Made by a program: the position numbers and the translations under genes. The notes under the pieces were generated by a model that was not told where the DNA came from, searched no databases, and was given only the letters and a program-made list of their open reading frames with translations. A stretch of 64,000 nucleotides of DNA, from the NCBI GenBank assembly GCA_902635895.1, contig CACPPV010000001.1:62001-126000 (forward strand), in the 5' to 3' direction. The stretch is from an uncultured Bacteroidota bacterium (GTDB lineage: Bacteria; Bacteroidota; Bacteroidia; Flavobacteriales; Flavobacteriaceae). Below are positions 1-64,000 of this stretch, piece after piece. The first letter of the stretch is position 1. Each line of letters opens with the position of its first letter.

Positions 1-456
1 AGAAACCAATACAGTATCACCTTCTTTTATTTTACCTACTTCAAGAATACCAAAATATGCTGTCATTCCTGGCATACCTAGAGTTCCAATAAAAGTTGGT
101 AGAGGAATTTTAGAACTAGGTACCTTAAAATACCCCTTCCCATTAGTAATTGAATATTGTTGAACACCACCCCATCCCGAAAGAATGTCACCTTTATTAA
201 AATTTGGGTTCTTTGATTCTATAACTTCTCCAATTGTTCCTGCTCTCATGACTTCACCAATTTGAACCGGAGGAATATAAGATCTTGTTTCATTTAACCA
301 TCCTCTCATAGCTGGATCAAGAGAAACATATAAATTTTTCAATAAAACTTCACCTTCATCAATTTTCCTTACATTTTCAGTTTCGTGAATCCATGTGTCT
401 TCGGATGGAAAACCTGAGGGTCGAGATGATAATTTAACAACTTTATTTTCAAGCAT
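1..456 (-). CDS. NADP-dependent medium-chain reductase, N-terminal part (cut by window edge)
   Basis: Not in the ORF track because it runs off the left edge; I translated it from the ATG at 456-454. About 152 residues are visible. The start carries the RPSGFPSED stretch and the SLDPAMRGWL motif typical of the zinc-independent medium-chain dehydrogenase/reductase branch that includes CurA and prostaglandin/leukotriene reductases, which reduce alkenal or enone double bonds with NADPH. The visible part ends just before the Rossmann domain. A TetR-type operator lies 44 bp upstream of the start, so it appears to belong to the regulon described in the findings. The physiological substrate is unknown; an enone intermediate of the local pathway is an inference. 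Confidence 0.85.
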   Translation of the reverse strand, partial: MLENKVVKLSSRPSGFPSEDTWIHETENVRKIDEGEVLLKNLYVSLDPAMRGWLNETRSYIPPVQIGEVMRAGTIGEVIESKNPNFNKGDILSGWGGVQQYSITNGKGYFKVPSSKIPLPTFIGTLGMPGMTAYFGILEVGKIKEGDTVLVS

Positions 457-499
457 TATGTTATGTGTTTTGTAATTGTAAATAAAATAATATACCAAA

Positions 500-517
500 T
501 TAGTATATAAATACTAA
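500..517. promoter_or_regulatory. TetR-type operator, copy 1
   Basis: Perfect inverted repeat TTAGTAT-ATAA-ATACTAA. It lies 44 bp upstream of the ATG of the reductase at 1-456. The same 18-bp pattern occurs at 11652, 14920, 18780 and 25092. The last copy is in front of the TetR gene, which is why I assign the site to that regulator. Confidence 0.75.
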
Positions 518-522
518 AATAT

Positions 523-547
523 AAAAAAATACTATGCAAGCATAGTA
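523..547 (-). terminator. Rho-independent terminator after the crotonase gene
   Basis: Read on the minus strand, the sequence is TACTATG-CTTG-CATAGTA followed by seven T. It stands 20 bp beyond the stop of the enoyl-CoA hydratase gene and separates that operon from the operator and promoter of the next gene. Confidence 0.7.
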
Positions 548-566
548 AACTTAAAAATAATATAAA

Positions 567-1379
567 TTATTTCCAGTCCGGATTTCTTTTTTCTTTAAAA
601 GCAGCTATTCCTTCCTTTGCATCATCAGAATTTAAGACCATTTCTAACATTTCCAAAAGATACTTGTGATTCGATTCACTTGAATTTATTTTATCGAAAG
701 CTTCTAAACCATATTGAATTGCAATTGGAGAATTACTCACAACTTCACTAAGCCAATTAGAAACAAATGAATCCATATTGTTTTTAGTAACAATTTCTGA
801 AATCAATCCCCAAGAATGAGCGGTTTTCACTTTTAAATTATAACCCCTAATACACCAATCAATTACATTTCTAAAGGAAATAATTTTGGAAAGTGATTGC
901 ATGACTTGCATTGGAAAAATTCCTCGTTTAACCTCAGGAAGACCTAATTTTAGATCTTCTAATGAAACAACATAATTACATCCAGCAACTAGCAATAAAC
1001 CACCTGCATAAACATCACCTTCAAGTTGACAAATTTTTGGTTTATAAAGCTTATTAAATATTTCTCCTATTAATATTTTAGAATTAGGTTGTGGAATTGT
1101 TGATTTATTTTTTTCTAAATCTCCATTAATTGCTTTTAAATCCAACCCTGAGCAAAACACATCTCCATTGGCTTTTAATAGTAATGCCCTAATATTTTTA
1201 TTAAATGATGCATATTGAAAAGCGAATGCTATTTCATTAATCATCTGAGGATGCAAGGCATTTTTCTTGTTCGGGCGATCTAAAGTTACAATGATAACAT
1301 GATCTTTTTCATGCCACTGTATAAAATCAAATTTGAATGATTTTATATTTACTATATCTTTATTATTAAAGTAACTCAT
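567..1379 (-). CDS. Enoyl-CoA hydratase/isomerase family protein (LiuC/AtuE-like position)
   Basis: A 270-residue crotonase. It has the first oxyanion-hole segment GDVFCSGLDL (about residues 70-80), the second around DVYAGGLLLVAG, a Glu in LPEVKRGIFP, and the usual C-terminal FKEKRNPDW. The ORF track starts at a TTG one codon earlier; I prefer the ATG at 1379. It follows the carboxyltransferase gene by 8 bp, so the two are co-transcribed. That order (carboxylase beta, then hydratase) matches liuB-liuC of leucine/isovalerate breakdown and atuC-atuE of acyclic terpene breakdown, where the hydratase acts on a methylglutaconyl-type CoA. A general beta-oxidation hydratase is the alternative. Confidence 0.85.
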   Translation of the reverse strand: MSYFNNKDIVNIKSFKFDFIQWHEKDHVIIVTLDRPNKKNALHPQMINEIAFAFQYASFNKNIRALLLKANGDVFCSGLDLKAINGDLEKNKSTIPQPNSKILIGEIFNKLYKPKICQLEGDVYAGGLLLVAGCNYVVSLEDLKLGLPEVKRGIFPMQVMQSLSKIISFRNVIDWCIRGYNLKVKTAHSWGLISEIVTKNNMDSFVSNWLSEVVSNSPIAIQYGLEAFDKINSSESNHKYLLEMLEMVLNSDDAKEGIAAFKEKRNPDWK

Positions 1380-1387
1380 CAATACTA

Positions 1388-2986
1388 TTACATTCTAAAA
1401 ATACCAAAAGAATCCGTCCCCTTAATTTCTGAAGAGTAAACTGCAGCTAATGCAAGTGATAAATATTTCCTGGTGTCAGTAGGATTAATTACCCCATCAT
1501 CCCAAACCTCAGATGTTGTGTGCCAAACGCTGGCTCTTTTTTCTGCGTCTTCAGCGAGCGCTTTTTTTTCTTTTTTCAATTTATTTTCATTAATCACTTT
1601 ATTAGAAGATGATGCTGCGTTTCTTTTAATTATTTCCATAACTCCTGAAAGCTGATCTGCTCCCATTACACCAGATTTAACGTTGGGATAGGAAAATAAA
1701 AATCTTGGTTCAAACGATCTTCCACACATTGCATAATTACCAGCTCCATATGAATTCCCTACCTGTAAACTAATATGAGGTACGGTACTTCCAGAAACAG
1801 CATGAATAAGTTGAGCACCAGAATTGATCATTCCATTTTGCTCATATCTTTTTCCAACCATAAATCCTGTAGTATTATGAATGAACAATAAAGGAATATT
1901 AGATTTATTTGCCAATTGAATAAAATGAGTAGCTTTTCTTGCGGATTCAATAAATATCACACCGTTATTTGCAATAATTCCAACAGGATATCCATTGATT
2001 TTAGTCCAACAACAAAACATAGTTCTACCATAATTTTCTTTAAACTCGACAAATTCAGAATCGTCAACAAATCTTTTTACTAAATCTCTAATATCAAAAG
2101 GTTTTTTAAGATTTGAAGGCACTATTCCTAAAATTTCCTTTGCATCGTATTTTGGAACAGAAGCCTCTTTTTCAAAATTATTTACGGTTGGTTTTTTAAT
2201 TTTTTTAATCAATTTTTTTGTAATCTCTAAGGCCTCTTTTTCATCTTTTGCTAAAAAATCTGAAACTCCAGAAATACTACTATGCATTTGTGCTCCTCCA
2301 AGTTCTTCATCTGTTGATTCTTCATTAGTTGCCATTTTAACGAGCGGAGGTCCAGCTAGAAACACCTTTGCAGTATTTTTTTGAAATATAGAATAATCAG
2401 ACATTCCAGGAACATAGGCTCCACCAGCGGTGGCACTTCCAAATACTACAGAAATTGTCGGAATACCTTCTTTTGATCTTCTTGACATTTCCATAAAGAA
2501 CTTTCCATAATTATTAAATACTCTGTCTTGATCAGGCAAATTCGCTCCTCCACTTTCAACTAAATTTATAGTTAATAATTTATTTTCTTTAGCAATTTGA
2601 GATAGTCTCAAGTTTTTTAAACTTGTTGCATAATCGACAGCACCTGCTTTTCTTGTAGCTACATTAGCATTTATTAAACAAAGAACATTTGATACATATC
2701 CAAGCACAACAACAGTAGTTCCGCCGGCACCAAAACCTTTTTCATGTTTTAATCCAGCTAGAGGCATTAATTCTATGTAAGGTTTTTTCTTATCTAGTAG
2801 TAAATCGATTTTTTCTCTTGCAAGTAGTTTTTTTCTAGTTCTAGTTCTTTTTATTTGAGAAGCACTACCCTCTTGCTTAGATAATTTATAGTATGAATTG
2901 AGTTCTTTCAATAATTTTTTCATTGAAATTTCATTTTCAATAAAATTTGAGCTTAAAACATCAACACTAGGTTTTCGAACTTTCAT
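1388..2986 (-). CDS. Acyl-CoA carboxylase carboxyltransferase (beta) subunit, methylcrotonyl-/geranyl-CoA carboxylase type
   Basis: A 532-residue carboxyltransferase. The N half has the REKIDLLLD start and the GAGGTTVVVLGYV stretch. The middle carries the ESGGANLPDQ, GSATAGGAYVPGMSDY and AGPPLVKMATNEE segments typical of 3-methylcrotonyl-CoA carboxylase beta subunits. The C half has NNGVIFIESARKATHFI and NSYGAGNYAMCGRSFEPRF. It transfers carboxyl from biotin to an acyl-CoA. No biotin carboxylase or carrier subunit is in the window, so the partner must be elsewhere. The track begins at a TTG; the ATG one codon later is more likely. It is divergent from the MFS gene and upstream of a crotonase. 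Geranyl-CoA carboxylase cannot be excluded. Confidence 0.88.
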   Translation of the reverse strand: MKVRKPSVDVLSSNFIENEISMKKLLKELNSYYKLSKQEGSASQIKRTRTRKKLLAREKIDLLLDKKKPYIELMPLAGLKHEKGFGAGGTTVVVLGYVSNVLCLINANVATRKAGAVDYATSLKNLRLSQIAKENKLLTINLVESGGANLPDQDRVFNNYGKFFMEMSRRSKEGIPTISVVFGSATAGGAYVPGMSDYSIFQKNTAKVFLAGPPLVKMATNEESTDEELGGAQMHSSISGVSDFLAKDEKEALEITKKLIKKIKKPTVNNFEKEASVPKYDAKEILGIVPSNLKKPFDIRDLVKRFVDDSEFVEFKENYGRTMFCCWTKINGYPVGIIANNGVIFIESARKATHFIQLANKSNIPLLFIHNTTGFMVGKRYEQNGMINSGAQLIHAVSGSTVPHISLQVGNSYGAGNYAMCGRSFEPRFLFSYPNVKSGVMGADQLSGVMEIIKRNAASSSNKVINENKLKKEKKALAEDAEKRASVWHTTSEVWDDGVINPTDTRKYLSLALAAVYSSEIKGTDSFGIFRM

Positions 2987-3123
2987 CAAATAAATTTCTA
3001 GGTTCTAACATATGTAAAATTAATGAAAATTACATACCTTTTAACTTGTATCTTTTACAGATTATCAGTTTAAACTTGAAAATTCAAGAAAAATAAATTT
3101 TAAACAACATTAATTAATTGCAA

Positions 3124-4524
3124 ATGAAAATAGATTTTAAAACAAAGTTTTTTTATGGTATGGGATTTATTTCAGTTGGAATTAAAGACATTTTGTATGC
3201 TGTTTTTGTTTTCTTTTACTTTAGTCAAATTCTTGGGCTGGATCAAATTTACACTGGAACTGCTACTCTAATTGCCCTTTTATTTGATGCTGTTTCTGAT
3301 CCAATAATTGGTACAATTTCGGATAATTATAAATCAAAAAAATACGGCAGAAGACATCCATTTATGGCAATATCGGCCATTCCTCTTGGGCTCTCAACTT
3401 ATCTTTTATTTATCCCTCCAGATAACTTAAGCCAATTTGAATTATTTCTCTGGATGACTTTTTTTTCAATTTTAATTAGATTTTTTCTTTCAATTTTTTT
3501 GGTTCCTGGTATGTCTCTAGGAGCTGAACTTAGTTCAGACTACGATGAAAGAACAGTTATAACAAGTTATAGAATAATGTTTGCAACATTAGTTTCTCCA
3601 TTTGTATCATTTTTTGGATTGGTTTATTTTTTTATTCCAGAAGAAGGTATGTCTACAGGATTATTAAATGTTGATGCTTATCCCAAATTTGCAATGTTTT
3701 GTGCATTAATTATGGTATCAACCATTTTATTAAGTGTTTACGGAACAAAACATACCATTTCTGGGCTTCCAAAAATGCAAAAGAAAGAGTCATTAAAATC
3801 ATTGTTTAAAAATATAATTACAGCCTCAAAAATGAAGTCTTTTAATTCTTTAGTTCTATTTACAATGATGATATATATAGCACTAGGAATTGGAAATTCT
3901 TTAATAACTTATTTTCTCTCTTTCTTTTTTGAGCTCAATCAAAATGAAGTAGGGATAATTATTTTCTCAGGAGCAGTTGGTGGTGTAATTTCTTTATTTG
4001 CTGCACCAAAAATGGGAGAAAAATTTGACAAAAAAACTGGAGTCATTATAAGCACATTTCTTTTTGGATTATTTATGGCAAGCCCATTTAATCTTAGAAT
4101 ATTTGGATTATTTCCTGAAAATGGAGATCCCTCACTACTAGGAACCTATTTAATATTTACTACAATTGCTTATACATTTTTATGGACATCGATGAGTTTA
4201 GTAAATTCCATGATGGCTGATGTAGTTGATGAATACGACTCACTAACTAACCAAAGACATGAGGGTTTATTTTTTTCAACTATGTCGCTGGCTTATAAAT
4301 TAACAGTTGGTTTGGGTTATTTCTTTGCTGGGATATTATTAAAACTAATTTCATTCCCCACTCAAACTGAGATTGAAAATATTCCAATTGAAATTATATC
4401 AAAACTTGGTTTAATAGGTGGCCCACTTTTAATGATAATTTATTTTTTTTCAATTCTCTTTATTTTGAAATATCCTATCGACAAACAGAAATATTTTGAA
4501 ATAAGAAAAAAGTTACAAGAATAA
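3124..4524 (+). CDS. MFS transporter of the GPH (MelB-like) cation symporter family
   Basis: About 466 residues with 12 predicted membrane helices. After helix 2 comes DPIIGTISDNYKSKKYGRRHPF, the signature loop of the glycoside-pentoside-hexuronide:cation symporter family (MFS_2). The central MMADVVDEYDSLTNQRHEG is also typical of this family. It would carry a solute across the inner membrane with Na+ or H+. Family members outside sugar clusters carry other solutes, and here the neighbours are lipid and CoA enzymes, so a non-sugar substrate is plausible. The ATG at 3124 is preferred to the upstream TTG. It is a single gene, divergent from the carboxylase. Confidence 0.85.
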   Translation: MKIDFKTKFFYGMGFISVGIKDILYAVFVFFYFSQILGLDQIYTGTATLIALLFDAVSDPIIGTISDNYKSKKYGRRHPFMAISAIPLGLSTYLLFIPPDNLSQFELFLWMTFFSILIRFFLSIFLVPGMSLGAELSSDYDERTVITSYRIMFATLVSPFVSFFGLVYFFIPEEGMSTGLLNVDAYPKFAMFCALIMVSTILLSVYGTKHTISGLPKMQKKESLKSLFKNIITASKMKSFNSLVLFTMMIYIALGIGNSLITYFLSFFFELNQNEVGIIIFSGAVGGVISLFAAPKMGEKFDKKTGVIISTFLFGLFMASPFNLRIFGLFPENGDPSLLGTYLIFTTIAYTFLWTSMSLVNSMMADVVDEYDSLTNQRHEGLFFSTMSLAYKLTVGLGYFFAGILLKLISFPTQTEIENIPIEIISKLGLIGGPLLMIIYFFSILFILKYPIDKQKYFEIRKKLQE

Positions 4525-4618
4525 ATAATTTAAAAATTACTTAGTTAGCATAAATTATAAATATGTTTTAAAAAAAAACCTTATTTTCAATAAATTATTA
4601 CGACAAAACAAAAATAAT

Positions 4619-6283
4619 ATGAACAACGAATTATTTGATTTTCCTTTTTACAGATGGGAAAAAGAACTTTCTGACAAGCCATTTTTAAAGCAACCATTTG
4701 GTAATCTTTGGGAATCATATACTTGGAATGAGGTCGGATTAATGGCTAGGAAACTTTCCAACGGCTTAAAAAGCTTAGGTCTAGAAAAAAATAGTCATAT
4801 TGGTCTGGTTTCAAAAAACTGCAGAGAATGGATCATTGCTGATCTAGCAATTTCTATGGCAGGATATATTTCAGTGCCTTTTTTTCCAACTCTAAATTCA
4901 AAAGAAATCAATAATCTTCTAACTTTTGGAGATGTTAAAGCTCTTTTTGTTGGAAAGCTTGAAAATTGGGAAGAAATGAAAAAAGGTGTAGATTCAGAAA
5001 TGCCTATAATTGCCTTTCCACAATATAAAAATCATTCAAAAGTTGAAGTTGGACACCAATGGCATGAATTTATAAATAAGTTTGAGCCACAAACCGAAGA
5101 CTTCAAGCCAAATTTAAAAGATATTTGGACAATTATTTTTACCTCTGGAACAACTGGTGATCCAAAAGGAGTTGTATTAACATACGAAACACTTTTTAAT
5201 ACCAAAAGAATCACAGAAGATGGTAACCCATTAAAAGTTGATTTAAAAGGAAATAATAGCTTTATTTCCTACATGCCACTTAATCATATTTTTGAAAGAG
5301 TTGTAATAGAACATGTGGCTTTTAGATATGGTGGGACTATTTCATTTGTAGAATCTTTGGAAACATTTGGCCAAAATCTTAATGACATTCAACCTACTGC
5401 ATTCCAGGGTGTTCCAAGAATCTATGCAAAATTCCAAGAAAAGATTTTAATGAAAATGCCACAAGAAAAGCTTGATAAATTTTTAAAAATTCCTATTATA
5501 TCTTGGTTAATAAAAAGAAAATTAAAGAAGGCTTTAGGTATGTCCAAAGCTAAGGCTCTGGTTACTGGGGCAGCTGCAATGCCACTTGAACTTTTAAATT
5601 GGTATAAAGACTTAGGCATATACATTACCAATGGTTACGGAATGACTGAAAATTGTGCTACATGTACAAACTTAAACCCATACCAACCATTAGGCGTAGG
5701 ATCAGTTGGAAAACCAACACCTGGTGTAGATTTAAAAATTAGTGACCAAGGGGAAATATTAATGAGAGGACCGTTTATTTTAAGCTGTTATTATAAAAAC
5801 GAAGAAGTTACTAATGAAACAATAAAAGATGGATGGCTACACACAGGTGACAAAGGTTATATAGACGATGACGGTTTCTTGTATATCACTGGTAGGATTA
5901 AAGATATGTTTAAAACTTCTAAAGGAAAATACATTGAACCTGGTGTATTGGAAGCTTATTTTGGAGATGTAAGTGAATTCGCTCAAATATGTGTAGTTGG
6001 TTTAGGATGTGATCAACCATTATTACTTGCGGTTCCATCTGAATCTGCGTTAGATGATAAAGAATCTACTACATCTAAGATTTCAAAAGTTCTAGAAAAA
6101 GTTAACAGCAACCTGGACAACTACAAAAAGATGTCTAAGGTGATTTTTGTTAAAGAAGATTGGCTTCCAGAGAACGGAATGACCACTCCCACTTTAAAAA
6201 TTAAAAGATCAAAAATTGATGAAAAATTTTCTGATCAGTACAATAATTGGTTAAAAAGCACAGAAGACGTTATTTGGGAATAA
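4619..6283 (+). CDS. Long-chain acyl-CoA synthetase (AMP-binding, FadD-like)
   Basis: A 554-residue adenylate-forming ligase. It has the phosphate loop TIIFTSGTTGDPKGVV (about residue 170), the adenine motif YGMTENCA (about residue 340), GWLHTGDKG and the hinge ITGRIKDMFKTSKGKYIEP. It activates a carboxylic acid to its CoA thioester via an acyl-AMP in the cytoplasm. The length and GRIKDMFKTSKGKYI form fit long-chain or very-long-chain ligases (LC-FACS) rather than acetyl-CoA synthetase. It starts an operon with the alpha/beta hydrolase 4 bp downstream. It is likely the entry point of the pathway into CoA chemistry. Confidence 0.92.
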   Translation: MNNELFDFPFYRWEKELSDKPFLKQPFGNLWESYTWNEVGLMARKLSNGLKSLGLEKNSHIGLVSKNCREWIIADLAISMAGYISVPFFPTLNSKEINNLLTFGDVKALFVGKLENWEEMKKGVDSEMPIIAFPQYKNHSKVEVGHQWHEFINKFEPQTEDFKPNLKDIWTIIFTSGTTGDPKGVVLTYETLFNTKRITEDGNPLKVDLKGNNSFISYMPLNHIFERVVIEHVAFRYGGTISFVESLETFGQNLNDIQPTAFQGVPRIYAKFQEKILMKMPQEKLDKFLKIPIISWLIKRKLKKALGMSKAKALVTGAAAMPLELLNWYKDLGIYITNGYGMTENCATCTNLNPYQPLGVGSVGKPTPGVDLKISDQGEILMRGPFILSCYYKNEEVTNETIKDGWLHTGDKGYIDDDGFLYITGRIKDMFKTSKGKYIEPGVLEAYFGDVSEFAQICVVGLGCDQPLLLAVPSESALDDKESTTSKISKVLEKVNSNLDNYKKMSKVIFVKEDWLPENGMTTPTLKIKRSKIDEKFSDQYNNWLKSTEDVIWE

Positions 6284-6287
6284 GATA

Positions 6288-7310
6288 ATGTTGATTTTAA
6301 TAATAATTGTTACTAGTTTAATTCTAGGTTTTTATATTAATAATTTATTGAAGGATGATATTAGCGATTCATATATCAATAAATTAATATCAATCGCAAA
6401 ATCTAAACCAATTCCAAACTTCATTAAGGGTAAAACAGGATTTGCAAAAAATTCAGATGTCAAAATATTCTATGAGGTTATAACTCTTGTAAATAATCCA
6501 AAAGCAACAGTTTTATTAATTAATGGAGCCGCAGAATCCTTGATTCAATGGCCTGATCAGATGATTAGAAACATTTTAAAAAATGATTTTAGAGTGATAA
6601 GGTTTGACAATAGAGGTGTTGGAGAATCTGATTGGATAAAAAATTGGTCTAGGTCAAACGATTACAATTTAGAAGAAATGGCAAGAGATGCTTTAGCTGT
6701 AACTAATCAGCTAATGATTGAAAAATTTCATGTAATTGGCTACTCAACAGGTGGAATGATAGGACAAATTTTAGCCATAAATCATCCAAAAAAAATTTTG
6801 TCGCTAACTAATTTAATGTCATCTGGATTTTTATTTGATCCTAAGGCTGAAAAACCAGATTCTAAAAAAATTGGTATGTTAAGAAAATTGATTTTCTCAT
6901 ATAAAAACAAAGAAAGAGATATTGATAAAGTACTAAAACTTTATTTTAAAATAGATCATTTATGGGTTGGATCAGAAAACCATATGAGTGACTTTACTAA
7001 GCAAATTCACAAAACTATTTACGAAATTAAATTTAGGAAGGGTTTTAATAAAAAAGCTTTTACTCAACATAGAAGAGCCATAAAAAATTCTGGTTCTAGG
7101 TATAAAAAACTCAAAATCATTAAAGTTCCTACTCTGTTAATCCATGGTACTGATGACCCGTTAGTCAAAGCCAGTCACTCTGTAAAACTTGCTAGTTTAA
7201 TTCATGGATCAAAGCTTATTTTATTAAAAGGGATGGGACACGATTTCAATAAAAATTTTAAAAATCGAATAAATAGTATTATTTTGCCACATATATTACA
7301 ATATTCGTAA
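6288..7310 (+). CDS. Alpha/beta hydrolase with N-terminal membrane anchor
   Basis: 340 residues. Residues 1-16 are a hydrophobic anchor or uncleaved signal. The fold markers are the oxyanion strand VLLINGAAES, FDNRGVGESD, the nucleophile elbow GYSTGGMIG (Ser), LLIHGTDDPLV (Asp) and GMGHD (His), which gives a complete triad. It probably hydrolyses an ester or lactone. Being 4 bp after the acyl-CoA ligase gene suggests it releases the acid that the ligase activates. A lactone made by the Baeyer-Villiger enzyme encoded nearby is one candidate (inference). Confidence 0.83.
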   Translation: MLILIIIVTSLILGFYINNLLKDDISDSYINKLISIAKSKPIPNFIKGKTGFAKNSDVKIFYEVITLVNNPKATVLLINGAAESLIQWPDQMIRNILKNDFRVIRFDNRGVGESDWIKNWSRSNDYNLEEMARDALAVTNQLMIEKFHVIGYSTGGMIGQILAINHPKKILSLTNLMSSGFLFDPKAEKPDSKKIGMLRKLIFSYKNKERDIDKVLKLYFKIDHLWVGSENHMSDFTKQIHKTIYEIKFRKGFNKKAFTQHRRAIKNSGSRYKKLKIIKVPTLLIHGTDDPLVKASHSVKLASLIHGSKLILLKGMGHDFNKNFKNRINSIILPHILQYS

Positions 7311-7345
7311 TATTAATAACTAATAATGATCAAATTATTAATAAC
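7311..7345. repeat. 10-bp direct repeat upstream of the TonB receptor gene
   Basis: TATTAATAAC occurs at 7311-7320 and again at 7336-7345, with TAATAAT/ATTATTA arms around GATCAA between them. It lies 40-75 bp before the receptor start and could bind a regulator. In such AT-rich DNA it could also be chance. Confidence 0.3.
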
Positions 7346-7384
7346 AAAACCAAAAAGTTAAATTAAAACCAAAACAAAACAATT

Positions 7385-10105
7385 ATGAAATTTAAATTTT
7401 ATTTATCCAGTTTAGTTTTTTTGCTTGCATCTTTTATGATGGTAAACGCACAAACTAATACTGTAAAAGGAAAAATTACTGATGGTGTTGAAGCTCTTTA
7501 CGGAGTAAATGTAGTCATCCAAGGAACAACAACAGGGGTTATTACAGACGACGACGGTAATTTTACTTTATCTTCTGATCAAGACTTCCCTTGGACTCTT
7601 GAAATTAGTTCTCTTGGGTTTGAAGGACAAACTGTTGTGGCTAATTCGGGTAATCAAGTGATTTCTATATCATTAAATTCAGGTGAAGCTCTAGATGAAG
7701 TAGTTATTTCTGGATCAAGAAAAGCAGAAAAAGCTGTTAATGCTGCATCTTCTATTCAAGTTCTTGGAGCTAAAGCAATTGAAAATAAATCATCTTTCAA
7801 TTCTTTAACATTACTTGATGATATGGTTGGAGTTCAAATTGATAAACATGGAGCGAACAGAACAAGTGTAGCATTAAGAGATAATGTTGATTTATTTACA
7901 ACATCTACATTAGTTATGTTAGATTACAGAACTTTAAATGTAAATGGAATTGGTTTCTTTGATGCAGACGTAAGTAACTTAAGCAACCTTGATTTAGAAA
8001 GAGTTGAAGTTGTATTAGGTCCTGCATCTGCACTTTATGGACCTGGTGTTGGAGCTGGAGTTGTTCACTATTTAAGTAAAGATCCTTTCAAACACCCAGG
8101 GACTTCAATTGAACTCCATACAGGTGGTTTTGAAAAAAATGGAAGCTTTGACATGAATATGTTTAAAATGAACTTTAGACATGCTGTTAGTAATGATGAT
8201 AATACATTTGGTTACAAGTTTAACGTAAAGTATGGTGAAAATGAAGATTTTGATTTAGCAGAATCAGCAAGTTCAAATTTTGTCAATACAATTACAGATG
8301 CAGCAACTGGAAGAGTTGTAAAAACTATTGATGGCTTTATCGAAAGGAATTCGCAAAGAGGTGCTGATGCTACGCTATATTACAGACCTTCAAATGATTT
8401 GTCAATAACAACTGTAGCTGGAATTAATGAAGTGGCTTCTAATATTTTCATCTCTTCAACTGGTGAAACAAGAGCTCAGCAAAGATCAGCATTTATACAA
8501 ACTAGAGTTCAATCAGGAAATTTATTCATGCAATACAATTACACTGACACAGCAAATCCAACTGAGGATAAATATAGAGGTTTTAACTACAGAACTGGTG
8601 TAACATCTGGAGTTGAAAGTAAACAATCTCAATTTCAATTACAATATGAAATAGCACTTGATCAAATTAATACTGGGTTATCCATTGGTGTTGAGCACAT
8701 GAGCTCAAAATTTGATACTTCGACTGCAACATTTGGAAGATTTGAAAATGATGATGACTATAGAATCTATGGAGCTTATTTTTCTGCTAAAACAAAACTA
8801 TCGGATAAGTTAAATTTACAACTTGCTGGTAGATACGATAAATATCCAGAGGTTGGTGAGTCATCCTTTGCTCCTAGAGCTGCACTAGTTTACAATCCTA
8901 ACAACAGACATAACCTTAGGTTGACCTTTAACAAAGCATTCATTGCTCCTTCTGCATTGAATATGTTTGTTGATTTGCCTGTTCAAAAATTGGGACCTGG
9001 TATTAATGTTTGGATTTACGGAAACAAGGAAGCACAAACATTTTCTAATCCATCAACATCTTGGTTTGTTCCAGGATTACCAACTAATGAAGGGATAGGA
9101 ATGCCAGTAGCTACGGCATATGCAGTTGCTACTGCTACTGTAGCTCCTCTTCTTGCTGGAACACCGCTTCAAGCATTTATTCCATTTATAACTTCACAAA
9201 ATACGTTAGCTGGAATAGCTGGTTTAGGAGCTTTTTCTCAAGGAGCAATGCTTGATTTAAATGGTAATGCATTTGGGCCACTAACTGATGGTAGTAAAGC
9301 TGCTCTTGGTGAAGAAACTCACTATGAATTTGGATACAAAGGAATGCTTTCTGATAAAATGACTTTTAGTTTCAATGTATATAACTCAATTAAAGAAAAT
9401 TTTGTTGCAATTGAACAATTAAGTCCACTTGTAGCTTTACCTAATTTAGGTGCCGATTTAGGAGGTGCTGTAAACAGCTATTTTACTAACGCATTTACTC
9501 CTGTATACGGGCCTGTTTTTGGACCTTATTATGCTACACTTCTTTCTAATACATACGCTGCAGTTGGTAACGGTTTAGCAGCAATGGGAGCTATTGGAAC
9601 TGTACAAACTGATCAAGCTCCTGATAATGGAGAAACTAACGTTATGCTTGGTTACAGAAACTATGGAAAAGTTAATTACTGGGGATTTGAAGGTGGATTA
9701 AAATGGAGAGCTAATGATAATTTAACATTATTTACTAATTACTCTACAGTTAGTCAAACAGTATTTGAAAAAGACGATTTAGGATCCTTAACTGAAGTCG
9801 GAGCTTGGCATTTAAACCATTCAAAACATAGAGTTAAGGCAGGTCTTACATATGATAATGGAAGAAAATGGAATTTAGGACTTAGCTATAAGTACGATGG
9901 AGGTTTTGAAGCTAGTATGGGTAGTTTCTACTCTGGAACGGTTGAAAGCAGAAATGTATACGATGCTAATTTAGGATATGACATTAACTCAAAAACTAAA
10001 CTTAGTATGAATATTGTCAACCTTACAGATGAAACGTATAGTTTCCTTCCAAACTTACCACTTCTTGGAAGACAAGTAATGTTCTCATTAAGACGTGACT
10101 TTTAA
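7385..10105 (+). CDS. TonB-dependent outer-membrane receptor with carboxypeptidase-like N-domain
   Basis: 906 residues: signal peptide (about 1-22, ending VNAQ), a CarboxypepD-regulatory-like domain (about 25-108, KGKITDGVEALYGVNVVIQGT), a plug (about 115-235, LDEVVISGSRKAEK to VLGPASALYGPGVGAGVVHY), then a 22-strand type barrel ending in the outer-membrane signature ...MFSLRRDF. It imports a large or hydrophobic ligand using TonB energy. No SusD-type lipoprotein is next to it, so this is not a polysaccharide locus of the usual kind. Two barrel loops (about residues 560-640 and 688-740) are unusually rich in Ala, Leu, Val and Gly rather than polar residues. It is monocistronic with a strong terminator after it and sits inside a lipid-type catabolic region. 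Confidence 0.93.
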   Translation: MKFKFYLSSLVFLLASFMMVNAQTNTVKGKITDGVEALYGVNVVIQGTTTGVITDDDGNFTLSSDQDFPWTLEISSLGFEGQTVVANSGNQVISISLNSGEALDEVVISGSRKAEKAVNAASSIQVLGAKAIENKSSFNSLTLLDDMVGVQIDKHGANRTSVALRDNVDLFTTSTLVMLDYRTLNVNGIGFFDADVSNLSNLDLERVEVVLGPASALYGPGVGAGVVHYLSKDPFKHPGTSIELHTGGFEKNGSFDMNMFKMNFRHAVSNDDNTFGYKFNVKYGENEDFDLAESASSNFVNTITDAATGRVVKTIDGFIERNSQRGADATLYYRPSNDLSITTVAGINEVASNIFISSTGETRAQQRSAFIQTRVQSGNLFMQYNYTDTANPTEDKYRGFNYRTGVTSGVESKQSQFQLQYEIALDQINTGLSIGVEHMSSKFDTSTATFGRFENDDDYRIYGAYFSAKTKLSDKLNLQLAGRYDKYPEVGESSFAPRAALVYNPNNRHNLRLTFNKAFIAPSALNMFVDLPVQKLGPGINVWIYGNKEAQTFSNPSTSWFVPGLPTNEGIGMPVATAYAVATATVAPLLAGTPLQAFIPFITSQNTLAGIAGLGAFSQGAMLDLNGNAFGPLTDGSKAALGEETHYEFGYKGMLSDKMTFSFNVYNSIKENFVAIEQLSPLVALPNLGADLGGAVNSYFTNAFTPVYGPVFGPYYATLLSNTYAAVGNGLAAMGAIGTVQTDQAPDNGETNVMLGYRNYGKVNYWGFEGGLKWRANDNLTLFTNYSTVSQTVFEKDDLGSLTEVGAWHLNHSKHRVKAGLTYDNGRKWNLGLSYKYDGGFEASMGSFYSGTVESRNVYDANLGYDINSKTKLSMNIVNLTDETYSFLPNLPLLGRQVMFSLRRDF

Positions 10106-10126
10106 GAACTAAAAGATTAAATATTT

Positions 10127-10160
10127 AAAAAAAGAGTAATAGAAATATTACTCTTTTTTT
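10127..10160 (+). terminator. Rho-independent terminator after the TonB receptor gene
   Basis: AAAAAAAGAGTAATA, loop GAAA, TATTACTCTTTTTTT. The stem is perfect and the T tract is strong. It stands 21 bp after the receptor stop codon. Confidence 0.9.
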
Positions 10161-10185
10161 ATTTCATCAATTAAAAAACATTTTA

Positions 10186-11646
10186 TTGAAAAATTCAGAA
10201 AATCAATTTTTAGATGTAATTATACTGGGAGCTGGTATTTCTGGCATTGGAGCAGCATGTCACATGAGTAGAAATTGTCCTAATAAATCGTTTTTGATTT
10301 TAGAGGGAAGAAATAATCTTGGGGGGACATGGGACTTGTTTAAATATCCAGGCATTAGATCAGACTCTGACATGCACACATTTTCTTACAAGTTTAACCC
10401 GTGGACAAATGAAAACACAATTTCTGATGGAAAAACAATTTTAAAATACTTAAATGAAACTTCTTCAAAATTTGATTTAGATAAAAAGATAAAATACAAT
10501 CATTGGGTTAACGAAATTTGTTGGAACTCAACAAAAAACGAATGGACAGTTGTTGGAATTGATAGACATAAAAACAAAAGCATAAAGTATAATTGCAGAT
10601 TCTTAATGTCTTGTACTGGATATTATGATTATGAAAGTGGTTACACACCAAAATTTAAGGGTATTGAAAATTACAGGGGAAATTTTATTCATCCTCAAAA
10701 ATGGACAGAAGACATTGACTATTCAAATAAAAATGTGATTGTGATTGGTAGTGGAGCAACTGCTATAACTCTAATCCCATCATTATCTAAAAAAGCAAAA
10801 CACGTCACAATGCTTCAAAGATCCCCAACTTATTTGATGAACCTTCCTAAAAAAGACAAATTCATAAATTTTCTTTTTCGTTTTATTCCTTCAAAAATTG
10901 CACATACGATTTCTAGGTGGAAATATATTTTAAGACAAATTTATTTTTATCAAATTTCAAAACGTAGACCTACAGAGGTAAAAGCTTTTATTAAGAACGA
11001 AATAAAACAAGTTCTGCCTAAGGATTTTGATATTGAAACTCATTTTAATCCAAAATACAATCCGTGGGATGAGAGAGTTTGTGTGGTAGTTGATAATGAT
11101 TTATTTGATTGCATAAGACAAGAAAAATGTTCTGTAATCACAGATCAAATAAAATGTTTTAAAGAAGACAGTATTCTTCTTGAATCCGGAAAAGAATTAA
11201 AAGCTGATCTTGTGATCTCAGCAACTGGACTTAATTTAAAATTCATGGGTGGAATTAAAATTAAAATTGATGATAAAACCATTGACACATCAAAATTAGT
11301 AAGCTACAAGGGAATGATGTTACAAAAAATTCCAAACACAACAATAGTATTTGGATATACAAATTCTTCTTGGACTTTAAAAATTGATTTGGTTTGTGAA
11401 TATTTTTGTAGAATTATAAACCACATGGACAAAAATAATTTTAAGTCATTTGTGACTGAAATAAATGACAAGAATTTAGAAACAGAACCTAGTATAGGAT
11501 TAAATTCAGGTTATGTAAGAAGAGCTTCAAAAATTCTTCCAAAACAAGGAAAAAAATATCCATGGAAATTAAATCAAAATTACATCAAGGATATGTTTCT
11601 ACTAAGATTTAAAAAAATTGAAGATGGATACATCAATTTCAAATGA
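10186..11646 (+). CDS. FAD-dependent Baeyer-Villiger-type monooxygenase (EthA-like)
   Basis: 486 residues, close to EthA in length. It has the FAD motif GAGISG (15-20), the EthA-type stretch NLGGTWDLFKYPGIRSDSDM (about 44-63), the second dinucleotide motif VIGSGATA (about 187) and a Baeyer-Villiger fingerprint YRGNFIHPQKW (163-173; Tyr in place of the usual Phe). It would insert oxygen next to a ketone, or oxidise a heteroatom, using NADPH and O2. The TTG start is supported because the FAD motif begins only 15 residues later and no ATG lies between it and the upstream terminator. A role in opening a ring ketone or cutting a side chain of the cluster substrate is an inference. Confidence 0.9.
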   Translation: MKNSENQFLDVIILGAGISGIGAACHMSRNCPNKSFLILEGRNNLGGTWDLFKYPGIRSDSDMHTFSYKFNPWTNENTISDGKTILKYLNETSSKFDLDKKIKYNHWVNEICWNSTKNEWTVVGIDRHKNKSIKYNCRFLMSCTGYYDYESGYTPKFKGIENYRGNFIHPQKWTEDIDYSNKNVIVIGSGATAITLIPSLSKKAKHVTMLQRSPTYLMNLPKKDKFINFLFRFIPSKIAHTISRWKYILRQIYFYQISKRRPTEVKAFIKNEIKQVLPKDFDIETHFNPKYNPWDERVCVVVDNDLFDCIRQEKCSVITDQIKCFKEDSILLESGKELKADLVISATGLNLKFMGGIKIKIDDKTIDTSKLVSYKGMMLQKIPNTTIVFGYTNSSWTLKIDLVCEYFCRIINHMDKNNFKSFVTEINDKNLETEPSIGLNSGYVRRASKILPKQGKKYPWKLNQNYIKDMFLLRFKKIEDGYINFK

Positions 11647-11651
11647 ATTAA

Positions 11652-11669
11652 ATAGTATATTTATACTAA
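11652..11669. promoter_or_regulatory. TetR-type operator, copy 2
   Basis: ATAGTAT-ATTT-ATACTAA has one mismatch to TTAGTAT-N4-ATACTAA. It ends 13 bp before the ATG of the flavoprotein gene at 11683, a position where a bound repressor would block transcription. Confidence 0.65.
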
Positions 11670-11682
11670 ACATAATATTAAG

Positions 11683-12660
11683 ATGAGTAAACCTAAATTT
11701 ATAAATGAACTAAGTATTCCAGCTGTGGCAGCTCCAATGTTTTTAATTTCTGGACCAGAGCTTGTAATAGAATGCTGTAAAAATGGAATAGTTGGAACTT
11801 TTCCAGCTTTAAATCAACGAACATCTGAAGGCTTTGAAGAATGGTTAATTCAGATCAAAAGTGAACTAGATGAGTTTGAAAAAGAAACAGGAAAAAAAGC
11901 AGCTCCTTTTGGTGTAAATTTAATTGTACACAATACCAATCCAAGAGTTCAAGCCGATTTAATGTTGTGCGTTAAACATAAGGTTCCTATTATAATAACA
12001 TCACTTGGAGCAGTGAGTCAACTGGTTGATGCTGTTCATTCTTATGGAGGTTTAGTTTTTCATGATGTCATCAAAAAAAGACACGCAGAAAAGGCAGCAG
12101 AAGCTGGAGTTGACGGTTTGATTTTAGTTGCTGCTGGAGCTGGAGGACATGGTGGAACTCTTAATCCTATCCCATTTATCTCTGAAGTCAAGAAGTTTTT
12201 TAATAAAACAATATTACTTTCGGGTTGTATTTCTAACGGTCGAGACATAGCGTCAGCAAAACAAATGGGTGCTGATTTAGCGTACATGGGAACCAGGTTT
12301 ATAAACACCAAAGAAAGTAAAGCTGACGATGAATATAAGGAGATGATTATTAATTCAAAAGCTGAGGATATTGTATACACTGCCGCAGTTTCTGGAGTTA
12401 ACGCTAATTTTTTAAGACCAAGTCTAGAATCTATGGGAATTACGGAAGAAATGTGGGGAAATTCTAAAAAAATTGATTTTGGGAGTGAGTTGGATGCAGC
12501 AAAAGCTGAAGCTAAGGCATGGAAAACAATATGGTCCGCAGGTCAAGGTGTAACAACAATTGAAAACGATCTTTCCGTAAAAGATTTAGCTGAATCATTG
12601 AAAGAAGAATTTATATCTTCAATCAATGAACAGAAAAATCTTTTGGACACTTATAATTGA
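11683..12660 (+). CDS. Nitronate monooxygenase / 2-nitropropane dioxygenase family flavoprotein (His present)
   Basis: 325 residues forming a TIM-barrel FMN protein. N-terminal IPAVAAPMFLISGPELV, the active-site loop AAGAGGHGGTL with the His used by nitronate monooxygenases, and the FMN phosphate loop GCISNGRDIASAKQMGADLA followed by YMGTRFINTKES. Members oxidise nitronates, but related enzymes act as flavin reductases on CoA intermediates (IpdC in steroid ring degradation). It has its own operator and overlaps the convergent acetoacetyl-CoA synthetase gene by 10 bp. A second, divergent family member is at 27127. Confidence 0.87.
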   Translation: MSKPKFINELSIPAVAAPMFLISGPELVIECCKNGIVGTFPALNQRTSEGFEEWLIQIKSELDEFEKETGKKAAPFGVNLIVHNTNPRVQADLMLCVKHKVPIIITSLGAVSQLVDAVHSYGGLVFHDVIKKRHAEKAAEAGVDGLILVAAGAGGHGGTLNPIPFISEVKKFFNKTILLSGCISNGRDIASAKQMGADLAYMGTRFINTKESKADDEYKEMIINSKAEDIVYTAAVSGVNANFLRPSLESMGITEEMWGNSKKIDFGSELDAAKAEAKAWKTIWSAGQGVTTIENDLSVKDLAESLKEEFISSINEQKNLLDTYN

Positions 12661-14513
12661 TTTTTGTAAAACTCTAAAAACCAATCTATAGACTCTGGAT
12701 TTTTTAAAGAATCTTTACTAACAGAATCTTTGTGATCTAAACCAGACAATATCTTCTTGATAGGAACTTCAACTTTTTTACCACTTATTGTGTAAGGGAT
12801 GTCAGGAGTTTGATAGATTAAATCTGGAACGTGCCTTGGAGAGCATTTCTGTCTAATTGTAGCTCTTAATCCATCCTTTTTAATTAACATGTTGGATTTA
12901 ACAAACAAAATTAAACTGTTTTTATCTGAGTTATCTAAATGTATAATTAAACTATCTTCAACGTAACTTAAGTCTTTAATTGCGCTGTAAATCTCAGAAG
13001 TACCTATTCTAACTCCAGATCTGTTTAGGGTTGAATCAGATCTTCCATGAACTATAATACCACCACTTGATGTCTCCGTTACCCAATCTCCATGACTCCA
13101 TACTTTATTAAATTTAGAAAAATAACTCTTTTTGTATTTTTCTTGATTTTTATCATTCCAAAAACACAACGGCATGGATATAAAAGGTTTTGACAAAACC
13201 AATTCACCCATTTTATTTTTAATTTCTTTACCATTATCATCCCACACTTCAATGGGTGCTCCAAGCATCTTACACTGAATTTCTCCAGGAATGACTTTAT
13301 CATTTGGATTTCCACCAATAAATGCTGTGCAAACATCAGTGCCACCACTCAAAGAAATAATGTGTGATTTAGGAAAAATTTTACTTAGTCCAATATTGGT
13401 TTCTTTAAATAAAGGAGAACCTGTTGAGCCAACAGTTTTAATGAATGAAAAATCATCAGAAATAAGTTCTTTTGGAGGAACAGACAATTGGGTTTGATAA
13501 AAAACTGCTCCATGTCCAAAATGATTAATTTTTGATTTTTTTGCAAATCTCCATAAAACACCACTGTCAGGATATACTGGAGAACCGTTGTAAATACACA
13601 AAGTTGAACCAAGTAAAAGACTACTTAAAGCGTAATTCCACATCATCCAACCTGTTGTAGAATACCAGAAATAAGAATCTGAAGAATCGACGTTTTGGTG
13701 AATAGCTAAAGCTTTGAAATGTTCTAAAATCATTCCTCCTGTTCTATGAACAATTGCTTTGGGTTTACCGGTTGTTCCAGAGGAAAACAATATCCAAATT
13801 GGATGATTAAATTCGACCGAAGTAAAATTCAAATTATTTTTTTTTGAATCGTTTAAAAAAGTTGATTTGGAACATAAATCTAAAGATGACGTGATAGAAT
13901 CAATAGAATTTTTAAGTTTTGTGACTTTTGATTCCAAACTATAATTTTTTCCACCGTAAATGTAATCTGAATGATAAAATAAAAATTTTGGTTGGATTTG
14001 ATTAAATCTATCGAATACAGAATCGTACCCAAAATCTGGTGAGCATGAGGACCAAATGGCCCCAATTGAATTTGCAGCAAGGAAAGCAGCTACAGTCTCT
14101 GGCGTGTTTGAACAATATCCAACTACCCTATCACCTACTCCAACATTATTTTTGACTAGTATATTTTGAAATTCTAAAGTTTTATTTTTTAAAGAATTCC
14201 AAGAAATCTCTATGTAAGTTCCACTTTCGTCTTGATATTTTATAGCAGGAGAGGTTAACTTATCGTTCTTAAAAACATTTTTGGAATAGCTAATTTCTGA
14301 ATTGACAAACCAACTTGAATTGATAAAATTTTTATTGAATTTATAAATTATTTCTGGGGGGGTTTCAAATTCAACTTCAAAAAAGTTTACTATCGATACC
14401 CAGAAATCAGACATTTCATTAATGCTCCATTTATGAAGTTCCTGATAAGAGTCAAAAACTAAATTATGCTTTAATTTTAAATAGTCTACATATCTAGTTA
14501 AAATCGTTTTCAA
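12651..14513 (-). CDS. Acetoacetyl-CoA synthetase
   Basis: A 620-residue adenylate-forming ligase. It has the acetoacetyl-CoA synthetase features SSGTTGKPKAIVHRTGG, STTGWMMWNYALSSLLLG and SPVYPD, then GGTDVCTAFIGG and the C-terminal SDSTLNRSGVRIGTSEIY with a PYTISGKKVEVPIKKI ending. It converts acetoacetate to acetoacetyl-CoA. The TTG start gives the expected N terminus (LHKWSINEMSDFWVSIVNFF); no ATG fits better. It lies 10 bp downstream of the small membrane protein gene and is probably co-transcribed with it. With the HMG-CoA lyase at 44617 it would recycle the acetoacetate released by leucine- or terpenoid-type breakdown. Confidence 0.92.
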   Translation of the reverse strand: MKTILTRYVDYLKLKHNLVFDSYQELHKWSINEMSDFWVSIVNFFEVEFETPPEIIYKFNKNFINSSWFVNSEISYSKNVFKNDKLTSPAIKYQDESGTYIEISWNSLKNKTLEFQNILVKNNVGVGDRVVGYCSNTPETVAAFLAANSIGAIWSSCSPDFGYDSVFDRFNQIQPKFLFYHSDYIYGGKNYSLESKVTKLKNSIDSITSSLDLCSKSTFLNDSKKNNLNFTSVEFNHPIWILFSSGTTGKPKAIVHRTGGMILEHFKALAIHQNVDSSDSYFWYSTTGWMMWNYALSSLLLGSTLCIYNGSPVYPDSGVLWRFAKKSKINHFGHGAVFYQTQLSVPPKELISDDFSFIKTVGSTGSPLFKETNIGLSKIFPKSHIISLSGGTDVCTAFIGGNPNDKVIPGEIQCKMLGAPIEVWDDNGKEIKNKMGELVLSKPFISMPLCFWNDKNQEKYKKSYFSKFNKVWSHGDWVTETSSGGIIVHGRSDSTLNRSGVRIGTSEIYSAIKDLSYVEDSLIIHLDNSDKNSLILFVKSNMLIKKDGLRATIRQKCSPRHVPDLIYQTPDIPYTISGKKVEVPIKKILSGLDHKDSVSKDSLKNPESIDWFLEFYKNQL

Positions 14514-14523
14514 ACCTTAAAAA

Positions 14524-14877
14524 CTAATAACTGATTAAAAAATAAAGAGTTAAAATAAAAAATAAGCCATGAAGTAAGGCTATTTTTAAGTCTCTAGTTT
14601 GCTTTGAATAAAATGAAATTACAACAGAAAGTGAAACCAAAAAGTGAAACACTCCAAATACAATTAAAAAAGGTTTGTGCAAAACTGTGTTATCAAAATC
14701 TAAGACAACCAAAAGGGCAAAAACTGCAATGCTAACAGCAGCTGCACCGTACATTCTTGCTGATGTGATTAGTGAATTACTAGCGTTTTTATAAGCTTGC
14801 ATTAGCTTTGGATTAATCAATAAAATTGATCCTACAAGGAGCTCTAAAATCCCAGTTACAAGTATAAATATTTTCAT
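14524..14877 (-). CDS. Small four-helix membrane protein, related to the N-domain of the sulfatase fusion
   Basis: 117 residues with four predicted helices (about 3-22, 40-60, 68-90, 97-116). I do not recognise a function. The RMYGAAAVSIAVFALL and LHKPFLIVFGVFHFLV stretches match the pattern of the first 115 residues of the protein at 21285 (KMYGVAAFSLGLYALF, LHNPFLIIFSIFNFGV), so this is a free-standing copy of that membrane module. It is divergent from the hydroxylase gene, and the shared 69-bp gap holds a degenerate operator. It heads the transcript that includes acetoacetyl-CoA synthetase. Confidence 0.8.
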   Translation of the reverse strand: MKIFILVTGILELLVGSILLINPKLMQAYKNASNSLITSARMYGAAAVSIAVFALLVVLDFDNTVLHKPFLIVFGVFHFLVSLSVVISFYSKQTRDLKIALLHGLFFILTLYFLISY

Positions 14878-14919
14878 AATTATTAAGTTGTTATTACTTA
14901 TAAGTTAATTAAAATCTAA

Positions 14920-14937
14920 TTAGTATTAATTTACTAC
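14920..14937. promoter_or_regulatory. TetR-type operator, copy 3 (degenerate right half)
   Basis: TTAGTAT-TAAT-TTACTAC. The left half is perfect and the right half has two changes. It sits in the divergent gap, 8 bp before the ATG at 14946 and 42 bp from the ATG at 14877, so it could act on both directions. Confidence 0.55.
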
Positions 14938-14945
14938 TTTTATAG

Positions 14946-15830
14946 ATGATGGATCAAGAAACTATCAGCAAATTAATTCCAGTTGCTGCTCTTTTAGTTT
15001 TAGGAGGGCTTGAAGCCATTGGTGGACTGTATTTTCATGACAAACGTTCTAAAAATGACATTACCATAGAACTGGTTTGCTTAACTGTTCTTCCTACATT
15101 AATACAACCTGCAATTTTAGCTTTTGTGCTATTTACAATGGATTCTTGGTTTTTTTCTTATGAAGATTTGTTTATTAATTCTCATTTTTTATGGCATGTG
15201 TTGGCTTTTCTAATATTAGATGATTTAACTCAATACCTATGGCATAGATTCTCACATGAAAATCCTTTTATGTGGAAACTCCACAGGCCTCATCATGTGG
15301 TTGAAGAAATGGGTGTTTTAGTAACTTACAGAAACGCTTTCATGTATTATGCTTTTATGCCCGGTTTATGGTTTACAGGTATTCTTATTTTTTTAGGAAT
15401 GACTGAAGTTTATCTTTACTACTTACCTATTAAAATGACTGTCATAATAGCTGCTCATAGTGAAACAAAATGGGACAGATTTTTATATAAATACAAAGTT
15501 CTCCATCCTTTAGCTTGGATCATTGAAAGAACCATTTCAACTCCAAGTACTCATTATGCACATCATGGTTTGACTTCCGAAGATGGAGTTTCAAATCCTA
15601 ACGGTAATTATGGAAATCTTCTTTTTTTCTGGGATATTTTGTTTGGAACTGCTAAAATCACTAGAAAATATCCAACCAAGTTTGGAGCTTGGAATAAGAT
15701 GAAAGAGCCTTGGTATGTTCAATTAATGTTCCCTATTTTAAAATCCAAAGACTCCAGAAGTGAACTTAGTTCCATAAAAACAAACATGGATTATGATCCT
15801 TCTAAGGATTACAAGGACTTCGATAGTTGA
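14946..15830 (+). CDS. Sterol desaturase / fatty acid hydroxylase superfamily membrane di-iron protein
   Basis: 294 residues with several N-terminal membrane helices. It has the three histidine clusters of the superfamily: HRFSH (HX3H), HRPHH (HX2HH) and HYAHH (HX2HH), which bind two irons. It would hydroxylate or desaturate a lipid, sterol or carotenoid-like substrate with O2. It is the first gene of a five-gene operon under operator copy 3, with the next start 3 bp after its stop. The AHSETKWDRF stretch and Trp/His-rich loops are typical. The exact reaction cannot be assigned. Confidence 0.88.
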   Translation: MMDQETISKLIPVAALLVLGGLEAIGGLYFHDKRSKNDITIELVCLTVLPTLIQPAILAFVLFTMDSWFFSYEDLFINSHFLWHVLAFLILDDLTQYLWHRFSHENPFMWKLHRPHHVVEEMGVLVTYRNAFMYYAFMPGLWFTGILIFLGMTEVYLYYLPIKMTVIIAAHSETKWDRFLYKYKVLHPLAWIIERTISTPSTHYAHHGLTSEDGVSNPNGNYGNLLFFWDILFGTAKITRKYPTKFGAWNKMKEPWYVQLMFPILKSKDSRSELSSIKTNMDYDPSKDYKDFDS

Positions 15831-15833
15831 TAT

Positions 15834-16649
15834 ATGAAAAACTTAAATGATAAAGTTGTAGTCATTACAGGTGCTGGTTCTGGAATTGGGAGATCTTTAG
15901 CTTTAAAAATGTACAAACTTGGAGCAAAACTAGCTTTAAACGATCTCAAAAAAAATGCTTTGGATGAAACTTTATCAATGTTCGATAATCCTGAAAATAT
16001 ATACACCGAAACCTTTGATGTCTCTGTCAAAAAAGATTTTGATCTATTTGCAAAAAATGTGATCAACCATTTCAAAAAAGTGGATGTATTAATTAATAAT
16101 GCTGGCATCACTGTTGGAAGTTATTCTGTGTCTGAAACATCAATTGAAAAGTATGAGAAAGTCATAGGTATTAATTTATGGGGAATGATTTACGGAACAC
16201 TATGTTTTCTTCCAGAGTTAAGAAAACAAACGGAATCAAGTATAGTAAACATTTCTAGTGTTTGGGGATTGCTTGGTTCACCCTTTCAATCCGCTTACAG
16301 TGTATCTAAATTTGGGATAAGAGGTTTCAGTGAAGCATTGGCAGCAGAAGAATTTTGTATTAATTCTGGAGTTGTTGTCACAAGTGTTCATCCTGGTGGA
16401 ATCAAAACTAATATTGTTAGAAATATTGAGGGACAAACCCTTACCGAGAATCAATTAAAAAAATTAGATGCTCATTTTCCAACCACAGCCGATAAAACCG
16501 CAAATAAAATAATTGAAGGTATAACTAAAAAGAAAACAAGAATTGTAATAGGCCCTGATGCTAAACTAATGTATAGATTAACCAGATTTTCTAATAGAAT
16601 TACTATGAAATTCATAGTCAACTGGGCAAAAAAAATGATGAAAATATAG
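15834..16649 (+). CDS. Short-chain dehydrogenase/reductase
   Basis: 271 residues. Cofactor motif TGAGSGIG (about 11-18), NNAG, the catalytic Ser in NISSVWG and YSVSK as the YxxxK pair. The C-terminal extension (about 230-271) is basic and partly hydrophobic, suggesting membrane contact. It interconverts an alcohol and a ketone with NAD(P)H. It stands between the hydroxylase and the metallo-hydrolase in one operon, so oxidation of the newly made alcohol to a ketone for the Baeyer-Villiger enzyme is a reasonable inference. Confidence 0.9.
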   Translation: MKNLNDKVVVITGAGSGIGRSLALKMYKLGAKLALNDLKKNALDETLSMFDNPENIYTETFDVSVKKDFDLFAKNVINHFKKVDVLINNAGITVGSYSVSETSIEKYEKVIGINLWGMIYGTLCFLPELRKQTESSIVNISSVWGLLGSPFQSAYSVSKFGIRGFSEALAAEEFCINSGVVVTSVHPGGIKTNIVRNIEGQTLTENQLKKLDAHFPTTADKTANKIIEGITKKKTRIVIGPDAKLMYRLTRFSNRITMKFIVNWAKKMMKI

Positions 16650-16651
16650 CA

Positions 16652-17680
16652 ATGAAATCTTTGATAAAATATATATTTTCTTTACTTGTATTTGTAATAT
16701 TTATGTCTTTGTCATTTATTAATTTTTATCCTGAAAAACTTTCTAAATCTTTGACAAGTTTCACTATTGAAAGAAATCAAAAAAGTTTATCAATTAATGA
16801 GAATGAAATTACAGTGTTTACTGTAGGTACAGGCTCTCCTTTAAATACTAGTAGAGTTCAATCTGGAACAGCTGTGTTTATCAAAGACAAATTTTTCATT
16901 TTTGATGTTGGTGACGGAGTTGTGACAAAAGCAGAAGAAATGAATCTTCCTTTAAATGAGTTAGATGCAGTATTTATAACTCATTTTCACTCTGATCATT
17001 ACATAGATCTCCCTTATTTAATTAATAGATCTTGGGTTCTTGGAAGAAATAAAGACTTAAATATTTATGGACCTGAAGGATTGAAAAATATCCTCGATAG
17101 CAATTACGATTTTTTAAAACTAGAAAACAAACACCGAGTTGATCATCATGGTAGTGAAATAATGAACACTGAATATGCATATGGTGTATCTAATGAATTT
17201 AAGATAGAGGACAATAAAAAAATTATATACGACTCTGATGAAATTAAAATTACTGCCTTCAATGTTGATCATTATCCAGTTGAACCATCTGTTGGATATG
17301 CTATTGAATACAATAATAAAAAAGTAGTGATAAGCGGAGACACAAAAGCAAATGAATTAGTGTTTAAAATGGCCACAAATGCTGATTTATTAATACACGA
17401 GGCAATATTAAATTCTTTATTAAAAAATACAGTTAAAATTCTAGAAAATAAGGAAATGCACAGAAATTCACATATTGTTCATGATATTCAAGATTATCAT
17501 ACCCCACCAAATGAAATTGTTAAATTAGCCAATATAGCCAATGTTAAAACCTTAGTATTACATCATTTAGCTCCATCACCTGATAATATTATTATTAATA
17601 AACTCTATGAAAAACAAATCAAAGATTTTAATGGAAAGGTATATTTGGCAAAAGACGGTGACAAATTTATTGTTAAATAA
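16652..17680 (+). CDS. Membrane-anchored metallo-beta-lactamase-fold hydrolase
   Basis: 342 residues. Residues 5-24 form a signal anchor, so the enzyme domain is probably outside the cytoplasm. The domain has VFTVGTGSP, the metal motif THFHSDHYIDL (HxHxDH), SGDTKAN and LHHLAP, the arrangement seen in RNase Z-like and arylsulfatase/phosphodiesterase-like branches. An exported location argues against tRNA processing and for hydrolysis of a small ester, sulfate or lactone. It is third in the operon: 2 bp after the SDR gene and directly abutting the DUF1214 gene. Confidence 0.85.
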   Translation: MKSLIKYIFSLLVFVIFMSLSFINFYPEKLSKSLTSFTIERNQKSLSINENEITVFTVGTGSPLNTSRVQSGTAVFIKDKFFIFDVGDGVVTKAEEMNLPLNELDAVFITHFHSDHYIDLPYLINRSWVLGRNKDLNIYGPEGLKNILDSNYDFLKLENKHRVDHHGSEIMNTEYAYGVSNEFKIEDNKKIIYDSDEIKITAFNVDHYPVEPSVGYAIEYNNKKVVISGDTKANELVFKMATNADLLIHEAILNSLLKNTVKILENKEMHRNSHIVHDIQDYHTPPNEIVKLANIANVKTLVLHHLAPSPDNIIINKLYEKQIKDFNGKVYLAKDGDKFIVK

Positions 17681-18253
17681 ATGAAGAATTTAAGTCAAAA
17701 TAAAATCTTAATTCCTGTAGTGACATTGCTGTCAATTTTACTTGGTATTTACATAGCTGTAACAAAAATAAATTCTTCTACACAAAACAGCGAATTGTCA
17801 ATTAAAAATGGTAACTGGATAGTTAATCCAAACATGGATTTAAAAGACAATTATCAAAGAGCTTATATAGCTAGAATTGGAGTTTTTGCTCTTGACGAGA
17901 AAGAGGCACTTTATTTTTTGGCTAGCAAAGACTCAGATGGTCAAATTTTAAGTTCAGATTTTGATTATCAAATAATTGGTAAACCACCAAAAGGTAGGTA
18001 TTGGAGCTACACCTTGTATGGTGAAGATTATTTCTTGGTTAAAAACGATCATAATATTCATGCAATAAATAAAGAAAACTTTGATATAAATAAACCCATT
18101 ATAATTTCCTCAAAAAGAAAAGAAGTTAATTGGCTTCCATCTGGAAATGAAAAAGAATTTCATATTACTCTAAGGATTTATAATCCTGAAAAAGATGTTT
18201 ACGAAAACCTAGAGTCTATAAAACTTCCTAAAATAAAAAGAGTTGGGCTATGA
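17681..18253 (+). CDS. DUF1214 domain protein, membrane-anchored
   Basis: 190 residues: an N-terminal helix (about 9-27), then a domain with AYIARIGVFALDEKEALYF, GRYWSYTLYGEDYFLV and VNWLPSG...FHITLRIYNP, the pattern of DUF1214. Its ATG directly follows the stop of the MBL gene and its own stop overlaps the next start (ATGA). In many bacteria DUF1254 and DUF1214 form one protein; here they are separate genes with the DUF1214 half first. The function of the family is unsettled. Confidence 0.75.
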   Translation: MKNLSQNKILIPVVTLLSILLGIYIAVTKINSSTQNSELSIKNGNWIVNPNMDLKDNYQRAYIARIGVFALDEKEALYFLASKDSDGQILSSDFDYQIIGKPPKGRYWSYTLYGEDYFLVKNDHNIHAINKENFDINKPIIISSKRKEVNWLPSGNEKEFHITLRIYNPEKDVYENLESIKLPKIKRVGL

Positions 18254-18765
18254 AAAAGTTAATTCTTTATCTTTTATTATCATTTATAGTAAGTTATGGA
18301 TCTTATAACGTCACTATTATAATGATTCCGAACATAATTTATAAAGTATTTCATTATAAAATTGTAAATAATCAAAATGTACATGATAATGAATTAAAAC
18401 ATTTTGATATACCCAACGACCAATCACGAGATGTTGTCATGCCTAATCCAGATTTTTTATATTCAACAAGTTTTTATGACTTAACTAATGGAGATCTTAA
18501 TTTAAAAGGTAAAATGCCTGACTCTACATACTGGTCTGTTTCATTTTATAAGCCTAATACTGTTAATTGGTTTGTAAAAAACGACAATGAATTTATTGAC
18601 AACAACCTTGATATGAAAATCTCTCTTTCTAATTCTAAACAAGAAAACAGTATAGTTTCACCTGTAAAAAAAGGATTTATGATTATACGAATATTAGTTG
18701 AAAAGAAAGATAGCAAATCAATAGATTATTATAAAGCGCTACAAAAAAGCATAACCTTAAATTAG
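18250..18765 (+). CDS. DUF1254-like protein, membrane-anchored
   Basis: 171 residues with an N-terminal helix (about 4-24). The core RDVVMPNPDFLYSTSFYDLTNG followed by YWSVSFYKPNTVNWF resembles the N-terminal DUF1254 half of DUF1254/DUF1214 proteins. It overlaps the DUF1214 gene by 4 bp, so the two products probably pair. It is the last gene of the operon; operator copy 4 follows 14 bp later. Both proteins seem to face the periplasm. Confidence 0.7.
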   Translation: MKKLILYLLLSFIVSYGSYNVTIIMIPNIIYKVFHYKIVNNQNVHDNELKHFDIPNDQSRDVVMPNPDFLYSTSFYDLTNGDLNLKGKMPDSTYWSVSFYKPNTVNWFVKNDNEFIDNNLDMKISLSNSKQENSIVSPVKKGFMIIRILVEKKDSKSIDYYKALQKSITLN

Positions 18766-18779
18766 TTTTTTTTATTAAA

Positions 18780-18797
18780 TTAGTATTTAAATACTAA
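18780..18797. promoter_or_regulatory. TetR-type operator, copy 4
   Basis: A perfect 18-bp palindrome, TTAGTAT-TTAA-ATACTAA. It ends 6 bp before the ATG of the dehalogenase-like gene and is the only separation between two operons, so it probably covers the promoter or transcript start of the second. Confidence 0.8.
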
Positions 18798-18803
18798 TTA
18801 TTA

Positions 18804-19961
18804 ATGAATAAATTAAAAAGACAAATTCAAAAGCTAATTGTTAATTTGATGGGGTCTCCCATTAAAATTGACCCTAGTATAAAGAACAGAAAGGTCAAAA
18901 CAATTGCTCCAATTCCGAAAGAAGTTTTCTGGGACGCTAGTGTTAAAATTCATAAAACAAAAAGTGGAATTGAATATGTAAAAACTCCAGAAGAATGTTT
19001 TTCAGAACTTCCTGGATATAATTTTAATGAAAATTATTGTGACATAAATGGACTTAAAATGCACTATGTTGATGCTGGTCCAAGCGATGGAAAAATTCTT
19101 TTATTACTTCATGGTCAACCGGTTTGGTCCTATTTGTACCGTACAATGATTCACGAACTGGTTGCAAAAGGATATAGATGTATTGCGCCAGATTTAATAG
19201 GGATGGGAAAGTCAGATAAACCAATTTCAATTAAATATCATGTTTATGACACTCATTGTGATAATGTTCTAACTTTTATTAAAAAATTGAAACTCAAAAA
19301 AATTACTCTTTTTTGTCAGGACTGGGGAAGTTTAATTGGTCTTAGAATTGCTGGTGAAAATTCGAAACTCTTTTCTGGTATTATTGCAGCTAATGCTGAA
19401 CTGCCAAAATTTACTGAAGAATCAAATCCATTACATATACCTGAGCCAGTAAAAATTAATACTAAAATTAAAAGTTTTAAAAAAGCAATGGCATATCACT
19501 TTTTGAATAATAAAGGATTTGATGTAAATATCTTTCAAGTTTGGATTAACTATTGTATTACCACTCCTTTTGTTCATATTAGGGAGATTATGACACTATC
19601 CTTATCGAAAGATTTCAAAAAGGATCAAAAAATTCTTGATGCCTATGCTGCTCCTTTTCCATCGTTTATTTATATGGCTGGCCCAAGAACCTTACCATCA
19701 ATGAATGCTGGAATTACCGGTCAAACTTTAAAAGCAATTGATGGATTAAAAAAATTTAAAAAACCTTTCCTATCTTTAATTGGTTTACAAGATAAGCTTC
19801 TGGGAACTCCAAGAATTCAGAACAAATGGATTAAAATTATTCCAGGTGCCAAGGGTCAAGATCATGAACAGTTCAAAGAAGCAAACCATTTCATTCAAGA
19901 AGATATTGGAGAAAAAATGGCTGATAGAATGCACAAGTTTATTTTAAAAAATAAAATTTAA
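18804..19961 (+). CDS. Haloalkane dehalogenase-like alpha/beta hydrolase (DhlA-type, subfamily I)
   Basis: 385 residues, with about 70 more at the N terminus than DhlA. It has HGQPVWSYLYR (103-113; DhlA has HGEPTWSYLYR), the nucleophile elbow CQDWGSLIGL with Asp173 and the halide-side Trp174, the cap stretch AYAAPFPSFIYMAGPR that closely follows DhlA, Asp330 in GLQDKLLG and His362 in ANHFIQED. An Asp rather than Ser nucleophile fits dehalogenases and epoxide hydrolases; the Trp after it and the cap favour dehalogenase. Release of halide from a carbon chain is therefore likely but not proven. It is first in a five-gene operon and overlaps the next gene by one base. Confidence 0.85.
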   Translation: MNKLKRQIQKLIVNLMGSPIKIDPSIKNRKVKTIAPIPKEVFWDASVKIHKTKSGIEYVKTPEECFSELPGYNFNENYCDINGLKMHYVDAGPSDGKILLLLHGQPVWSYLYRTMIHELVAKGYRCIAPDLIGMGKSDKPISIKYHVYDTHCDNVLTFIKKLKLKKITLFCQDWGSLIGLRIAGENSKLFSGIIAANAELPKFTEESNPLHIPEPVKINTKIKSFKKAMAYHFLNNKGFDVNIFQVWINYCITTPFVHIREIMTLSLSKDFKKDQKILDAYAAPFPSFIYMAGPRTLPSMNAGITGQTLKAIDGLKKFKKPFLSLIGLQDKLLGTPRIQNKWIKIIPGAKGQDHEQFKEANHFIQEDIGEKMADRMHKFILKNKI

Positions 19962-20809
19962 TGAAGAAAAAAATTATAAAAATTATTGGTTTATTATCAG
20001 TTCTTGTTTTGTTGTTTTTTATTTCTCTACCTACCCTTTTAAATAAAGCAGGCTTACACCCAGAATTCGAAAGTAAAAAGTATGATTTCACAAATAAAAA
20101 AGCAGTTATAATTTCAACCAGTCACAGTACTTTAAACAAACCTGGCGAAACAACTGGAAAGTTAACTGGAGTATTTGCATCGGAGCTTACTGTACCATAT
20201 TATGAATTTACAGATTCTGGAATTGAAGTTGATCTAGCAAGTATTAATGGTGGAACAATTCCAATAGACCCAGAATCGTTTTATTATGTTGTAAAAACAA
20301 GCTCAGACGATAGGTATCTTGAAGATCAAATTCTAAAAGAAAAAGTAAAAAATTCTATTAAAATAGATGAACTTGAAATTGATAACTACGATCTAGTATT
20401 TATTGCAGGTGGTTGGGGAGCTGCATACGATTTGGGTTATTCTGAAATATTAGGAAAAAAAATAAGTCAAGCTTATTATAATCCAAAATCTATAATTGGT
20501 GGAGTCTGTCATGGAGTTCTTGGTTTTATAAACGCTAAAGATTCCATAGGAAATCTAATTATAAAAAACAGAAGAATGACTGGAGTAACCGACAAACAAA
20601 TTAAAGAACTTGGAATTGATTTTACGCCTCAACATCCTGAAGAAGAATTGATAAAAGCTGGAGCTATTTTCGAAAGTAAAACAGCAATTAGAGATGTATT
20701 TGCCAATTTAACTGTTGTAGACGATGAATCTAAATTTGTAACTGGGCAGAATCAAAATGCAGGACATGAAACTCCCCAAAAAATGATGGAGATTTTAAAA
20801 AATAAATAA
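19961..20809 (+). CDS. Membrane-anchored DJ-1/PfpI family protein
   Basis: 282 residues. Residues 5-24 form an anchor. The domain has KKAVIISTSH, DLVFIAGGWGAAYDL and the nucleophile elbow GGVCHGVLGF with the family Cys, followed by a His-rich end (GQNQNAGHETP). The long form resembles Hsp31-like and secreted PfpI-like proteins. Activities in the family range from glyoxalase and deglycase to hydratase, so no reaction is assigned. Start and stop codons overlap those of both neighbours by one base (TAATG), which couples its translation to the dehalogenase-like and membrane proteins. Confidence 0.83.
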   Translation: MKKKIIKIIGLLSVLVLLFFISLPTLLNKAGLHPEFESKKYDFTNKKAVIISTSHSTLNKPGETTGKLTGVFASELTVPYYEFTDSGIEVDLASINGGTIPIDPESFYYVVKTSSDDRYLEDQILKEKVKNSIKIDELEIDNYDLVFIAGGWGAAYDLGYSEILGKKISQAYYNPKSIIGGVCHGVLGFINAKDSIGNLIIKNRRMTGVTDKQIKELGIDFTPQHPEEELIKAGAIFESKTAIRDVFANLTVVDDESKFVTGQNQNAGHETPQKMMEILKNK

Positions 20810-21285
20810 TGACTTTTAATTTTAAAAACATATTACCTAAAAGTGCTAACAATAACTTTAAAGGTCACAAGTTAGCACTGTTGGGTTTTATTTTGTTTTT
20901 GGTTCTTATGACCTGGAGGGCAATTATTCATATGTTATTTGAACAGTACGGATACCATGATATTGCAAGTTTTTTAGAAATTTCAGCAGACCCTGATCCA
21001 ATGCCGATAATCTACAGATTTTTTTCTTTATGGGGATTTGCCCAACTAATTTTTTGTCTAGTTTGTTGGGTGGTAGTTTTTAAATACAGATCATTAATCC
21101 CACTAATGTGTTTATTTTGGATTTTTGAATGGGGATTCAGAGTTTTCGGATATCCTCTAATTCGGGAAGAAATTGCTATACAAGGTATATATACTAGCAG
21201 TGTAACACCTGGTGTTTCTTATGCTTTTGTGCCAGTATTAATTGCAATTATTTTATTTGGACTTTCTATATTAGATAAGAAATAA
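20809..21285 (+). CDS. Four-helix inner-membrane protein, unknown function
   Basis: 158 residues with about four helices (24-43, 68-90, 95-112, 132-152) and short polar loops. Not recognised. Conserved-looking charged residues inside helices (TWRAIIHMLFEQYGYHD, WIFEWGFRVFG) suggest a function beyond simple anchoring. It overlaps both neighbours by one base. It might partner with the sulfatase fusion encoded directly downstream. Confidence 0.75.
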   Translation: MTFNFKNILPKSANNNFKGHKLALLGFILFLVLMTWRAIIHMLFEQYGYHDIASFLEISADPDPMPIIYRFFSLWGFAQLIFCLVCWVVVFKYRSLIPLMCLFWIFEWGFRVFGYPLIREEIAIQGIYTSSVTPGVSYAFVPVLIAIILFGLSILDKK

Positions 21286-23606
21286 TGAGAAAATTTTTTC
21301 TTTTAACGGCAATAATAGAAATTATAGCAGGCCTAAGTTTATTTTTTGCTGCTGAAAAAATACCTGATTTAATTAACGCCGATCCACTCACTATTGGTTT
21401 TGCTAAAATGTATGGTGTAGCTGCATTTTCTTTAGGCCTATACGCTTTATTTTCTTGGAAGTTTTTTAATTTAAAAATATTACATAACCCATTTTTGATA
21501 ATTTTTTCAATTTTCAATTTTGGAGTTGCTTTTGCAGTCGTTCAGTCCAGCTTAAATTTTGGATTTGAAAATCCAGCACCCGGATATTTTCATTTAATAT
21601 TAGGATTAGTCGCAATATATTTTCTTCTTAAAAAAAAAAATTTAATTCCTAATTACAGTAAAAACTTCTTTTACTTTTTTCTTTTAATTTTTGCTGGGAT
21701 ATTTACTACTAACTACACTCTTTTTGCAATGCCTAGGCTTTTTACAAGCGAATCTTTATTAAGAGTGATTACTTTATTTATAATTTTTGTTTTTCCTCTT
21801 CTCTATTATTTAAATAAAATTGCTTTAAACAAATTCAGCTCAAAACTTAAAAGAATTGTCTTTATGGCTTTATTTGGCTCTTTAGCAGCCTGGATTATTC
21901 AATTAATTGAAATCCATCTATATCACAATGAAATTAATGTAGAATCTCCTATAGGATTATTTGAAGATGAGTTCATAAGAACCATTATATATGTTTTACC
22001 TACAATTCTAGTAGCTGAAATACTGTGGAAGTATTTAAAAAGTAAACAAAGAATTTTTTATTCTGGGGTTTTTATAATGTTTATATACTGTTTTGCATCT
22101 TTTTATAGTTCTTTTGTTTTTTCTGATGCAAATCCTGCAAAGTATTCTGAACTAAAAAATCAAAACACTCAACTTCCTAACGTTATTTTAATTGTAGCAG
22201 ACGATTTAGGTTACAATGATATTTCAGCCAACGGAAATGAATTAATTCAAACTACAAACATTGACCAAATAGGTCGAAATGGAATTAATTTTTCAAGAGC
22301 TTATGCAACAGCATCGGTTTGTGCTCCCTCAAGAGCTGCTTTTTTAACTGGAAATTATCAACATAGGTATGGCTTTGAATTTTTACCTGATTTATTTAAT
22401 TATGGTCCAAGAGTAAGAAAAGCAGATTTTAAAAGATTTGGACATCAAGATAATTTTAAAATGTGGTATGAAAAAGATGTTCCTATTAACCAAAGAGGTT
22501 TAGATCCCTATGTAAATACAATAGGTGATTATTTAAAAAAAATGGGATACCAAACTTCTGTAATTGGTAAATGGCATATGGGTACTCACCCAAAATTTAG
22601 TCCAAAAAATTATGGATTCGATTACCACTATGGAATTACTGGTGCTGCGTCTCTATATGCTCCTATTGGAAAAGAAAATATTGTAGATTCAAAACACACT
22701 TGGGATTTTGCAGATTTCATAACATGGCAAGTATCACAATATTACACATTAGAAAATGGGAAAAATTCAATTCCCAAAAAATCAGAATATCTTACTGATT
22801 TATTTACAAAAAAAGCTGTTAGTTACATAAAAGAAAATAAAGACAGACCTTTTTTCCTTCATCTTTCTCATATGGCTCCTCATGGACCTTTTCAAGCTCA
22901 GAGGAAATATTATGAAATGTTTGATCACATAGAGGACCATAACAAAAGAGTTTATTATGCTATGATTAAAAATTTAGACGACAGTGTGGGAGAAATTAAA
23001 AAAACTCTTGAAAGGGAAGGAATTTTAGACAACACTTTAATTATTTTTACAAGTGACAATGGAGGAGCAACGTATACTAGAGCAACTAACAACTCGCCCT
23101 ACATTGGAGGAAAAATGTCCAATTTTGAGGGAGGAACTGTAGTTCCTATGATGATGCAATGGAATAACAAAATAAAGCCTCAACAAAATTACAGTCATAT
23201 AGTAAGTTTACTTGATATTGTTCCTACGATATTAGACGCAGTTGAGTCACCTTCATTAAGTAATAAGTACGATGGTGTGTCATTGCTTCCTTTTTTTAAT
23301 TCTATTAATAAGAAACCTCACAATGAATTATTTTGGAAGACAGGATATGTTAAATCTATTGTTTCAAAAAATTACAAACTACATATAAACGAAAAAGAAA
23401 ACTTTAAATTTTTAATTAACTTAGAAAAAGATGCAGAGGAAGGAAATAATTTAATTTCTAAATATCCAGAAAAAGCCGAAGAACTAACTTTAAAATTAAA
23501 TAATTGGATTAAAGATTTACGAGAACCAAAGTGGGATTCTAATGCTGACGTTTCCATACCAATTGATAATTCTGAAAATTCTAAAACATTTTATTTTCCC
23601 TGGTAA
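21285..23606 (+). CDS. Sulfatase fused to a nine-helix membrane domain
   Basis: 773 residues, much longer than the usual 450-550. Residues 1-118 form the four-helix module also found alone at 14524. Residues 120-275 add about five more helices. From about 298 comes a type I sulfatase domain: NVILIVADDLGYNDIS (metal Asp pair), CAPSRAAFLTG with Cys346 as the formylglycine precursor, IGKWHMGTHP and FTSDNGGA. An odd number of helices with the N terminus inside puts the sulfatase in the periplasm. It would hydrolyse a sulfate ester close to the membrane. A maturase for formylglycine is not in the window. The reading frame is continuous, so the fusion is real in this sequence. Confidence 0.88.
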   Translation: MRKFFLLTAIIEIIAGLSLFFAAEKIPDLINADPLTIGFAKMYGVAAFSLGLYALFSWKFFNLKILHNPFLIIFSIFNFGVAFAVVQSSLNFGFENPAPGYFHLILGLVAIYFLLKKKNLIPNYSKNFFYFFLLIFAGIFTTNYTLFAMPRLFTSESLLRVITLFIIFVFPLLYYLNKIALNKFSSKLKRIVFMALFGSLAAWIIQLIEIHLYHNEINVESPIGLFEDEFIRTIIYVLPTILVAEILWKYLKSKQRIFYSGVFIMFIYCFASFYSSFVFSDANPAKYSELKNQNTQLPNVILIVADDLGYNDISANGNELIQTTNIDQIGRNGINFSRAYATASVCAPSRAAFLTGNYQHRYGFEFLPDLFNYGPRVRKADFKRFGHQDNFKMWYEKDVPINQRGLDPYVNTIGDYLKKMGYQTSVIGKWHMGTHPKFSPKNYGFDYHYGITGAASLYAPIGKENIVDSKHTWDFADFITWQVSQYYTLENGKNSIPKKSEYLTDLFTKKAVSYIKENKDRPFFLHLSHMAPHGPFQAQRKYYEMFDHIEDHNKRVYYAMIKNLDDSVGEIKKTLEREGILDNTLIIFTSDNGGATYTRATNNSPYIGGKMSNFEGGTVVPMMMQWNNKIKPQQNYSHIVSLLDIVPTILDAVESPSLSNKYDGVSLLPFFNSINKKPHNELFWKTGYVKSIVSKNYKLHINEKENFKFLINLEKDAEEGNNLISKYPEKAEELTLKLNNWIKDLREPKWDSNADVSIPIDNSENSKTFYFPW

Positions 23607-23612
23607 TACATT

Positions 23613-24416
23613 ATGAAAAACAATAGTCTAACAATCGAATCTGTATCAAATGGGCCACTATTTGGACAGACCTTTAATTTGGAAATGGTAAATAGTTTAC
23701 CCTCAATAAAAAGAAAGTTTGTTTTGTCTAGAATTCCGTTTATCCCATATTCGTTAAAGTCTAAACTTTTTTCTTTAAGTAAAAAAGAGATAAATAGTAA
23801 TGGTCTAATTTTACATGGTGGGGGTCCAATTTATAGTAATGGTACTATCAAAGAAAACGAGTGCTACAACCCATTGGAATTAGATCCAAAAGATCCAAAT
23901 TTTATTGAGAAAACATCTGGTGGTTTAAAACTAGTTGATAACGATCCAATGGTTCAAACTGCAAAATATCCAGAAAGAGTTATTGGAAATTTTACAGCTA
24001 TGAATAGATTTTTTACTGATATTTCAAGTGAGTTTATTGCTAGTTCAATTAATAGAAAATTGATACCAACAAGTTCTAAAGATCAAATAATTCAAGCATA
24101 CATTAAAAGTGCAGAAGAATGTGAAAAGTTAAATGATAAAATTATACTTGAACAAACTGCAACCTTTTGTTTTAGGTCAAAAAACTGCGCAGATGTAAAC
24201 GAACCTGCCAAGGATACCATAACTGGAATAATGTTATTTGTATGGGGCATTAAAGGACAAGTATTTAATGGAACAATAATCGGAGGAACAGGAAAATTTA
24301 ATGGAATTAGTGGAGAGTTTACTAGAGAAAGGCTACTCGCTCCAAATTTTTCTGGAGCTGAAACTTTTAGAATTTCATTTCCAACATATTTAAAGCCTGA
24401 TTATTATCCCCAGTAA
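23613..24416 (+). CDS. Unknown protein with allene oxide cyclase/dirigent-like C-terminal stretch
   Basis: 267 residues with no signal peptide. Not recognised as a named family. The C-terminal third has GQVFNGTIIGGTGKFNGISG, which resembles the GGTGKF turn of allene oxide cyclase and dirigent-type beta barrels that hold hydrophobic ligands. The N-terminal part has SNGPLFGQTFNL and ILHGGGPIYSNGT, which look like a related barrel strand pattern (DUF3237-like wording at best). It is last in the operon and convergent with the TetR gene. A lipid-binding or cyclase-like role is an inference. Confidence 0.7.
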   Translation: MKNNSLTIESVSNGPLFGQTFNLEMVNSLPSIKRKFVLSRIPFIPYSLKSKLFSLSKKEINSNGLILHGGGPIYSNGTIKENECYNPLELDPKDPNFIEKTSGGLKLVDNDPMVQTAKYPERVIGNFTAMNRFFTDISSEFIASSINRKLIPTSSKDQIIQAYIKSAEECEKLNDKIILEQTATFCFRSKNCADVNEPAKDTITGIMLFVWGIKGQVFNGTIIGGTGKFNGISGEFTRERLLAPNFSGAETFRISFPTYLKPDYYPQ

Positions 24417-24419
24417 AGA

Positions 24420-25067
24420 TTAAAGATTTTTAAAGTCCTTATCTATTTTTTTTGAAATTTCTTTTTGTTTTGACTTGTACCTTTCAAGTCCTTTATTGGT
24501 TAAATAAGGATAGAAATGACCCATTATTTCATCTAATATTTTATGATATCTATCTTTAGATTCATCTAAAACCTCCCATGTAGTTAAGGAAGAAGAAATA
24601 ATGGCCCAATTATTTCTAGCAAATGTTCTATACTGACCATCAAACGCTTCTTTTTTCATGTAGCCATTTTTAATACTTATGTTGATGTACTCAATCGAAA
24701 ATTTTTCATTAATGATTATTACATCTTTATAAACCGATTTAGCGTTTGGAACTAAATTTATAATTTCAAGAATATCTCTAAAAAAGAACCTGTAATTAAA
24801 TAAAAAAATAAGATTATTTCTTAAAATTTTGTAAAGTGACATATGCTTTAAAGATTCTCTTTGAGTATTTTCGATTTCAACTAATTTTCTAATCATATAA
24901 TAAATTATATAATCCATTAAATCTTTCTTTGTTTTAAAATGATACGTTAAATTTCCTGGGCTTATATCATTATATTCAGCGATATCTTGTAATCTTACAT
25001 TAGCCAATCCTTTATTATTAAATAATAAAATCGAGCTTTCAACTATTTTTATTCTTGTACTACTCAC
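24420..25067 (-). CDS. TetR family transcriptional regulator, probable master regulator of the cluster
   Basis: 215 residues. The N-terminal domain has the TetR layout: IKIVESSILLFNNKGLANVRLQDIAE, then the recognition helix region ISPGNLTYHFKTKKDL (about 35-50). The C-terminal half is helical, as expected for ligand binding and dimerisation. The start is a GTG at 25067. The gap to the divergent operon holds a perfect 18-bp palindrome 25 bp from this start, and copies of that palindrome stand in front of four other transcripts in the window. I infer autoregulation and control of the cluster, with a CoA thioester or pathway intermediate as likely ligand. Confidence 0.9.
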   Translation of the reverse strand: MSSTRIKIVESSILLFNNKGLANVRLQDIAEYNDISPGNLTYHFKTKKDLMDYIIYYMIRKLVEIENTQRESLKHMSLYKILRNNLIFLFNYRFFFRDILEIINLVPNAKSVYKDVIIINEKFSIEYINISIKNGYMKKEAFDGQYRTFARNNWAIISSSLTTWEVLDESKDRYHKILDEIMGHFYPYLTNKGLERYKSKQKEISKKIDKDFKNL

Positions 25068-25091
25068 TTTAAACTATAAGACTTTGTATAA

Positions 25092-25109
25092 TTAGTATAA
25101 AAATACTAA
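25092..25109. promoter_or_regulatory. TetR-type operator, copy 5 (regulator promoter region)
   Basis: A perfect palindrome, TTAGTAT-AAAA-ATACTAA, in the 81-bp divergent gap between the TetR gene and the ten-gene operon. It is 25 bp from the TetR start and 39 bp from the ATG at 25149, so it can govern both. Confidence 0.82.
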
Positions 25110-25148
25110 ATTTATAAGGAACTGTTAACTTGTAAATATTAACTGAGT

Positions 25149-25985
25149 ATGAAAAACATTTTTCCTGATCCATCAAAATTTAGTGATCATGAAAATACGA
25201 ATAAAATCGTATTACTCATATTCATAAAAATTACTAATCCTAAAGTAAAGGAAGAATTAAAAAGCAATCTTCTAACCAAAAAATTAAACATAATTAATTG
25301 GTTTGACTGTCACTACACTAATATTGGTAAAGAAGATTTTTGGTCAGATGTGTTAATAGTTGAATTTAAAGACAAAATTGAACTCGAAAAATTTTATAAA
25401 AACGATTCAAGTAGAATTTATTTAAAGGCAGTTCAAGTATTTAATGTTTTACCAAAAAATTTGCCAAGACTCTTTGTAAATTTTTTAAAATTATTAAGAC
25501 CTATTGGTTATTTTTTTGAACTAATAAAGTCATCTAAGACCGAGTTACATAACCTCAGCAATTCCAAATCAAATATACTTCCAAGTAAAAAACAAGCAGA
25601 ACGCTTATTAAATGAAAAATCAACAAAAAAAGCTTACATGATTAATCTTCTTGAGTTAAAAGAAATGGCTCAATACAAAGACAAATCCATTTCGATTACT
25701 GGAAGGGAAGCATATGTTGAGAAATATGGTCCACAGGCTTTTAAAAGTGTAATCTTACTCGGTGGTGATTTTGCATTCAATGGAAGAATTATTGGTGATT
25801 CGTTAATAGAATATAATGTACCATTGGATACAAAAGGTAAATGGCAAGCTGTAGGAATTGCCGAGTATACTAAAGCAAGTAAAATGCTGGAACTTGAAAA
25901 AATACCCGGTTATTCCAAAGGTTTAGTGCATCGTGAAGCTGGTTTAAAAAGAAATTATAATTTGTACGCTACTAAAAATATATAA
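25149..25985 (+). CDS. Unknown two-domain protein with DUF1330/EthD-like (dimeric alpha-beta barrel) pattern
   Basis: 278 residues with no signal peptide. The C-terminal half (about 160-275) reads KKAYMINLLELKEMAQY... GREAYVEKYG... GRIIGDSLIEYNV... WQAVGIAEYTKASKMLE, which has the strand-helix pattern of DUF1330 and related stress-responsive/EthD ferredoxin-like barrels. The N-terminal half (about 20-105) seems to be a diverged copy. Such proteins are often cofactor-free monooxygenases, decarboxylases or helper proteins. It is first in the ten-gene operon under operator copy 5 and ends 2 bp before the acyl-CoA dehydrogenase gene. Confidence 0.7.
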   Translation: MKNIFPDPSKFSDHENTNKIVLLIFIKITNPKVKEELKSNLLTKKLNIINWFDCHYTNIGKEDFWSDVLIVEFKDKIELEKFYKNDSSRIYLKAVQVFNVLPKNLPRLFVNFLKLLRPIGYFFELIKSSKTELHNLSNSKSNILPSKKQAERLLNEKSTKKAYMINLLELKEMAQYKDKSISITGREAYVEKYGPQAFKSVILLGGDFAFNGRIIGDSLIEYNVPLDTKGKWQAVGIAEYTKASKMLELEKIPGYSKGLVHREAGLKRNYNLYATKNI

Positions 25986-25987
25986 AA

Positions 25988-27127
25988 ATGAATTTTGAAC
26001 TGAGCGAGGAACATATAATGATAAGACAAGCGGCTAGAGATTTTGCTCAAAACGAGCTTAAGAAGGGTGTTATTGAACGTGACTCAAAATGTGAATATCC
26101 AGAGAAACAAGTCAAAAGAATGGCTGAGCTGGGCTTTCTTGGAATGACCGTCTCAACCAAATATGGAGGAGGTGGAATGGATACAATTTCATATGCCTTG
26201 GCTGTTGAAGAAATTTCAAAAATCGACAACTCTTGTTCGGTAATTTTGTCGGCTCATAATTCATTAGCTTGTTGGGGAATTGAAGAATATGGAACTGAGG
26301 AACAAAAAGAAAAATATTTAAAACCTCTTGCAATTGGACATAAAATTGGTGCCTTTTGCTTGTCCGAACCAGAATCGGGATCAGATGCAACTCAACAAAA
26401 AACAACAGCAATTGATAAAGGTGATCATTATGTTTTAAACGGAGTCAAAAATTGGATAACCAATGGATTAAAGGCAGATATTTATGTTGTTATCGCTCAA
26501 AGCAATTCAGATTTGGGACACAGAGGAATTAATGCATTTGTTATCGACAGCAATACAAATGGAATTTCTTGTGGACCAAAAGAAGATAAATTAGGTATTA
26601 GATCCTCTGACACATGTTCGGTTATTTTTCAAGATGTGATTGTTCCAAAAGAAAACAGACTAGGACCAGAAGGTTTTGGATTTAAATACGCAATGAAAAC
26701 GTTAGAGGGAGGAAGAATTGGTATAGCAGCCCAAGCTCTTGGATTAGCAGAAGGAGCTTATGAAATGGCACAGGAATACTCCAAACAAAGGAAAACATTT
26801 GGAAAACCAATTAGTCAACATCAAGCGATCTCGTTTAAACTAGCCGAAATGGCAACAGATATTGAAGCAGCTAGACTTTTAGTCTACAAAAGTGCAAATA
26901 AAAAAGATCGAGGAGAATCATATGGCTATTCAAGTTCTATGGCAAAACTTTATGCTTCTGATATGGCTATGAAACATACCGTTGAAGCTGTTCAAATTCA
27001 TGGTGGTAATGGATTTGTCAAAGAATATCATGTTGAAAGATTAATGAGAGATGCAAAAATTACTCAAATTTACGAAGGGACTTCTGAAATTCAAAAAATC
27101 ATAATTTCAAGAAATTTATTAAAATAA
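25988..27127 (+). CDS. Acyl-CoA dehydrogenase (short/branched-chain type)
   Basis: 379 residues with the full family layout: N-terminal helices, CLSEPESGSDATQQKT (FAD/substrate strand), KNWITNG, GGRIGIAAQALG, RKTFGKPISQHQAI, VEAVQIHGGNGF and IYEGTSEIQK with the catalytic Glu near residue 363. It makes a trans-2-enoyl-CoA and passes electrons to ETF. The size and motif set fit short-chain, isovaleryl or 2-methylacyl dehydrogenases. Its stop overlaps the next ATG by one base (TAATG). Confidence 0.93.
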   Translation: MNFELSEEHIMIRQAARDFAQNELKKGVIERDSKCEYPEKQVKRMAELGFLGMTVSTKYGGGGMDTISYALAVEEISKIDNSCSVILSAHNSLACWGIEEYGTEEQKEKYLKPLAIGHKIGAFCLSEPESGSDATQQKTTAIDKGDHYVLNGVKNWITNGLKADIYVVIAQSNSDLGHRGINAFVIDSNTNGISCGPKEDKLGIRSSDTCSVIFQDVIVPKENRLGPEGFGFKYAMKTLEGGRIGIAAQALGLAEGAYEMAQEYSKQRKTFGKPISQHQAISFKLAEMATDIEAARLLVYKSANKKDRGESYGYSSSMAKLYASDMAMKHTVEAVQIHGGNGFVKEYHVERLMRDAKITQIYEGTSEIQKIIISRNLLK

Positions 27128-28092
27128 TGAAATCAAAAACAAAACAATTTTTAACTGATACAGGAGCTTCAATTCCAGTTATTTGTGGTCCTATGTATCC
27201 AGGATCTAACCCTGAATTGATTGCAGCAGTTTCTGAAGCAGGAGGTTTTGGTGTGGTTCAACCTGTAGCTCTAACATCGTTGTATGGACATGATTTTAGA
27301 GAAGGTTTAAAGCTCATAAAAAAACTTACAAAAAAACCTTTTGGTGTAAACTTTACAATTTTTGGAGGTGCTAACAAAAAATACCACAACCAAATGAAAG
27401 AATGGATGGAGATTTCCATTGAAGAAGATGTTAAATTTTTTCTTACATCTCTTGGAAAACCTCATGAAATTGTAAAAATTGCAAAACAACACGGAATAAA
27501 AGTTTATCACGATGTACCAAACAAAAAAGTTGCACTTGCCATGGTAGATTGTGGAGTTGATGGATTAAACTGTATAAATTGGAGAGCTGGAGGACAAACA
27601 GGCATTCAATCGGCAGAAAAATTTATTGAAGAATTAAAGGATGTAGAGATCCCATTAATATGTGCTGGTGGAATTGGAAATAGAGAGGACTATAATAAGG
27701 TTATAGATATGGGTTATGCAGGTGTTCAACTTGGAACTAGGTTTTTAGCTTCTAAAGAATGTATTGTAACTGAAAGTTATAAGCAAGCTATTGTTGATTC
27801 TGAGGAAAAAGATATTGTTTGGACTAATAAAGTTGCGGGAAATAATTCCTCTGTTATAAAAACAAAAGACATAATGAAAGGGGGTCTAAGAACAGGACCG
27901 ATTATTAATTTTATGCTCAAAAGACCTAAACTTAAAAAATACGCAAGAATGTATTTAATGAGTAAAGGCCTGAGAAATTACAGTAAAACTGCATTTGATG
28001 ATAATGTTCAATTTTGGCAAGCTGGAAAAGGAGTTGGGGGAATTAAATCAATTGAGAGTTGTGAAGATATTTTAAATGAATATAAAATTTAA
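27127..28092 (+). CDS. Nitronate monooxygenase-family flavoprotein with catalytic His replaced
   Basis: 321 residues. FMN-barrel features are PVICGPMYPGSNPELIAAVS, a central NWRAGGQTGIQ loop, CAGGIGNREDYNKVIDMGYAG and QLGTRFLASKE. In the loop where nitronate monooxygenases have AxGxxxGGHxG, this protein has AGGQTG, so the catalytic His is missing. That argues against nitronate oxidation and for a reductase role on an acyl-CoA or enone, as known for the IpdC branch of the fold in steroid degradation. It is translationally coupled to the acyl-CoA dehydrogenase and the sulfatase by one-base overlaps on both sides. Confidence 0.85.
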   Translation: MKSKTKQFLTDTGASIPVICGPMYPGSNPELIAAVSEAGGFGVVQPVALTSLYGHDFREGLKLIKKLTKKPFGVNFTIFGGANKKYHNQMKEWMEISIEEDVKFFLTSLGKPHEIVKIAKQHGIKVYHDVPNKKVALAMVDCGVDGLNCINWRAGGQTGIQSAEKFIEELKDVEIPLICAGGIGNREDYNKVIDMGYAGVQLGTRFLASKECIVTESYKQAIVDSEEKDIVWTNKVAGNNSSVIKTKDIMKGGLRTGPIINFMLKRPKLKKYARMYLMSKGLRNYSKTAFDDNVQFWQAGKGVGGIKSIESCEDILNEYKI

Positions 28093-29750
28093 TGAGAAAG
28101 ATTTTTTTTAGACTTCTTATTGTTTTTATTTTAATTGTTGTTGCAATTGGAATATGGTTTTCTCAAAACTGGTATAAAATGCCAAAATATATATCCAACT
28201 TAAAAAATCCAACTACTGAAAATGTAACAATTGAGTGGGAAAATGGACCTGAAACAAGAACTAACTTTAAACCAAACATAATCGTTGTTCTTATCGACGA
28301 TCTAGGCTTTAACCAAATTAGTTCTTATGGCGGAGGAATGTCAAATGGAAATTTTAAAACACCCAATATAGATAATTTAGCTGAAGATGGAGTATTGTGT
28401 ACAAATGGATATTCCTCAAGCCCAATTTGTTCTCCGTCCAGAGCATCTCTTTTAACAGGAAGGTTTCCTACTCGGTTTGGATATGAGTTCACTCCAACTA
28501 CTTCGAGTATGATGAAGGCAATAAGTCTTTTTTCAAAGAAAAATGAGGTAGCTGATGGTGTTTATTACGATAATAGAGAAGAAAATATTATTGATATTGA
28601 GCAAATGGGCCTTCCTCAATCAGAAAAAACTATTGCAGAAATGCTAAAGCCTGAAGGTTATCATAATATTCATATTGGAAAGTGGCATCTGGGTCACTCC
28701 AAAGACTTTTTACCAAGAAAACATGGTTTTGATGAAAGCCTCAGAATAGATCAAGGATCATTGTTTTTACCAGAAGATGATAAAAATGTAATTAACGCTA
28801 AATTAGAATTTGATCCGATTGATAAAGTACTTTGGGGAAATCTTCCATATGCCGTTAATTTTAATGAAGGTCCAAGAATGAATCCCGATGGTCACTTAAC
28901 CGATTATTTAACAAATGAAGCAGTAAAAGCTATTAAAAAAAATAAAAATAGACCTTTCTTCTTATACCTAGCCTATTGGGCTGTTCATAGCCCACTTCAG
29001 GCCAAAAAAGAAGATTATGAAAAATTATCCTTTATTGAAAACCATAATGAAAGAGTCTTAGCCTCTATGGTAATGACAGTGGACAGAGGAGTTGGTAAAA
29101 TAAGAGATGTACTTAAAAAAAATAATATTGATGATAACACAATTATCATTTTCACTAGTGATAACGGTGCACCAGGATACATAGGTTTGCCTGATCTAAA
29201 CAAACCATATAGAGGTTGGAAGTTAACTCATTTTGAAGGAGGAGTTCATGTTCCATTTATAGTTAGCTATCCAAACAAAATTCCTAAAGGGACAACTTAT
29301 AACGGAAGAGTTTCTAACTTGGACATTTTTTCAACTGTAGCAAGTGTAGCTGAAGTTGATATGAACAGAAACGACTTGAAAGAAATAAAGTTTGATGGAG
29401 CTAATGTACTTCCCTATTTAATTGGAGAAAACGAAGGAGAACCCGAGAGAGTTCTATTTAATAAATCGGGGAATTATTCCTTTATAATTAAAGAAGGATG
29501 GAAACTTCAGGTCGATTTAGTTCAAAATAAAAAATGGCTTTATAATTTGAATGAGGATCCAACAGAACAAATAAACTTGATTAAATCTGATCTTGAAAAA
29601 CTAAATGAACTTGAAAAAATTTTAAACAAAAAAATATCTGAACAAGTTAAACCAATATGGCCTAGTTTACTTGACTGGCCAATTTTTATTGATAAAACTT
29701 TGGATGAAACAGTAAACAAAAATGACGAATATATATTCTGGGCTAATTAA
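28092..29750 (+). CDS. Membrane-anchored formylglycine sulfatase
   Basis: 552 residues. Residues 4-25 are a signal anchor, then a type I sulfatase: NIIVVLIDDLGFNQI, CSPSRASLLTG with Cys113 as formylglycine precursor, IGKWHLGHSKDF, FTSDNGAPG and a C-terminal subdomain. It removes sulfate from an ester outside the cytoplasm. The RFGYEF after the active site resembles RYGFEF in the fused sulfatase at 21285, so the two are a related pair. It lies within an operon of otherwise CoA-ester enzymes, which suggests desulfation of a lipid-like substrate rather than a polysaccharide. Confidence 0.92.
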   Translation: MRKIFFRLLIVFILIVVAIGIWFSQNWYKMPKYISNLKNPTTENVTIEWENGPETRTNFKPNIIVVLIDDLGFNQISSYGGGMSNGNFKTPNIDNLAEDGVLCTNGYSSSPICSPSRASLLTGRFPTRFGYEFTPTTSSMMKAISLFSKKNEVADGVYYDNREENIIDIEQMGLPQSEKTIAEMLKPEGYHNIHIGKWHLGHSKDFLPRKHGFDESLRIDQGSLFLPEDDKNVINAKLEFDPIDKVLWGNLPYAVNFNEGPRMNPDGHLTDYLTNEAVKAIKKNKNRPFFLYLAYWAVHSPLQAKKEDYEKLSFIENHNERVLASMVMTVDRGVGKIRDVLKKNNIDDNTIIIFTSDNGAPGYIGLPDLNKPYRGWKLTHFEGGVHVPFIVSYPNKIPKGTTYNGRVSNLDIFSTVASVAEVDMNRNDLKEIKFDGANVLPYLIGENEGEPERVLFNKSGNYSFIIKEGWKLQVDLVQNKKWLYNLNEDPTEQINLIKSDLEKLNELEKILNKKISEQVKPIWPSLLDWPIFIDKTLDETVNKNDEYIFWAN

Positions 29751-29763
29751 ATAAAATAATAAA

Positions 29764-30549
29764 ATGATTAAGGAAAAATTTGAATTAAATAATAAAATAG
29801 CTGTAATTACAGGAGCATCAAAAGGAATAGGTAAAGCAATGGCACAAGGATTAGCAGAATTTGGAGCTACAGTTATTGTCAGTAGTAGAAAGCAAGAAGC
29901 CGTTGATGAGGTTGCTAAAGAATTTACAGATCTTGGATTAAAGGCAGATTCTATTGAATGTCATGTAGCAAAACACGATGACAGAGTAAAACTAGTTGAA
30001 AAAGTGATCAAAAAATACGGTCGTATTGATGTTTTAATAAATAATGCAGGGACTAATCCATATTTTGGACCAATTAGTAAAATGCCTGTTAACCTATATC
30101 AAAAAACAATGGACATTAATGTTAATTCTGCTATTGAATTAAGTAACCTGGTTTATCCTCACATGAAAAAACAAGGTGGCGGAAGTGTCATACACATTAG
30201 TTCAATTGAAGGTCTTCATCCAAGTGCATTTATGGCTGCTTATAATGTTAGTAAGGCTGCATTAATTATGGCTGGAAAAAACCAATCAATTGAATGGGGG
30301 AGAAATAACATTAGAGTCAATATTATATGCCCAGGATATGTAAAAACAAAACTAAGCGCAGCATTATTAGAAAACGAAGTGTCTAGAAATAGCTTTTTAA
30401 AAAATTGTTCTTTAGGAAGAGGATCAACACCGGATGAAATGGCAGGATTAGCTGTATTTCTAGCGTCAGATGCAAGCTCTTATATGACAGGAACAACTAT
30501 AGTTAATGATGGAGGTTTAATGAATGCTCCTCAAATATCAATGCAATAA
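29764..30549 (+). CDS. Short-chain dehydrogenase/reductase
   Basis: 261 residues. Motifs are [12 protein letters not shown] (17-28), NNAG, ISSIEG with the catalytic Ser, YNVSKAA (YxxxK), and [12 protein letters not shown]. The ending [15 protein letters not shown] is typical of the FabG-like classical branch. It probably oxidises a hydroxyacyl-CoA or ring alcohol. It follows the sulfatase by 13 bp and precedes the ACAD10/11-type dehydrogenase by 11 bp. Confidence 0.92.
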
Positions 30550-30560
30550 ATTATACTTTT

Positions 30561-31769
30561 ATGAATTTTGAATACACACAAAAAACTCAGGATTTAATTA
30601 ATAAAGTAGATGACTTTATGAAAAAAAATCTCTTTCCCCATGAAAATAAAGTTTACGATTTTCATAGAAATAATCCCTGGAAAGACTATCCTGAATTGGA
30701 AAACTGGAAAAAATTGGCTAAAAAAGAAGGTCTTTGGAATTTATTTCTACCATCCTACTATGGAGATTTAAGTCCTGGATATAGTAATTTAGAATATGCC
30801 CCTTTAGCAGAAAAAATGGGAAGACTTTCCTGGGCATCTGAAGTTTTTAATTGTAATGCTCCAGACACTGGAAATATGGAAACCATTGCTAAATATGGAA
30901 CTACAGAACAAAAAGAAAAATGGTTAAAACCAATTATGAATGGAAAGATTAGATCTGCGTTTTTAATGACCGAACCTGCAGTAGCTTCATCCGATGCAAC
31001 TAATATCCAAACATCGATAGTAAGAGATGGTGATGACTATGTGATTAATGGAAGAAAATGGTGGTCATCAGGAGCTATGAATCCTCATTGTAAGATTTAT
31101 ATTTTGATGGGTAAGACAGATTTTAATGCTGAAAAACATAAACAACAAAGTATGATTCTAGTGCCAGCAGATACACCTGGAATTAAAATTATAAGGCCAT
31201 TACAAGTCTTTGGAAGTGTAGATTCTCCTGAGGGTCATGCTGAGATAGAGCTAACTAATGTCAGAGTTCCTGCTAGTAACATTTTACTTGGAGAAGGAAG
31301 AGGTTTTGAAATCGCTCAAGGAAGATTAGGACCTGGAAGAATTCACCATTGTATGAGGTTAATAGGAGTTGCTCAAAGAGCATTAGAATTAATGTGTAAA
31401 AGAGCTAATCAAAGAGAAGCCTTTGGAAGAAATTTAATTAAATTTACTAGTATTAGACAAGATATTGCAAAATCAGAATGTGAAATTCAACAAGCAAGAT
31501 TACTAACACTTGCAACAGCGGATAAAATTGATAAGTTTGGAGCTAAAGAAGCTAAAAACTTAATCGCCATGATAAAGATACAAGTTCCTCAGATGGCCTG
31601 TAATGTAGTTGATAGAGCAATTCAAGTTCACGGAGGAATGGGAGTTAGTCAAGATACACCTTTAGCAGGGTATTATGCTATTGCAAGGGTTCTGAGATTA
31701 GCTGACGGACCAGATGAAGTTCATATGTTTCAATTAGGAAGAAATTTAGCAAGACAGTATGAGATATAA
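30561..31769 (+). CDS. Acyl-CoA dehydrogenase of the ACAD10/11 type
   Basis: 402 residues. It has [74 protein letters not shown] and a C-terminal LADGPDEVH in place of the usual YEGTSEI, so the position of the catalytic Glu is an Asp (about residue 382). That set matches the dehydrogenase part of ACAD10/11, which works with an APH-type kinase on 4-hydroxyacyl-CoAs. The kinase gene is two genes downstream. The stop codon lies inside the next gene (11-bp overlap). Confidence 0.92.
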
Positions 31770-32517
31770 AGATAAAATAGTACTTATTACAGGGAGTGGC
31801 TCTGGGATTGGAAAAGCAGCGGCAATAGCATTTGCCAAGGAAGGAGCCACCTTAATAGTTTCTGACATAAATAAGGATAATGGATTAGATACAGTTTCAG
31901 AAATCATTAATAATAGTGGCAAGGCAACATTTTTTGAAGCAGATGTTTCTAATTACCAAATGGTTGTTGATTTAATGAATTTTATAGTAGATAAGTTTGG
32001 TAGACTAGACGTTGCTATTAACAACGCTGGTATTGGTGGAGATTACGCTAAAATAGCTGACATGACTTTGGAATCTTGGGATAAAACAATGCTTGTAAAC
32101 TCAACTGGAGTTTTTTATTGTATTAAAAATCAAATTCCAATAATGCTCAAACAAGAAAAAGGAGTTATCCTAAATACTTCCTCAATAGCTGGAATTCGTG
32201 GATTGCCAAATGCTGCAGGATATTCAGCTAGTAAACATGCCGTAGTAGGAATCACAAAAACAGTAGCAATGGAATATGCAAAAAACGATATTAGAGTGAA
32301 TGCCATTTGCCCTGTTTTTACAGTTACTCCAATGTTTGATCCTGTAGCTATGGATAAAATGAAATCAGGAATTTCTGAAAAACTAAAGGCAAATGTTCCT
32401 ATGAAACGATTTGCTGATGTAATGGAACAAGTAAATACAATGCTGTGGTTGTGTTCTGATGAAGCTAGTTTTATTACTGGTCAAACAATTTCTGTTGATG
32501 GAGGGTTAACAGCTTAA
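31759..32517 (+). CDS. Short-chain dehydrogenase/reductase
   Basis: 252 residues. Motifs are [12 protein letters not shown] (10-21), NNAGIGG, NTSSIAG with Ser, YSASKHA and [14 protein letters not shown], with the ending [15 protein letters not shown]. It is a classical NAD(P)-dependent alcohol/ketone oxidoreductase. The start overlaps the upstream dehydrogenase gene by 11 bp, so expression is coupled. It lies between the ACAD10/11-type dehydrogenase and its likely kinase partner. Confidence 0.92.
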
Positions 32518-32520
32518 ATT

Positions 32521-33582
32521 ATGGAACAAAAAGTTAGAAAAGGAGAAGAACTTAATGAAATAAATCTTAAAAAGTTTTTAAAAGAAAATGATTTAATTTC
32601 AGATGTTAAAAGTGAATTAAATATTTTACAATTCTCAAATGGTTTTTCTAATCTAACATATTCACTTGCCATCGAAAATAAAGAATATGTAATTAGAAAA
32701 CCTCCAAAAGGTGCTGTTTATGGTCACGACATGAACAGGGAATTTAAAGTACTTAAAGGTCTTAATAATGGGTTTGATAAGGCTCCTATTGCCTACGCAT
32801 ACTCCGAAGACAATAGTATTATTGGCACTTCTTTCTACATAATGGAAAAAGTCAATGGAAAAATAATTACTCCTAGAGAATTTAAGGAAAGATCAATTCC
32901 TAATGAAGATTATTCAACTATTTCTAAAACATGGCTCAAAACATTTGTTGAATTACACAATTTGGACTATAATAAAATAGGATTATCTGAACTTGGAAAA
33001 CCAGATGGATATGTTGAAAGACAGGTTAGAAATTGGGGGAAACAATATTTAAAGGCTGCTACTGAAGAGATTAAAGAAGCAGAACTAATAATGAACTGGT
33101 TAGACAAAAATAAGCCAACAAAATACAAGCATAGTTTGATTCACAACGACTACAAATACGATAATGTAGTTTTTAGTTCAAATTCCTGGTCTAAAATAAA
33201 TTCAATATTAGATTGGGAAATGTGTACCATTGGAGATCCTTTAATGGATTTAGGAACATCAATTGCCTATTGGGCAGAATCTTCTGACCCTCCTCAGTTG
33301 AAATCAACCTTTAATTACCCTACTTCGATAAAAGGTAACCCATCCAGGCTTGGAGTTGTTGAGATGTATGAAAAAGAAACTGGAGTGCCAGTAAATAATC
33401 TAGTTTTTTACTATGTTTTTGGATTGTTTAAAATTGCTGTAATTGTTCAACAAATATTTTATAGATACAATAAAGGATTAACTACTAATGAAAAATTCAA
33501 AGATTTAAATAAAATAACTAAGATACTTAGTAAAACAGGATGGCAATCCATTCAAAAAAATAGAATTGAAAATATTTTTTGA
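32521..33582 (+). CDS. APH-fold kinase of the ACAD10/11 type (acyl-CoA-linked phosphotransferase)
   Basis: 353 residues. N-terminal FSNGFSNLTYSLAIENKEYVIRKPP is the ATP-binding lobe with its Lys. The catalytic loop is LIHNDYKYDNVVF and the metal-binding LDWEMCTIGDPLMDLG follows; a PPQL / VFYYVFGLFKIAVI tail is typical of the ACAD10/11 kinase group. In mammals this domain phosphorylates the 4-hydroxyl of 4-hydroxyacyl-CoA so that the dehydrogenase domain can eliminate phosphate. Here kinase and dehydrogenase are separate genes of one operon. Confidence 0.88.
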   Translation: MEQKVRKGEELNEINLKKFLKENDLISDVKSELNILQFSNGFSNLTYSLAIENKEYVIRKPPKGAVYGHDMNREFKVLKGLNNGFDKAPIAYAYSEDNSIIGTSFYIMEKVNGKIITPREFKERSIPNEDYSTISKTWLKTFVELHNLDYNKIGLSELGKPDGYVERQVRNWGKQYLKAATEEIKEAELIMNWLDKNKPTKYKHSLIHNDYKYDNVVFSSNSWSKINSILDWEMCTIGDPLMDLGTSIAYWAESSDPPQLKSTFNYPTSIKGNPSRLGVVEMYEKETGVPVNNLVFYYVFGLFKIAVIVQQIFYRYNKGLTTNEKFKDLNKITKILSKTGWQSIQKNRIENIF

Positions 33583-34292
33583 TGAGTAAAATTTATTTAT
33601 TTAGACACGCTCAAGCCTCAATAGGAAAAACCAATTACGATGTATTATCAACCAAAGGTGAAAAACAAGCTGGAGAATTAGGAAAATATTTATGCAAAGA
33701 AAAATTAATTTTTGATAGGGTTTATGTTGGAAACTTGCAAAGACAAAAACATACTCAAGAAATTGTAGCTAAAGAATATAAGAACTCTGGATTGTTCATG
33801 CCTAAAGCTATAACGTTAGAAGGTCTCAATGAACATCAAGCCACCGATGCAATGAAAATTGAAATGCCTAAGATGATTAATGATAAATACCTGAAATCAT
33901 TAAAAGAAAAGCTTATTATAAATCCAGAAAAAAAACATTCATTTATGATGTTAGGATTTAAATATTTTTTACATAAATGGGTAAATAATGAAATAATTGT
34001 TAAAGGAATAATTCCATGGAAAGAGTTTAGAAAAAATTCAATTAATGCATTAAATCAAATTAAAAGTGAAACAAAAAAAGGTGAACAAATCGCTGTTTTT
34101 TCATCTGGTGGAACAATAAGTTCTATGATTGGAAAAGTTTTAGGAATAGAGAACGAAATAGTTGTTGCTGATTTAAATTTTTCTGTAAGAAACACCTCTT
34201 TTTCTAAACTACTTTATTCAAATAAAGAAACAAATCTTTTAACATTTAATGAGTTGCCCCATCTAAGGGATGATATGATAACATTTGTTTAA
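33582..34292 (+). CDS. Histidine phosphatase (phosphoglycerate mutase-like)
   Basis: 236 residues from the ATG at 33582, which overlaps the kinase stop by one base; the track's TTG is one codon earlier. It has YLFRHAQAS (RHx motif with the phospho-accepting His), VGNLQRQKHTQEI, a Glu/His in LEGLNEH, and FSSGGTISSMI near the end as the second His-site region (here Ser-Gly-Gly rather than a clear His). It dephosphorylates a small phosphate ester or phosphoprotein. Next to the APH kinase it may clear stalled phosphoacyl intermediates, which is an inference. Confidence 0.82.
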   Translation: MSKIYLFRHAQASIGKTNYDVLSTKGEKQAGELGKYLCKEKLIFDRVYVGNLQRQKHTQEIVAKEYKNSGLFMPKAITLEGLNEHQATDAMKIEMPKMINDKYLKSLKEKLIINPEKKHSFMMLGFKYFLHKWVNNEIIVKGIIPWKEFRKNSINALNQIKSETKKGEQIAVFSSGGTISSMIGKVLGIENEIVVADLNFSVRNTSFSKLLYSNKETNLLTFNELPHLRDDMITFV

Positions 34293-34300
34293 GTTAAATC

Positions 34301-35851
34301 ATGAGAAAAGATCTAGAAGAATTTTACAATAGAAAAGAATTACTTAAAGATGAGAACAGATCAGAATCTGTAAAAAAGAGACATAAAAAAGGAAGCAGAA
34401 CTGCGAGAGAAAATATTGAAGATTTATGCGATAAAGATTCGTTTGATGAGTTAGGATCTTTAATTGTTGCTGGTCAAAGCCAAAGACTTTCTAGGGATGA
34501 ATTAATCAAAAAAACACCAGCTGATGGACTAATTGGAGGCATTGGTAATGTTAACAGCAAAGTATTTGAAGAAAAAAACTCTAAGTGTTGTATAATGAGT
34601 TATGATTATATGGTTTTGGCTGGAACTCAGGGAGGATTTAACCATAAAAAAACAGACCGACTTATCTCAATTTCTAAAAAAGGAAAACTCCCTATTATAT
34701 TCTTTGTTGAAGGTGGTGGTGGGAGACCAGGTGATGTAGATTTTTATTCAATAAGCTCTGGCGGACTAGATCTACCAACGTGGAGTGAATTTTCTAAATT
34801 AAGTGGAAAAGTTCCTAGAATATCTATTGTTTCTGGAAATTGTTTTGCCGGAAATGCTGCAATAGCTGGATGTTCAGATGTGATTATTGCAACAAAAAAC
34901 AGTTCTATTGGGATGGCAGGTCCTTCGATGATTAAAGAAGGAGGTTTGGGTGAATATCATGCTAGCGAAATTGGACCATCAAAAATTCAATATGAAAACG
35001 GAGTCATAGATATACTAGTAAAAGATGAAAAGGAGGCTGTAGAAAAAGCTAAACAGTATCTATCCTATTTTCAAGGAAATAAAACAAAATGGAAAGTTGG
35101 AAATCAAAATCAATTACAAAATTTAATTCCAGAGAATAGAAAATATGCTTACGATATTACTAAAATCCTAAATTTAGTCTTTGATGAAAATTCAATTCTA
35201 GAATTAAGAGGAGGTTTTGCTAAAAATATGATAACAGCTCTTGCAAGAATTGAAGGTAAACCTCTTGGAATTATTGCAAATAGCACTAAGCATTTGGGTG
35301 GAGCTATTGATGGTGATGCATCTGATAAAGCATCCAGGTTTATGCAATTATGTAATGCTTTTAATTTTCCTATTATATCATTTTGTGACACTCCAGGGTT
35401 CATGGTTGGTCCAGATCATGAAAAACTTGCCTTAGTTAGAAAAACTTCCAGATTATTTATAAATGGAGCTAATTTAAAAACCCCAATAATTACAATTGTT
35501 TTAAGAAAAGCTTATGGACTTGGTGCTATGGCTATGGCTGGAGGTAATTTCCACCAATCTTACATGACATTAAGTTGGCAAACAGGAGAGTTTGGTCCTA
35601 TGGGATTAGAAGCAAGTGTTGAACTGGGTTTCAAAAAAGAATTGGATAATACATCGTCAGAAACTGAAAGAAAAAAACTTTATGATCATTTAGTTAGTCA
35701 AGCGTATGAAAAAGGGAAAGCCATAAACGCTGCCTCTAAGTTGGAAATAGATGAAGTAATTGATCCAAAAGAAACAAGATCAAGAATTTCTAATGCTTTA
35801 CATAATTATTCTGATCAAAAAGATGAACAAAACTTTATTGATTCATGGTAA
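34301..35851 (+). CDS. Acyl-CoA carboxylase carboxyltransferase subunit (PccB-like)
   Basis: 516 residues. The N half has ARENIEDLCD, ADGLIGGIG, FVEGGGGRPGD and GNCFAGNAAIAG. The C half has RGGFAKNMITALARIEGKPLGIIANSTKHLGGAIDGDASDKASRF, CDTPGFMVGP and RKAYGLGAMAMAGG. It transfers carboxyl to an acyl-CoA, or may run as a decarboxylase. It differs clearly from the MCC-type protein at 1388. No biotin protein is nearby. It is the last gene of the ten-gene operon and is followed by a terminator. Confidence 0.88.
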   Translation: MRKDLEEFYNRKELLKDENRSESVKKRHKKGSRTARENIEDLCDKDSFDELGSLIVAGQSQRLSRDELIKKTPADGLIGGIGNVNSKVFEEKNSKCCIMSYDYMVLAGTQGGFNHKKTDRLISISKKGKLPIIFFVEGGGGRPGDVDFYSISSGGLDLPTWSEFSKLSGKVPRISIVSGNCFAGNAAIAGCSDVIIATKNSSIGMAGPSMIKEGGLGEYHASEIGPSKIQYENGVIDILVKDEKEAVEKAKQYLSYFQGNKTKWKVGNQNQLQNLIPENRKYAYDITKILNLVFDENSILELRGGFAKNMITALARIEGKPLGIIANSTKHLGGAIDGDASDKASRFMQLCNAFNFPIISFCDTPGFMVGPDHEKLALVRKTSRLFINGANLKTPIITIVLRKAYGLGAMAMAGGNFHQSYMTLSWQTGEFGPMGLEASVELGFKKELDNTSSETERKKLYDHLVSQAYEKGKAINAASKLEIDEVIDPKETRSRISNALHNYSDQKDEQNFIDSW

Positions 35852-35854
35852 AAA

Positions 35855-35879
35855 AAAGCCCCGATAAAATCGAGGCTTT
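35855..35879. terminator. Bidirectional terminator between convergent genes
   Basis: AAAGCC-c-CGAT-AAA-ATCG-a-GGCTTT, with A-tract before and a T-rich edge after. On the minus strand the internal mismatch becomes a T-G wobble. It lies between the carboxyltransferase stop (35851) and the stop of the convergent gene (35887). Confidence 0.85.
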
Positions 35880-35886
35880 GAAATAA

Positions 35887-36807
35887 TTATTCTAATAAGG
35901 AGGCATTCCAATATGACCATGAGCTGATAATTTTTCCGTCATCATCAAAATCAAACGAATGATGTACTGGAACATTTACTTTTTTACCATCAGACTTTCG
36001 GATAAATTTCATCATCCACCATGACAAAACATTCTTACTATCTCTGTAATCATACTCAATATAATCAGGATATCCAATTTCATCAACTGCATATAATTTG
36101 AATCTTTTCAATAACTCTGCGTTTCCTTCAATTGCCTGGTCTAATGTTAGAGAAGTTCCCCATTCTAAATTAATATTTTTAATTACTGCATCTTTATGCC
36201 AAAATGAATAAGCTCTATCAAAGTCATTATTTAAAAAAGAATACATGAACTTTCTCACAGTATTTATATTCTTATGACTATTGTAAACCTTTCCATTTTC
36301 TCTGTCTGTTCTAGCTTCTCTTAACATTCCAAAATTTTGCTTGTTACTGTACTCAATAATGCCAGTGATTTTAGTTGAATTATCATTTAATTGATATAAT
36401 CTCAAAACAGGATGATCTAATTCAACCCCAGTGTTCTTGTTAACCGCATAAACATTAACCCAAGACTGAACCCAATTACCATCTTTTTTATATTCAAGAG
36501 CATCAGGATAAGCTCCATCTGAATCCTTAAATGAAACATAATCAAAATAATTTTTGAACCATCTAATGTTATTTAGAATTCTTTCCTTACCACCCCATCT
36601 TGTATCGTGAGTATTTCCATCATACCAATTAACATCATCGTGTAACATTGAGGCAGCTAACTCGATATCTCCATCAGTCATTGCCTTATTATAAGAGGCT
36701 ATTAGGTCTATTCCAGGATGTTTATCGTATAGTACACCATTTTTCTTTTTCTGAGCACTAACAGAAAATGTGATAAGTGCTATTAAAATAAAAGTAATTT
36801 TTTTCAT
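35887..36807 (-). CDS. Secreted protein with two NTF2/SnoaL-like domains
   Basis: 306 residues with a signal peptide (about 1-18, ending VSAQ). Two tandem NTF2-like units are visible: about 30-165 (YNKAMTDGDIELAASMLHDDVNWYDG...) and about 185-305 (RKFMYSFLNNDFDRAYSFWHKDAVIKN...). Each has the cone-forming helix then a strand sheet. The function is unknown; such pockets bind small hydrophobic ligands. It is a paralogue of the protein at 62553, sharing KKKNG near the signal cleavage site, a similar layout and the ending SW.YWN.A.L. It is monocistronic. Confidence 0.82.
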   Translation of the reverse strand: MKKITFILIALITFSVSAQKKKNGVLYDKHPGIDLIASYNKAMTDGDIELAASMLHDDVNWYDGNTHDTRWGGKERILNNIRWFKNYFDYVSFKDSDGAYPDALEYKKDGNWVQSWVNVYAVNKNTGVELDHPVLRLYQLNDNSTKITGIIEYSNKQNFGMLREARTDRENGKVYNSHKNINTVRKFMYSFLNNDFDRAYSFWHKDAVIKNINLEWGTSLTLDQAIEGNAELLKRFKLYAVDEIGYPDYIEYDYRDSKNVLSWWMMKFIRKSDGKKVNVPVHHSFDFDDDGKIISSWSYWNASLLE

Positions 36808-36846
36808 AATATATTAATTTGATTAAAATACTAATATAAGAAAAAA

Positions 36847-36864
36847 ACATTCTACGAAGAATGT
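36847..36864 (-). terminator. Rho-independent terminator after the gene at 36868
   Basis: On the minus strand, ACATTCT-TCGT-AGAATGT followed by a run of T, only 3 bp beyond the stop codon at 36868. Confidence 0.8.
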
Positions 36865-36867
36865 CAA

Positions 36868-37515
36868 TTAAAATTTTTTAACAACAATAAAGGTTGCAGT
36901 AGCACCAGTTGAAAGATTCCACTGATTTGAAGAGATTAATAAATTAGAATCATCAAAAACTCTTAGCTCAGCTGTATTAGGACCAGAACTTCCTTGATTA
37001 AGTGCAGTAAAATCTATTTTATTAAAACCTTTAGTAAGAGGAAGTTTAAAACCTGAAAAACTTGAGTTGAGATATAAATTATCAATAACTATTGAATCAT
37101 TTACTGAAATTCTTACCCTATCTCCATCAACGTATTCAAAATCTCTACACAAAATATTTACATAAGTTGAAGCGGTTGATACATCGCCAAGATATTCACC
37201 TTTATTATAATTATTTGGTGCTTTTTCTTTCTCACGATTTAATTTCTTTATATAAATATCACCTGGGTTTAAAAAAGTTTCATTTTTATCTAATCTTTGA
37301 TTTGAAGTATTAGATTCTTCCTTTTTTTTAATGGAGAAATAATTAGGATTTATAGGAGTAATATTTAATCTTTTTATTGCTTCCGAACTAGGTGGAAGAA
37401 ACTCAATTTTTCTTTTAGAATTTTCAATTTGAGAAAACCCAAACGCAAAACAAAATAAGAATAATGTAATTACTGTTTTGTCAAATTTTAAAAAAGAATT
37501 AGAAATCAGTTTCAT
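36868..37515 (-). CDS. Secreted protein with a conserved Flavobacteriia C-terminal domain
   Basis: 215 residues with a signal region around residues 13-29 (ending FGFSQ). The C-terminal half (about 115-213: CRDFEYVDGDRVRISVNDS, GFNKIDFTALNQGSSGPNTAELRVFDD) is a beta-rich domain I have seen in secreted Bacteroidota proteins of unknown function. The middle (about 60-100) is low-complexity and probably unstructured. It is monocistronic with its own terminator. I assign no activity. Confidence 0.75.
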   Translation of the reverse strand: MKLISNSFLKFDKTVITLFLFCFAFGFSQIENSKRKIEFLPPSSEAIKRLNITPINPNYFSIKKKEESNTSNQRLDKNETFLNPGDIYIKKLNREKEKAPNNYNKGEYLGDVSTASTYVNILCRDFEYVDGDRVRISVNDSIVIDNLYLNSSFSGFKLPLTKGFNKIDFTALNQGSSGPNTAELRVFDDSNLLISSNQWNLSTGATATFIVVKKF

Positions 37516-37553
37516 AATTATGGTATCACAAATATGATGCCTTTAAAATTGTA

Positions 37554-40500
37554 TTATTTAAAATATTTTTTGTGTTTAAAATAAGAAGCAAATCCCAAAA
37601 TAAAGACAAATAAAGCTGAATAATAAACAAAATTTGGAGTTATTACTTTATCACCACTAGCATATGAGTGAAGACCAGTTAGATAAAAATTAACTCCAAA
37701 GTAAGTCATTACAATACTTGCAAAAGCAATAATTGACATCAAATTAAAAGCCCATCTCCCTCTTAAACCAGGTATTAATCGCATATGTAATACAAACGCA
37801 TAAACCATGATACTTATTAATGCCCAAGTTTCTTTAGGATCCCAGCCCCAATATCTACCCCAACTCTCGTTAGCCCACTGACCTCCTAAAAAATTTCCAA
37901 TGGTAAACATAATTAAACCAACAGTTAAAGTAAGTTCATTAATTATTGTTAATTCCTTAAGGTTTAACTCAATTTTTTTCTTGTTTTTATCATTGGTAAG
38001 AAGAATTAAAAACAATGAAACAATCCCAAGAATCATCCCGAGTGTAAAAGGACCATAGCTGCCCACTATAACAGAGACATGAATCATTAACCAATAACTA
38101 TCTAGAACTGGCACTAAATTGGCAATTTCAGGATCCATCCAATTCCAATGAGCAATCATTAAAATCATCGAAGCAACAAAAGAAGTTGAAGCAAGGGTTA
38201 AATCAGATTTTCTACCAAAAGCAAGCCCTATTCCAACAGTTGCCCAAGCTACATAAATCATTGACTCGTAAGCATCACTCCAAGGAGCATGACCTGAAAT
38301 ATACCAACGTGCAACTAAACCTAAAGTATGTAAAATAAAAAGGAAGACAATAGAGTACTTTGAAAATTTAATAAGATATTTTAAAAACTTTTTATCATTA
38401 AAAATTTGAAAAATTAAAAAAATGAACATTAATGTTCCAACATACATATACCAGCTAAATAAATTTCTGAAAATATCGTATTTATTATAGAGAATTTCAG
38501 CTTTTATTTTATCCTGAGATGGCAGTACTGAGGATCCATATTTATTTTGAAAGCCTTGAATACTTTCTAATATTTTTTTAGAATTTGTATAGTCATTAGA
38601 CTCCATGTCTCTTTGTAAAGAACCTATATAAAGTGGTAAGATATTTTTTACATACAATGAGTCTACACCCTTAAAATCATCGATATTTAATTCCTTAAAA
38701 GAAACCCATTTGTTGTTAACATCATTTGGAATAGGAAAAATTTTTAAAATTTTTCCATCAATAGCGGAAAATAAAAGATTAACTTTTCTATCTGTTTCTA
38801 TAAAATCCTTTTCAAATTTATTGGGTAACGAGGATTTATAAGCACTCTCAAGCTTAGGAGCTAGTTTATAATTCCCATTCTCATCAAAAAAATCTACAAA
38901 AGCAGCAAACTTATCAGTACTATTTCTTCCAATGATTTTTCTTAAACTATCATTTCCTCTTTGTAAATATATTATTGGGACATTATACCATAAAAGCGGA
39001 TCCTTAGTAATAGAAAGCATTACTTGATCTGCATTTAGATTTTTGTAAGTATCGGATTTACTCACTTTTCTTAAAAGTTCAGATGAAAAAGTATTTAAAG
39101 GTTTCATTCTACCTCCAGAATCTTGAATTACTAAACTTCCAAACTCTTGGGCGTGTAATTCATCTACTGGATTGTTGACAATAAGCGAATCTACTTGTGT
39201 AAAACCAGTTTGTATTTGTTTATGAGTGTGATTATCCTGAGAATAAATTGTTCCAGAAAATAAAACCAAAATTAACGTTAGCTTTTGTTTTTTTAGCTTA
39301 ACTTTTTCAAGCTGTTTTGCCAAATCTTTAAATCTAGTTTTACCAAAAAACATAATACCTAATAATCCAATGTAAAGTAAAAAATAGCCAATGTATGTAA
39401 CTAAAGTTCCATAAAAATCATTATTTACAGAAAGAATTGTTCCTTTCTCATCTGGATCAAAACTTGCTTGAAAAAAACGATATCCAGAATGATTTAAAAT
39501 GTGATTCATGTAAATATCGTAGTCAAAAGTTTCCTCACCGATTACGGTAACTTTACTCATAAAACTGCTATAACTTTTTTCAGTTCCAGGATACTTTTCA
39601 GCAATAAAATCGTTTAATCTTATTTGAAATGGAAGGTTTTTTTCCAATGATCCGTAGGTTAGTAAAAAATCTAATCCTCCAACAGTAATTTTCTTTGGAT
39701 CATTAACTATTCCTTTAGCTCCTAGTAAACCAATTTCTGTTGATTCATTCTTTGAGCTAATTTTTAAAAACAATCCATCTTGTTGGGTTTCTTCTTCAGA
39801 TTTTACAATCTCAAATTTTCCATTAATTGGCTGGTCTGGAAATACAAATTGTAAACCAGCTGTGTTGTATAAAGATCTAAGCTGTAGAGTTTGGTCTTGG
39901 TTTTCAATAAGATTACCCTGCATTTGATCTGCCATACGCATAAAATCGCCTGCAAAAGGGCTGTTTATAATCAAACCATTCTCAGTTTCTGTAATGTTAA
40001 TAGCTCCTTCAGTTGGTTTGTTTAATGCAAATAAAATGTTATGTACACTTGTAACTTCTCCGAATTTTAAAAAATGTTCGTGACGATTTCCTTTGCTTGC
40101 CTCAACAATTTTTAAATATTTTTCACCATCTTCATCTTCAACTAATCCTTCTTTTGCATTCTCAATAAAATCAACATATTCAATTAAAAAATCTTGCCCT
40201 TTTAAATCATAGTTCCAAGATAAACTATTGGTAGTATGTTCTGAAAACAAAAAATCATCTTGTAATTTTCTTCTTATAAGAGTACCATCCACCTCACCAT
40301 CAATGTAAGCTGTCAAGTAAGTTTTTTCAGATAAAAAACTATTGGAAGATGCATTTTCTCTTATAGGCATAACTCCTTCATAACCAATATATCTAGTTAT
40401 ACCAGCCCCAAGAATAATTAAAATCCAAGATAGATGTAACATTAAAACTGGCCATTTATTAAATTTTAGTAGATTGTATCTTTTAATGTTAAAAACAAAA

Positions 40501-40682
40501 TTTATTACAAAAATGACCATGATTAATTCAAACCATGTAGCATTATAAATCAAAATCTTAGCAGTATCAGTTGTGTAATAAGTCTCAATAAAAGTACCTA
40601 TCCCCATAGCAAGGGCAGAAACGAGAAATAATATTGCAGTAAGGCGAGTTGAAACTATAAAAGAAATTAATTTTTTACCCAT
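37554..40682 (-). CDS. ccsBA: Cytochrome c biogenesis protein CcsBA (ResB-CcsA fusion)
   Basis: 1042 residues. The N part (about 1-480) is ResB/CcsB-like with helices near 12-30, 42-58, 75-95 and 425-445 and a large periplasmic domain. The C part (about 740-1042) is CcsA-like with many helices and the haem-handling WWD segment GGQWANESWGRYWGWDPKETW, plus conserved His residues in helices on each side. It exports haem and ligates it to apocytochromes c in system II assembly. The fusion is normal in Bacteroidota. Its start overlaps the upstream SurA-like gene by 16 bp. Confidence 0.95.
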   Translation of the reverse strand: MGKKLISFIVSTRLTAILFLVSALAMGIGTFIETYYTTDTAKILIYNATWFELIMVIFVINFVFNIKRYNLLKFNKWPVLMLHLSWILIILGAGITRYIGYEGVMPIRENASSNSFLSEKTYLTAYIDGEVDGTLIRRKLQDDFLFSEHTTNSLSWNYDLKGQDFLIEYVDFIENAKEGLVEDEDGEKYLKIVEASKGNRHEHFLKFGEVTSVHNILFALNKPTEGAINITETENGLIINSPFAGDFMRMADQMQGNLIENQDQTLQLRSLYNTAGLQFVFPDQPINGKFEIVKSEEETQQDGLFLKISSKNESTEIGLLGAKGIVNDPKKITVGGLDFLLTYGSLEKNLPFQIRLNDFIAEKYPGTEKSYSSFMSKVTVIGEETFDYDIYMNHILNHSGYRFFQASFDPDEKGTILSVNNDFYGTLVTYIGYFLLYIGLLGIMFFGKTRFKDLAKQLEKVKLKKQKLTLILVLFSGTIYSQDNHTHKQIQTGFTQVDSLIVNNPVDELHAQEFGSLVIQDSGGRMKPLNTFSSELLRKVSKSDTYKNLNADQVMLSITKDPLLWYNVPIIYLQRGNDSLRKIIGRNSTDKFAAFVDFFDENGNYKLAPKLESAYKSSLPNKFEKDFIETDRKVNLLFSAIDGKILKIFPIPNDVNNKWVSFKELNIDDFKGVDSLYVKNILPLYIGSLQRDMESNDYTNSKKILESIQGFQNKYGSSVLPSQDKIKAEILYNKYDIFRNLFSWYMYVGTLMFIFLIFQIFNDKKFLKYLIKFSKYSIVFLFILHTLGLVARWYISGHAPWSDAYESMIYVAWATVGIGLAFGRKSDLTLASTSFVASMILMIAHWNWMDPEIANLVPVLDSYWLMIHVSVIVGSYGPFTLGMILGIVSLFLILLTNDKNKKKIELNLKELTIINELTLTVGLIMFTIGNFLGGQWANESWGRYWGWDPKETWALISIMVYAFVLHMRLIPGLRGRWAFNLMSIIAFASIVMTYFGVNFYLTGLHSYASGDKVITPNFVYYSALFVFILGFASYFKHKKYFK

Positions 40683-42040
40683 TTATTAGAGAAATTACAA
40701 GTTTGATTGTCTTTGTTAATGTTAATGTAAGTATCCTCAATTTTTTCCACCATCCAGCTTTGGATCCTTTTTAGTTGTTTTTCTTTTAGGGCTAGTTCTT
40801 TAATTTTTATGTAATCTTTTGAATAATCAGCGATATGTTCATCATACCTGTTGCTAACTTTTATGATTTTATACTTTAACACTCCTCTTCTATCTTCGTC
40901 TTTTAATGGCATTGATATTTCGTTATCTTTAAGTCTTTGAGCTTGACTATATAAAACAGGATCCATTTTAGTTAATTCAAATCTTGTATCTCCTGTTGTT
41001 GGATTTATTAATACTCCTCCGTTAGCAGCAGTTTCTTTTTCATCAGATAATGATTTTGCTGCTTCCTCAAACGAAAGTTCACCATCCAAAATTCTTTTTC
41101 TTATTAAATCTAAAGTTCTTTTTGCATCTACAATGGCTTCATTGGTTACTTCTGGAATTAACAAAATGTGTCTTACATCAACCTCTTGACCTCTTATTCT
41201 TTCAACCTTTGCTATATGCCAACCATTATCAGTCTTAAATGGATCGGATACTTCACCCTCTCTAAGTCTGTATACTGCATCTCTAAACTCTTTTACCATT
41301 TGTGGTCTGTTTCTATTAAGTGTGTACATGCCTCCAGTAGCTCTTGAACCTGGGTCTTGAGAATATAATATTGCTTTGGTTGCAAATGAAGAACCGTTCA
41401 CAACAACATCATTTTTAATTGTTTCTAACCTTCTTATAACCTTCTGCTCTTCGTCCTCAGAAACTTTTGGATTGATTACAATTTGTGCGAGTTCTAATTC
41501 AGCACCAAAAACAGGTCTTTCATACTTTGGAATTGAAAAAAAGAATTGTCTGACCTCCTCAGGTGTTATTTCAATTTCTTCGACTATTTTATTTTGCATC
41601 AACTCTGAAAGTTGTCGTACTTTATTTATTTCAAATAGCTCTGATCTAAATGTTTGTTCATCATTTTTTTTGTAAAACTCTAGAACTTTATCAATGCTTC
41701 CCAGCTGATCGACAAAATAATCTATTGTTCTATCAACGTATGAGTAGATTTGATTATTATCAACTTGCAAACTATCTTGTTCTGCATGATGAGCATACAA
41801 TTTGTCTTCCATAAGTTTACCAAGTAAACTGCACCTGGTAATGTTTTGTGTAGATACACCTTGTGATTGTAAGTCAATCAAAGTTTTATCAACGTCAGAT
41901 TCTAGAATTACATAATCTCCAACGACAGCTGAAACTCCATCAATTTTAATTTTTGAACTCAAGTTAGAATCAGTAGATTCCTGACTGTAAATAAAATTTA
42001 TAAGTATAAAAAATACAAAAAAACTATTTATTGTTTTCAT
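40667..42040 (-). CDS. SurA-like periplasmic peptidyl-prolyl isomerase with two parvulin domains
   Basis: The track starts at 42076, but the ATG at 42040 (13th codon) begins a clean signal peptide MKTINSFFVFFILINFIYSQ, so I use it; the product is 457 residues. A SurA N-domain (about 30-165: IKIDGVSAVVGDYVILESDVDK) is followed by two rotamase domains (about 170-275 and 280-395) with GGMYTLNRNRPQMVKEF, DNGWHIAKVERI and VRHILLIPE. It assists folding of outer-membrane proteins such as the TonB receptor. It overlaps the upstream lipoprotein gene by 17 bp and ccsBA by 16 bp. Confidence 0.9.
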   Translation of the reverse strand: MKTINSFFVFFILINFIYSQESTDSNLSSKIKIDGVSAVVGDYVILESDVDKTLIDLQSQGVSTQNITRCSLLGKLMEDKLYAHHAEQDSLQVDNNQIYSYVDRTIDYFVDQLGSIDKVLEFYKKNDEQTFRSELFEINKVRQLSELMQNKIVEEIEITPEEVRQFFFSIPKYERPVFGAELELAQIVINPKVSEDEEQKVIRRLETIKNDVVVNGSSFATKAILYSQDPGSRATGGMYTLNRNRPQMVKEFRDAVYRLREGEVSDPFKTDNGWHIAKVERIRGQEVDVRHILLIPEVTNEAIVDAKRTLDLIRKRILDGELSFEEAAKSLSDEKETAANGGVLINPTTGDTRFELTKMDPVLYSQAQRLKDNEISMPLKDEDRRGVLKYKIIKVSNRYDEHIADYSKDYIKIKELALKEKQLKRIQSWMVEKIEDTYININKDNQTCNFSNKWVKN

Positions 42041-42875
42041 AAAATTCAAATTCATTTTTAAGAAGAGCATCCTCAATTAATTCTTTTTCAAATTTACTAA
42101 TAAACTCTAACTTTTTCTTATTAATCAGCACCTGATTTATAGTTGTTTTTATAAAGCTGTAAGGAGCAATTTCATTTTTAAATTTAGAGTCCTTAATATT
42201 AATCAAATATAATTCCAAAGAGTCTTCAAATTTGTAAAATAACTTATTTTTAACAATGTTTCTCTTCAATCTTTCATTGAGCTCTGGAAATTTTGTAAAG
42301 AAAAGAGATTTGTTTATCCAAACAGAATCGTTAAAATAAAATGAAGAAAATTGTAAGGAAATTGAATCTAAAAACTCTAAATCATTTTTATTAAATCTTC
42401 TAAAGCGTTTAATAATATCTTTATTATTGTAATTGTTCTTGCTTATTTTTAAATATTTAGCCTTTACTATATCCTGGTTTAATTTAAAATTTGATTTGTT
42501 TTGGTCATAATAAAGAGTCAAAGAGGTGTCTGGAACAATCGTATCCATTAAAGCTTTTACTATTTTCTCCTTATAATTAAATGAATACAAATCATTTTTG
42601 TAGGATTCTATCAACTTATTTATTTCATCTTGTTCTGTATGATCTAAATTAATTAGAGCTTGATTGTATAGAAGTTTATTTTTTGCCCAATTATCAATAA
42701 AATTTTTTGCAAATAATATACTATCATCTTTTGATATGTTTTTTGGTAATTTCTCTATTAAGTCAGAATTATATAAAAATTCATCATTAAGTCTAGCAAT
42801 TACTTGATCAGGCTTATTTTCTAATAAGTCACAGCCTTGAAAAATAAATATTAAAACAATGAGATATTTTTTCAA
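42024..42875 (-). CDS. Lipoprotein with SurA-N-like helical fold
   Basis: 283 residues from a TTG start. The signal ends in a lipobox FQGC (Cys15). The following helical sequence (DQVIARLNDEFLYNSDLIEKLPK, FAKNFIDNWAKNKLLYNQAL) has the look of the SurA/PpiC N-domain, but I see no rotamase domain. It probably acts as a periplasmic chaperone beside the SurA protein encoded downstream. It is 5 bp after guaB; the guaB-isomerase-isomerase order is common in Flavobacteriia. Confidence 0.78.
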   Translation of the reverse strand: MKKYLIVLIFIFQGCDLLENKPDQVIARLNDEFLYNSDLIEKLPKNISKDDSILFAKNFIDNWAKNKLLYNQALINLDHTEQDEINKLIESYKNDLYSFNYKEKIVKALMDTIVPDTSLTLYYDQNKSNFKLNQDIVKAKYLKISKNNYNNKDIIKRFRRFNKNDLEFLDSISLQFSSFYFNDSVWINKSLFFTKFPELNERLKRNIVKNKLFYKFEDSLELYLINIKDSKFKNEIAPYSFIKTTINQVLINKKKLEFISKFEKELIEDALLKNEFEFYENNK

Positions 42876-42880
42876 TTTAT

Positions 42881-44389
<1,509 letters not shown>

Positions 44390-44450
44390 CTAAATTTTAA
44401 GATTACTCTGAGTTATCGAAGGAAATAAAAATACGTTTATTAATTTAAAG

Positions 44451-44521
44451 AAAGGAACTGTATAGTATTACCACTAAATAACAAAACAAAGCTCCAATTT
44501 ATTTTTCTATACAGCTCCTTT
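44451..44521. repeat. Long inverted repeat between HMG-CoA lyase and guaB
   Basis: AAAGGAACTGTATAG (44451-44465) faces CTATACAGCTCCTTT (44507-44521) across 41 bases. 14 of 15 positions pair, and on the minus strand the remaining one is a G-T wobble. It lies in the largest intergenic gap of the window (44354-44616), where I see no gene. It may be a structured 3' end or a remnant of a small element. Confidence 0.55.
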
Positions 44522-44616
44522 AATTAATAATCTACTATCAAAAGATTAATCAAAAATATATTTAAAAATTGTAAAAACCTAGCTTATTTTTAATTAATCT
44601 AAATAAAAATAATGAA

Positions 44617-45480
44617 TCAATTGTATTTTCTAAATAATTTTAGAGCATCATTATAACATGATTCAAAATGTAAAGAATTTATTGAAGTATTCTCTTTTAT
44701 TGAATTAAAGAATGATAAAAGTTTTTCGGTTGGCACATTCCCTGTTAGATCGTCTTTAGCCATAGGGCATCCTCCAAAACCCATTATCGCACCATCAAAT
44801 CTTCTACAACCATTAATATATGCTTCATTGACTTTTTCATACCATTCATTTGGCTTGCTATGAAAGTGTGCTCCAAATTCTATTTCAGAATATCTTGGTA
44901 TTAAAAAAGAATATATTTTATTAATATCTGATTTTTTTGCTGTTCCGATGGTATCTGAAATTGAAATTGTTTCAACACCAATTGAATTTAAACCCTGTAT
45001 CCATTTTTCAATAATTTCTAAATTCCAAGGTTCTCCGTATGGATTACCAAATCCCATAGATAAATAAACTACCAATTTTTTATTTTTTGCATCAATTAAA
45101 GATTTAATTTTTTTTATATCATCGAAGGATTCAGAAATAGTCTTATTAGAATTTCTCATCTGAAATATCTCAGAAACAGAAAATGGATATCCTATGTAAG
45201 AAATAGTTGAATAATTACAAGCAGCTACAGCTCCTCTATAATTTGCAACAATCACGAGTAATTTTGAATTAGTATTTGCTGTATCAAGATTATTAATTAT
45301 GTAATCCGTATCCTTCATTTGAGGAACAACTCTACTCGACACAAAACTTCCAAAATCCACTACATCAAAACCAACGGATAATACGGATTGTAAATAAGAA
45401 AGTTTTTCATCACTAGGAATCCACCTTTTTATTCCTTGCATAGCATCTCTTGGACATTCAATAATTTTAATTTTGGACAT
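44617..45480 (-). CDS. Hydroxymethylglutaryl-CoA lyase
   Basis: 287 residues of the HMG-CoA lyase/DRE-TIM family: IIECPRDAMQGIKRWIPS at the start, GFDVVDFGSFVSSRVVPQMKDT, SISDTIGTAKKSD, EFGAHFHSKPNEW and the Cys loop GFGGCPMAKDDLTGNVPTE. It splits HMG-CoA to acetyl-CoA and acetoacetate. Together with the MCC-type carboxylase, the crotonase and acetoacetyl-CoA synthetase at the left of the window it would complete the lower leucine or isoprenoid route. It follows the LysE gene by 20 bp. Confidence 0.93.
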   Translation of the reverse strand: MSKIKIIECPRDAMQGIKRWIPSDEKLSYLQSVLSVGFDVVDFGSFVSSRVVPQMKDTDYIINNLDTANTNSKLLVIVANYRGAVAACNYSTISYIGYPFSVSEIFQMRNSNKTISESFDDIKKIKSLIDAKNKKLVVYLSMGFGNPYGEPWNLEIIEKWIQGLNSIGVETISISDTIGTAKKSDINKIYSFLIPRYSEIEFGAHFHSKPNEWYEKVNEAYINGCRRFDGAIMGFGGCPMAKDDLTGNVPTEKLLSFFNSIKENTSINSLHFESCYNDALKLFRKYN

Positions 45481-45500
45481 TACATAAATTTACCTTTTTA

Positions 45501-46097
45501 TTATTTAATGACCCAGTATATGATAACCAAGTAAATTAAAATTTCAAGCAAATAGAATTTTGATTTTTGAGATTTGAAAAAATTAAGTTTTGGGCCATAA
45601 ACTGAAACAAATAAAAAAATAATTGTGGCCTGAAACCAAAAAATAAAACCTAATATAAAAAACTGAGTTTGGTCACTTAATTTATCGTGAAAAAGAAAAC
45701 CAGGAAATAGAGCAATGAAAAACAAACCAACCTTTGGATTTAATAAATTCATAACTAAACCTTTATAAAATTCATTTCTACTTGTGTTTTTTTTCTCAAA
45801 ATTTAAATCGATTTTTCTATTTACATAAACTTTAAATATCAAATACAAAAAATACATTACGCTTAAAATTTTTAAAAAAAATAAATATTCCTTGTTTTCA
45901 ATTATAATCAAAGAAAGTCCTATTGAAACAAAAAAAGTATGTATAAGCAGACCTGATGTTAAACCTAATGAAACCATGATTGCAGATTTCTTTCCTTTAA
46001 CTATACTTTGAGAAAGAACATAAATTATATCGGGTCCTGGAGAAATAGTTAAAACCAGTGAAGAAATAACAAAAGCGTATAATGTTTGAAAATCCAT
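45501..46097 (-). CDS. LysE/RhtB family amino-acid exporter
   Basis: 198 residues from the ATG at 46097 (the track uses a TTG four codons earlier). About six helices. The family start is SLVLTISPGPDIIYVLSQSIVKGKKSA, followed by LGLTSGLLIHTFFVSIGLSLI and VMNLLNPKVGLFFIALFPGF. It probably exports an amino acid or similar small metabolite. It is divergent from the DUF3050 gene. Confidence 0.92.
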   Translation of the reverse strand: MDFQTLYAFVISSLVLTISPGPDIIYVLSQSIVKGKKSAIMVSLGLTSGLLIHTFFVSIGLSLIIIENKEYLFFLKILSVMYFLYLIFKVYVNRKIDLNFEKKNTSRNEFYKGLVMNLLNPKVGLFFIALFPGFLFHDKLSDQTQFFILGFIFWFQATIIFLFVSVYGPKLNFFKSQKSKFYLLEILIYLVIIYWVIK

Positions 46098-46141
46098 TAA
46101 ATAAATCAATATTTTATTACTGAAATTTAAGGTTTATAAAT

Positions 46142-46149
46142 TATTTTTG
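46142..46149 (+). promoter_or_regulatory. Bacteroidota -7 promoter box of the DUF3050 gene
   Basis: TATTTTTG matches TAnnTTTG and is only 13 bp from the ATG at 46163, so the mRNA probably has a very short leader. Confidence 0.6.
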
Positions 46150-46162
46150 CACAAAAAATGCG

Positions 46163-46927
46163 ATGACACACATTGAAGATTTAGAGAAAAGCCTTGAAAG
46201 CACAAGAAATAAATTAGTTAATCACAATTTATATTCAAATCTAAACTCAAAAACTAAACTTATAAAGTTCATGGAAACTCACGTTTATGCGGTTTGGGAC
46301 TTTATGTCATTAATAAAAGCTCTACAAAGAAACTTAACGTGTGTAGATGTACCGTGGACTCCAAATAAAAATAATTTAGCAGGAAGATTAGTAAATGAAA
46401 TTGTTTTAGCCGAAGAAAGTGATATTGATCTTGAAGGCAATGCGAAAAGCCATTTTGAACTTTACAAAGAATCTATGAAAGAAATTGGAGCTAGTACTAC
46501 AACAATTGATTTATTTACAGAAAAAGTTGAAAAATACAAGTCGTACAAAGATGCAAGAGATGAAATCAAAATTGATAAAATTGTAAAAGAATTTATGGAT
46601 TTTACTTTTGAAATTATAAATTCAAATAAAAATCATGTAATCGCTAGTGTTTTCACTTTTGGAAGAGAAGATCTGATTCCTGACATGTTTATTGAAATAG
46701 TTAAAAAACTTTCTTCAAATAATGAAATTAATGCTAAAAATTTAATCTACTATTTGGAAAGACATATTGAGGTTGATGCTGACGAACATGGACCAATGGC
46801 GTTAAAAATGATTGAAGAACTTTGCAAAGACGATCAAAAAAAATGGGAGGAGGCTAAAATATATTCCCTTAATGCTTTAGAAATGAGAATAAAGCTATGG
46901 GATCACATTAACGAAACGATTTCCTAA
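46163..46927 (+). CDS. DUF3050 protein, haem-oxygenase-like fold, possible di-iron oxidase
   Basis: 254 residues, mostly helical. It has METHVYAVWDFMSLIKALQ (Glu/His on one helix), NEIVLAEESD and ERHIEVDADEHGPMAL (HxxxDxxxH), the spacing of metal-binding residues in haem-oxygenase-like di-iron enzymes. DUF3050 members are usually uncharacterised. The start is fixed by the nearby promoter box; an ATG 5 bp upstream is out of frame. The 3' end overlaps the convergent sulfatase gene by 4 bp. Confidence 0.85.
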   Translation: MTHIEDLEKSLESTRNKLVNHNLYSNLNSKTKLIKFMETHVYAVWDFMSLIKALQRNLTCVDVPWTPNKNNLAGRLVNEIVLAEESDIDLEGNAKSHFELYKESMKEIGASTTTIDLFTEKVEKYKSYKDARDEIKIDKIVKEFMDFTFEIINSNKNHVIASVFTFGREDLIPDMFIEIVKKLSSNNEINAKNLIYYLERHIEVDADEHGPMALKMIEELCKDDQKKWEEAKIYSLNALEMRIKLWDHINETIS

Positions 46928-48306
46928 AGTCTATTTATTAATTGATTTTCACCCCTAATCATCTTTTTATTGTGTTTTTCAACAAGTTTTAAAATCTCTT
47001 TAATCTTATCTTTATTTTTTTGATAGATATCATATTTTTCTGATGGATCTTTATCTAAATCGAACAATAAAGGCGGATTATGACTAACCGGTTTTTTAAA
47101 CCAGTCAGTTGTTCTAAAATGTAACTTTAAATTATTTAATCTTACAGCAAATAGTTCATCTCCTTTGTAAAAAAACATTTGCTCTCTTGGACTTTTCTTT
47201 TTATGAAATAGAGTTTTAGATAAATCAAGACCATCAATAATCATATCATTTTGAAGCTTAATATTAGATAGACTAAGAAAAGTAGTATAGATGTCGAGCG
47301 TTGATCCAATATCATTAATTACACCAGGCTTTATATTTGAACCCCAAAATATGGTTGGAACTCTAACTCCTCCCTCCCATGTAGTTCCTTTTCCATTTCT
47401 CAAAAGACCGGCAGAACCAGAATGAGATTTATAAACTAGCCAAGGGCCATTATCTGAAGTGAATACTACAATTGTTTTTTTATCAATTTTTAAATTTTTT
47501 AATTCTTTTAAAATTAAACCAACACCGTGATCAATTTCTTCAATTACATCACCATACAAACCTCTTTTACTATTTCCTGAAAATTCTTTTGAGGCATACA
47601 ATGGGATATGAGGCAGATTGTGTGAAAGATATATAAAAAAACTATCGTCCTTATAATTGTTAATTAGCTTGATAGTTTTATCGACGTATCTTGATGTAAT
47701 TGTCGTTTGATCAACTGGTCTTTCGATTATTTCATAATTTTCCATAAGGGGAACATTATAACTATTAGAATTTAGAGTTTTTCTTTCGTACTCGGACCAA
47801 TAATTATTCTTATTGATTTTATCCATATCATTCGAATATGGAATACCGTAATAATAATCAAATCCATGATTTAAAGGCAAATATTTCTTTTTATGTCCTA
47901 GATGCCACTTACCAACGATAGCTGTCTTATAGTCCCTTTCTTTTAATTTTTCAGCCAAAGTAAACTCACTTTGAGGAAGGCCATTCAAGGAATTGGGAAA
48001 TAATACTGGGTTTTTTGAACTTGCCATTCCACTACGAACAGGAAGTCTTCCAGTAAGCAAGGCTGCCCTGCTTGGTGTGCAAACAGAAGCTGCAGAATAA
48101 AATTGAGTCCATTTTTGTCCCTCATAGGCCATTTTATCAAGATTAGGAGTTGAAATTGTGGGATTACCAAAAACTCCTATATCACCATAGCCCATATCAT
48201 CAACAAAAATTATTATGTAGTTGGGTTTAATATTGTTCTGAAATCCAAAGATGGAACATAAATTAAATAAACTAAATAATAAGATAATTAGGTTTTTAAA
48301 TGTCAT
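46924..48306 (-). CDS. Secreted sulfatase (arylsulfatase type)
   Basis: 460 residues with a signal peptide (about 1-22). Type I sulfatase: NYIIIFVDDMGYGDIGVFG, CTPSRAALLTG with Cys76 as formylglycine precursor, VGKWHLGHKKKYLPL, TSDNGPW and a C-terminal GDELFAVRLNNLKLHF unit. It hydrolyses sulfate esters in the periplasm or at the surface. It is alone on its strand between the DUF3050 and M28 genes, so it gives no strong pathway context. It differs from the two sulfatases in the TetR regulon. Confidence 0.92.
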   Translation of the reverse strand: MTFKNLIILLFSLFNLCSIFGFQNNIKPNYIIIFVDDMGYGDIGVFGNPTISTPNLDKMAYEGQKWTQFYSAASVCTPSRAALLTGRLPVRSGMASSKNPVLFPNSLNGLPQSEFTLAEKLKERDYKTAIVGKWHLGHKKKYLPLNHGFDYYYGIPYSNDMDKINKNNYWSEYERKTLNSNSYNVPLMENYEIIERPVDQTTITSRYVDKTIKLINNYKDDSFFIYLSHNLPHIPLYASKEFSGNSKRGLYGDVIEEIDHGVGLILKELKNLKIDKKTIVVFTSDNGPWLVYKSHSGSAGLLRNGKGTTWEGGVRVPTIFWGSNIKPGVINDIGSTLDIYTTFLSLSNIKLQNDMIIDGLDLSKTLFHKKKSPREQMFFYKGDELFAVRLNNLKLHFRTTDWFKKPVSHNPPLLFDLDKDPSEKYDIYQKNKDKIKEILKLVEKHNKKMIRGENQLINRL

Positions 48307-48382
48307 AACAATTCTAAATTAATTATTAAAATCCAATTAATAAGTTATTTTGTTTAACTTGCCCTGCACTAAATAATAAATT

Positions 48383-49681
48383 ATGATTAAAAAAATTTTT
48401 TCATTAGTTGTTATTTCAATCTTAACAATTAATTTTTCATACTCTTTTCAAACCTCAAAAGCTAAAAAATTTGCTAAATCAATTACTGAAAAAGAGCTAA
48501 AAGAACACTTGTATATTTATGCTTCAGATGAATTCGAAGGTAGAGACACCGGAGAGCCAGGTCAGAAAAAAGCAGTTGAATATCTTAGAAATTATTACAA
48601 ATCTATTGGAGTTGAACCAGGTGATTTAGAGGGTGACTATTTTCAAGAAATGACATTAACAATGAGAGGCAGACGAGGTCAAAAGCCCAAAACTGTTGAA
48701 ACTGAAAATGTTGTAGCCATTATCAAAGGGTCTGAAAAACCAGATGAATATGTTGTAATAACTGCTCATCTTGATCATGTTGGAGTTGATGACACAGGAA
48801 TTTACAATGGAGCAGATGATGATGGATCAGGAACTGTCGCATTATTAGAAATTGCCGAAGCTTTTAAAAAAGCTGCTGACAAAGGAAAGGGACCAAAAAG
48901 ATCAATTGTTTTTCTACATGTAACTGGTGAAGAAAAAGGATTGTTAGGTTCTGCATATTATGCAGATAACCCAATATATCCACTTGAAAACACTGTTGTT
49001 AACTTGAATGTGGATATGATTGGAAGGATTGACCCATCAAGAAGAGAAAAAAATAGAGATTATATTTATTTGATTGGATCAGATCATGATAGCGTTGATT
49101 TACACAAACTTTCGGAGCAAACTAATGCTGAATCTGTAAATATGACTTTGGATTACAGATTTAATGATAAAAATGATCCTAATAGATTTTATTACAGAAG
49201 TGATCATTATAATTTCGCAAAGAACGGAATTCCAATAATTTTTTATTTTACTGGAACACACGCAGATTATCATAAAATAACTGATACTCCAGACAAAATC
49301 GAATACGATCTTCTTGAGATGAGATCAAGACTTATTTTTTATACTGCATGGAATATAGCTAACAGAGATAAAAGACTTGTAGTTGATCCCAAACCTGAAA
49401 AAGTTGCATTTGAAATATCTAGAGACGATCTTAAGAAATTTCATGGTGTATACGCGTCAGAACTAATGCCACTTAAATTTGAAGTCTACACAAAGTCTGC
49501 AAAATTAGCAATGAATCCTGTTGGAATGGATCAAGAATTAGTACTTGAAGCTACATCTGCCAATACATTTAAACAAGAAATTGCTGGTATTGAAGTAACC
49601 TTTGAAGAAGATACTATGAAATTGAAAATGCAAGGTAGAGAACTTGTATTTAAAATTATTCCAGATGATGATTCGGAATAA
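48383..49681 (+). CDS. Secreted M28 family zinc peptidase
   Basis: 432 residues with a signal peptide (about 1-21). A PA-free M28 layout: EFEGRDTGEPGQKKAVEYL, metal ligands in AHLDHVGVDD, NGADDDGSGTVALLE, TGEEKGLLGS, LNVDMIGR and a final His in GTHADYHKITDTPDKI. It is an aminopeptidase or glutaminyl-cyclase-like hydrolase. Residues 340-432 form an extra C-terminal beta domain. It is monocistronic and followed by a terminator. Confidence 0.93.
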   Translation: MIKKIFSLVVISILTINFSYSFQTSKAKKFAKSITEKELKEHLYIYASDEFEGRDTGEPGQKKAVEYLRNYYKSIGVEPGDLEGDYFQEMTLTMRGRRGQKPKTVETENVVAIIKGSEKPDEYVVITAHLDHVGVDDTGIYNGADDDGSGTVALLEIAEAFKKAADKGKGPKRSIVFLHVTGEEKGLLGSAYYADNPIYPLENTVVNLNVDMIGRIDPSRREKNRDYIYLIGSDHDSVDLHKLSEQTNAESVNMTLDYRFNDKNDPNRFYYRSDHYNFAKNGIPIIFYFTGTHADYHKITDTPDKIEYDLLEMRSRLIFYTAWNIANRDKRLVVDPKPEKVAFEISRDDLKKFHGVYASELMPLKFEVYTKSAKLAMNPVGMDQELVLEATSANTFKQEIAGIEVTFEEDTMKLKMQGRELVFKIIPDDDSE

Positions 49682-49693
49682 AATTTAAAAACT

Positions 49694-49722
49694 AAAAACG
49701 TCCTTTATGGGCGTTTTTTTTT
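49694..49722. terminator. Terminator between convergent peptidase and nuclease genes
   Basis: AAAAACGTCC-TTTAT-GGGCGTTTTTTTTT, stem with one T-G wobble. It sits 12 bp after the peptidase stop, and the A-rich left arm can serve the opposite strand. Confidence 0.85.
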
Positions 49723-50491
49723 AGGAAAAAATGTGATTTAAGATTCCTGCAAGTGTTGAACCTGCTTTAAATAATTTATTTTTTATAAACGGAATTTTTT
49801 GATTTATGTAATCCTTATCAATATTTTTAATATTGTCAATTTCGGCATATAATTTTTTAACATCTTGATGGGTTTCAAAAACCCAATCGTTAGGATTTAA
49901 AGAAAAACTAACATCTTTGTTTAACATAAGTTCGTCTGATAGTTGCAAATAGTCCATATTTAAATATTCAATAATGTGAATATCCCAAACAATATGAAAA
50001 TTTGTTTGTTTTCCTAGAAAAGTAAGTTTAATATCATTACCTCCTCTATCTTCAAACCTCCCAGTGTGTAGTGGTTGATGGATGTCTCCAACCAAATGAA
50101 TTAAAAATTTTAAATAAAAAGATTTTTCTTTTCTATTAGAGTTGGAATCTTTTAAAACATCTATACACTTCTTCAAAGCAAAAACTATATCTCCTTGAGG
50201 ATTTTTTTTTGAATTATCATATTCACTATCAAGTGACATATTAACATAATGCCAAGGACTATACTTTTTATAGTTAGGATCTGATTTTATTTCATCAGCC
50301 CAGGTACTTGCAGATGACATTGACTCACCATTCAATAAATTATTTACAATATTTTTAACCTCAGGGTTTAGTTTTCGTTCTGCAATTTCACCCACTACCT
50401 TGTGCCCTATATTTCCCCAGACCATTTCTGAATTAAGTTCATTAAAGGACGTAAACACTAAAAAGTATAGTAAAATTATATATCTATTCAT
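49721..50491 (-). CDS. Secreted S1/P1-type nuclease
   Basis: 256 residues from the ATG at 50491, chosen because it begins a signal peptide MNRYIILLYFLVF; the track start at 50530 adds 13 residues ahead of it. The mature enzyme has WGNIGHKVVGEIAERKL (Trp and His zinc ligands), WHYVNM, HLVGDIHQPLHTGR, GGNDIKL and NFHIVWD, so all zinc ligands seem present. It degrades single-stranded nucleic acids or 3'-nucleotides outside the cell, often for phosphate. It overlaps the upstream membrane protein gene by 8 bp. Confidence 0.93.
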   Translation of the reverse strand: MNRYIILLYFLVFTSFNELNSEMVWGNIGHKVVGEIAERKLNPEVKNIVNNLLNGESMSSASTWADEIKSDPNYKKYSPWHYVNMSLDSEYDNSKKNPQGDIVFALKKCIDVLKDSNSNRKEKSFYLKFLIHLVGDIHQPLHTGRFEDRGGNDIKLTFLGKQTNFHIVWDIHIIEYLNMDYLQLSDELMLNKDVSFSLNPNDWVFETHQDVKKLYAEIDNIKNIDKDYINQKIPFIKNKLFKAGSTLAGILNHIFS

Positions 50492-51059
50492 GTTTGAAAT
50501 TTTTTCTTTGTATGTAAAATGTATAACCAAATTTTAAAAAAACTAAAATCAAAAAAACAAAAGCTATTTTGTGAAAAATTTCTGGTTCTGCACCTTCAAA
50601 ATCTCCTTTAATTCTTGCAACATAGGTCATTAGCATTACTATACCAACATAATAGAAGTACATTAAATGATATATATGTTTTTTTATTTTTTCAATTATA
50701 AATGGATAAATTATGATCATTAAATAAGCCAAAGCTCCACCTGTTATCTTAACAGGTATAATAGGTAAGTTGTTTAAATAAACAGATAATGCCAAAAACC
50801 CAAAATGAATAACGTGTAAAACACCAAATATAAAAACCAAATCTTTAACTCTTTTAAGGTTATCGCTATTTAAGAAAGCTCTATAAAATTTATAAAAACA
50901 ATACAAATAGATTATTAGAGATAATCTTCCTGAGTAACGGGCTGAATATCTAAACACATCTCCTAAATCTTGCTTAGAACAAAATAAAATAAAAAAAATT
51001 ATAGTTTCTAAGAAAATTCCTGCAAATAATAGCTGTCGATAAGAAAAATTATTAATCAT
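50484..51059 (-). CDS. Multi-helix membrane protein, unknown function
   Basis: 191 residues with about six helices. Several His residues lie in helices (GVLHVIHFGFLAL, HLMYFYYVGIVML) and RYSARYSGRLSLIIYL resembles the first helices of ferric-reductase-like or MsrQ-type b-haem membrane proteins. I would not name it beyond that. It is 11 bp downstream of the symporter gene and overlaps the nuclease gene. Confidence 0.7.
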   Translation of the reverse strand: MINNFSYRQLLFAGIFLETIIFFILFCSKQDLGDVFRYSARYSGRLSLIIYLYCFYKFYRAFLNSDNLKRVKDLVFIFGVLHVIHFGFLALSVYLNNLPIIPVKITGGALAYLMIIIYPFIIEKIKKHIYHLMYFYYVGIVMLMTYVARIKGDFEGAEPEIFHKIAFVFLILVFLKFGYTFYIQRKNFKHE

Positions 51060-51070
51060 TCCTTATAAAA

Positions 51071-52612
51071 CTAATGAAAAATATAATGTATAATTAAAAG
51101 ACTAAATAACAAGAACCATCCTAATGTCAAATTGCCTTTTGATGAAACGTAAAACAATTTAAAAACATTTTTAATTTTCTTAATATTTATCGTAAAAGCT
51201 ATTGCCAGCCCAGTAAAAATAACCCAAAAAGCTCTTAAAAAATAATTCATTTCAGGAAAAGCCAAATGAATCGTAATATTTAATGGAACTGTAATTAAGA
51301 AGGCAGTTAATATTGAATTTTTTGATGGTTTTATAAGTAAAATAGCGCTACAAATCAACACCACTATTCCACAATTAATATAATATCTCAAATTATTGAG
51401 TGTATGAGTAAATGCCGAATCAGGATCATCAAATTTTAAATACAATAAAACCATAGACATAATTAATGCAGTTAAAAAGCTAAAAATAATTGCTTTTCTT
51501 CCAGATTTAATTTTTTGAAAGTCTGAAGCATTTTTATTAATATATTTTGAATAAATATCTACTGACCATAGAGTTGCAAGTGAATTAAAGGTAGAATCTA
51601 CTGTACTCATAAGTGAAGCAAACAAACCACACAACACTATTCCTTTTAATCCTATTGGCAAATAGGTTTTTACCAAATAAGGAAAAGCCAAATCTGGTTC
51701 AGAAAAACTATCACCTAAAATTCCATACAAAGCTATGCCAGGAATAACAATAATAACAGCCATAATGTACTTAATAAGTCCACCTATCATTAAACCTGAT
51801 TGAGCATGTGAGACACTTTTTGCAGCAAGAGCTCTTTGCATAACAGTTTGATTTGCACACCAATAATTGATATTAAGAAAAAATAAACCCAATAAATGAG
51901 TCCAAGGTAAAACAGGATGATCACTAGGAAGATGAAGATGCATTTTTTCTGGTGTTTTTACATAAAGTTGATCCCATCCACCAAGTTCATTAACAGCAAT
52001 AGCACAAACAATAATACCTCCTATTAGTAATATAGAAAATTGAATTATATCTGTCTTAACAACAGCATTTAAACCACCTAAGTATGTATAAATAGCAGAA
52101 AAAAATCCTAGAATTACAATTAAAATCGCTATTCTGTATATTCTGTTTTCATGTAAAAAAGAAAGTTGTTCTCCAAAAACCATTTCTGCCGCGTAGGCTC
52201 CCCAAAAAAGAGCTGCTCCTAGTGTAACTGTCGAAAACAAAGCAATATTACTAAGCGAATAAAAAAGTGCAATTTTTTCACCTAATTTTAGTTTTATAAA
52301 CTCTGTAATAGTTGTAATTCTTTCTTTTAGAAAAATTGGAACAAAAATAAAAGTTGCAATTAAAATACCTTGAACTGCATTTATTTCCAAGTTTGCCTGA
52401 GCCAGTCCAAATAAATAGGCTGAACCCATCATTCCTAAAAATTGATATCCTTGAATATTTGTGGCAATTGTTGAAAGCGCAATTGAATACCATTTTAAGT
52501 TTCTATTACTTAAAAAATACTCGTCAGCAGAACTTTTTTTGTCAACTTTACCTTTTAATGCTACAAAAAAGATTAAAATAAAATAGAAAATAACGATACT
52601 AAAATCTAACAT
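51071..52612 (-). CDS. Sodium:solute symporter (SSS family)
   Basis: 513 residues with 13-14 helices. N-terminal KKSSADEYFLSNRNLKWYSIALS, the sodium-site region TIATNIQGYQFLGMMGS, TYLGGLNAVVKTDIIQF, CANQTVMQRALAAKSVSHAQ and LFASLMSTVDSTFNSLATLW. The pattern is close to the SglT/sugar branch of the family. It is 4 bp downstream of the flavin monooxygenase gene and probably belongs to the sulfatase-glucosidase-monooxygenase unit, importing its product. Confidence 0.92.
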   Translation of the reverse strand: MLDFSIVIFYFILIFFVALKGKVDKKSSADEYFLSNRNLKWYSIALSTIATNIQGYQFLGMMGSAYLFGLAQANLEINAVQGILIATFIFVPIFLKERITTITEFIKLKLGEKIALFYSLSNIALFSTVTLGAALFWGAYAAEMVFGEQLSFLHENRIYRIAILIVILGFFSAIYTYLGGLNAVVKTDIIQFSILLIGGIIVCAIAVNELGGWDQLYVKTPEKMHLHLPSDHPVLPWTHLLGLFFLNINYWCANQTVMQRALAAKSVSHAQSGLMIGGLIKYIMAVIIVIPGIALYGILGDSFSEPDLAFPYLVKTYLPIGLKGIVLCGLFASLMSTVDSTFNSLATLWSVDIYSKYINKNASDFQKIKSGRKAIIFSFLTALIMSMVLLYLKFDDPDSAFTHTLNNLRYYINCGIVVLICSAILLIKPSKNSILTAFLITVPLNITIHLAFPEMNYFLRAFWVIFTGLAIAFTINIKKIKNVFKLFYVSSKGNLTLGWFLLFSLLIIHYIFH

Positions 52613-52616
52613 AGGT

Positions 52617-53747
52617 CTATTTTCTTATTCCACTGCCTAGTGGAGTATTTGGAATTGATTTAGGTACTCTGTTAAAAGCTTTTGAAAAATGAATATTATT
52701 AAACCTAGGTAAAACATATTTAGCAAAAAGTTCACACTCATTGTGGTGGGGATAACCTGACAATATAAAAGATCGTATTCCAAGGTTCATATACCTTTTT
52801 AATTTATTATAGACTTGATCTGGATCTCCAACAATTGCAGCACCACATCCAGATCTTGCAAGTCCTATTCCAGTCCATAAATTAGATTCAACATAAAAAT
52901 CTTTATCTGACTTTGACCTCAATTCAGATTGCATCGAAACTCCTAATGATTTTGAATCTTGAGCTCTATCTCTAATATCATTACCTAAATTATAATCCAA
53001 ATTTGATATTAATTTACTTGCATATTTTCTAGCCTCAGCTTCAGTTTCTCTTACAATAACATGAACTCTTAAACCAAATTGAACTGTTCTGTTGTAACCT
53101 AATGCTTTAGCTTTCATATTAGAAATCAAAGTTGATATTTTATCTTCTGTATCTGGCCACATTAAGTAGACGTCACAATGTTCAGCACACAAATCAACAC
53201 CATCAGGGGAGTATCCTCCAAAATAAAGTAGAGGACCGCCTTGCTGAAAAGGTTTTACGGGATCAGTCGGTAAATTTAAATTATAAAACTCACCTCTAAA
53301 ATTGATTTCATCCTCATTCCAGCATTGTTTTAAAATATTAATTACCTCCCTTGATCTTGAATATCTAATGCTTGATTCAAGCTTATTTCCAGGCAAATCA
53401 GAGGATATAATATTAACTGTTAACCTGCCTTTTAAAATATGATCTAAAGTTGAAAGGCTTCTGGCTAACATAGGAGGATGAATTTCTCCACACCTAATTG
53501 CTGCTAAAAAATTTATTTGATTGGTTAATGGAGCCATAGCAGAGACAAAAGTTAATGTGTCTTGACCAACTTGATAAGAGGATGGGCACAAAACATTAGT
53601 GTAACCAAGTTTATCAGCTGTTTTAATAATTCTGGAGGTGTTTTCCCATGTGCTTTTAAATTTTGGATTTCTTGAACCTAGCAGATCATCATCTCCATCA
53701 CAAATTGGAGCAAACCAGGAAATTTCAGCATCATTTTCTTTTAGCAT
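52617..53747 (-). CDS. LLM-class flavin-dependent monooxygenase (SsuD-like)
   Basis: 376 residues. A TIM-barrel of the alkanesulfonate monooxygenase group: ISWFAPICDGDD, ADKLGYTNVLCPSSYQVGQD, FLAAIRCGEIHPPMLARSLSTLDHI, GRLTVNIISSDLPG, YFGGYSPDGVDLCAEHCDVYLMWPDT. It uses reduced FMN and O2 to cleave a C-S bond or oxidise a related substrate. No flavin reductase is adjacent. It lies between an SSS symporter and a GH13 glucosidase near a sulfatase, so a sulfonated or sulfated sugar-like substrate is possible. Confidence 0.88.
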   Translation of the reverse strand: MLKENDAEISWFAPICDGDDDLLGSRNPKFKSTWENTSRIIKTADKLGYTNVLCPSSYQVGQDTLTFVSAMAPLTNQINFLAAIRCGEIHPPMLARSLSTLDHILKGRLTVNIISSDLPGNKLESSIRYSRSREVINILKQCWNEDEINFRGEFYNLNLPTDPVKPFQQGGPLLYFGGYSPDGVDLCAEHCDVYLMWPDTEDKISTLISNMKAKALGYNRTVQFGLRVHVIVRETEAEARKYASKLISNLDYNLGNDIRDRAQDSKSLGVSMQSELRSKSDKDFYVESNLWTGIGLARSGCGAAIVGDPDQVYNKLKRYMNLGIRSFILSGYPHHNECELFAKYVLPRFNNIHFSKAFNRVPKSIPNTPLGSGIRK

Positions 53748-53753
53748 TTTATA

Positions 53754-55403
53754 TTATTTTTTAAATAATAATGCATCCCATGGAAGCAATTTTATCTTTT
53801 TTGGACAATAGTTTACTTTAGATTCCCTATTTGATATTTTTAAAGAATATTCTGTTAAATTATTAAAATTATATGTTAATGCAGAATCAGACATATTTAA
53901 AATTATTACATAAGAATTATTTAATTTATCTCTCTTGTAAATAAATACTTTTTTATGTTTTGGATCTAAATCTTGATAATCCCCATAAACTAAATCTTTT
54001 GACGCTTTTCTAAAAGAAATAAGTTTTTTATAAAAATTGAGTATTGAGTTTGGATTTTTTTTATCGTTTTCTACATTGATTGTTTTAAAATTTGGGTTTG
54101 CCAAAAACCAATTTTTGTTTTCAAAACTAAAGCCACCTTGTATTTTATCATTCCATTGCATTGTTGTTCTAGAATGATCTCTTGATGACATATTTAAATT
54201 ATATAAATAATCTTTTCTACTCAGTCCAGATTTTAATGCTTTTGAAAGATTTCCTAAAACTTCTAAATCATCAAATTGATTAATAGAATCAAATTTATGG
54301 TTTGTCATTCCTATTTCTTCACCTTGATATAAAATAGGAGTTCCTTTTTGAGTCAAAATAAGCATAGCTAAAAGTTTTGCGGATTTAATTCTATATTTTA
54401 TATCATTTCCAAATTTGCTGACACTTCTTGGATTGTCATGATTATTTAAAAAAACTGTCGGCCAATTAAAATCAGTTGTATTAGATTGAAAATCAAACAT
54501 TTTTTTGAGATCTTGAAGATTCCAATTGTTTTGAATCCAATTTTTACGACCAATTCTAATTATATCAAAAATAAATGCAAGGTTTAATTCTTTTTCTCTT
54601 TCATCTGTCATTTTTAACATAGAATTATGAGTAATCCCAAAAGCCTCTCCAATCGAAACTACATCATAATTTGAAAGAACTTTGATATTCATCTCCTTTA
54701 AAAATTCATGCAACCTGGGACCAGACGCATATATTTTTTCTGGATTTTTTAGTTCTGAACTTGATAAATCATTAAAGTCTTGATGTTTTGAAATAAAAGG
54801 AATTACATCCATCCTAAAACCATCTATACCTTTATCAAGCCAAAATTTCATTATGTTATAAACCTCATTTCTAACATCAACATTTTCCCAATTTAGATCA
54901 GGCTGTTTTTTTGAAAAGTAATGTAAATAATATTCGTTGGTGTTTTCATCTTTTTCCCAAGCAGACCCTCCAAAAAATGATGTATAATTATTTGGTGGAA
55001 TATTACCATTTTCCTTTTTCCATATGTAATAATCTCTAAAGTTATTGCTTAATGAGGATTTACTTTGTAAAAACCAATCGTGTTCATCACTAGTGTGATT
55101 TACAACTAGATCTATTACAAGTTTCATATTTCTTTTGTGAATTGCAGACAATAGATTATCAAAATCTTCCATTGTACCGAATTCCTTCATCACCATTTTA
55201 TAATTTCGAATATCATATCCATTATCATCGTTTGGAGAATCAAAATGGGGACTCAACCAAATAATATCTATTCCTAAAAACTTTAAGTAATCTAATTTTA
55301 AGGTTATTCCGTTTAAATCTCCTATCCCATCTCCATTTGAATCATAAAAAGATCTTGGATAAATTTGATAAATAACTTGTTCCTTCCACCAATTTCTTGT
55401 CAT
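53754..55403 (-). CDS. Alpha-glucosidase / oligo-1,6-glucosidase (GH13)
   Basis: 549 residues with no signal peptide, hence cytoplasmic. GH13 motifs are [39 protein letters not shown] (nucleophile Asp), SIGEAFGI (acid/base Glu) and [11 protein letters not shown] (transition-state Asp). It hydrolyses alpha-1,4 or alpha-1,6 glucosides taken up as short sugars. Its ATG overlaps the stop of the small DUF2256 gene (ATGA). It lies upstream of the monooxygenase and symporter genes by 6 bp. Confidence 0.93.
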
Positions 55404-55537
55404 AATTTATTTTTTGACATTCTACATTTTTTACTACAATAAATAACATTGTCCCAGTTTTTTTCCCATTTTTTTCGCCAATTAAATGGAAAATTGCAAA
55501 CAGGACATATTTTTTGTGGAAGATTAGATTTCTTCAT
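55400..55537 (-). CDS. DUF2256 zinc-ribbon mini-protein (absent from ORF track)
   Basis: A 45-residue product translated by hand: [20 protein letters not shown] followed by [19 protein letters not shown]. It has a CPVC...YCSKKC four-Cys zinc knuckle and the [10 protein letters not shown] core that defines DUF2256. The function is unknown. Its start overlaps the sulfatase 3' end by 14 bp and its TGA overlaps the ATG of the glucosidase gene, so all three are translationally linked. Confidence 0.88.
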
Positions 55538-57065
55538 TATTTAAAGAAATTTCATTAGGCCATGGAACAACTGAATTTTTTAACTTATTGAATGGCATTT
55601 GAGCATCTACTGAAATTAAGTAATTTGTTAGCATATTAGACAGTTCTATTCTTTTTTTATTTTCTTTTAATACTAGGTTGTTATTTTCAAAAATATCATC
55701 CTTTAAATTATATAATTCAATAGTTTGATTGTGATGGAAATAAATTAATTTCCAATCTCCATTTCTAACCGCACTGAAACTTCCAATTCCTGGACCACTT
55801 GGTCCCCACCAGTTTGGGTAGTGCCAAAATAAAGGTTTTAACTCATATTTTTCATTATTTAGTAATGGAACAAAACTTCTTCCATCTATTTTTTGAATCA
55901 CTGATTTTGAAATTGAATTAGTTAAATCTAAAATTGATGGAAAAAAATCATCAATAATCACTGGCTGGTGAACCTCTTTGTTACTATCATCATGAAAAGG
56001 GGAATAAACTATCATTGGAACTCTAATTCCTCCTTCATAAATAGATCCTTTACCGCTTTTAAGAGGATAATTATGCTTGTGTTTTTCTCCTTGTCTTGCT
56101 ACTGCACTTAAACCTCCATTGTCAGACATGAAAATAATTATTGTATTATGTAAAATATTCTCTTCTTTTAATTTATTCAAAATAGTACCTAAAGCGTTAT
56201 CCATACTCTCAATCATCGAAGCATACTTAATCTCAGATTTTTCAAGTCCAATATTTCTATATTTTTCACTAAATCGTTCATCTTCCATTAATGGAGTGTG
56301 TACACCATACAATGAAAAATATAGAAAAAAAGGAGAGTTTAATTTTAATGGCTTTTCTAAATTTTTTAAAATTTCTTCACTTAAAGCTTGAGTCAAAAAA
56401 ATATCTTTTCCGTGATATTTTTCAAGTCCGGGAACAGCCCATATTTTATTTTTTGAATCATTATTCCCGAAATTATCTTTTCCTAAATAGCTTTGTGGAG
56501 CTCCTGCAGCATGCCCAGCAATATTAATATCAAAACCAATATTTAAAGGATTTTCTGATGGATATCCAATAGCACCTAAATGTGCTTTACCAGCATGGAT
56601 AGTAAAATATCCATTGTCTCTTAAAATTTGAGGAAGTGGAGTTGCTAAAACTGAATTAGGGATTGAATCAGAGACTGACAATCCGTTGTAGTTCCAATTT
56701 GGAAAATCAAATGTGCTATGATTGATTTCAGCAGGTTTTCTTACGTTTGGATGTAAGGTCCAATTAGTTACCCTATGTCTAGCTGAATTCATACCAGTCA
56801 TTAGACTAATTCTGGTAGGTGAACAAACCGGTGTTGAATAAGCATTGGTGAATTTTACACCCATATCTGCCAATAATTCCATATTTGGCGTGCTGTAAAT
56901 TTCATTGTATTTTGTTTTCTTATTCCAAAAAGGCACTGAAGTATCCTGCCAACCTAAATCATCAACCATAAATAAAACAATATTGGGCTTTAATTTATCG
57001 TTGGAATAGTCACATGAAAAAAACAATAAAAGAGTTAAAAAGTAAAAAAATTTATTTATTGACAT
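55524..57065 (-). CDS. Lipoprotein sulfatase
   Basis: 513 residues with a lipoprotein signal ending FFSC (Cys18). Type I sulfatase: [28 protein letters not shown] with Cys81 as formylglycine precursor (Thr in place of the usual Ser), [20 protein letters not shown] and a C-terminal [13 protein letters not shown] unit. GKAHLG replaces the common GKWHLG. It probably faces the cell surface or periplasm. It is first in the unit with DUF2256, GH13, SsuD-like and symporter genes, and divergent from the ExbB-like operon. Confidence 0.92.
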
Positions 57066-57093
57066 CTATACAATATACAAAATTGAAAAAAAG

Positions 57094-57123
57094 AAATAAT
57101 GTTAAGTTAACTTAACATTATTT
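57094..57123. promoter_or_regulatory. 30-bp perfect palindrome, probable Xre operator
   Basis: AAATAATGTTAAGTT facing AACTTAACATTATTT with no spacer, in the divergent gap before the ExbB-like/Xre operon. The core half TAACTTAACAT recurs at 57142-57152, on the other side of the promoter box. The arrangement suggests a repressor binding around the promoter. Confidence 0.75.
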
Positions 57124-57127
57124 TATA

Positions 57128-57135
57128 TATATTTG
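57128..57135 (+). promoter_or_regulatory. Bacteroidota -7 promoter box of the ExbB-like/Xre operon
   Basis: TATATTTG matches TAnnTTTG. It is 28 bp before the ATG at 57164, and the palindrome and its repeated half lie on either side. Confidence 0.65.
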
Positions 57136-57163
57136 TAAAGCTAACTTAACATATCAATAATAA

Positions 57164-57577
57164 ATGAAACTTAAAATTTTAAGAATTATGGCAATTATAA
57201 CAGGATTAATAGGAACAACTTTGTTTAACAGATTTTTGGAGGGTGGAGCATTATTTATGTCACTAATTCTAATCTGTTTATTGACATCAGTATTCTTTAC
57301 AGTAAAATCCTTAATGAATCTCAAAAAAAATGTTGAAATTTCAAAAAAAATGATTAAACACATTAACGATAGTGGTTCGCTTGGATTAGGATTGGGTGTT
57401 ATGGGTTCATTTATTGGACTTATAACTGCTTTTGATGCTATTGAAGCAACTGGAGGAGCAGAGCCTTCAATATTGGCTGGAGGTTTAAAAGTAGCTTTAC
57501 TTTCAACTTTATTTGGACTATTTACTTATTCCATTTCTAAACTTTCAGTTCTAATTCTAAGGATCATTCAAAAATAA
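57164..57577 (+). CDS. MotA/TolQ/ExbB-like proton-channel family protein (solitary)
   Basis: 137 residues with two N-terminal helices (about 5-23, 28-47) and two more after residue 70. The second half, GLGVMGSFIGLITAFDAIEATG...PSILAGGLKVALLSTLFGL, is the family signature of ExbB/TolQ/MotA. No ExbD, TolR or MotB partner gene is next to it. It is encoded with a four-helix protein and an Xre regulator, an unusual setting. It might be a stand-alone channel or stress protein; function is not assigned. Confidence 0.78.
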   Translation: MKLKILRIMAIITGLIGTTLFNRFLEGGALFMSLILICLLTSVFFTVKSLMNLKKNVEISKKMIKHINDSGSLGLGLGVMGSFIGLITAFDAIEATGGAEPSILAGGLKVALLSTLFGLFTYSISKLSVLILRIIQK

Positions 57578-57581
57578 AATC

Positions 57582-58061
57582 ATGTCATTATCTAAAAAAG
57601 AAATATCCATTTTAATTGAAATCACTTATTCAATTGTATTTGCTTTAATTTTCCTTCCTTACTTTTATGAAAATCAAGAGAAAAATTTGATTTTAATTGA
57701 TGGTTTAATTGAAAAAATAATTCAAATAATAATATCTACAGTAATCTATTTTTCCATAGCCTATTCTGTTTTAGAGGTTGTTTTCAAAAAAAAAGAAAAT
57801 AGAGATGAAAGAGACGATATGATAAATTCAAAATCCTATAAATTAGGTTATTTGCTTTACGAATTCTCTTTGTTCATATTTATTGGGTATTTATGTTCTA
57901 ATTTTCAAAATAAAGAATTATTAAATCTCACAGGAAATCAAGAATTATATATTAGCTTTCAAATAACAGATACTGGAATTGTTTTTGCTGTTCTGGTACT
58001 ACTTGCATTTATATCGATAATTAAATCATTATATCAATTTTACCTACACAGAACAGCTTAA
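57582..58061 (+). CDS. Four-helix membrane protein, unknown function
   Basis: 159 residues with helices at about 12-27, 42-62, 87-107 and 126-147. The loop FKKKENRDERDDMINSKSYKLGY with RDERD is reminiscent of small membrane proteins (DUF2178-like) that are encoded with YozG-type Xre regulators. It is 4 bp after the ExbB-like gene and 1 bp before the regulator gene. Confidence 0.75.
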   Translation: MSLSKKEISILIEITYSIVFALIFLPYFYENQEKNLILIDGLIEKIIQIIISTVIYFSIAYSVLEVVFKKKENRDERDDMINSKSYKLGYLLYEFSLFIFIGYLCSNFQNKELLNLTGNQELYISFQITDTGIVFAVLVLLAFISIIKSLYQFYLHRTA

Positions 58062-58062
58062 G

Positions 58063-58272
58063 ATGATTTTAAAAAACACCTTGAAAGAAGTTAGACAGAA
58101 AAAGTGTTTAACACAGGAAGAATTAGGAGCCAGTGTTGGAGTAAGCAGACAAACAATTATTTCAATTGAAAGATATAGGTACAAGCCAACTCTAGAACTA
58201 GCTATGAAAATTGCTGAAAAACTTAATATACGGATTGAAAAACTGTTCTATTTTGAAGAAATAAAAAAATAG
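58063..58272 (+). CDS. Xre family helix-turn-helix regulator (YozG-like)
   Basis: 69 residues, nearly all a single HTH domain: LKEVRQKKCLTQEELGASVGVSRQTIISIERYRYKPTLELAMKIAEKLN, with the recognition helix at SRQTIISIE. Such small regulators often repress their own operon with linked membrane proteins. The palindrome at 57094 is the likely target. It is last in the operon and convergent with the CNNM gene, 4 bp apart. Confidence 0.9.
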   Translation: MILKNTLKEVRQKKCLTQEELGASVGVSRQTIISIERYRYKPTLELAMKIAEKLNIRIEKLFYFEEIKK

Positions 58273-58276
58273 AATA

Positions 58277-59356
58277 CTATTTTTCAACGATAGTTTTTTT
58301 AGATCTAGCTAAGGCTTGCATATCTTTGACTGTATCGGTTTCATCCATTATCTCACGACCAAGTAAAGTCTCTATTATATCTTCTAATGTTACAATTCCG
58401 TTGACTGTTCCATTGTCATCAGTGACGATAGATATGTGCTCTCTTTCTTTAATTAACTTATCGAAAACTTGAGGGATTTGAGATTCATAATTTGAAAAAA
58501 TAGCTTTTCTTTTAATTGATATTAACAAAGAATCTCCATTGTTTTTTACAATTTGCTCTAATATATTATCTTTTAGAACATAACCTGTTATGTTATCGGT
58601 TTTTTCAGAATAAATTGGAATCCTAGAAAAAGACAATTTAGTGTTTTTATTGTAAAAATTTTGAATAGTTTCAGATTCTGAAGCAATTTTCATAACTGAA
58701 AAAGGCGTCATAATGTTTCGAATCTTAACATCTTTAAACTTTACCATATTTTTGATAATATCAGACTCGCTTTCTTCAATAACACCTTCTTCCTCTGCTA
58801 TTTCAGCCATTGTTGAAAAATCTTCCCGAGTAAATACACTTATTTTTTTTGATTTATTGATAAGTCTGGTAAAAAATTGTAACAAAAACAGAATTCCAGT
58901 ATTTCTGAAAAGTGGAATTATTGAGCTTAAAAAAGCAGATGTAAATCTTACCAATTTATGCCAATAAGTCGCACCCAAAGTTTTTGGAATGATTTCCGAA
59001 ACTAATAAAATTAACACTGTCATTATCCCTGAAACTATTCCAACTGCTAAATCTTCAGTTAATAGTGTTCCAAAGAGTTCATATGAATCATTATTTATTG
59101 ACGAATAAACTTCTTTTGCTTGAACTCCTACCAAAATTGCACCTACTGTATGCGCTATAGTATTGAGAGTCAAAATAATTATTAATGGTTCATCAATATT
59201 TTTCCTCATCATTTGAAGGTTTTCAGCATATTTTTTACCCTCATTTATTTTGATTTTTAGAAAGGTAGGATTAACACTTAAAAGCACAGCTTCTAAGATT
59301 GAGCACAAAAAAGATAAAGTTATGGTGAGTGTAGCGTATAGAATTAGTAAATTCAA
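58277..59356 (-). CDS. CNNM/CorC-type membrane protein with CBS pair
   Basis: 359 residues. The N-terminal DUF21/CNNM domain (about 1-180) has four helices and FLCSILEAVLLSVNP, NTIAHTVGAILVG and SEIIPKTLGATYWHKL. An acidic linker EIAEEEGVIEESESDIIKNMVKF leads to a CBS pair (about 215-335: NIMTPFSVMKI... IVTDDNGTVNGIVTLEDIIETLLG). The C-terminal CorC domain seen in many relatives is missing. It probably exports or senses Mg2+ or related cations. Confidence 0.9.
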   Translation of the reverse strand: MNLLILYATLTITLSFLCSILEAVLLSVNPTFLKIKINEGKKYAENLQMMRKNIDEPLIIILTLNTIAHTVGAILVGVQAKEVYSSINNDSYELFGTLLTEDLAVGIVSGIMTVLILLVSEIIPKTLGATYWHKLVRFTSAFLSSIIPLFRNTGILFLLQFFTRLINKSKKISVFTREDFSTMAEIAEEEGVIEESESDIIKNMVKFKDVKIRNIMTPFSVMKIASESETIQNFYNKNTKLSFSRIPIYSEKTDNITGYVLKDNILEQIVKNNGDSLLISIKRKAIFSNYESQIPQVFDKLIKEREHISIVTDDNGTVNGIVTLEDIIETLLGREIMDETDTVKDMQALARSKKTIVEK

Positions 59357-59415
59357 AGTCTATTTTAAAATTTATAATAAATATAAAAACAAATATTCGA
59401 TTTAGTAAGGTTTAT

Positions 59416-59423
59416 TATTTTTG
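59416..59423 (+). promoter_or_regulatory. Bacteroidota -7 promoter box of the ABC exporter operon
   Basis: TATTTTTG matches TAnnTTTG, 22 bp before the TTG start at 59446. Confidence 0.6.
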
Positions 59424-59445
59424 TGATCAAAAAAATTTAAGTTAA

Positions 59446-60069
59446 TTGATTAAGACCGAAAAAATAGAGTTTAGTTATGATAATGACTTCATATTCAAAT
59501 TTGAAGACATCATGCTTAAAAATGAAGAAAATTTATTAATACTTGGTAATTCAGGTATTGGAAAAACTACATTATTACATCTTTTATCTGGATTACTAAA
59601 AGCTAAATCAGGCTCAATTGAATTGTATGGAAAAGAACTAACTAAACTTTCTTCATTTCAACTTGATAGATTTAGAAGAGATAATATAGGAATTGTTTTT
59701 CAGAAACCTCATTTTGTAAATTCATTAACAGTAAAAGAAAATTTAGAATTAGCCCAGTATATAGCTGAAAAAAAAGATAATAAAAGGATCGAAACCATTT
59801 TAAACAACTTAAATATTTTTGATAAAATAAATAAAAAGACAAATGAATTAAGTCAGGGTGAAAAACAAAGGGTTTCTATAGCTCTTGCTATTGTTAATTC
59901 TCCCAAATTAATTTTAGCCGATGAACCAACATCAAGCTTAGATGATGATAATTGCTCAAACGTTATTAAACTTTTAAAAAAACAAGCATCAGATTTTGGG
60001 GCTCAATTAATAGTAATTACTCACGATAGTCGACTAAAGAAACATTTTAAAAAATCTATTAAGTTGTGA
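59446..60069 (+). CDS. ABC transporter ATP-binding protein (LolD/MacB-like)
   Basis: 207 residues from a TTG start. Walker A GNSGIGKTT, Q-loop VFQKPHF, signature LSQGEKQRVSIA, Walker B LILADEPTSSLDDDN and switch His in ITHDS. It powers the FtsX-type permease encoded next, whose GTG start overlaps this stop by 4 bp. This class extrudes lipoproteins, peptides or metal-loaded ligands rather than importing solutes. Confidence 0.93.
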   Translation: MIKTEKIEFSYDNDFIFKFEDIMLKNEENLLILGNSGIGKTTLLHLLSGLLKAKSGSIELYGKELTKLSSFQLDRFRRDNIGIVFQKPHFVNSLTVKENLELAQYIAEKKDNKRIETILNNLNIFDKINKKTNELSQGEKQRVSIALAIVNSPKLILADEPTSSLDDDNCSNVIKLLKKQASDFGAQLIVITHDSRLKKHFKKSIKL

Positions 60070-61328
60070 ATGTATTTAAGCTAAGCATAAAAAATATTTT
60101 CAACAAAGCTTTAAGCTCTACTATTACTGTTGCTTTACTAGTTCTTGGAATAGGAATAATCTCTTTACTTCTTCAATTAAATTCACTAATTAAAGATCAA
60201 ATGGAAAATAATTTAAGAGGAATTGATATGGTTATTGGTGCAAAAGGAAGCCCTCTTCAATTAATACTTTCTTCGGTTTATCACATTGACTCACCAACTG
60301 GAAATATATCTCTTTCTGAGGCAGAAAAAATTAGTAATAATAAAATGGTTGGATCAAGCATCAAGCTTCTCTACGGAGACAATCATAAAGGTTATAGGAT
60401 AGTAGGAACTGAAAAAAAATTAATTGATTTATATAAGGGTGAATTAATTAAAGGCAAACAATGGGATAAGCCTTACGAAGTTGTAGTTGGATCCAAAGTT
60501 TATGAAAAATTAAAAATAAAATTAGGGGATAGCTTAATCAGTTCTCATGGATTAAGAGAAACAGGTCAAGCTCATTCAGATAGAGCATTTGTAGTTGTTG
60601 GATTATTGAAACCATCCAGTTCCGTAATGGATCAACTTATTCTTACATCACCTGAAAGTGTATGGAATATTCATGGTTCTCATGACCATGATGAAGAACA
60701 TGACCATGATGAGGAACATGACCATGACGAAGAGCATAACCATGATGAAGAACATGAACATGATGAAGAACATGAACATGATGATAGAGAAATAACTGCG
60801 ATGTTAATCAAATTCAAAAGTCCGATGAACATCATTCAATTTCCTCGACAGATTAATGAAAATACCAATCTTCAAGCAGCTGTACCCTCATATGAAATTT
60901 CAAGATTGTTTAAACTTTTTGGATTTGGAATAGAGACTTTAAGCTACCTAGCATACTTAATAATAATTGTTTCTGCATTCAGTCTTTTTATTAATTTATT
61001 CAACTCAATGAATGATAGAAAATATGAAATGGCTTTAATTAGAACATTGGGAGCTTCAAGATTTCAGTTATCAAAAATGATAATTTTCGAAAGTTTAATT
61101 CTTACAGTTACTGGTTTTATGATTGGCTTACTTTTTAGCAGGTTTGGAGTAATGTTTGTATCTTCATTAATGGACGAAAGTATAAATTACGACTTGAGTT
61201 CAATTATAATACTAAACGAAGAATATTGGCTATTAGCTTTATCTATATTAATTGGTTTAATTTCTGCACTAATTCCTGTCATTCAAGTGTACAGAATGAA
61301 TATTTCAAAAATTCTTGCTGATGAATAA
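60066..61328 (+). CDS. ABC permease (FtsX/MacB type) with a His-Asp-Glu repeat loop
   Basis: 420 residues from a GTG start. A helix at about 16-37, a large periplasmic domain (MVIGAKGSPLQLILSSVYHID, GYRIVGTEKKLIDLY), then three helices from about 300, typical of FtsX-fold permeases (MNDRKYEMALIRTLGASRFQLSKM). Residues 206-240 in the periplasmic domain are six HDHDEE-type repeats, a strong candidate for zinc, copper or nickel binding. Similar permeases with His-rich loops are found in presumed metal-handling ABC systems. The next gene overlaps by 8 bp. Confidence 0.9.
   Translation: MNVFKLSIKNIFNKALSSTITVALLVLGIGIISLLLQLNSLIKDQMENNLRGIDMVIGAKGSPLQLILSSVYHIDSPTGNISLSEAEKISNNKMVGSSIKLLYGDNHKGYRIVGTEKKLIDLYKGELIKGKQWDKPYEVVVGSKVYEKLKIKLGDSLISSHGLRETGQAHSDRAFVVVGLLKPSSSVMDQLILTSPESVWNIHGSHDHDEEHDHDEEHDHDEEHNHDEEHEHDEEHEHDDREITAMLIKFKSPMNIIQFPRQINENTNLQAAVPSYEISRLFKLFGFGIETLSYLAYLIIIVSAFSLFINLFNSMNDRKYEMALIRTLGASRFQLSKMIIFESLILTVTGFMIGLLFSRFGVMFVSSLMDESINYDLSSIIILNEEYWLLALSILIGLISALIPVIQVYRMNISKILADE
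60681..60785 (+). repeat. 18-bp tandem repeat encoding HDHDEE units
   Basis: Six units of CATGACCATGATGAAGAA or close variants, in frame within the ABC permease gene. Base changes are mostly synonymous or swap Asp for Asn or Glu, so the His spacing is kept. Copy number may vary between strains. Confidence 0.9.
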
Positions 61329-61755
61329 ATTTATTATAATAATCTTTTTTTTGATTTCTAATTCAATTTATTCTCAAGTTGAAATTGATTGGCTAAAACT
61401 AAGAGATGTTTATTACGAATCCGAATATAATGAAGAACTTTATGGATATTATCAAATTGCACATTTTGGTGAAACAGTTGAATCTTTAGATAACAAAGAA
61501 GTTAGAATTACTGGCTACATGCTAACTCTTGCTCCTGATGAAGGTATTTTCGTGTTGTCTGAAAATCCTTATGCTGATTGTTTCTTCTGTGGGTTTGGAG
61601 GACCTGAGTCGGCCATAGAACTTAGATTAAATCCAGGTTATGATGATTTTTTAATGGATGAACTAGTGACAGTTACTGGAATTCTCCGACTTAAAAGAGA
61701 CGATGTTAGTAGTGGAGTTTATATCATGGACAATGCTACTGCAATTAAAAAATAA
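61321..61755 (+). CDS. Secreted DUF3299-like protein with CFFCG motif, ABC partner
   Basis: 144 residues from the ATG at 61321, which overlaps the permease stop; the track uses a TTG two codons earlier. Signal peptide about 1-18 (ending SIYSQ). The domain has KEVRITGYMLTL, FVLSENPYADCFFCGFGGPESAIEL and LMDELVTVTGILRLKRDD, the pattern of DUF3299-type proteins often found next to such ABC exporters. The CFFCG pair could bind metal. With the His-rich permease this suggests a periplasmic metal-handling unit. Confidence 0.8.
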   Translation: MNKFIIIIFFLISNSIYSQVEIDWLKLRDVYYESEYNEELYGYYQIAHFGETVESLDNKEVRITGYMLTLAPDEGIFVLSENPYADCFFCGFGGPESAIELRLNPGYDDFLMDELVTVTGILRLKRDDVSSGVYIMDNATAIKK

Positions 61756-61772
61756 ATTATTTTATAATAGCT

Positions 61773-62492
61773 ATGCATAATACAGATTATTTAAAAATTT
61801 TATTATTAATTGTATTTCCTATTACCCTATTATCTCAAAATAACTTAACTATAAATCATCTTTATCCAAAAAATGATTTAATTATTAAATCTCAAGATGA
61901 TTGGGGTAAAAAAAACTATAAAAAGGTTATTGAAGAATTTAAAGAAAAGCCTCTAAATTTAAATGACATAGTTTTTTTAGGAAATAGTATCACTGCTGGA
62001 GGTAACGATTGGAGTGAAAGATTAAACATACCAAATATAAAAAACAGAGGAATTGGAGGAGATACAACTGATGGTGTTATAGCTAGATTAGATGAAATAA
62101 TATATTTTAAACCTAGAGCAGTTTTTTTATTAATTGGCATTAATGATCTTTGGAATAATCCTCAAACGGATTCATCAATTAAAAGAATTGGAAACAACAT
62201 ACATAAAATTGCTACTCACATCTCACAAAAATCTCCTAAAACAATAATTTATGTTCAAACTGTTCTTCCAGTGAAAAAAGAAATTTATAAAAATCAAATA
62301 ATTAGTTTAAATCAAATTATAAAAAACAATGCTTCTAATTCAAAATCATACTCTGTAATCGATTTATACTCAATTTTCGTAAATGATTCAGGATTAATTA
62401 TTGACGAGCTTAGTTATGACGGAGTTCATTTAAACGAAAAGGGATACGACCACTGGGTTAAATTTATAAAACCAATTCTTGATCAATTGTAG
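61773..62492 (+). CDS. Secreted SGNH/GDSL hydrolase
   Basis: 239 residues with a signal peptide (about 1-22, ending LLSQ). SGNH blocks are FLGNSITAGGN (nucleophile Ser), RGIGGDTTDG, IGINDLW (Asn) and YDGVHLNEKGYD (Asp and His), so the catalytic set is complete. It is an esterase, lipase or acetylhydrolase; the layout resembles platelet-activating-factor acetylhydrolase-like and carbohydrate acetylesterase-like members. It follows the DUF3299-like gene by 17 bp and is followed by a terminator. Confidence 0.92.
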   Translation: MHNTDYLKILLLIVFPITLLSQNNLTINHLYPKNDLIIKSQDDWGKKNYKKVIEEFKEKPLNLNDIVFLGNSITAGGNDWSERLNIPNIKNRGIGGDTTDGVIARLDEIIYFKPRAVFLLIGINDLWNNPQTDSSIKRIGNNIHKIATHISQKSPKTIIYVQTVLPVKKEIYKNQIISLNQIIKNNASNSKSYSVIDLYSIFVNDSGLIIDELSYDGVHLNEKGYDHWVKFIKPILDQL

Positions 62493-62515
62493 ATTATAGA
62501 TTTTTTAATAAAATA

Positions 62516-62541
62516 AAAACCCTCAATTTCTCGAGGGTTTT
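62516..62541. terminator. Terminator between convergent SGNH and NTF2-like genes
   Basis: AAAACCCTC-AATTTCTC-GAGGGTTTTTTT. The GC-rich stem and A/T tracts on both sides allow it to serve both convergent genes. Confidence 0.88.
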
Positions 62542-62552
62542 TTTGTAATTGA

Positions 62553-63485
62553 TTATTGAAGTTTTGCTTGATTCCAAGATTCCCAATGCCTTGTTATCTT
62601 TCCATCTTCATTGAAATTATGGTTAAACATTACTGGGAATACTATTTCTTTTCCATCTTTTTTTCTTGTTACTGAAACTCTCCACCACGATTGAACAAAA
62701 TCAGCTCCTGATTCAATTTCAAAAAACTTGATCCACATATTGTCCATACCTTTAATTTCAAAATTACTTTTAAAAGTATTGAATCCATCTCTTAATCCAT
62801 CTAAATTTAAAGGATCAGCTCCCCAATCATTGAATAATCCATTGACATTTACGTTCTCAGCAAAATCAACAAATAAATTTTCATCATCGTTGTATTGTAG
62901 CGCTTTAATAAATCGCCTAACAGTATTAATGTTTGGGTGATGTGAATACACTTCCCCATCCTCCAATTCTCTTTGACTTTTTTGTGTTTCAGTATATGGT
63001 CTTTGATTAAGATAATATCTAGCAAAAACTACTTGATTATCTTTATTTACAACATATTGAGTATGTCTTGGTTGAGAATAATCAATTCCTGTTGTTCCTC
63101 CTACTGCAGTAAAATATTCCCAGCTGTAAATCCATGTTACACCTGAAAAATTTTCATCTTTATATTCCACTGCATCTGGATAAGAATTTGAAGTTTTTCT
63201 AACACTATAGTACTTTGATATAGCATGAGCACTATTGACTTGTTGAATAAATTCAGCTTTAGTTTGTGGTTCTGCATCTTTATTCATTTGTTCTCCGGAA
63301 ACTCCTTTAAAGTCGTCTGAAATAATTTTAGATAAAGCTTCTGAATCGTTTGCATTCATTGCAGAGTGTAAATTTTCAATAACTTCAATGGCAGGATGGT
63401 TAATATAAATATTACCATTTTTCTTTTTTTGAGCATTTAATGATATGGTTACAAAAAATGCAATTAGTAAAATTTTAATTTTCAT
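62553..63485 (-). CDS. Secreted protein with two NTF2/SnoaL-like domains (paralogue of 35887)
   Basis: 310 residues with a signal peptide (about 1-18, ending LNAQ). Two NTF2-like units: about 33-165 (NLHSAMNANDSEALSKIISDDFKG) and about 185-308 (RRFIKALQYNDDENLFVDFAENVNVNG). After the signal it has KKKNGNIYINHPAIEVIENL, close to KKKNGVLYDKHPGIDLIASY in the paralogue. The function is unknown; a secreted small-molecule binding or modifying role is possible. Its upstream region shares a TACTAATATAA stretch with that of the paralogue. Confidence 0.82.
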   Translation of the reverse strand: MKIKILLIAFFVTISLNAQKKKNGNIYINHPAIEVIENLHSAMNANDSEALSKIISDDFKGVSGEQMNKDAEPQTKAEFIQQVNSAHAISKYYSVRKTSNSYPDAVEYKDENFSGVTWIYSWEYFTAVGGTTGIDYSQPRHTQYVVNKDNQVVFARYYLNQRPYTETQKSQRELEDGEVYSHHPNINTVRRFIKALQYNDDENLFVDFAENVNVNGLFNDWGADPLNLDGLRDGFNTFKSNFEIKGMDNMWIKFFEIESGADFVQSWWRVSVTRKKDGKEIVFPVMFNHNFNEDGKITRHWESWNQAKLQ

Positions 63486-63518
63486 TTTATAAATTATTGG
63501 TTAGTAAACTACTAATAT

Positions 63519-63542
63519 AAAACATTCTACATAAAATGTTTT
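63519..63542 (-). terminator. Possible terminator after the thioesterase gene
   Basis: On the minus strand, AAAACATT-TTATGTAG-AATGTTTT, about 30 bp past the thioesterase stop. It is AT-rich with only a short T run, so moderately weak. Confidence 0.4.
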
Positions 63543-63571
63543 GTATGTTAAAAATAAATTTGAATAAAATT

Positions 63572-63964
63572 CTAACTGAAAACCTCTACTATTTCTTTAG
63601 GAATTCTACAAGGTTTATTGGTCTTGGAGCTAATTAAGCACCAATTTGTTATGGAACTAACTAGTAGTTTTTCTGAATTATCATTATATATTTCCACTAC
63701 TCTGCTGGACTTAACGCCTGCTGTTTTCTCAACATAAGTCTTTATTTTTATTTTATCTTTTAATAAAGCAGGTCGCAAATATTTTATATTATGATCTAAT
63801 AAAACCCAATGGTAATTTTCTAAAGTTTGGCTTGAAACCAGACTTTTCCAATGTTTTTTAGCTATGTCTAATATCCAGTATATATAAACAATATTATTTA
63901 CATGATTTAAATCATCTAAATCATCTTTAGAAACAACAATTTTCTTCTCTAAAATTTTTTTCAT
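63572..63964 (-). CDS. Acyl-CoA thioesterase (4HBT hotdog fold)
   Basis: 130 residues. The hotdog active site DLDDLNHVNNIVYIYW carries the catalytic Asp of the YbgC/4HBT group. DHNIKYLRPALLKDKIKIKTYVE and NWCLISSKTNKPCRIP follow as in acyl-CoA thioesterases. It hydrolyses acyl-CoA in the cytoplasm. The 36 bp to the window edge hold no further gene that I can see. Confidence 0.9.
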   Translation of the reverse strand: MKKILEKKIVVSKDDLDDLNHVNNIVYIYWILDIAKKHWKSLVSSQTLENYHWVLLDHNIKYLRPALLKDKIKIKTYVEKTAGVKSSRVVEIYNDNSEKLLVSSITNWCLISSKTNKPCRIPKEIVEVFS

Positions 63965-64000
63965 AAATATTGTTTTATTTTAAAATTACTCAAATTATTT

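Follow-up and report, generated by a model that had tools for sequence, protein, structure and literature searches.

A formylglycine-type sulfatase preceded by nine predicted membrane helices in a conserved gene cluster of a marine flavobacterial genus

Introduction

Sulfatases of marine Bacteroidota are usually read as polysaccharide enzymes. The window analyzed here, a 64,000-nucleotide stretch of contig CACPPV010000001.1 from an uncultured member of the Flavobacteriaceae, holds a frame in which a sulfatase domain follows a long helical region. This locus raises the questions of whether such a fusion is genuine, whether its catalytic part is that of a true sulfatase, and what nine helices might contribute to an enzyme of this type.

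Results

The frame at 21285-23606 (+) begins with ATG and is open across 773 codons. Residues 1-280 of the predicted protein account for the helices, and residues 298-750 form a complete formylglycine-type (FGly) sulfatase. The features of the gene, and of one related gene nearby, are as follows.

21285..23606, + strand: polytopic sulfatase gene, 773 aa; nine predicted TM helices, then an S1-type FGly sulfatase domain
21285..21635, + strand: module A (residues 1-117); four predicted TM helices, homologous to the free-standing protein at 14524-14877
21636..22124, + strand: module B (residues 118-280); five predicted TM helices and, on the periplasmic side, a loop that is highly conserved
22173..23603, + strand: sulfatase domain (residues 297-773); PF00884 match, periplasmic by the charge rule
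22320..22334, + strand: FGly motif CAPSR (residues 346-350); the FGly cysteine is residue 346
14524..14877, - strand: free-standing module A paralogue, 117 aa, four helices, 6.4 kb upstream of the fusion

The Pfam Sulfatase profile (PF00884) matched residues 298-653 of the fusion with an E value of 4e-60 and a score of 204 bits, against a curated cutoff of 25. The sequence CAPSRAAFLTG, which begins at residue 346, fits the C/S-x-P-S-R FGly motif and is invariant across orthologues. A preliminary description of the locus, made from the DNA letters, had regarded this active site as intact; that was borne out, and the remaining S1 residues were also present (DD 306-307, K429/H431, H529/H533, DN 591-592, and K610). 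The metal and catalytic residues (DD, K-x-H, H, DN, K) align with those of 6prm and are invariant in 10 orthologues. The genome contains a gene for an FGly-generating enzyme of FGE type (PF03781, E 4e-81), and a search of the same genome with the anSME profile returned no match. Cys346 would be a substrate for oxidation to formylglycine, and the fusion is probably active as a sulfatase.

Sequence searches matched the fusion to carrageenan sulfatases with an E value of 5e-75 and, more distantly, to human steryl-sulfatase (STS, S1_3; 1p49, 8eg3), likewise an FGly sulfatase, with an E value of 1e-36, a difference that rules out an STS-type assignment by sequence. The nearest solved structures, those of the carrageenan sulfatases PsS1_19B and ZgCgsA (6prm, 6psm, 9hh2), resemble the fusion in fold and in the complete catalytic set. 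Placement in S1_19 is tentative: these best solved relatives by sequence and fold share about 31% identity with the fusion's catalytic domain, a level that does not fix specificity. The three entries comprise the catalytic domain only, whereas the fusion adds nine preceding helices and a non-polysaccharide genomic setting.

The order of the two parts is shared with LtaS, EptA, and YejM (PbgA, LapC), in which N-terminal helices (five in YejM, against nine here) are followed by a periplasmic or external sulfatase-fold domain. This common order, and a weak match to the YejM profile, would suit a membrane phosphotransferase-like or lipid-modifying enzyme of that kind and no sulfatase at all. However, the YejM profile scored 31.8 bits on the fusion against a cutoff of 825. 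Furthermore, whereas LtaS, EptA, and YejM have a catalytic Thr, lack the FGly motif, and are of phosphatase or phosphotransferase type, the fusion carries Cys346 in an intact CAPSR motif along with the full S1 catalytic set, its closest relatives are the carrageenan sulfatases, and the polytopic LtaS-type proteins inspected in the survey described below were without the motif. Membership of the LtaS/YejM type was ruled out by the FGly motif and the YejM profile score, and an activity of this kind is highly improbable.

Hydropathy analysis of residues 1-280 revealed eight strong peaks and missed a helix at ∼34-59 that is present in the AlphaFold model. Helices in the model span residues 2-25, 34-59, 63-92, 98-116, 126-140, 155-183, 187-217, 223-251, and 255-279, so that nine TM helices are predicted. 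The open frame, the PF00884 match, the hydropathy profile, and the model together agree with the earlier account of nine helices ahead of a sulfatase in one frame. The full model had a mean pLDDT of 66 and a pTM of 0.59, with a good sulfatase core that matches PsS1_19B at 31% identity; no structural match was found over its helices. When the helical part was modelled alone, fair confidence was obtained for module A only and module B was of low confidence. A fold search with this weak model as the query gave nothing below an E value of 2, and a PDB profile search with the helical part gave no match. Structure prediction, which the preliminary description had suggested for the helix bundle, thus recovered the nine helices and the sulfatase fold, with low confidence in module B.

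Averaged over 10 orthologues, Lys and Arg residues numbered 16.6 in the predicted cytoplasmic loops versus 1.8 in the periplasmic loops. By the charge rule, this bias in combination with nine helices indicates an N-in/C-out orientation that would place the catalytic domain in the periplasm, in support of the location first proposed for it.

Orthologues were sought with the N-terminal 293 residues as the query against 100 related genomes. The fusion is carried by 12 of 21 further congeneric genomes (in one case with a broken frame), and other genera among the 100 gave at most chance-level matches. Orthologue records reached by a second route came from marine Flavobacteriaceae genomes. All nine full-length orthologues that were fetched are exactly 773 aa long, and each has an ATG start that either overlaps the upstream stop or follows closely after it. 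Values of dN/dS, counted by the Nei-Gojobori method with dS high for distant pairs, were about 0.10-0.26 for residues 1-117, 0.17-0.35 for residues 118-292, and 0.07-0.12 for the sulfatase. Purifying selection therefore acts on the helical and sulfatase halves alike, module B being the least conserved part of the fusion and faster-evolving than the sulfatase.

The congeneric orthologues, their constant length, and purifying selection on both halves indicate that the fusion is real. Two ways in which it might have been spurious had been named at the outset. An assembly artefact was ruled out by the same fusion in 12 of 21 congeners, the constant 773 aa, and the selection observed. An internal start giving an ordinary sulfatase is unlikely on the same evidence, the helices being constrained; moreover, no start-capable codon between residues 43 and 297 is common to more than four of 10 orthologues. 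The broken orthologue (L032, G016:C17) loses its frame at a run of 14 A that falls precisely at the junction of the two helical modules; the sequence stretch concerned also contains unresolved bases. The break is either a sequencing indel or a real mutation, and the two look alike at this position.

To gauge how unusual the architecture is, 119 genomes of the class were sampled, 94 of which have sulfatase-domain proteins. Eighteen score-ranked regions were inspected, including ten of long frames (>700 aa); one had no usable frame, and one frame of 1476 aa was left out. In this sample, no inspected protein combined the FGly motif with more than one N-terminal helix: polytopic ones lacked the motif, and motif-bearing ones had one such helix or none. 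A literature search on polytopic sulfatases in bacteria and on the degradation of sterol sulfates by flavobacteria found nothing directly relevant. As far as the sample shows, the fusion is an S1 FGly sulfatase in a genus-restricted membrane architecture: the pairing of nine helices with an FGly sulfatase, which the preliminary description had singled out as unusual, is confined to the genus in the genomes searched and is new for an FGly sulfatase. It represents an architecture of membrane sulfatase distinct from that of steryl-sulfatase and from that of LtaS/EptA.

The fusion lies within a long gene cluster, the members of which are listed below.

4619..14513: upstream part, with acyl-CoA synthetases, alpha/beta hydrolase, TonB-dependent receptor, Baeyer-Villiger-like flavin monooxygenase, and nitronate-monooxygenase-like protein
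14946..16649, + strand: fatty-acid-hydroxylase-like protein and SDR, with which the conserved cluster begins
16652..17680, + strand: MBL-fold hydrolase; best PDB match 8gyg, named arylsulfatase
17681..20809, + strand: DUF1214, DUF1254, haloalkane-dehalogenase-like hydrolase (HLD; Asp in QDWG), and DJ-1/PfpI protein
20809..21285, + strand: four-helix membrane protein, 158 aa, directly upstream of the fusion with start/stop overlap
23613..24416, + strand: protein without a Pfam match, the next gene after the fusion in most congeners for which data exist
24420..25067, - strand: TetR-type regulator
25988..35851, + strand: rest of the cluster, with acyl-CoA dehydrogenases, nitronate-monooxygenase-like protein, SDRs, APH-like protein, histidine phosphatase, and CoA carboxyltransferase
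28092..29750, + strand: second sulfatase, 552 aa; one N-terminal TM helix, no lipobox, CSPSR motif

DUF1214 and DUF1254 (17681-18765, +) are two separate, overlapping genes, of which DUF1214 comes first. A further conserved cluster protein at 25149-25985 (+) has no Pfam match and aligns with a DUF1330-like gene of G078, a genome from another family of the order.

Gene order is largely kept in the genus. Ahead of and including the fusion it runs FA hydroxylase, SDR, MBL, DUF1214, DUF1254, HLD, DJ-1, (four-helix protein), fusion; this is followed by the protein without a Pfam match, TetR, DUF1330-like, acyl-CoA dehydrogenase, NMO, and the second sulfatase, and then by SDR, acyl-CoA dehydrogenase, SDR, APH, histidine phosphatase, and carboxyltransferase. 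The nearest solved relatives of the flavin monooxygenase in the upstream part are Baeyer-Villiger enzymes, including phenylacetone and steroid monooxygenases. The second sulfatase and the fusion's sulfatase domain share 35% identity. The best solved relative of the MBL-fold protein is named arylsulfatase (8gyg), so the protein may be a sulfatase of a second fold class; counting it, the cluster may hold genes for three sulfate-ester hydrolases, drawn from two fold types. No steroid-ring-specific genes were identified. From its gene content, the cluster as a whole looks suited to breaking down a compound that is sulfated and either hydrophobic or alicyclic, the identity of which no single gene fixes.

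This setting bears on whether the fusion might instead be an S1_19-like carbohydrate sulfatase that trims sulfated oligosaccharides in the periplasm, its membrane domain being incidental and its catabolic neighbors unrelated. Such an enzyme would be in keeping with the S1_19 carrageenan sulfatases as best matches by sequence and fold and with a marine genus rich in sulfatases. Nevertheless, across the genus the fusion is retained within a long cluster of genes for CoA and redox enzymes; the cluster genes scanned included no SusD, glycoside hydrolase, or polysaccharide lyase; and the identity to the carrageenan sulfatases leaves specificity unfixed. A role in carbohydrate desulfation is considered quite unlikely.

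The nearest relative of the four-helix protein at 20809-21285 is 55% identical and precedes a single-anchor sulfatase in G078, where this sulfatase, a relative of the fusion, adjoins the four-helix protein, an HLD-like hydrolase, and an NMO-like gene. Relatives of the four-helix protein in G062 and G645 are not beside sulfatases. Because the protein is missing in some congeners, the fusion is independent of it.

The helical part itself consists of two modules, a point absent from the preliminary description, with module A as the fused relative of the free-standing four-helix protein. The two are 28-32% identical and have MYG, LHxPFL, H103, and YF in common, and the free-standing paralogue is kept close to the cluster in congeners. 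Three members of the module A family gave a weak match to DUF4345 (PF14248), the best with an E value of 7e-5; this profile's curated cutoff was not reached, the fusion itself had no match, and a genome scan at E 0.1 was empty. Relatives of module B beyond the genus were not found among about 440 genomes searched, and when 346 genomes of the phylum were searched for the helical domain, only the window's own genome gave a match. The most conserved stretch of the helical region, WxxQLIEIxLYHxEIxVxSPxGxxEDEFxR (203-232), lies around the seventh loop and on the active-site side of the membrane. Its acidic and His residues would offer a natural contact point for substrate or for the catalytic domain.

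It is possible, if doubtful, that the helices are an elaborate anchor only, acquired when the cluster's neighboring membrane-protein genes were fused to an ordinary single-anchor sulfatase, and that they keep the enzyme near an importer with no contact to substrate. Material for such an event exists in the module A paralogue 6.4 kb away and in another four-helix protein directly upstream, and module B evolves faster than the sulfatase. The second cluster sulfatase and the G078 relative each have a single helix, which indicates that nine helices are not required for this enzyme type. By contrast, the constant length of the nine helices and the strong conservation of the loop at 203-232 exceed the needs of an anchor, and the helices are under purifying selection.

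Discussion

With moderate confidence, the fusion is read as an inner-membrane, periplasm-facing sulfate-ester hydrolase, the helices of which hold the catalytic domain and most likely aid an amphipathic substrate, the product being degraded by the cluster. In the mechanism proposed, the Cys of CAPSR would be converted to formylglycine by the FGE-like enzyme, and the sulfatase domain, kept on the membrane by the nine helices, would cut the sulfate ester on the periplasmic side. The helices would most likely offer a sulfated, amphipathic compound a surface to dock on or a hydrophobic way in, by means of the conserved acidic/His loop of module B. After uptake, the desulfated product would pass to the Baeyer-Villiger-like monooxygenase, CoA ligases, acyl-CoA dehydrogenases, and the carboxylase. 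The substrate of the hydrolase is suggested to be a hydrophobic sulfate ester; that it is a sterol or terpenoid sulfate, and that the helices take a direct part in substrate access, is speculative. In EptA and LtaS, the helices are needed for the lipid-linked reaction and the soluble domains alone keep hydrolase activity, a useful precedent for helices mattering to substrate choice in the fusion.

The membrane-embedded substrate envisaged in the preliminary description is plausible in view of the conserved lipid/xenobiotic-type cluster, which is circumstantial evidence; counting against it are the activity of the closest solved relatives on carrageenan and the existence of single-helix relatives. 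STS is membrane-tied and acts on hydrophobic sulfates, with two helices inserted within its sulfatase sequence, as opposed to nine ahead of it in the fusion. A bolder account, in which the fusion is an independently arisen bacterial counterpart of steryl-sulfatase in a marine planktonic flavobacterium, its helices taking up a membrane sterol or terpenoid sulfate, presenting it to the periplasmic S1 site, and passing the product on to a dedicated catabolic cluster, is unlikely.

A polytopic FGly sulfatase encoded among genes of CoA-dependent catabolism suggests that sulfated lipids, sterols, or terpenoids serve as a food source in their own right. Such compounds are present in the sea, since sterol sulfates are among the products of diatoms (PMC6356472). 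The cluster at 4619-35851 constitutes a defined, testable unit. Other sulfatases of the genome mostly open with a lipobox-like signal, whereas the two cluster sulfatases have TM helices. Two more sulfatases lie in the window outside the cluster, at 46924-48306 and 55524-57065 (-), the second with a lipobox-like start.
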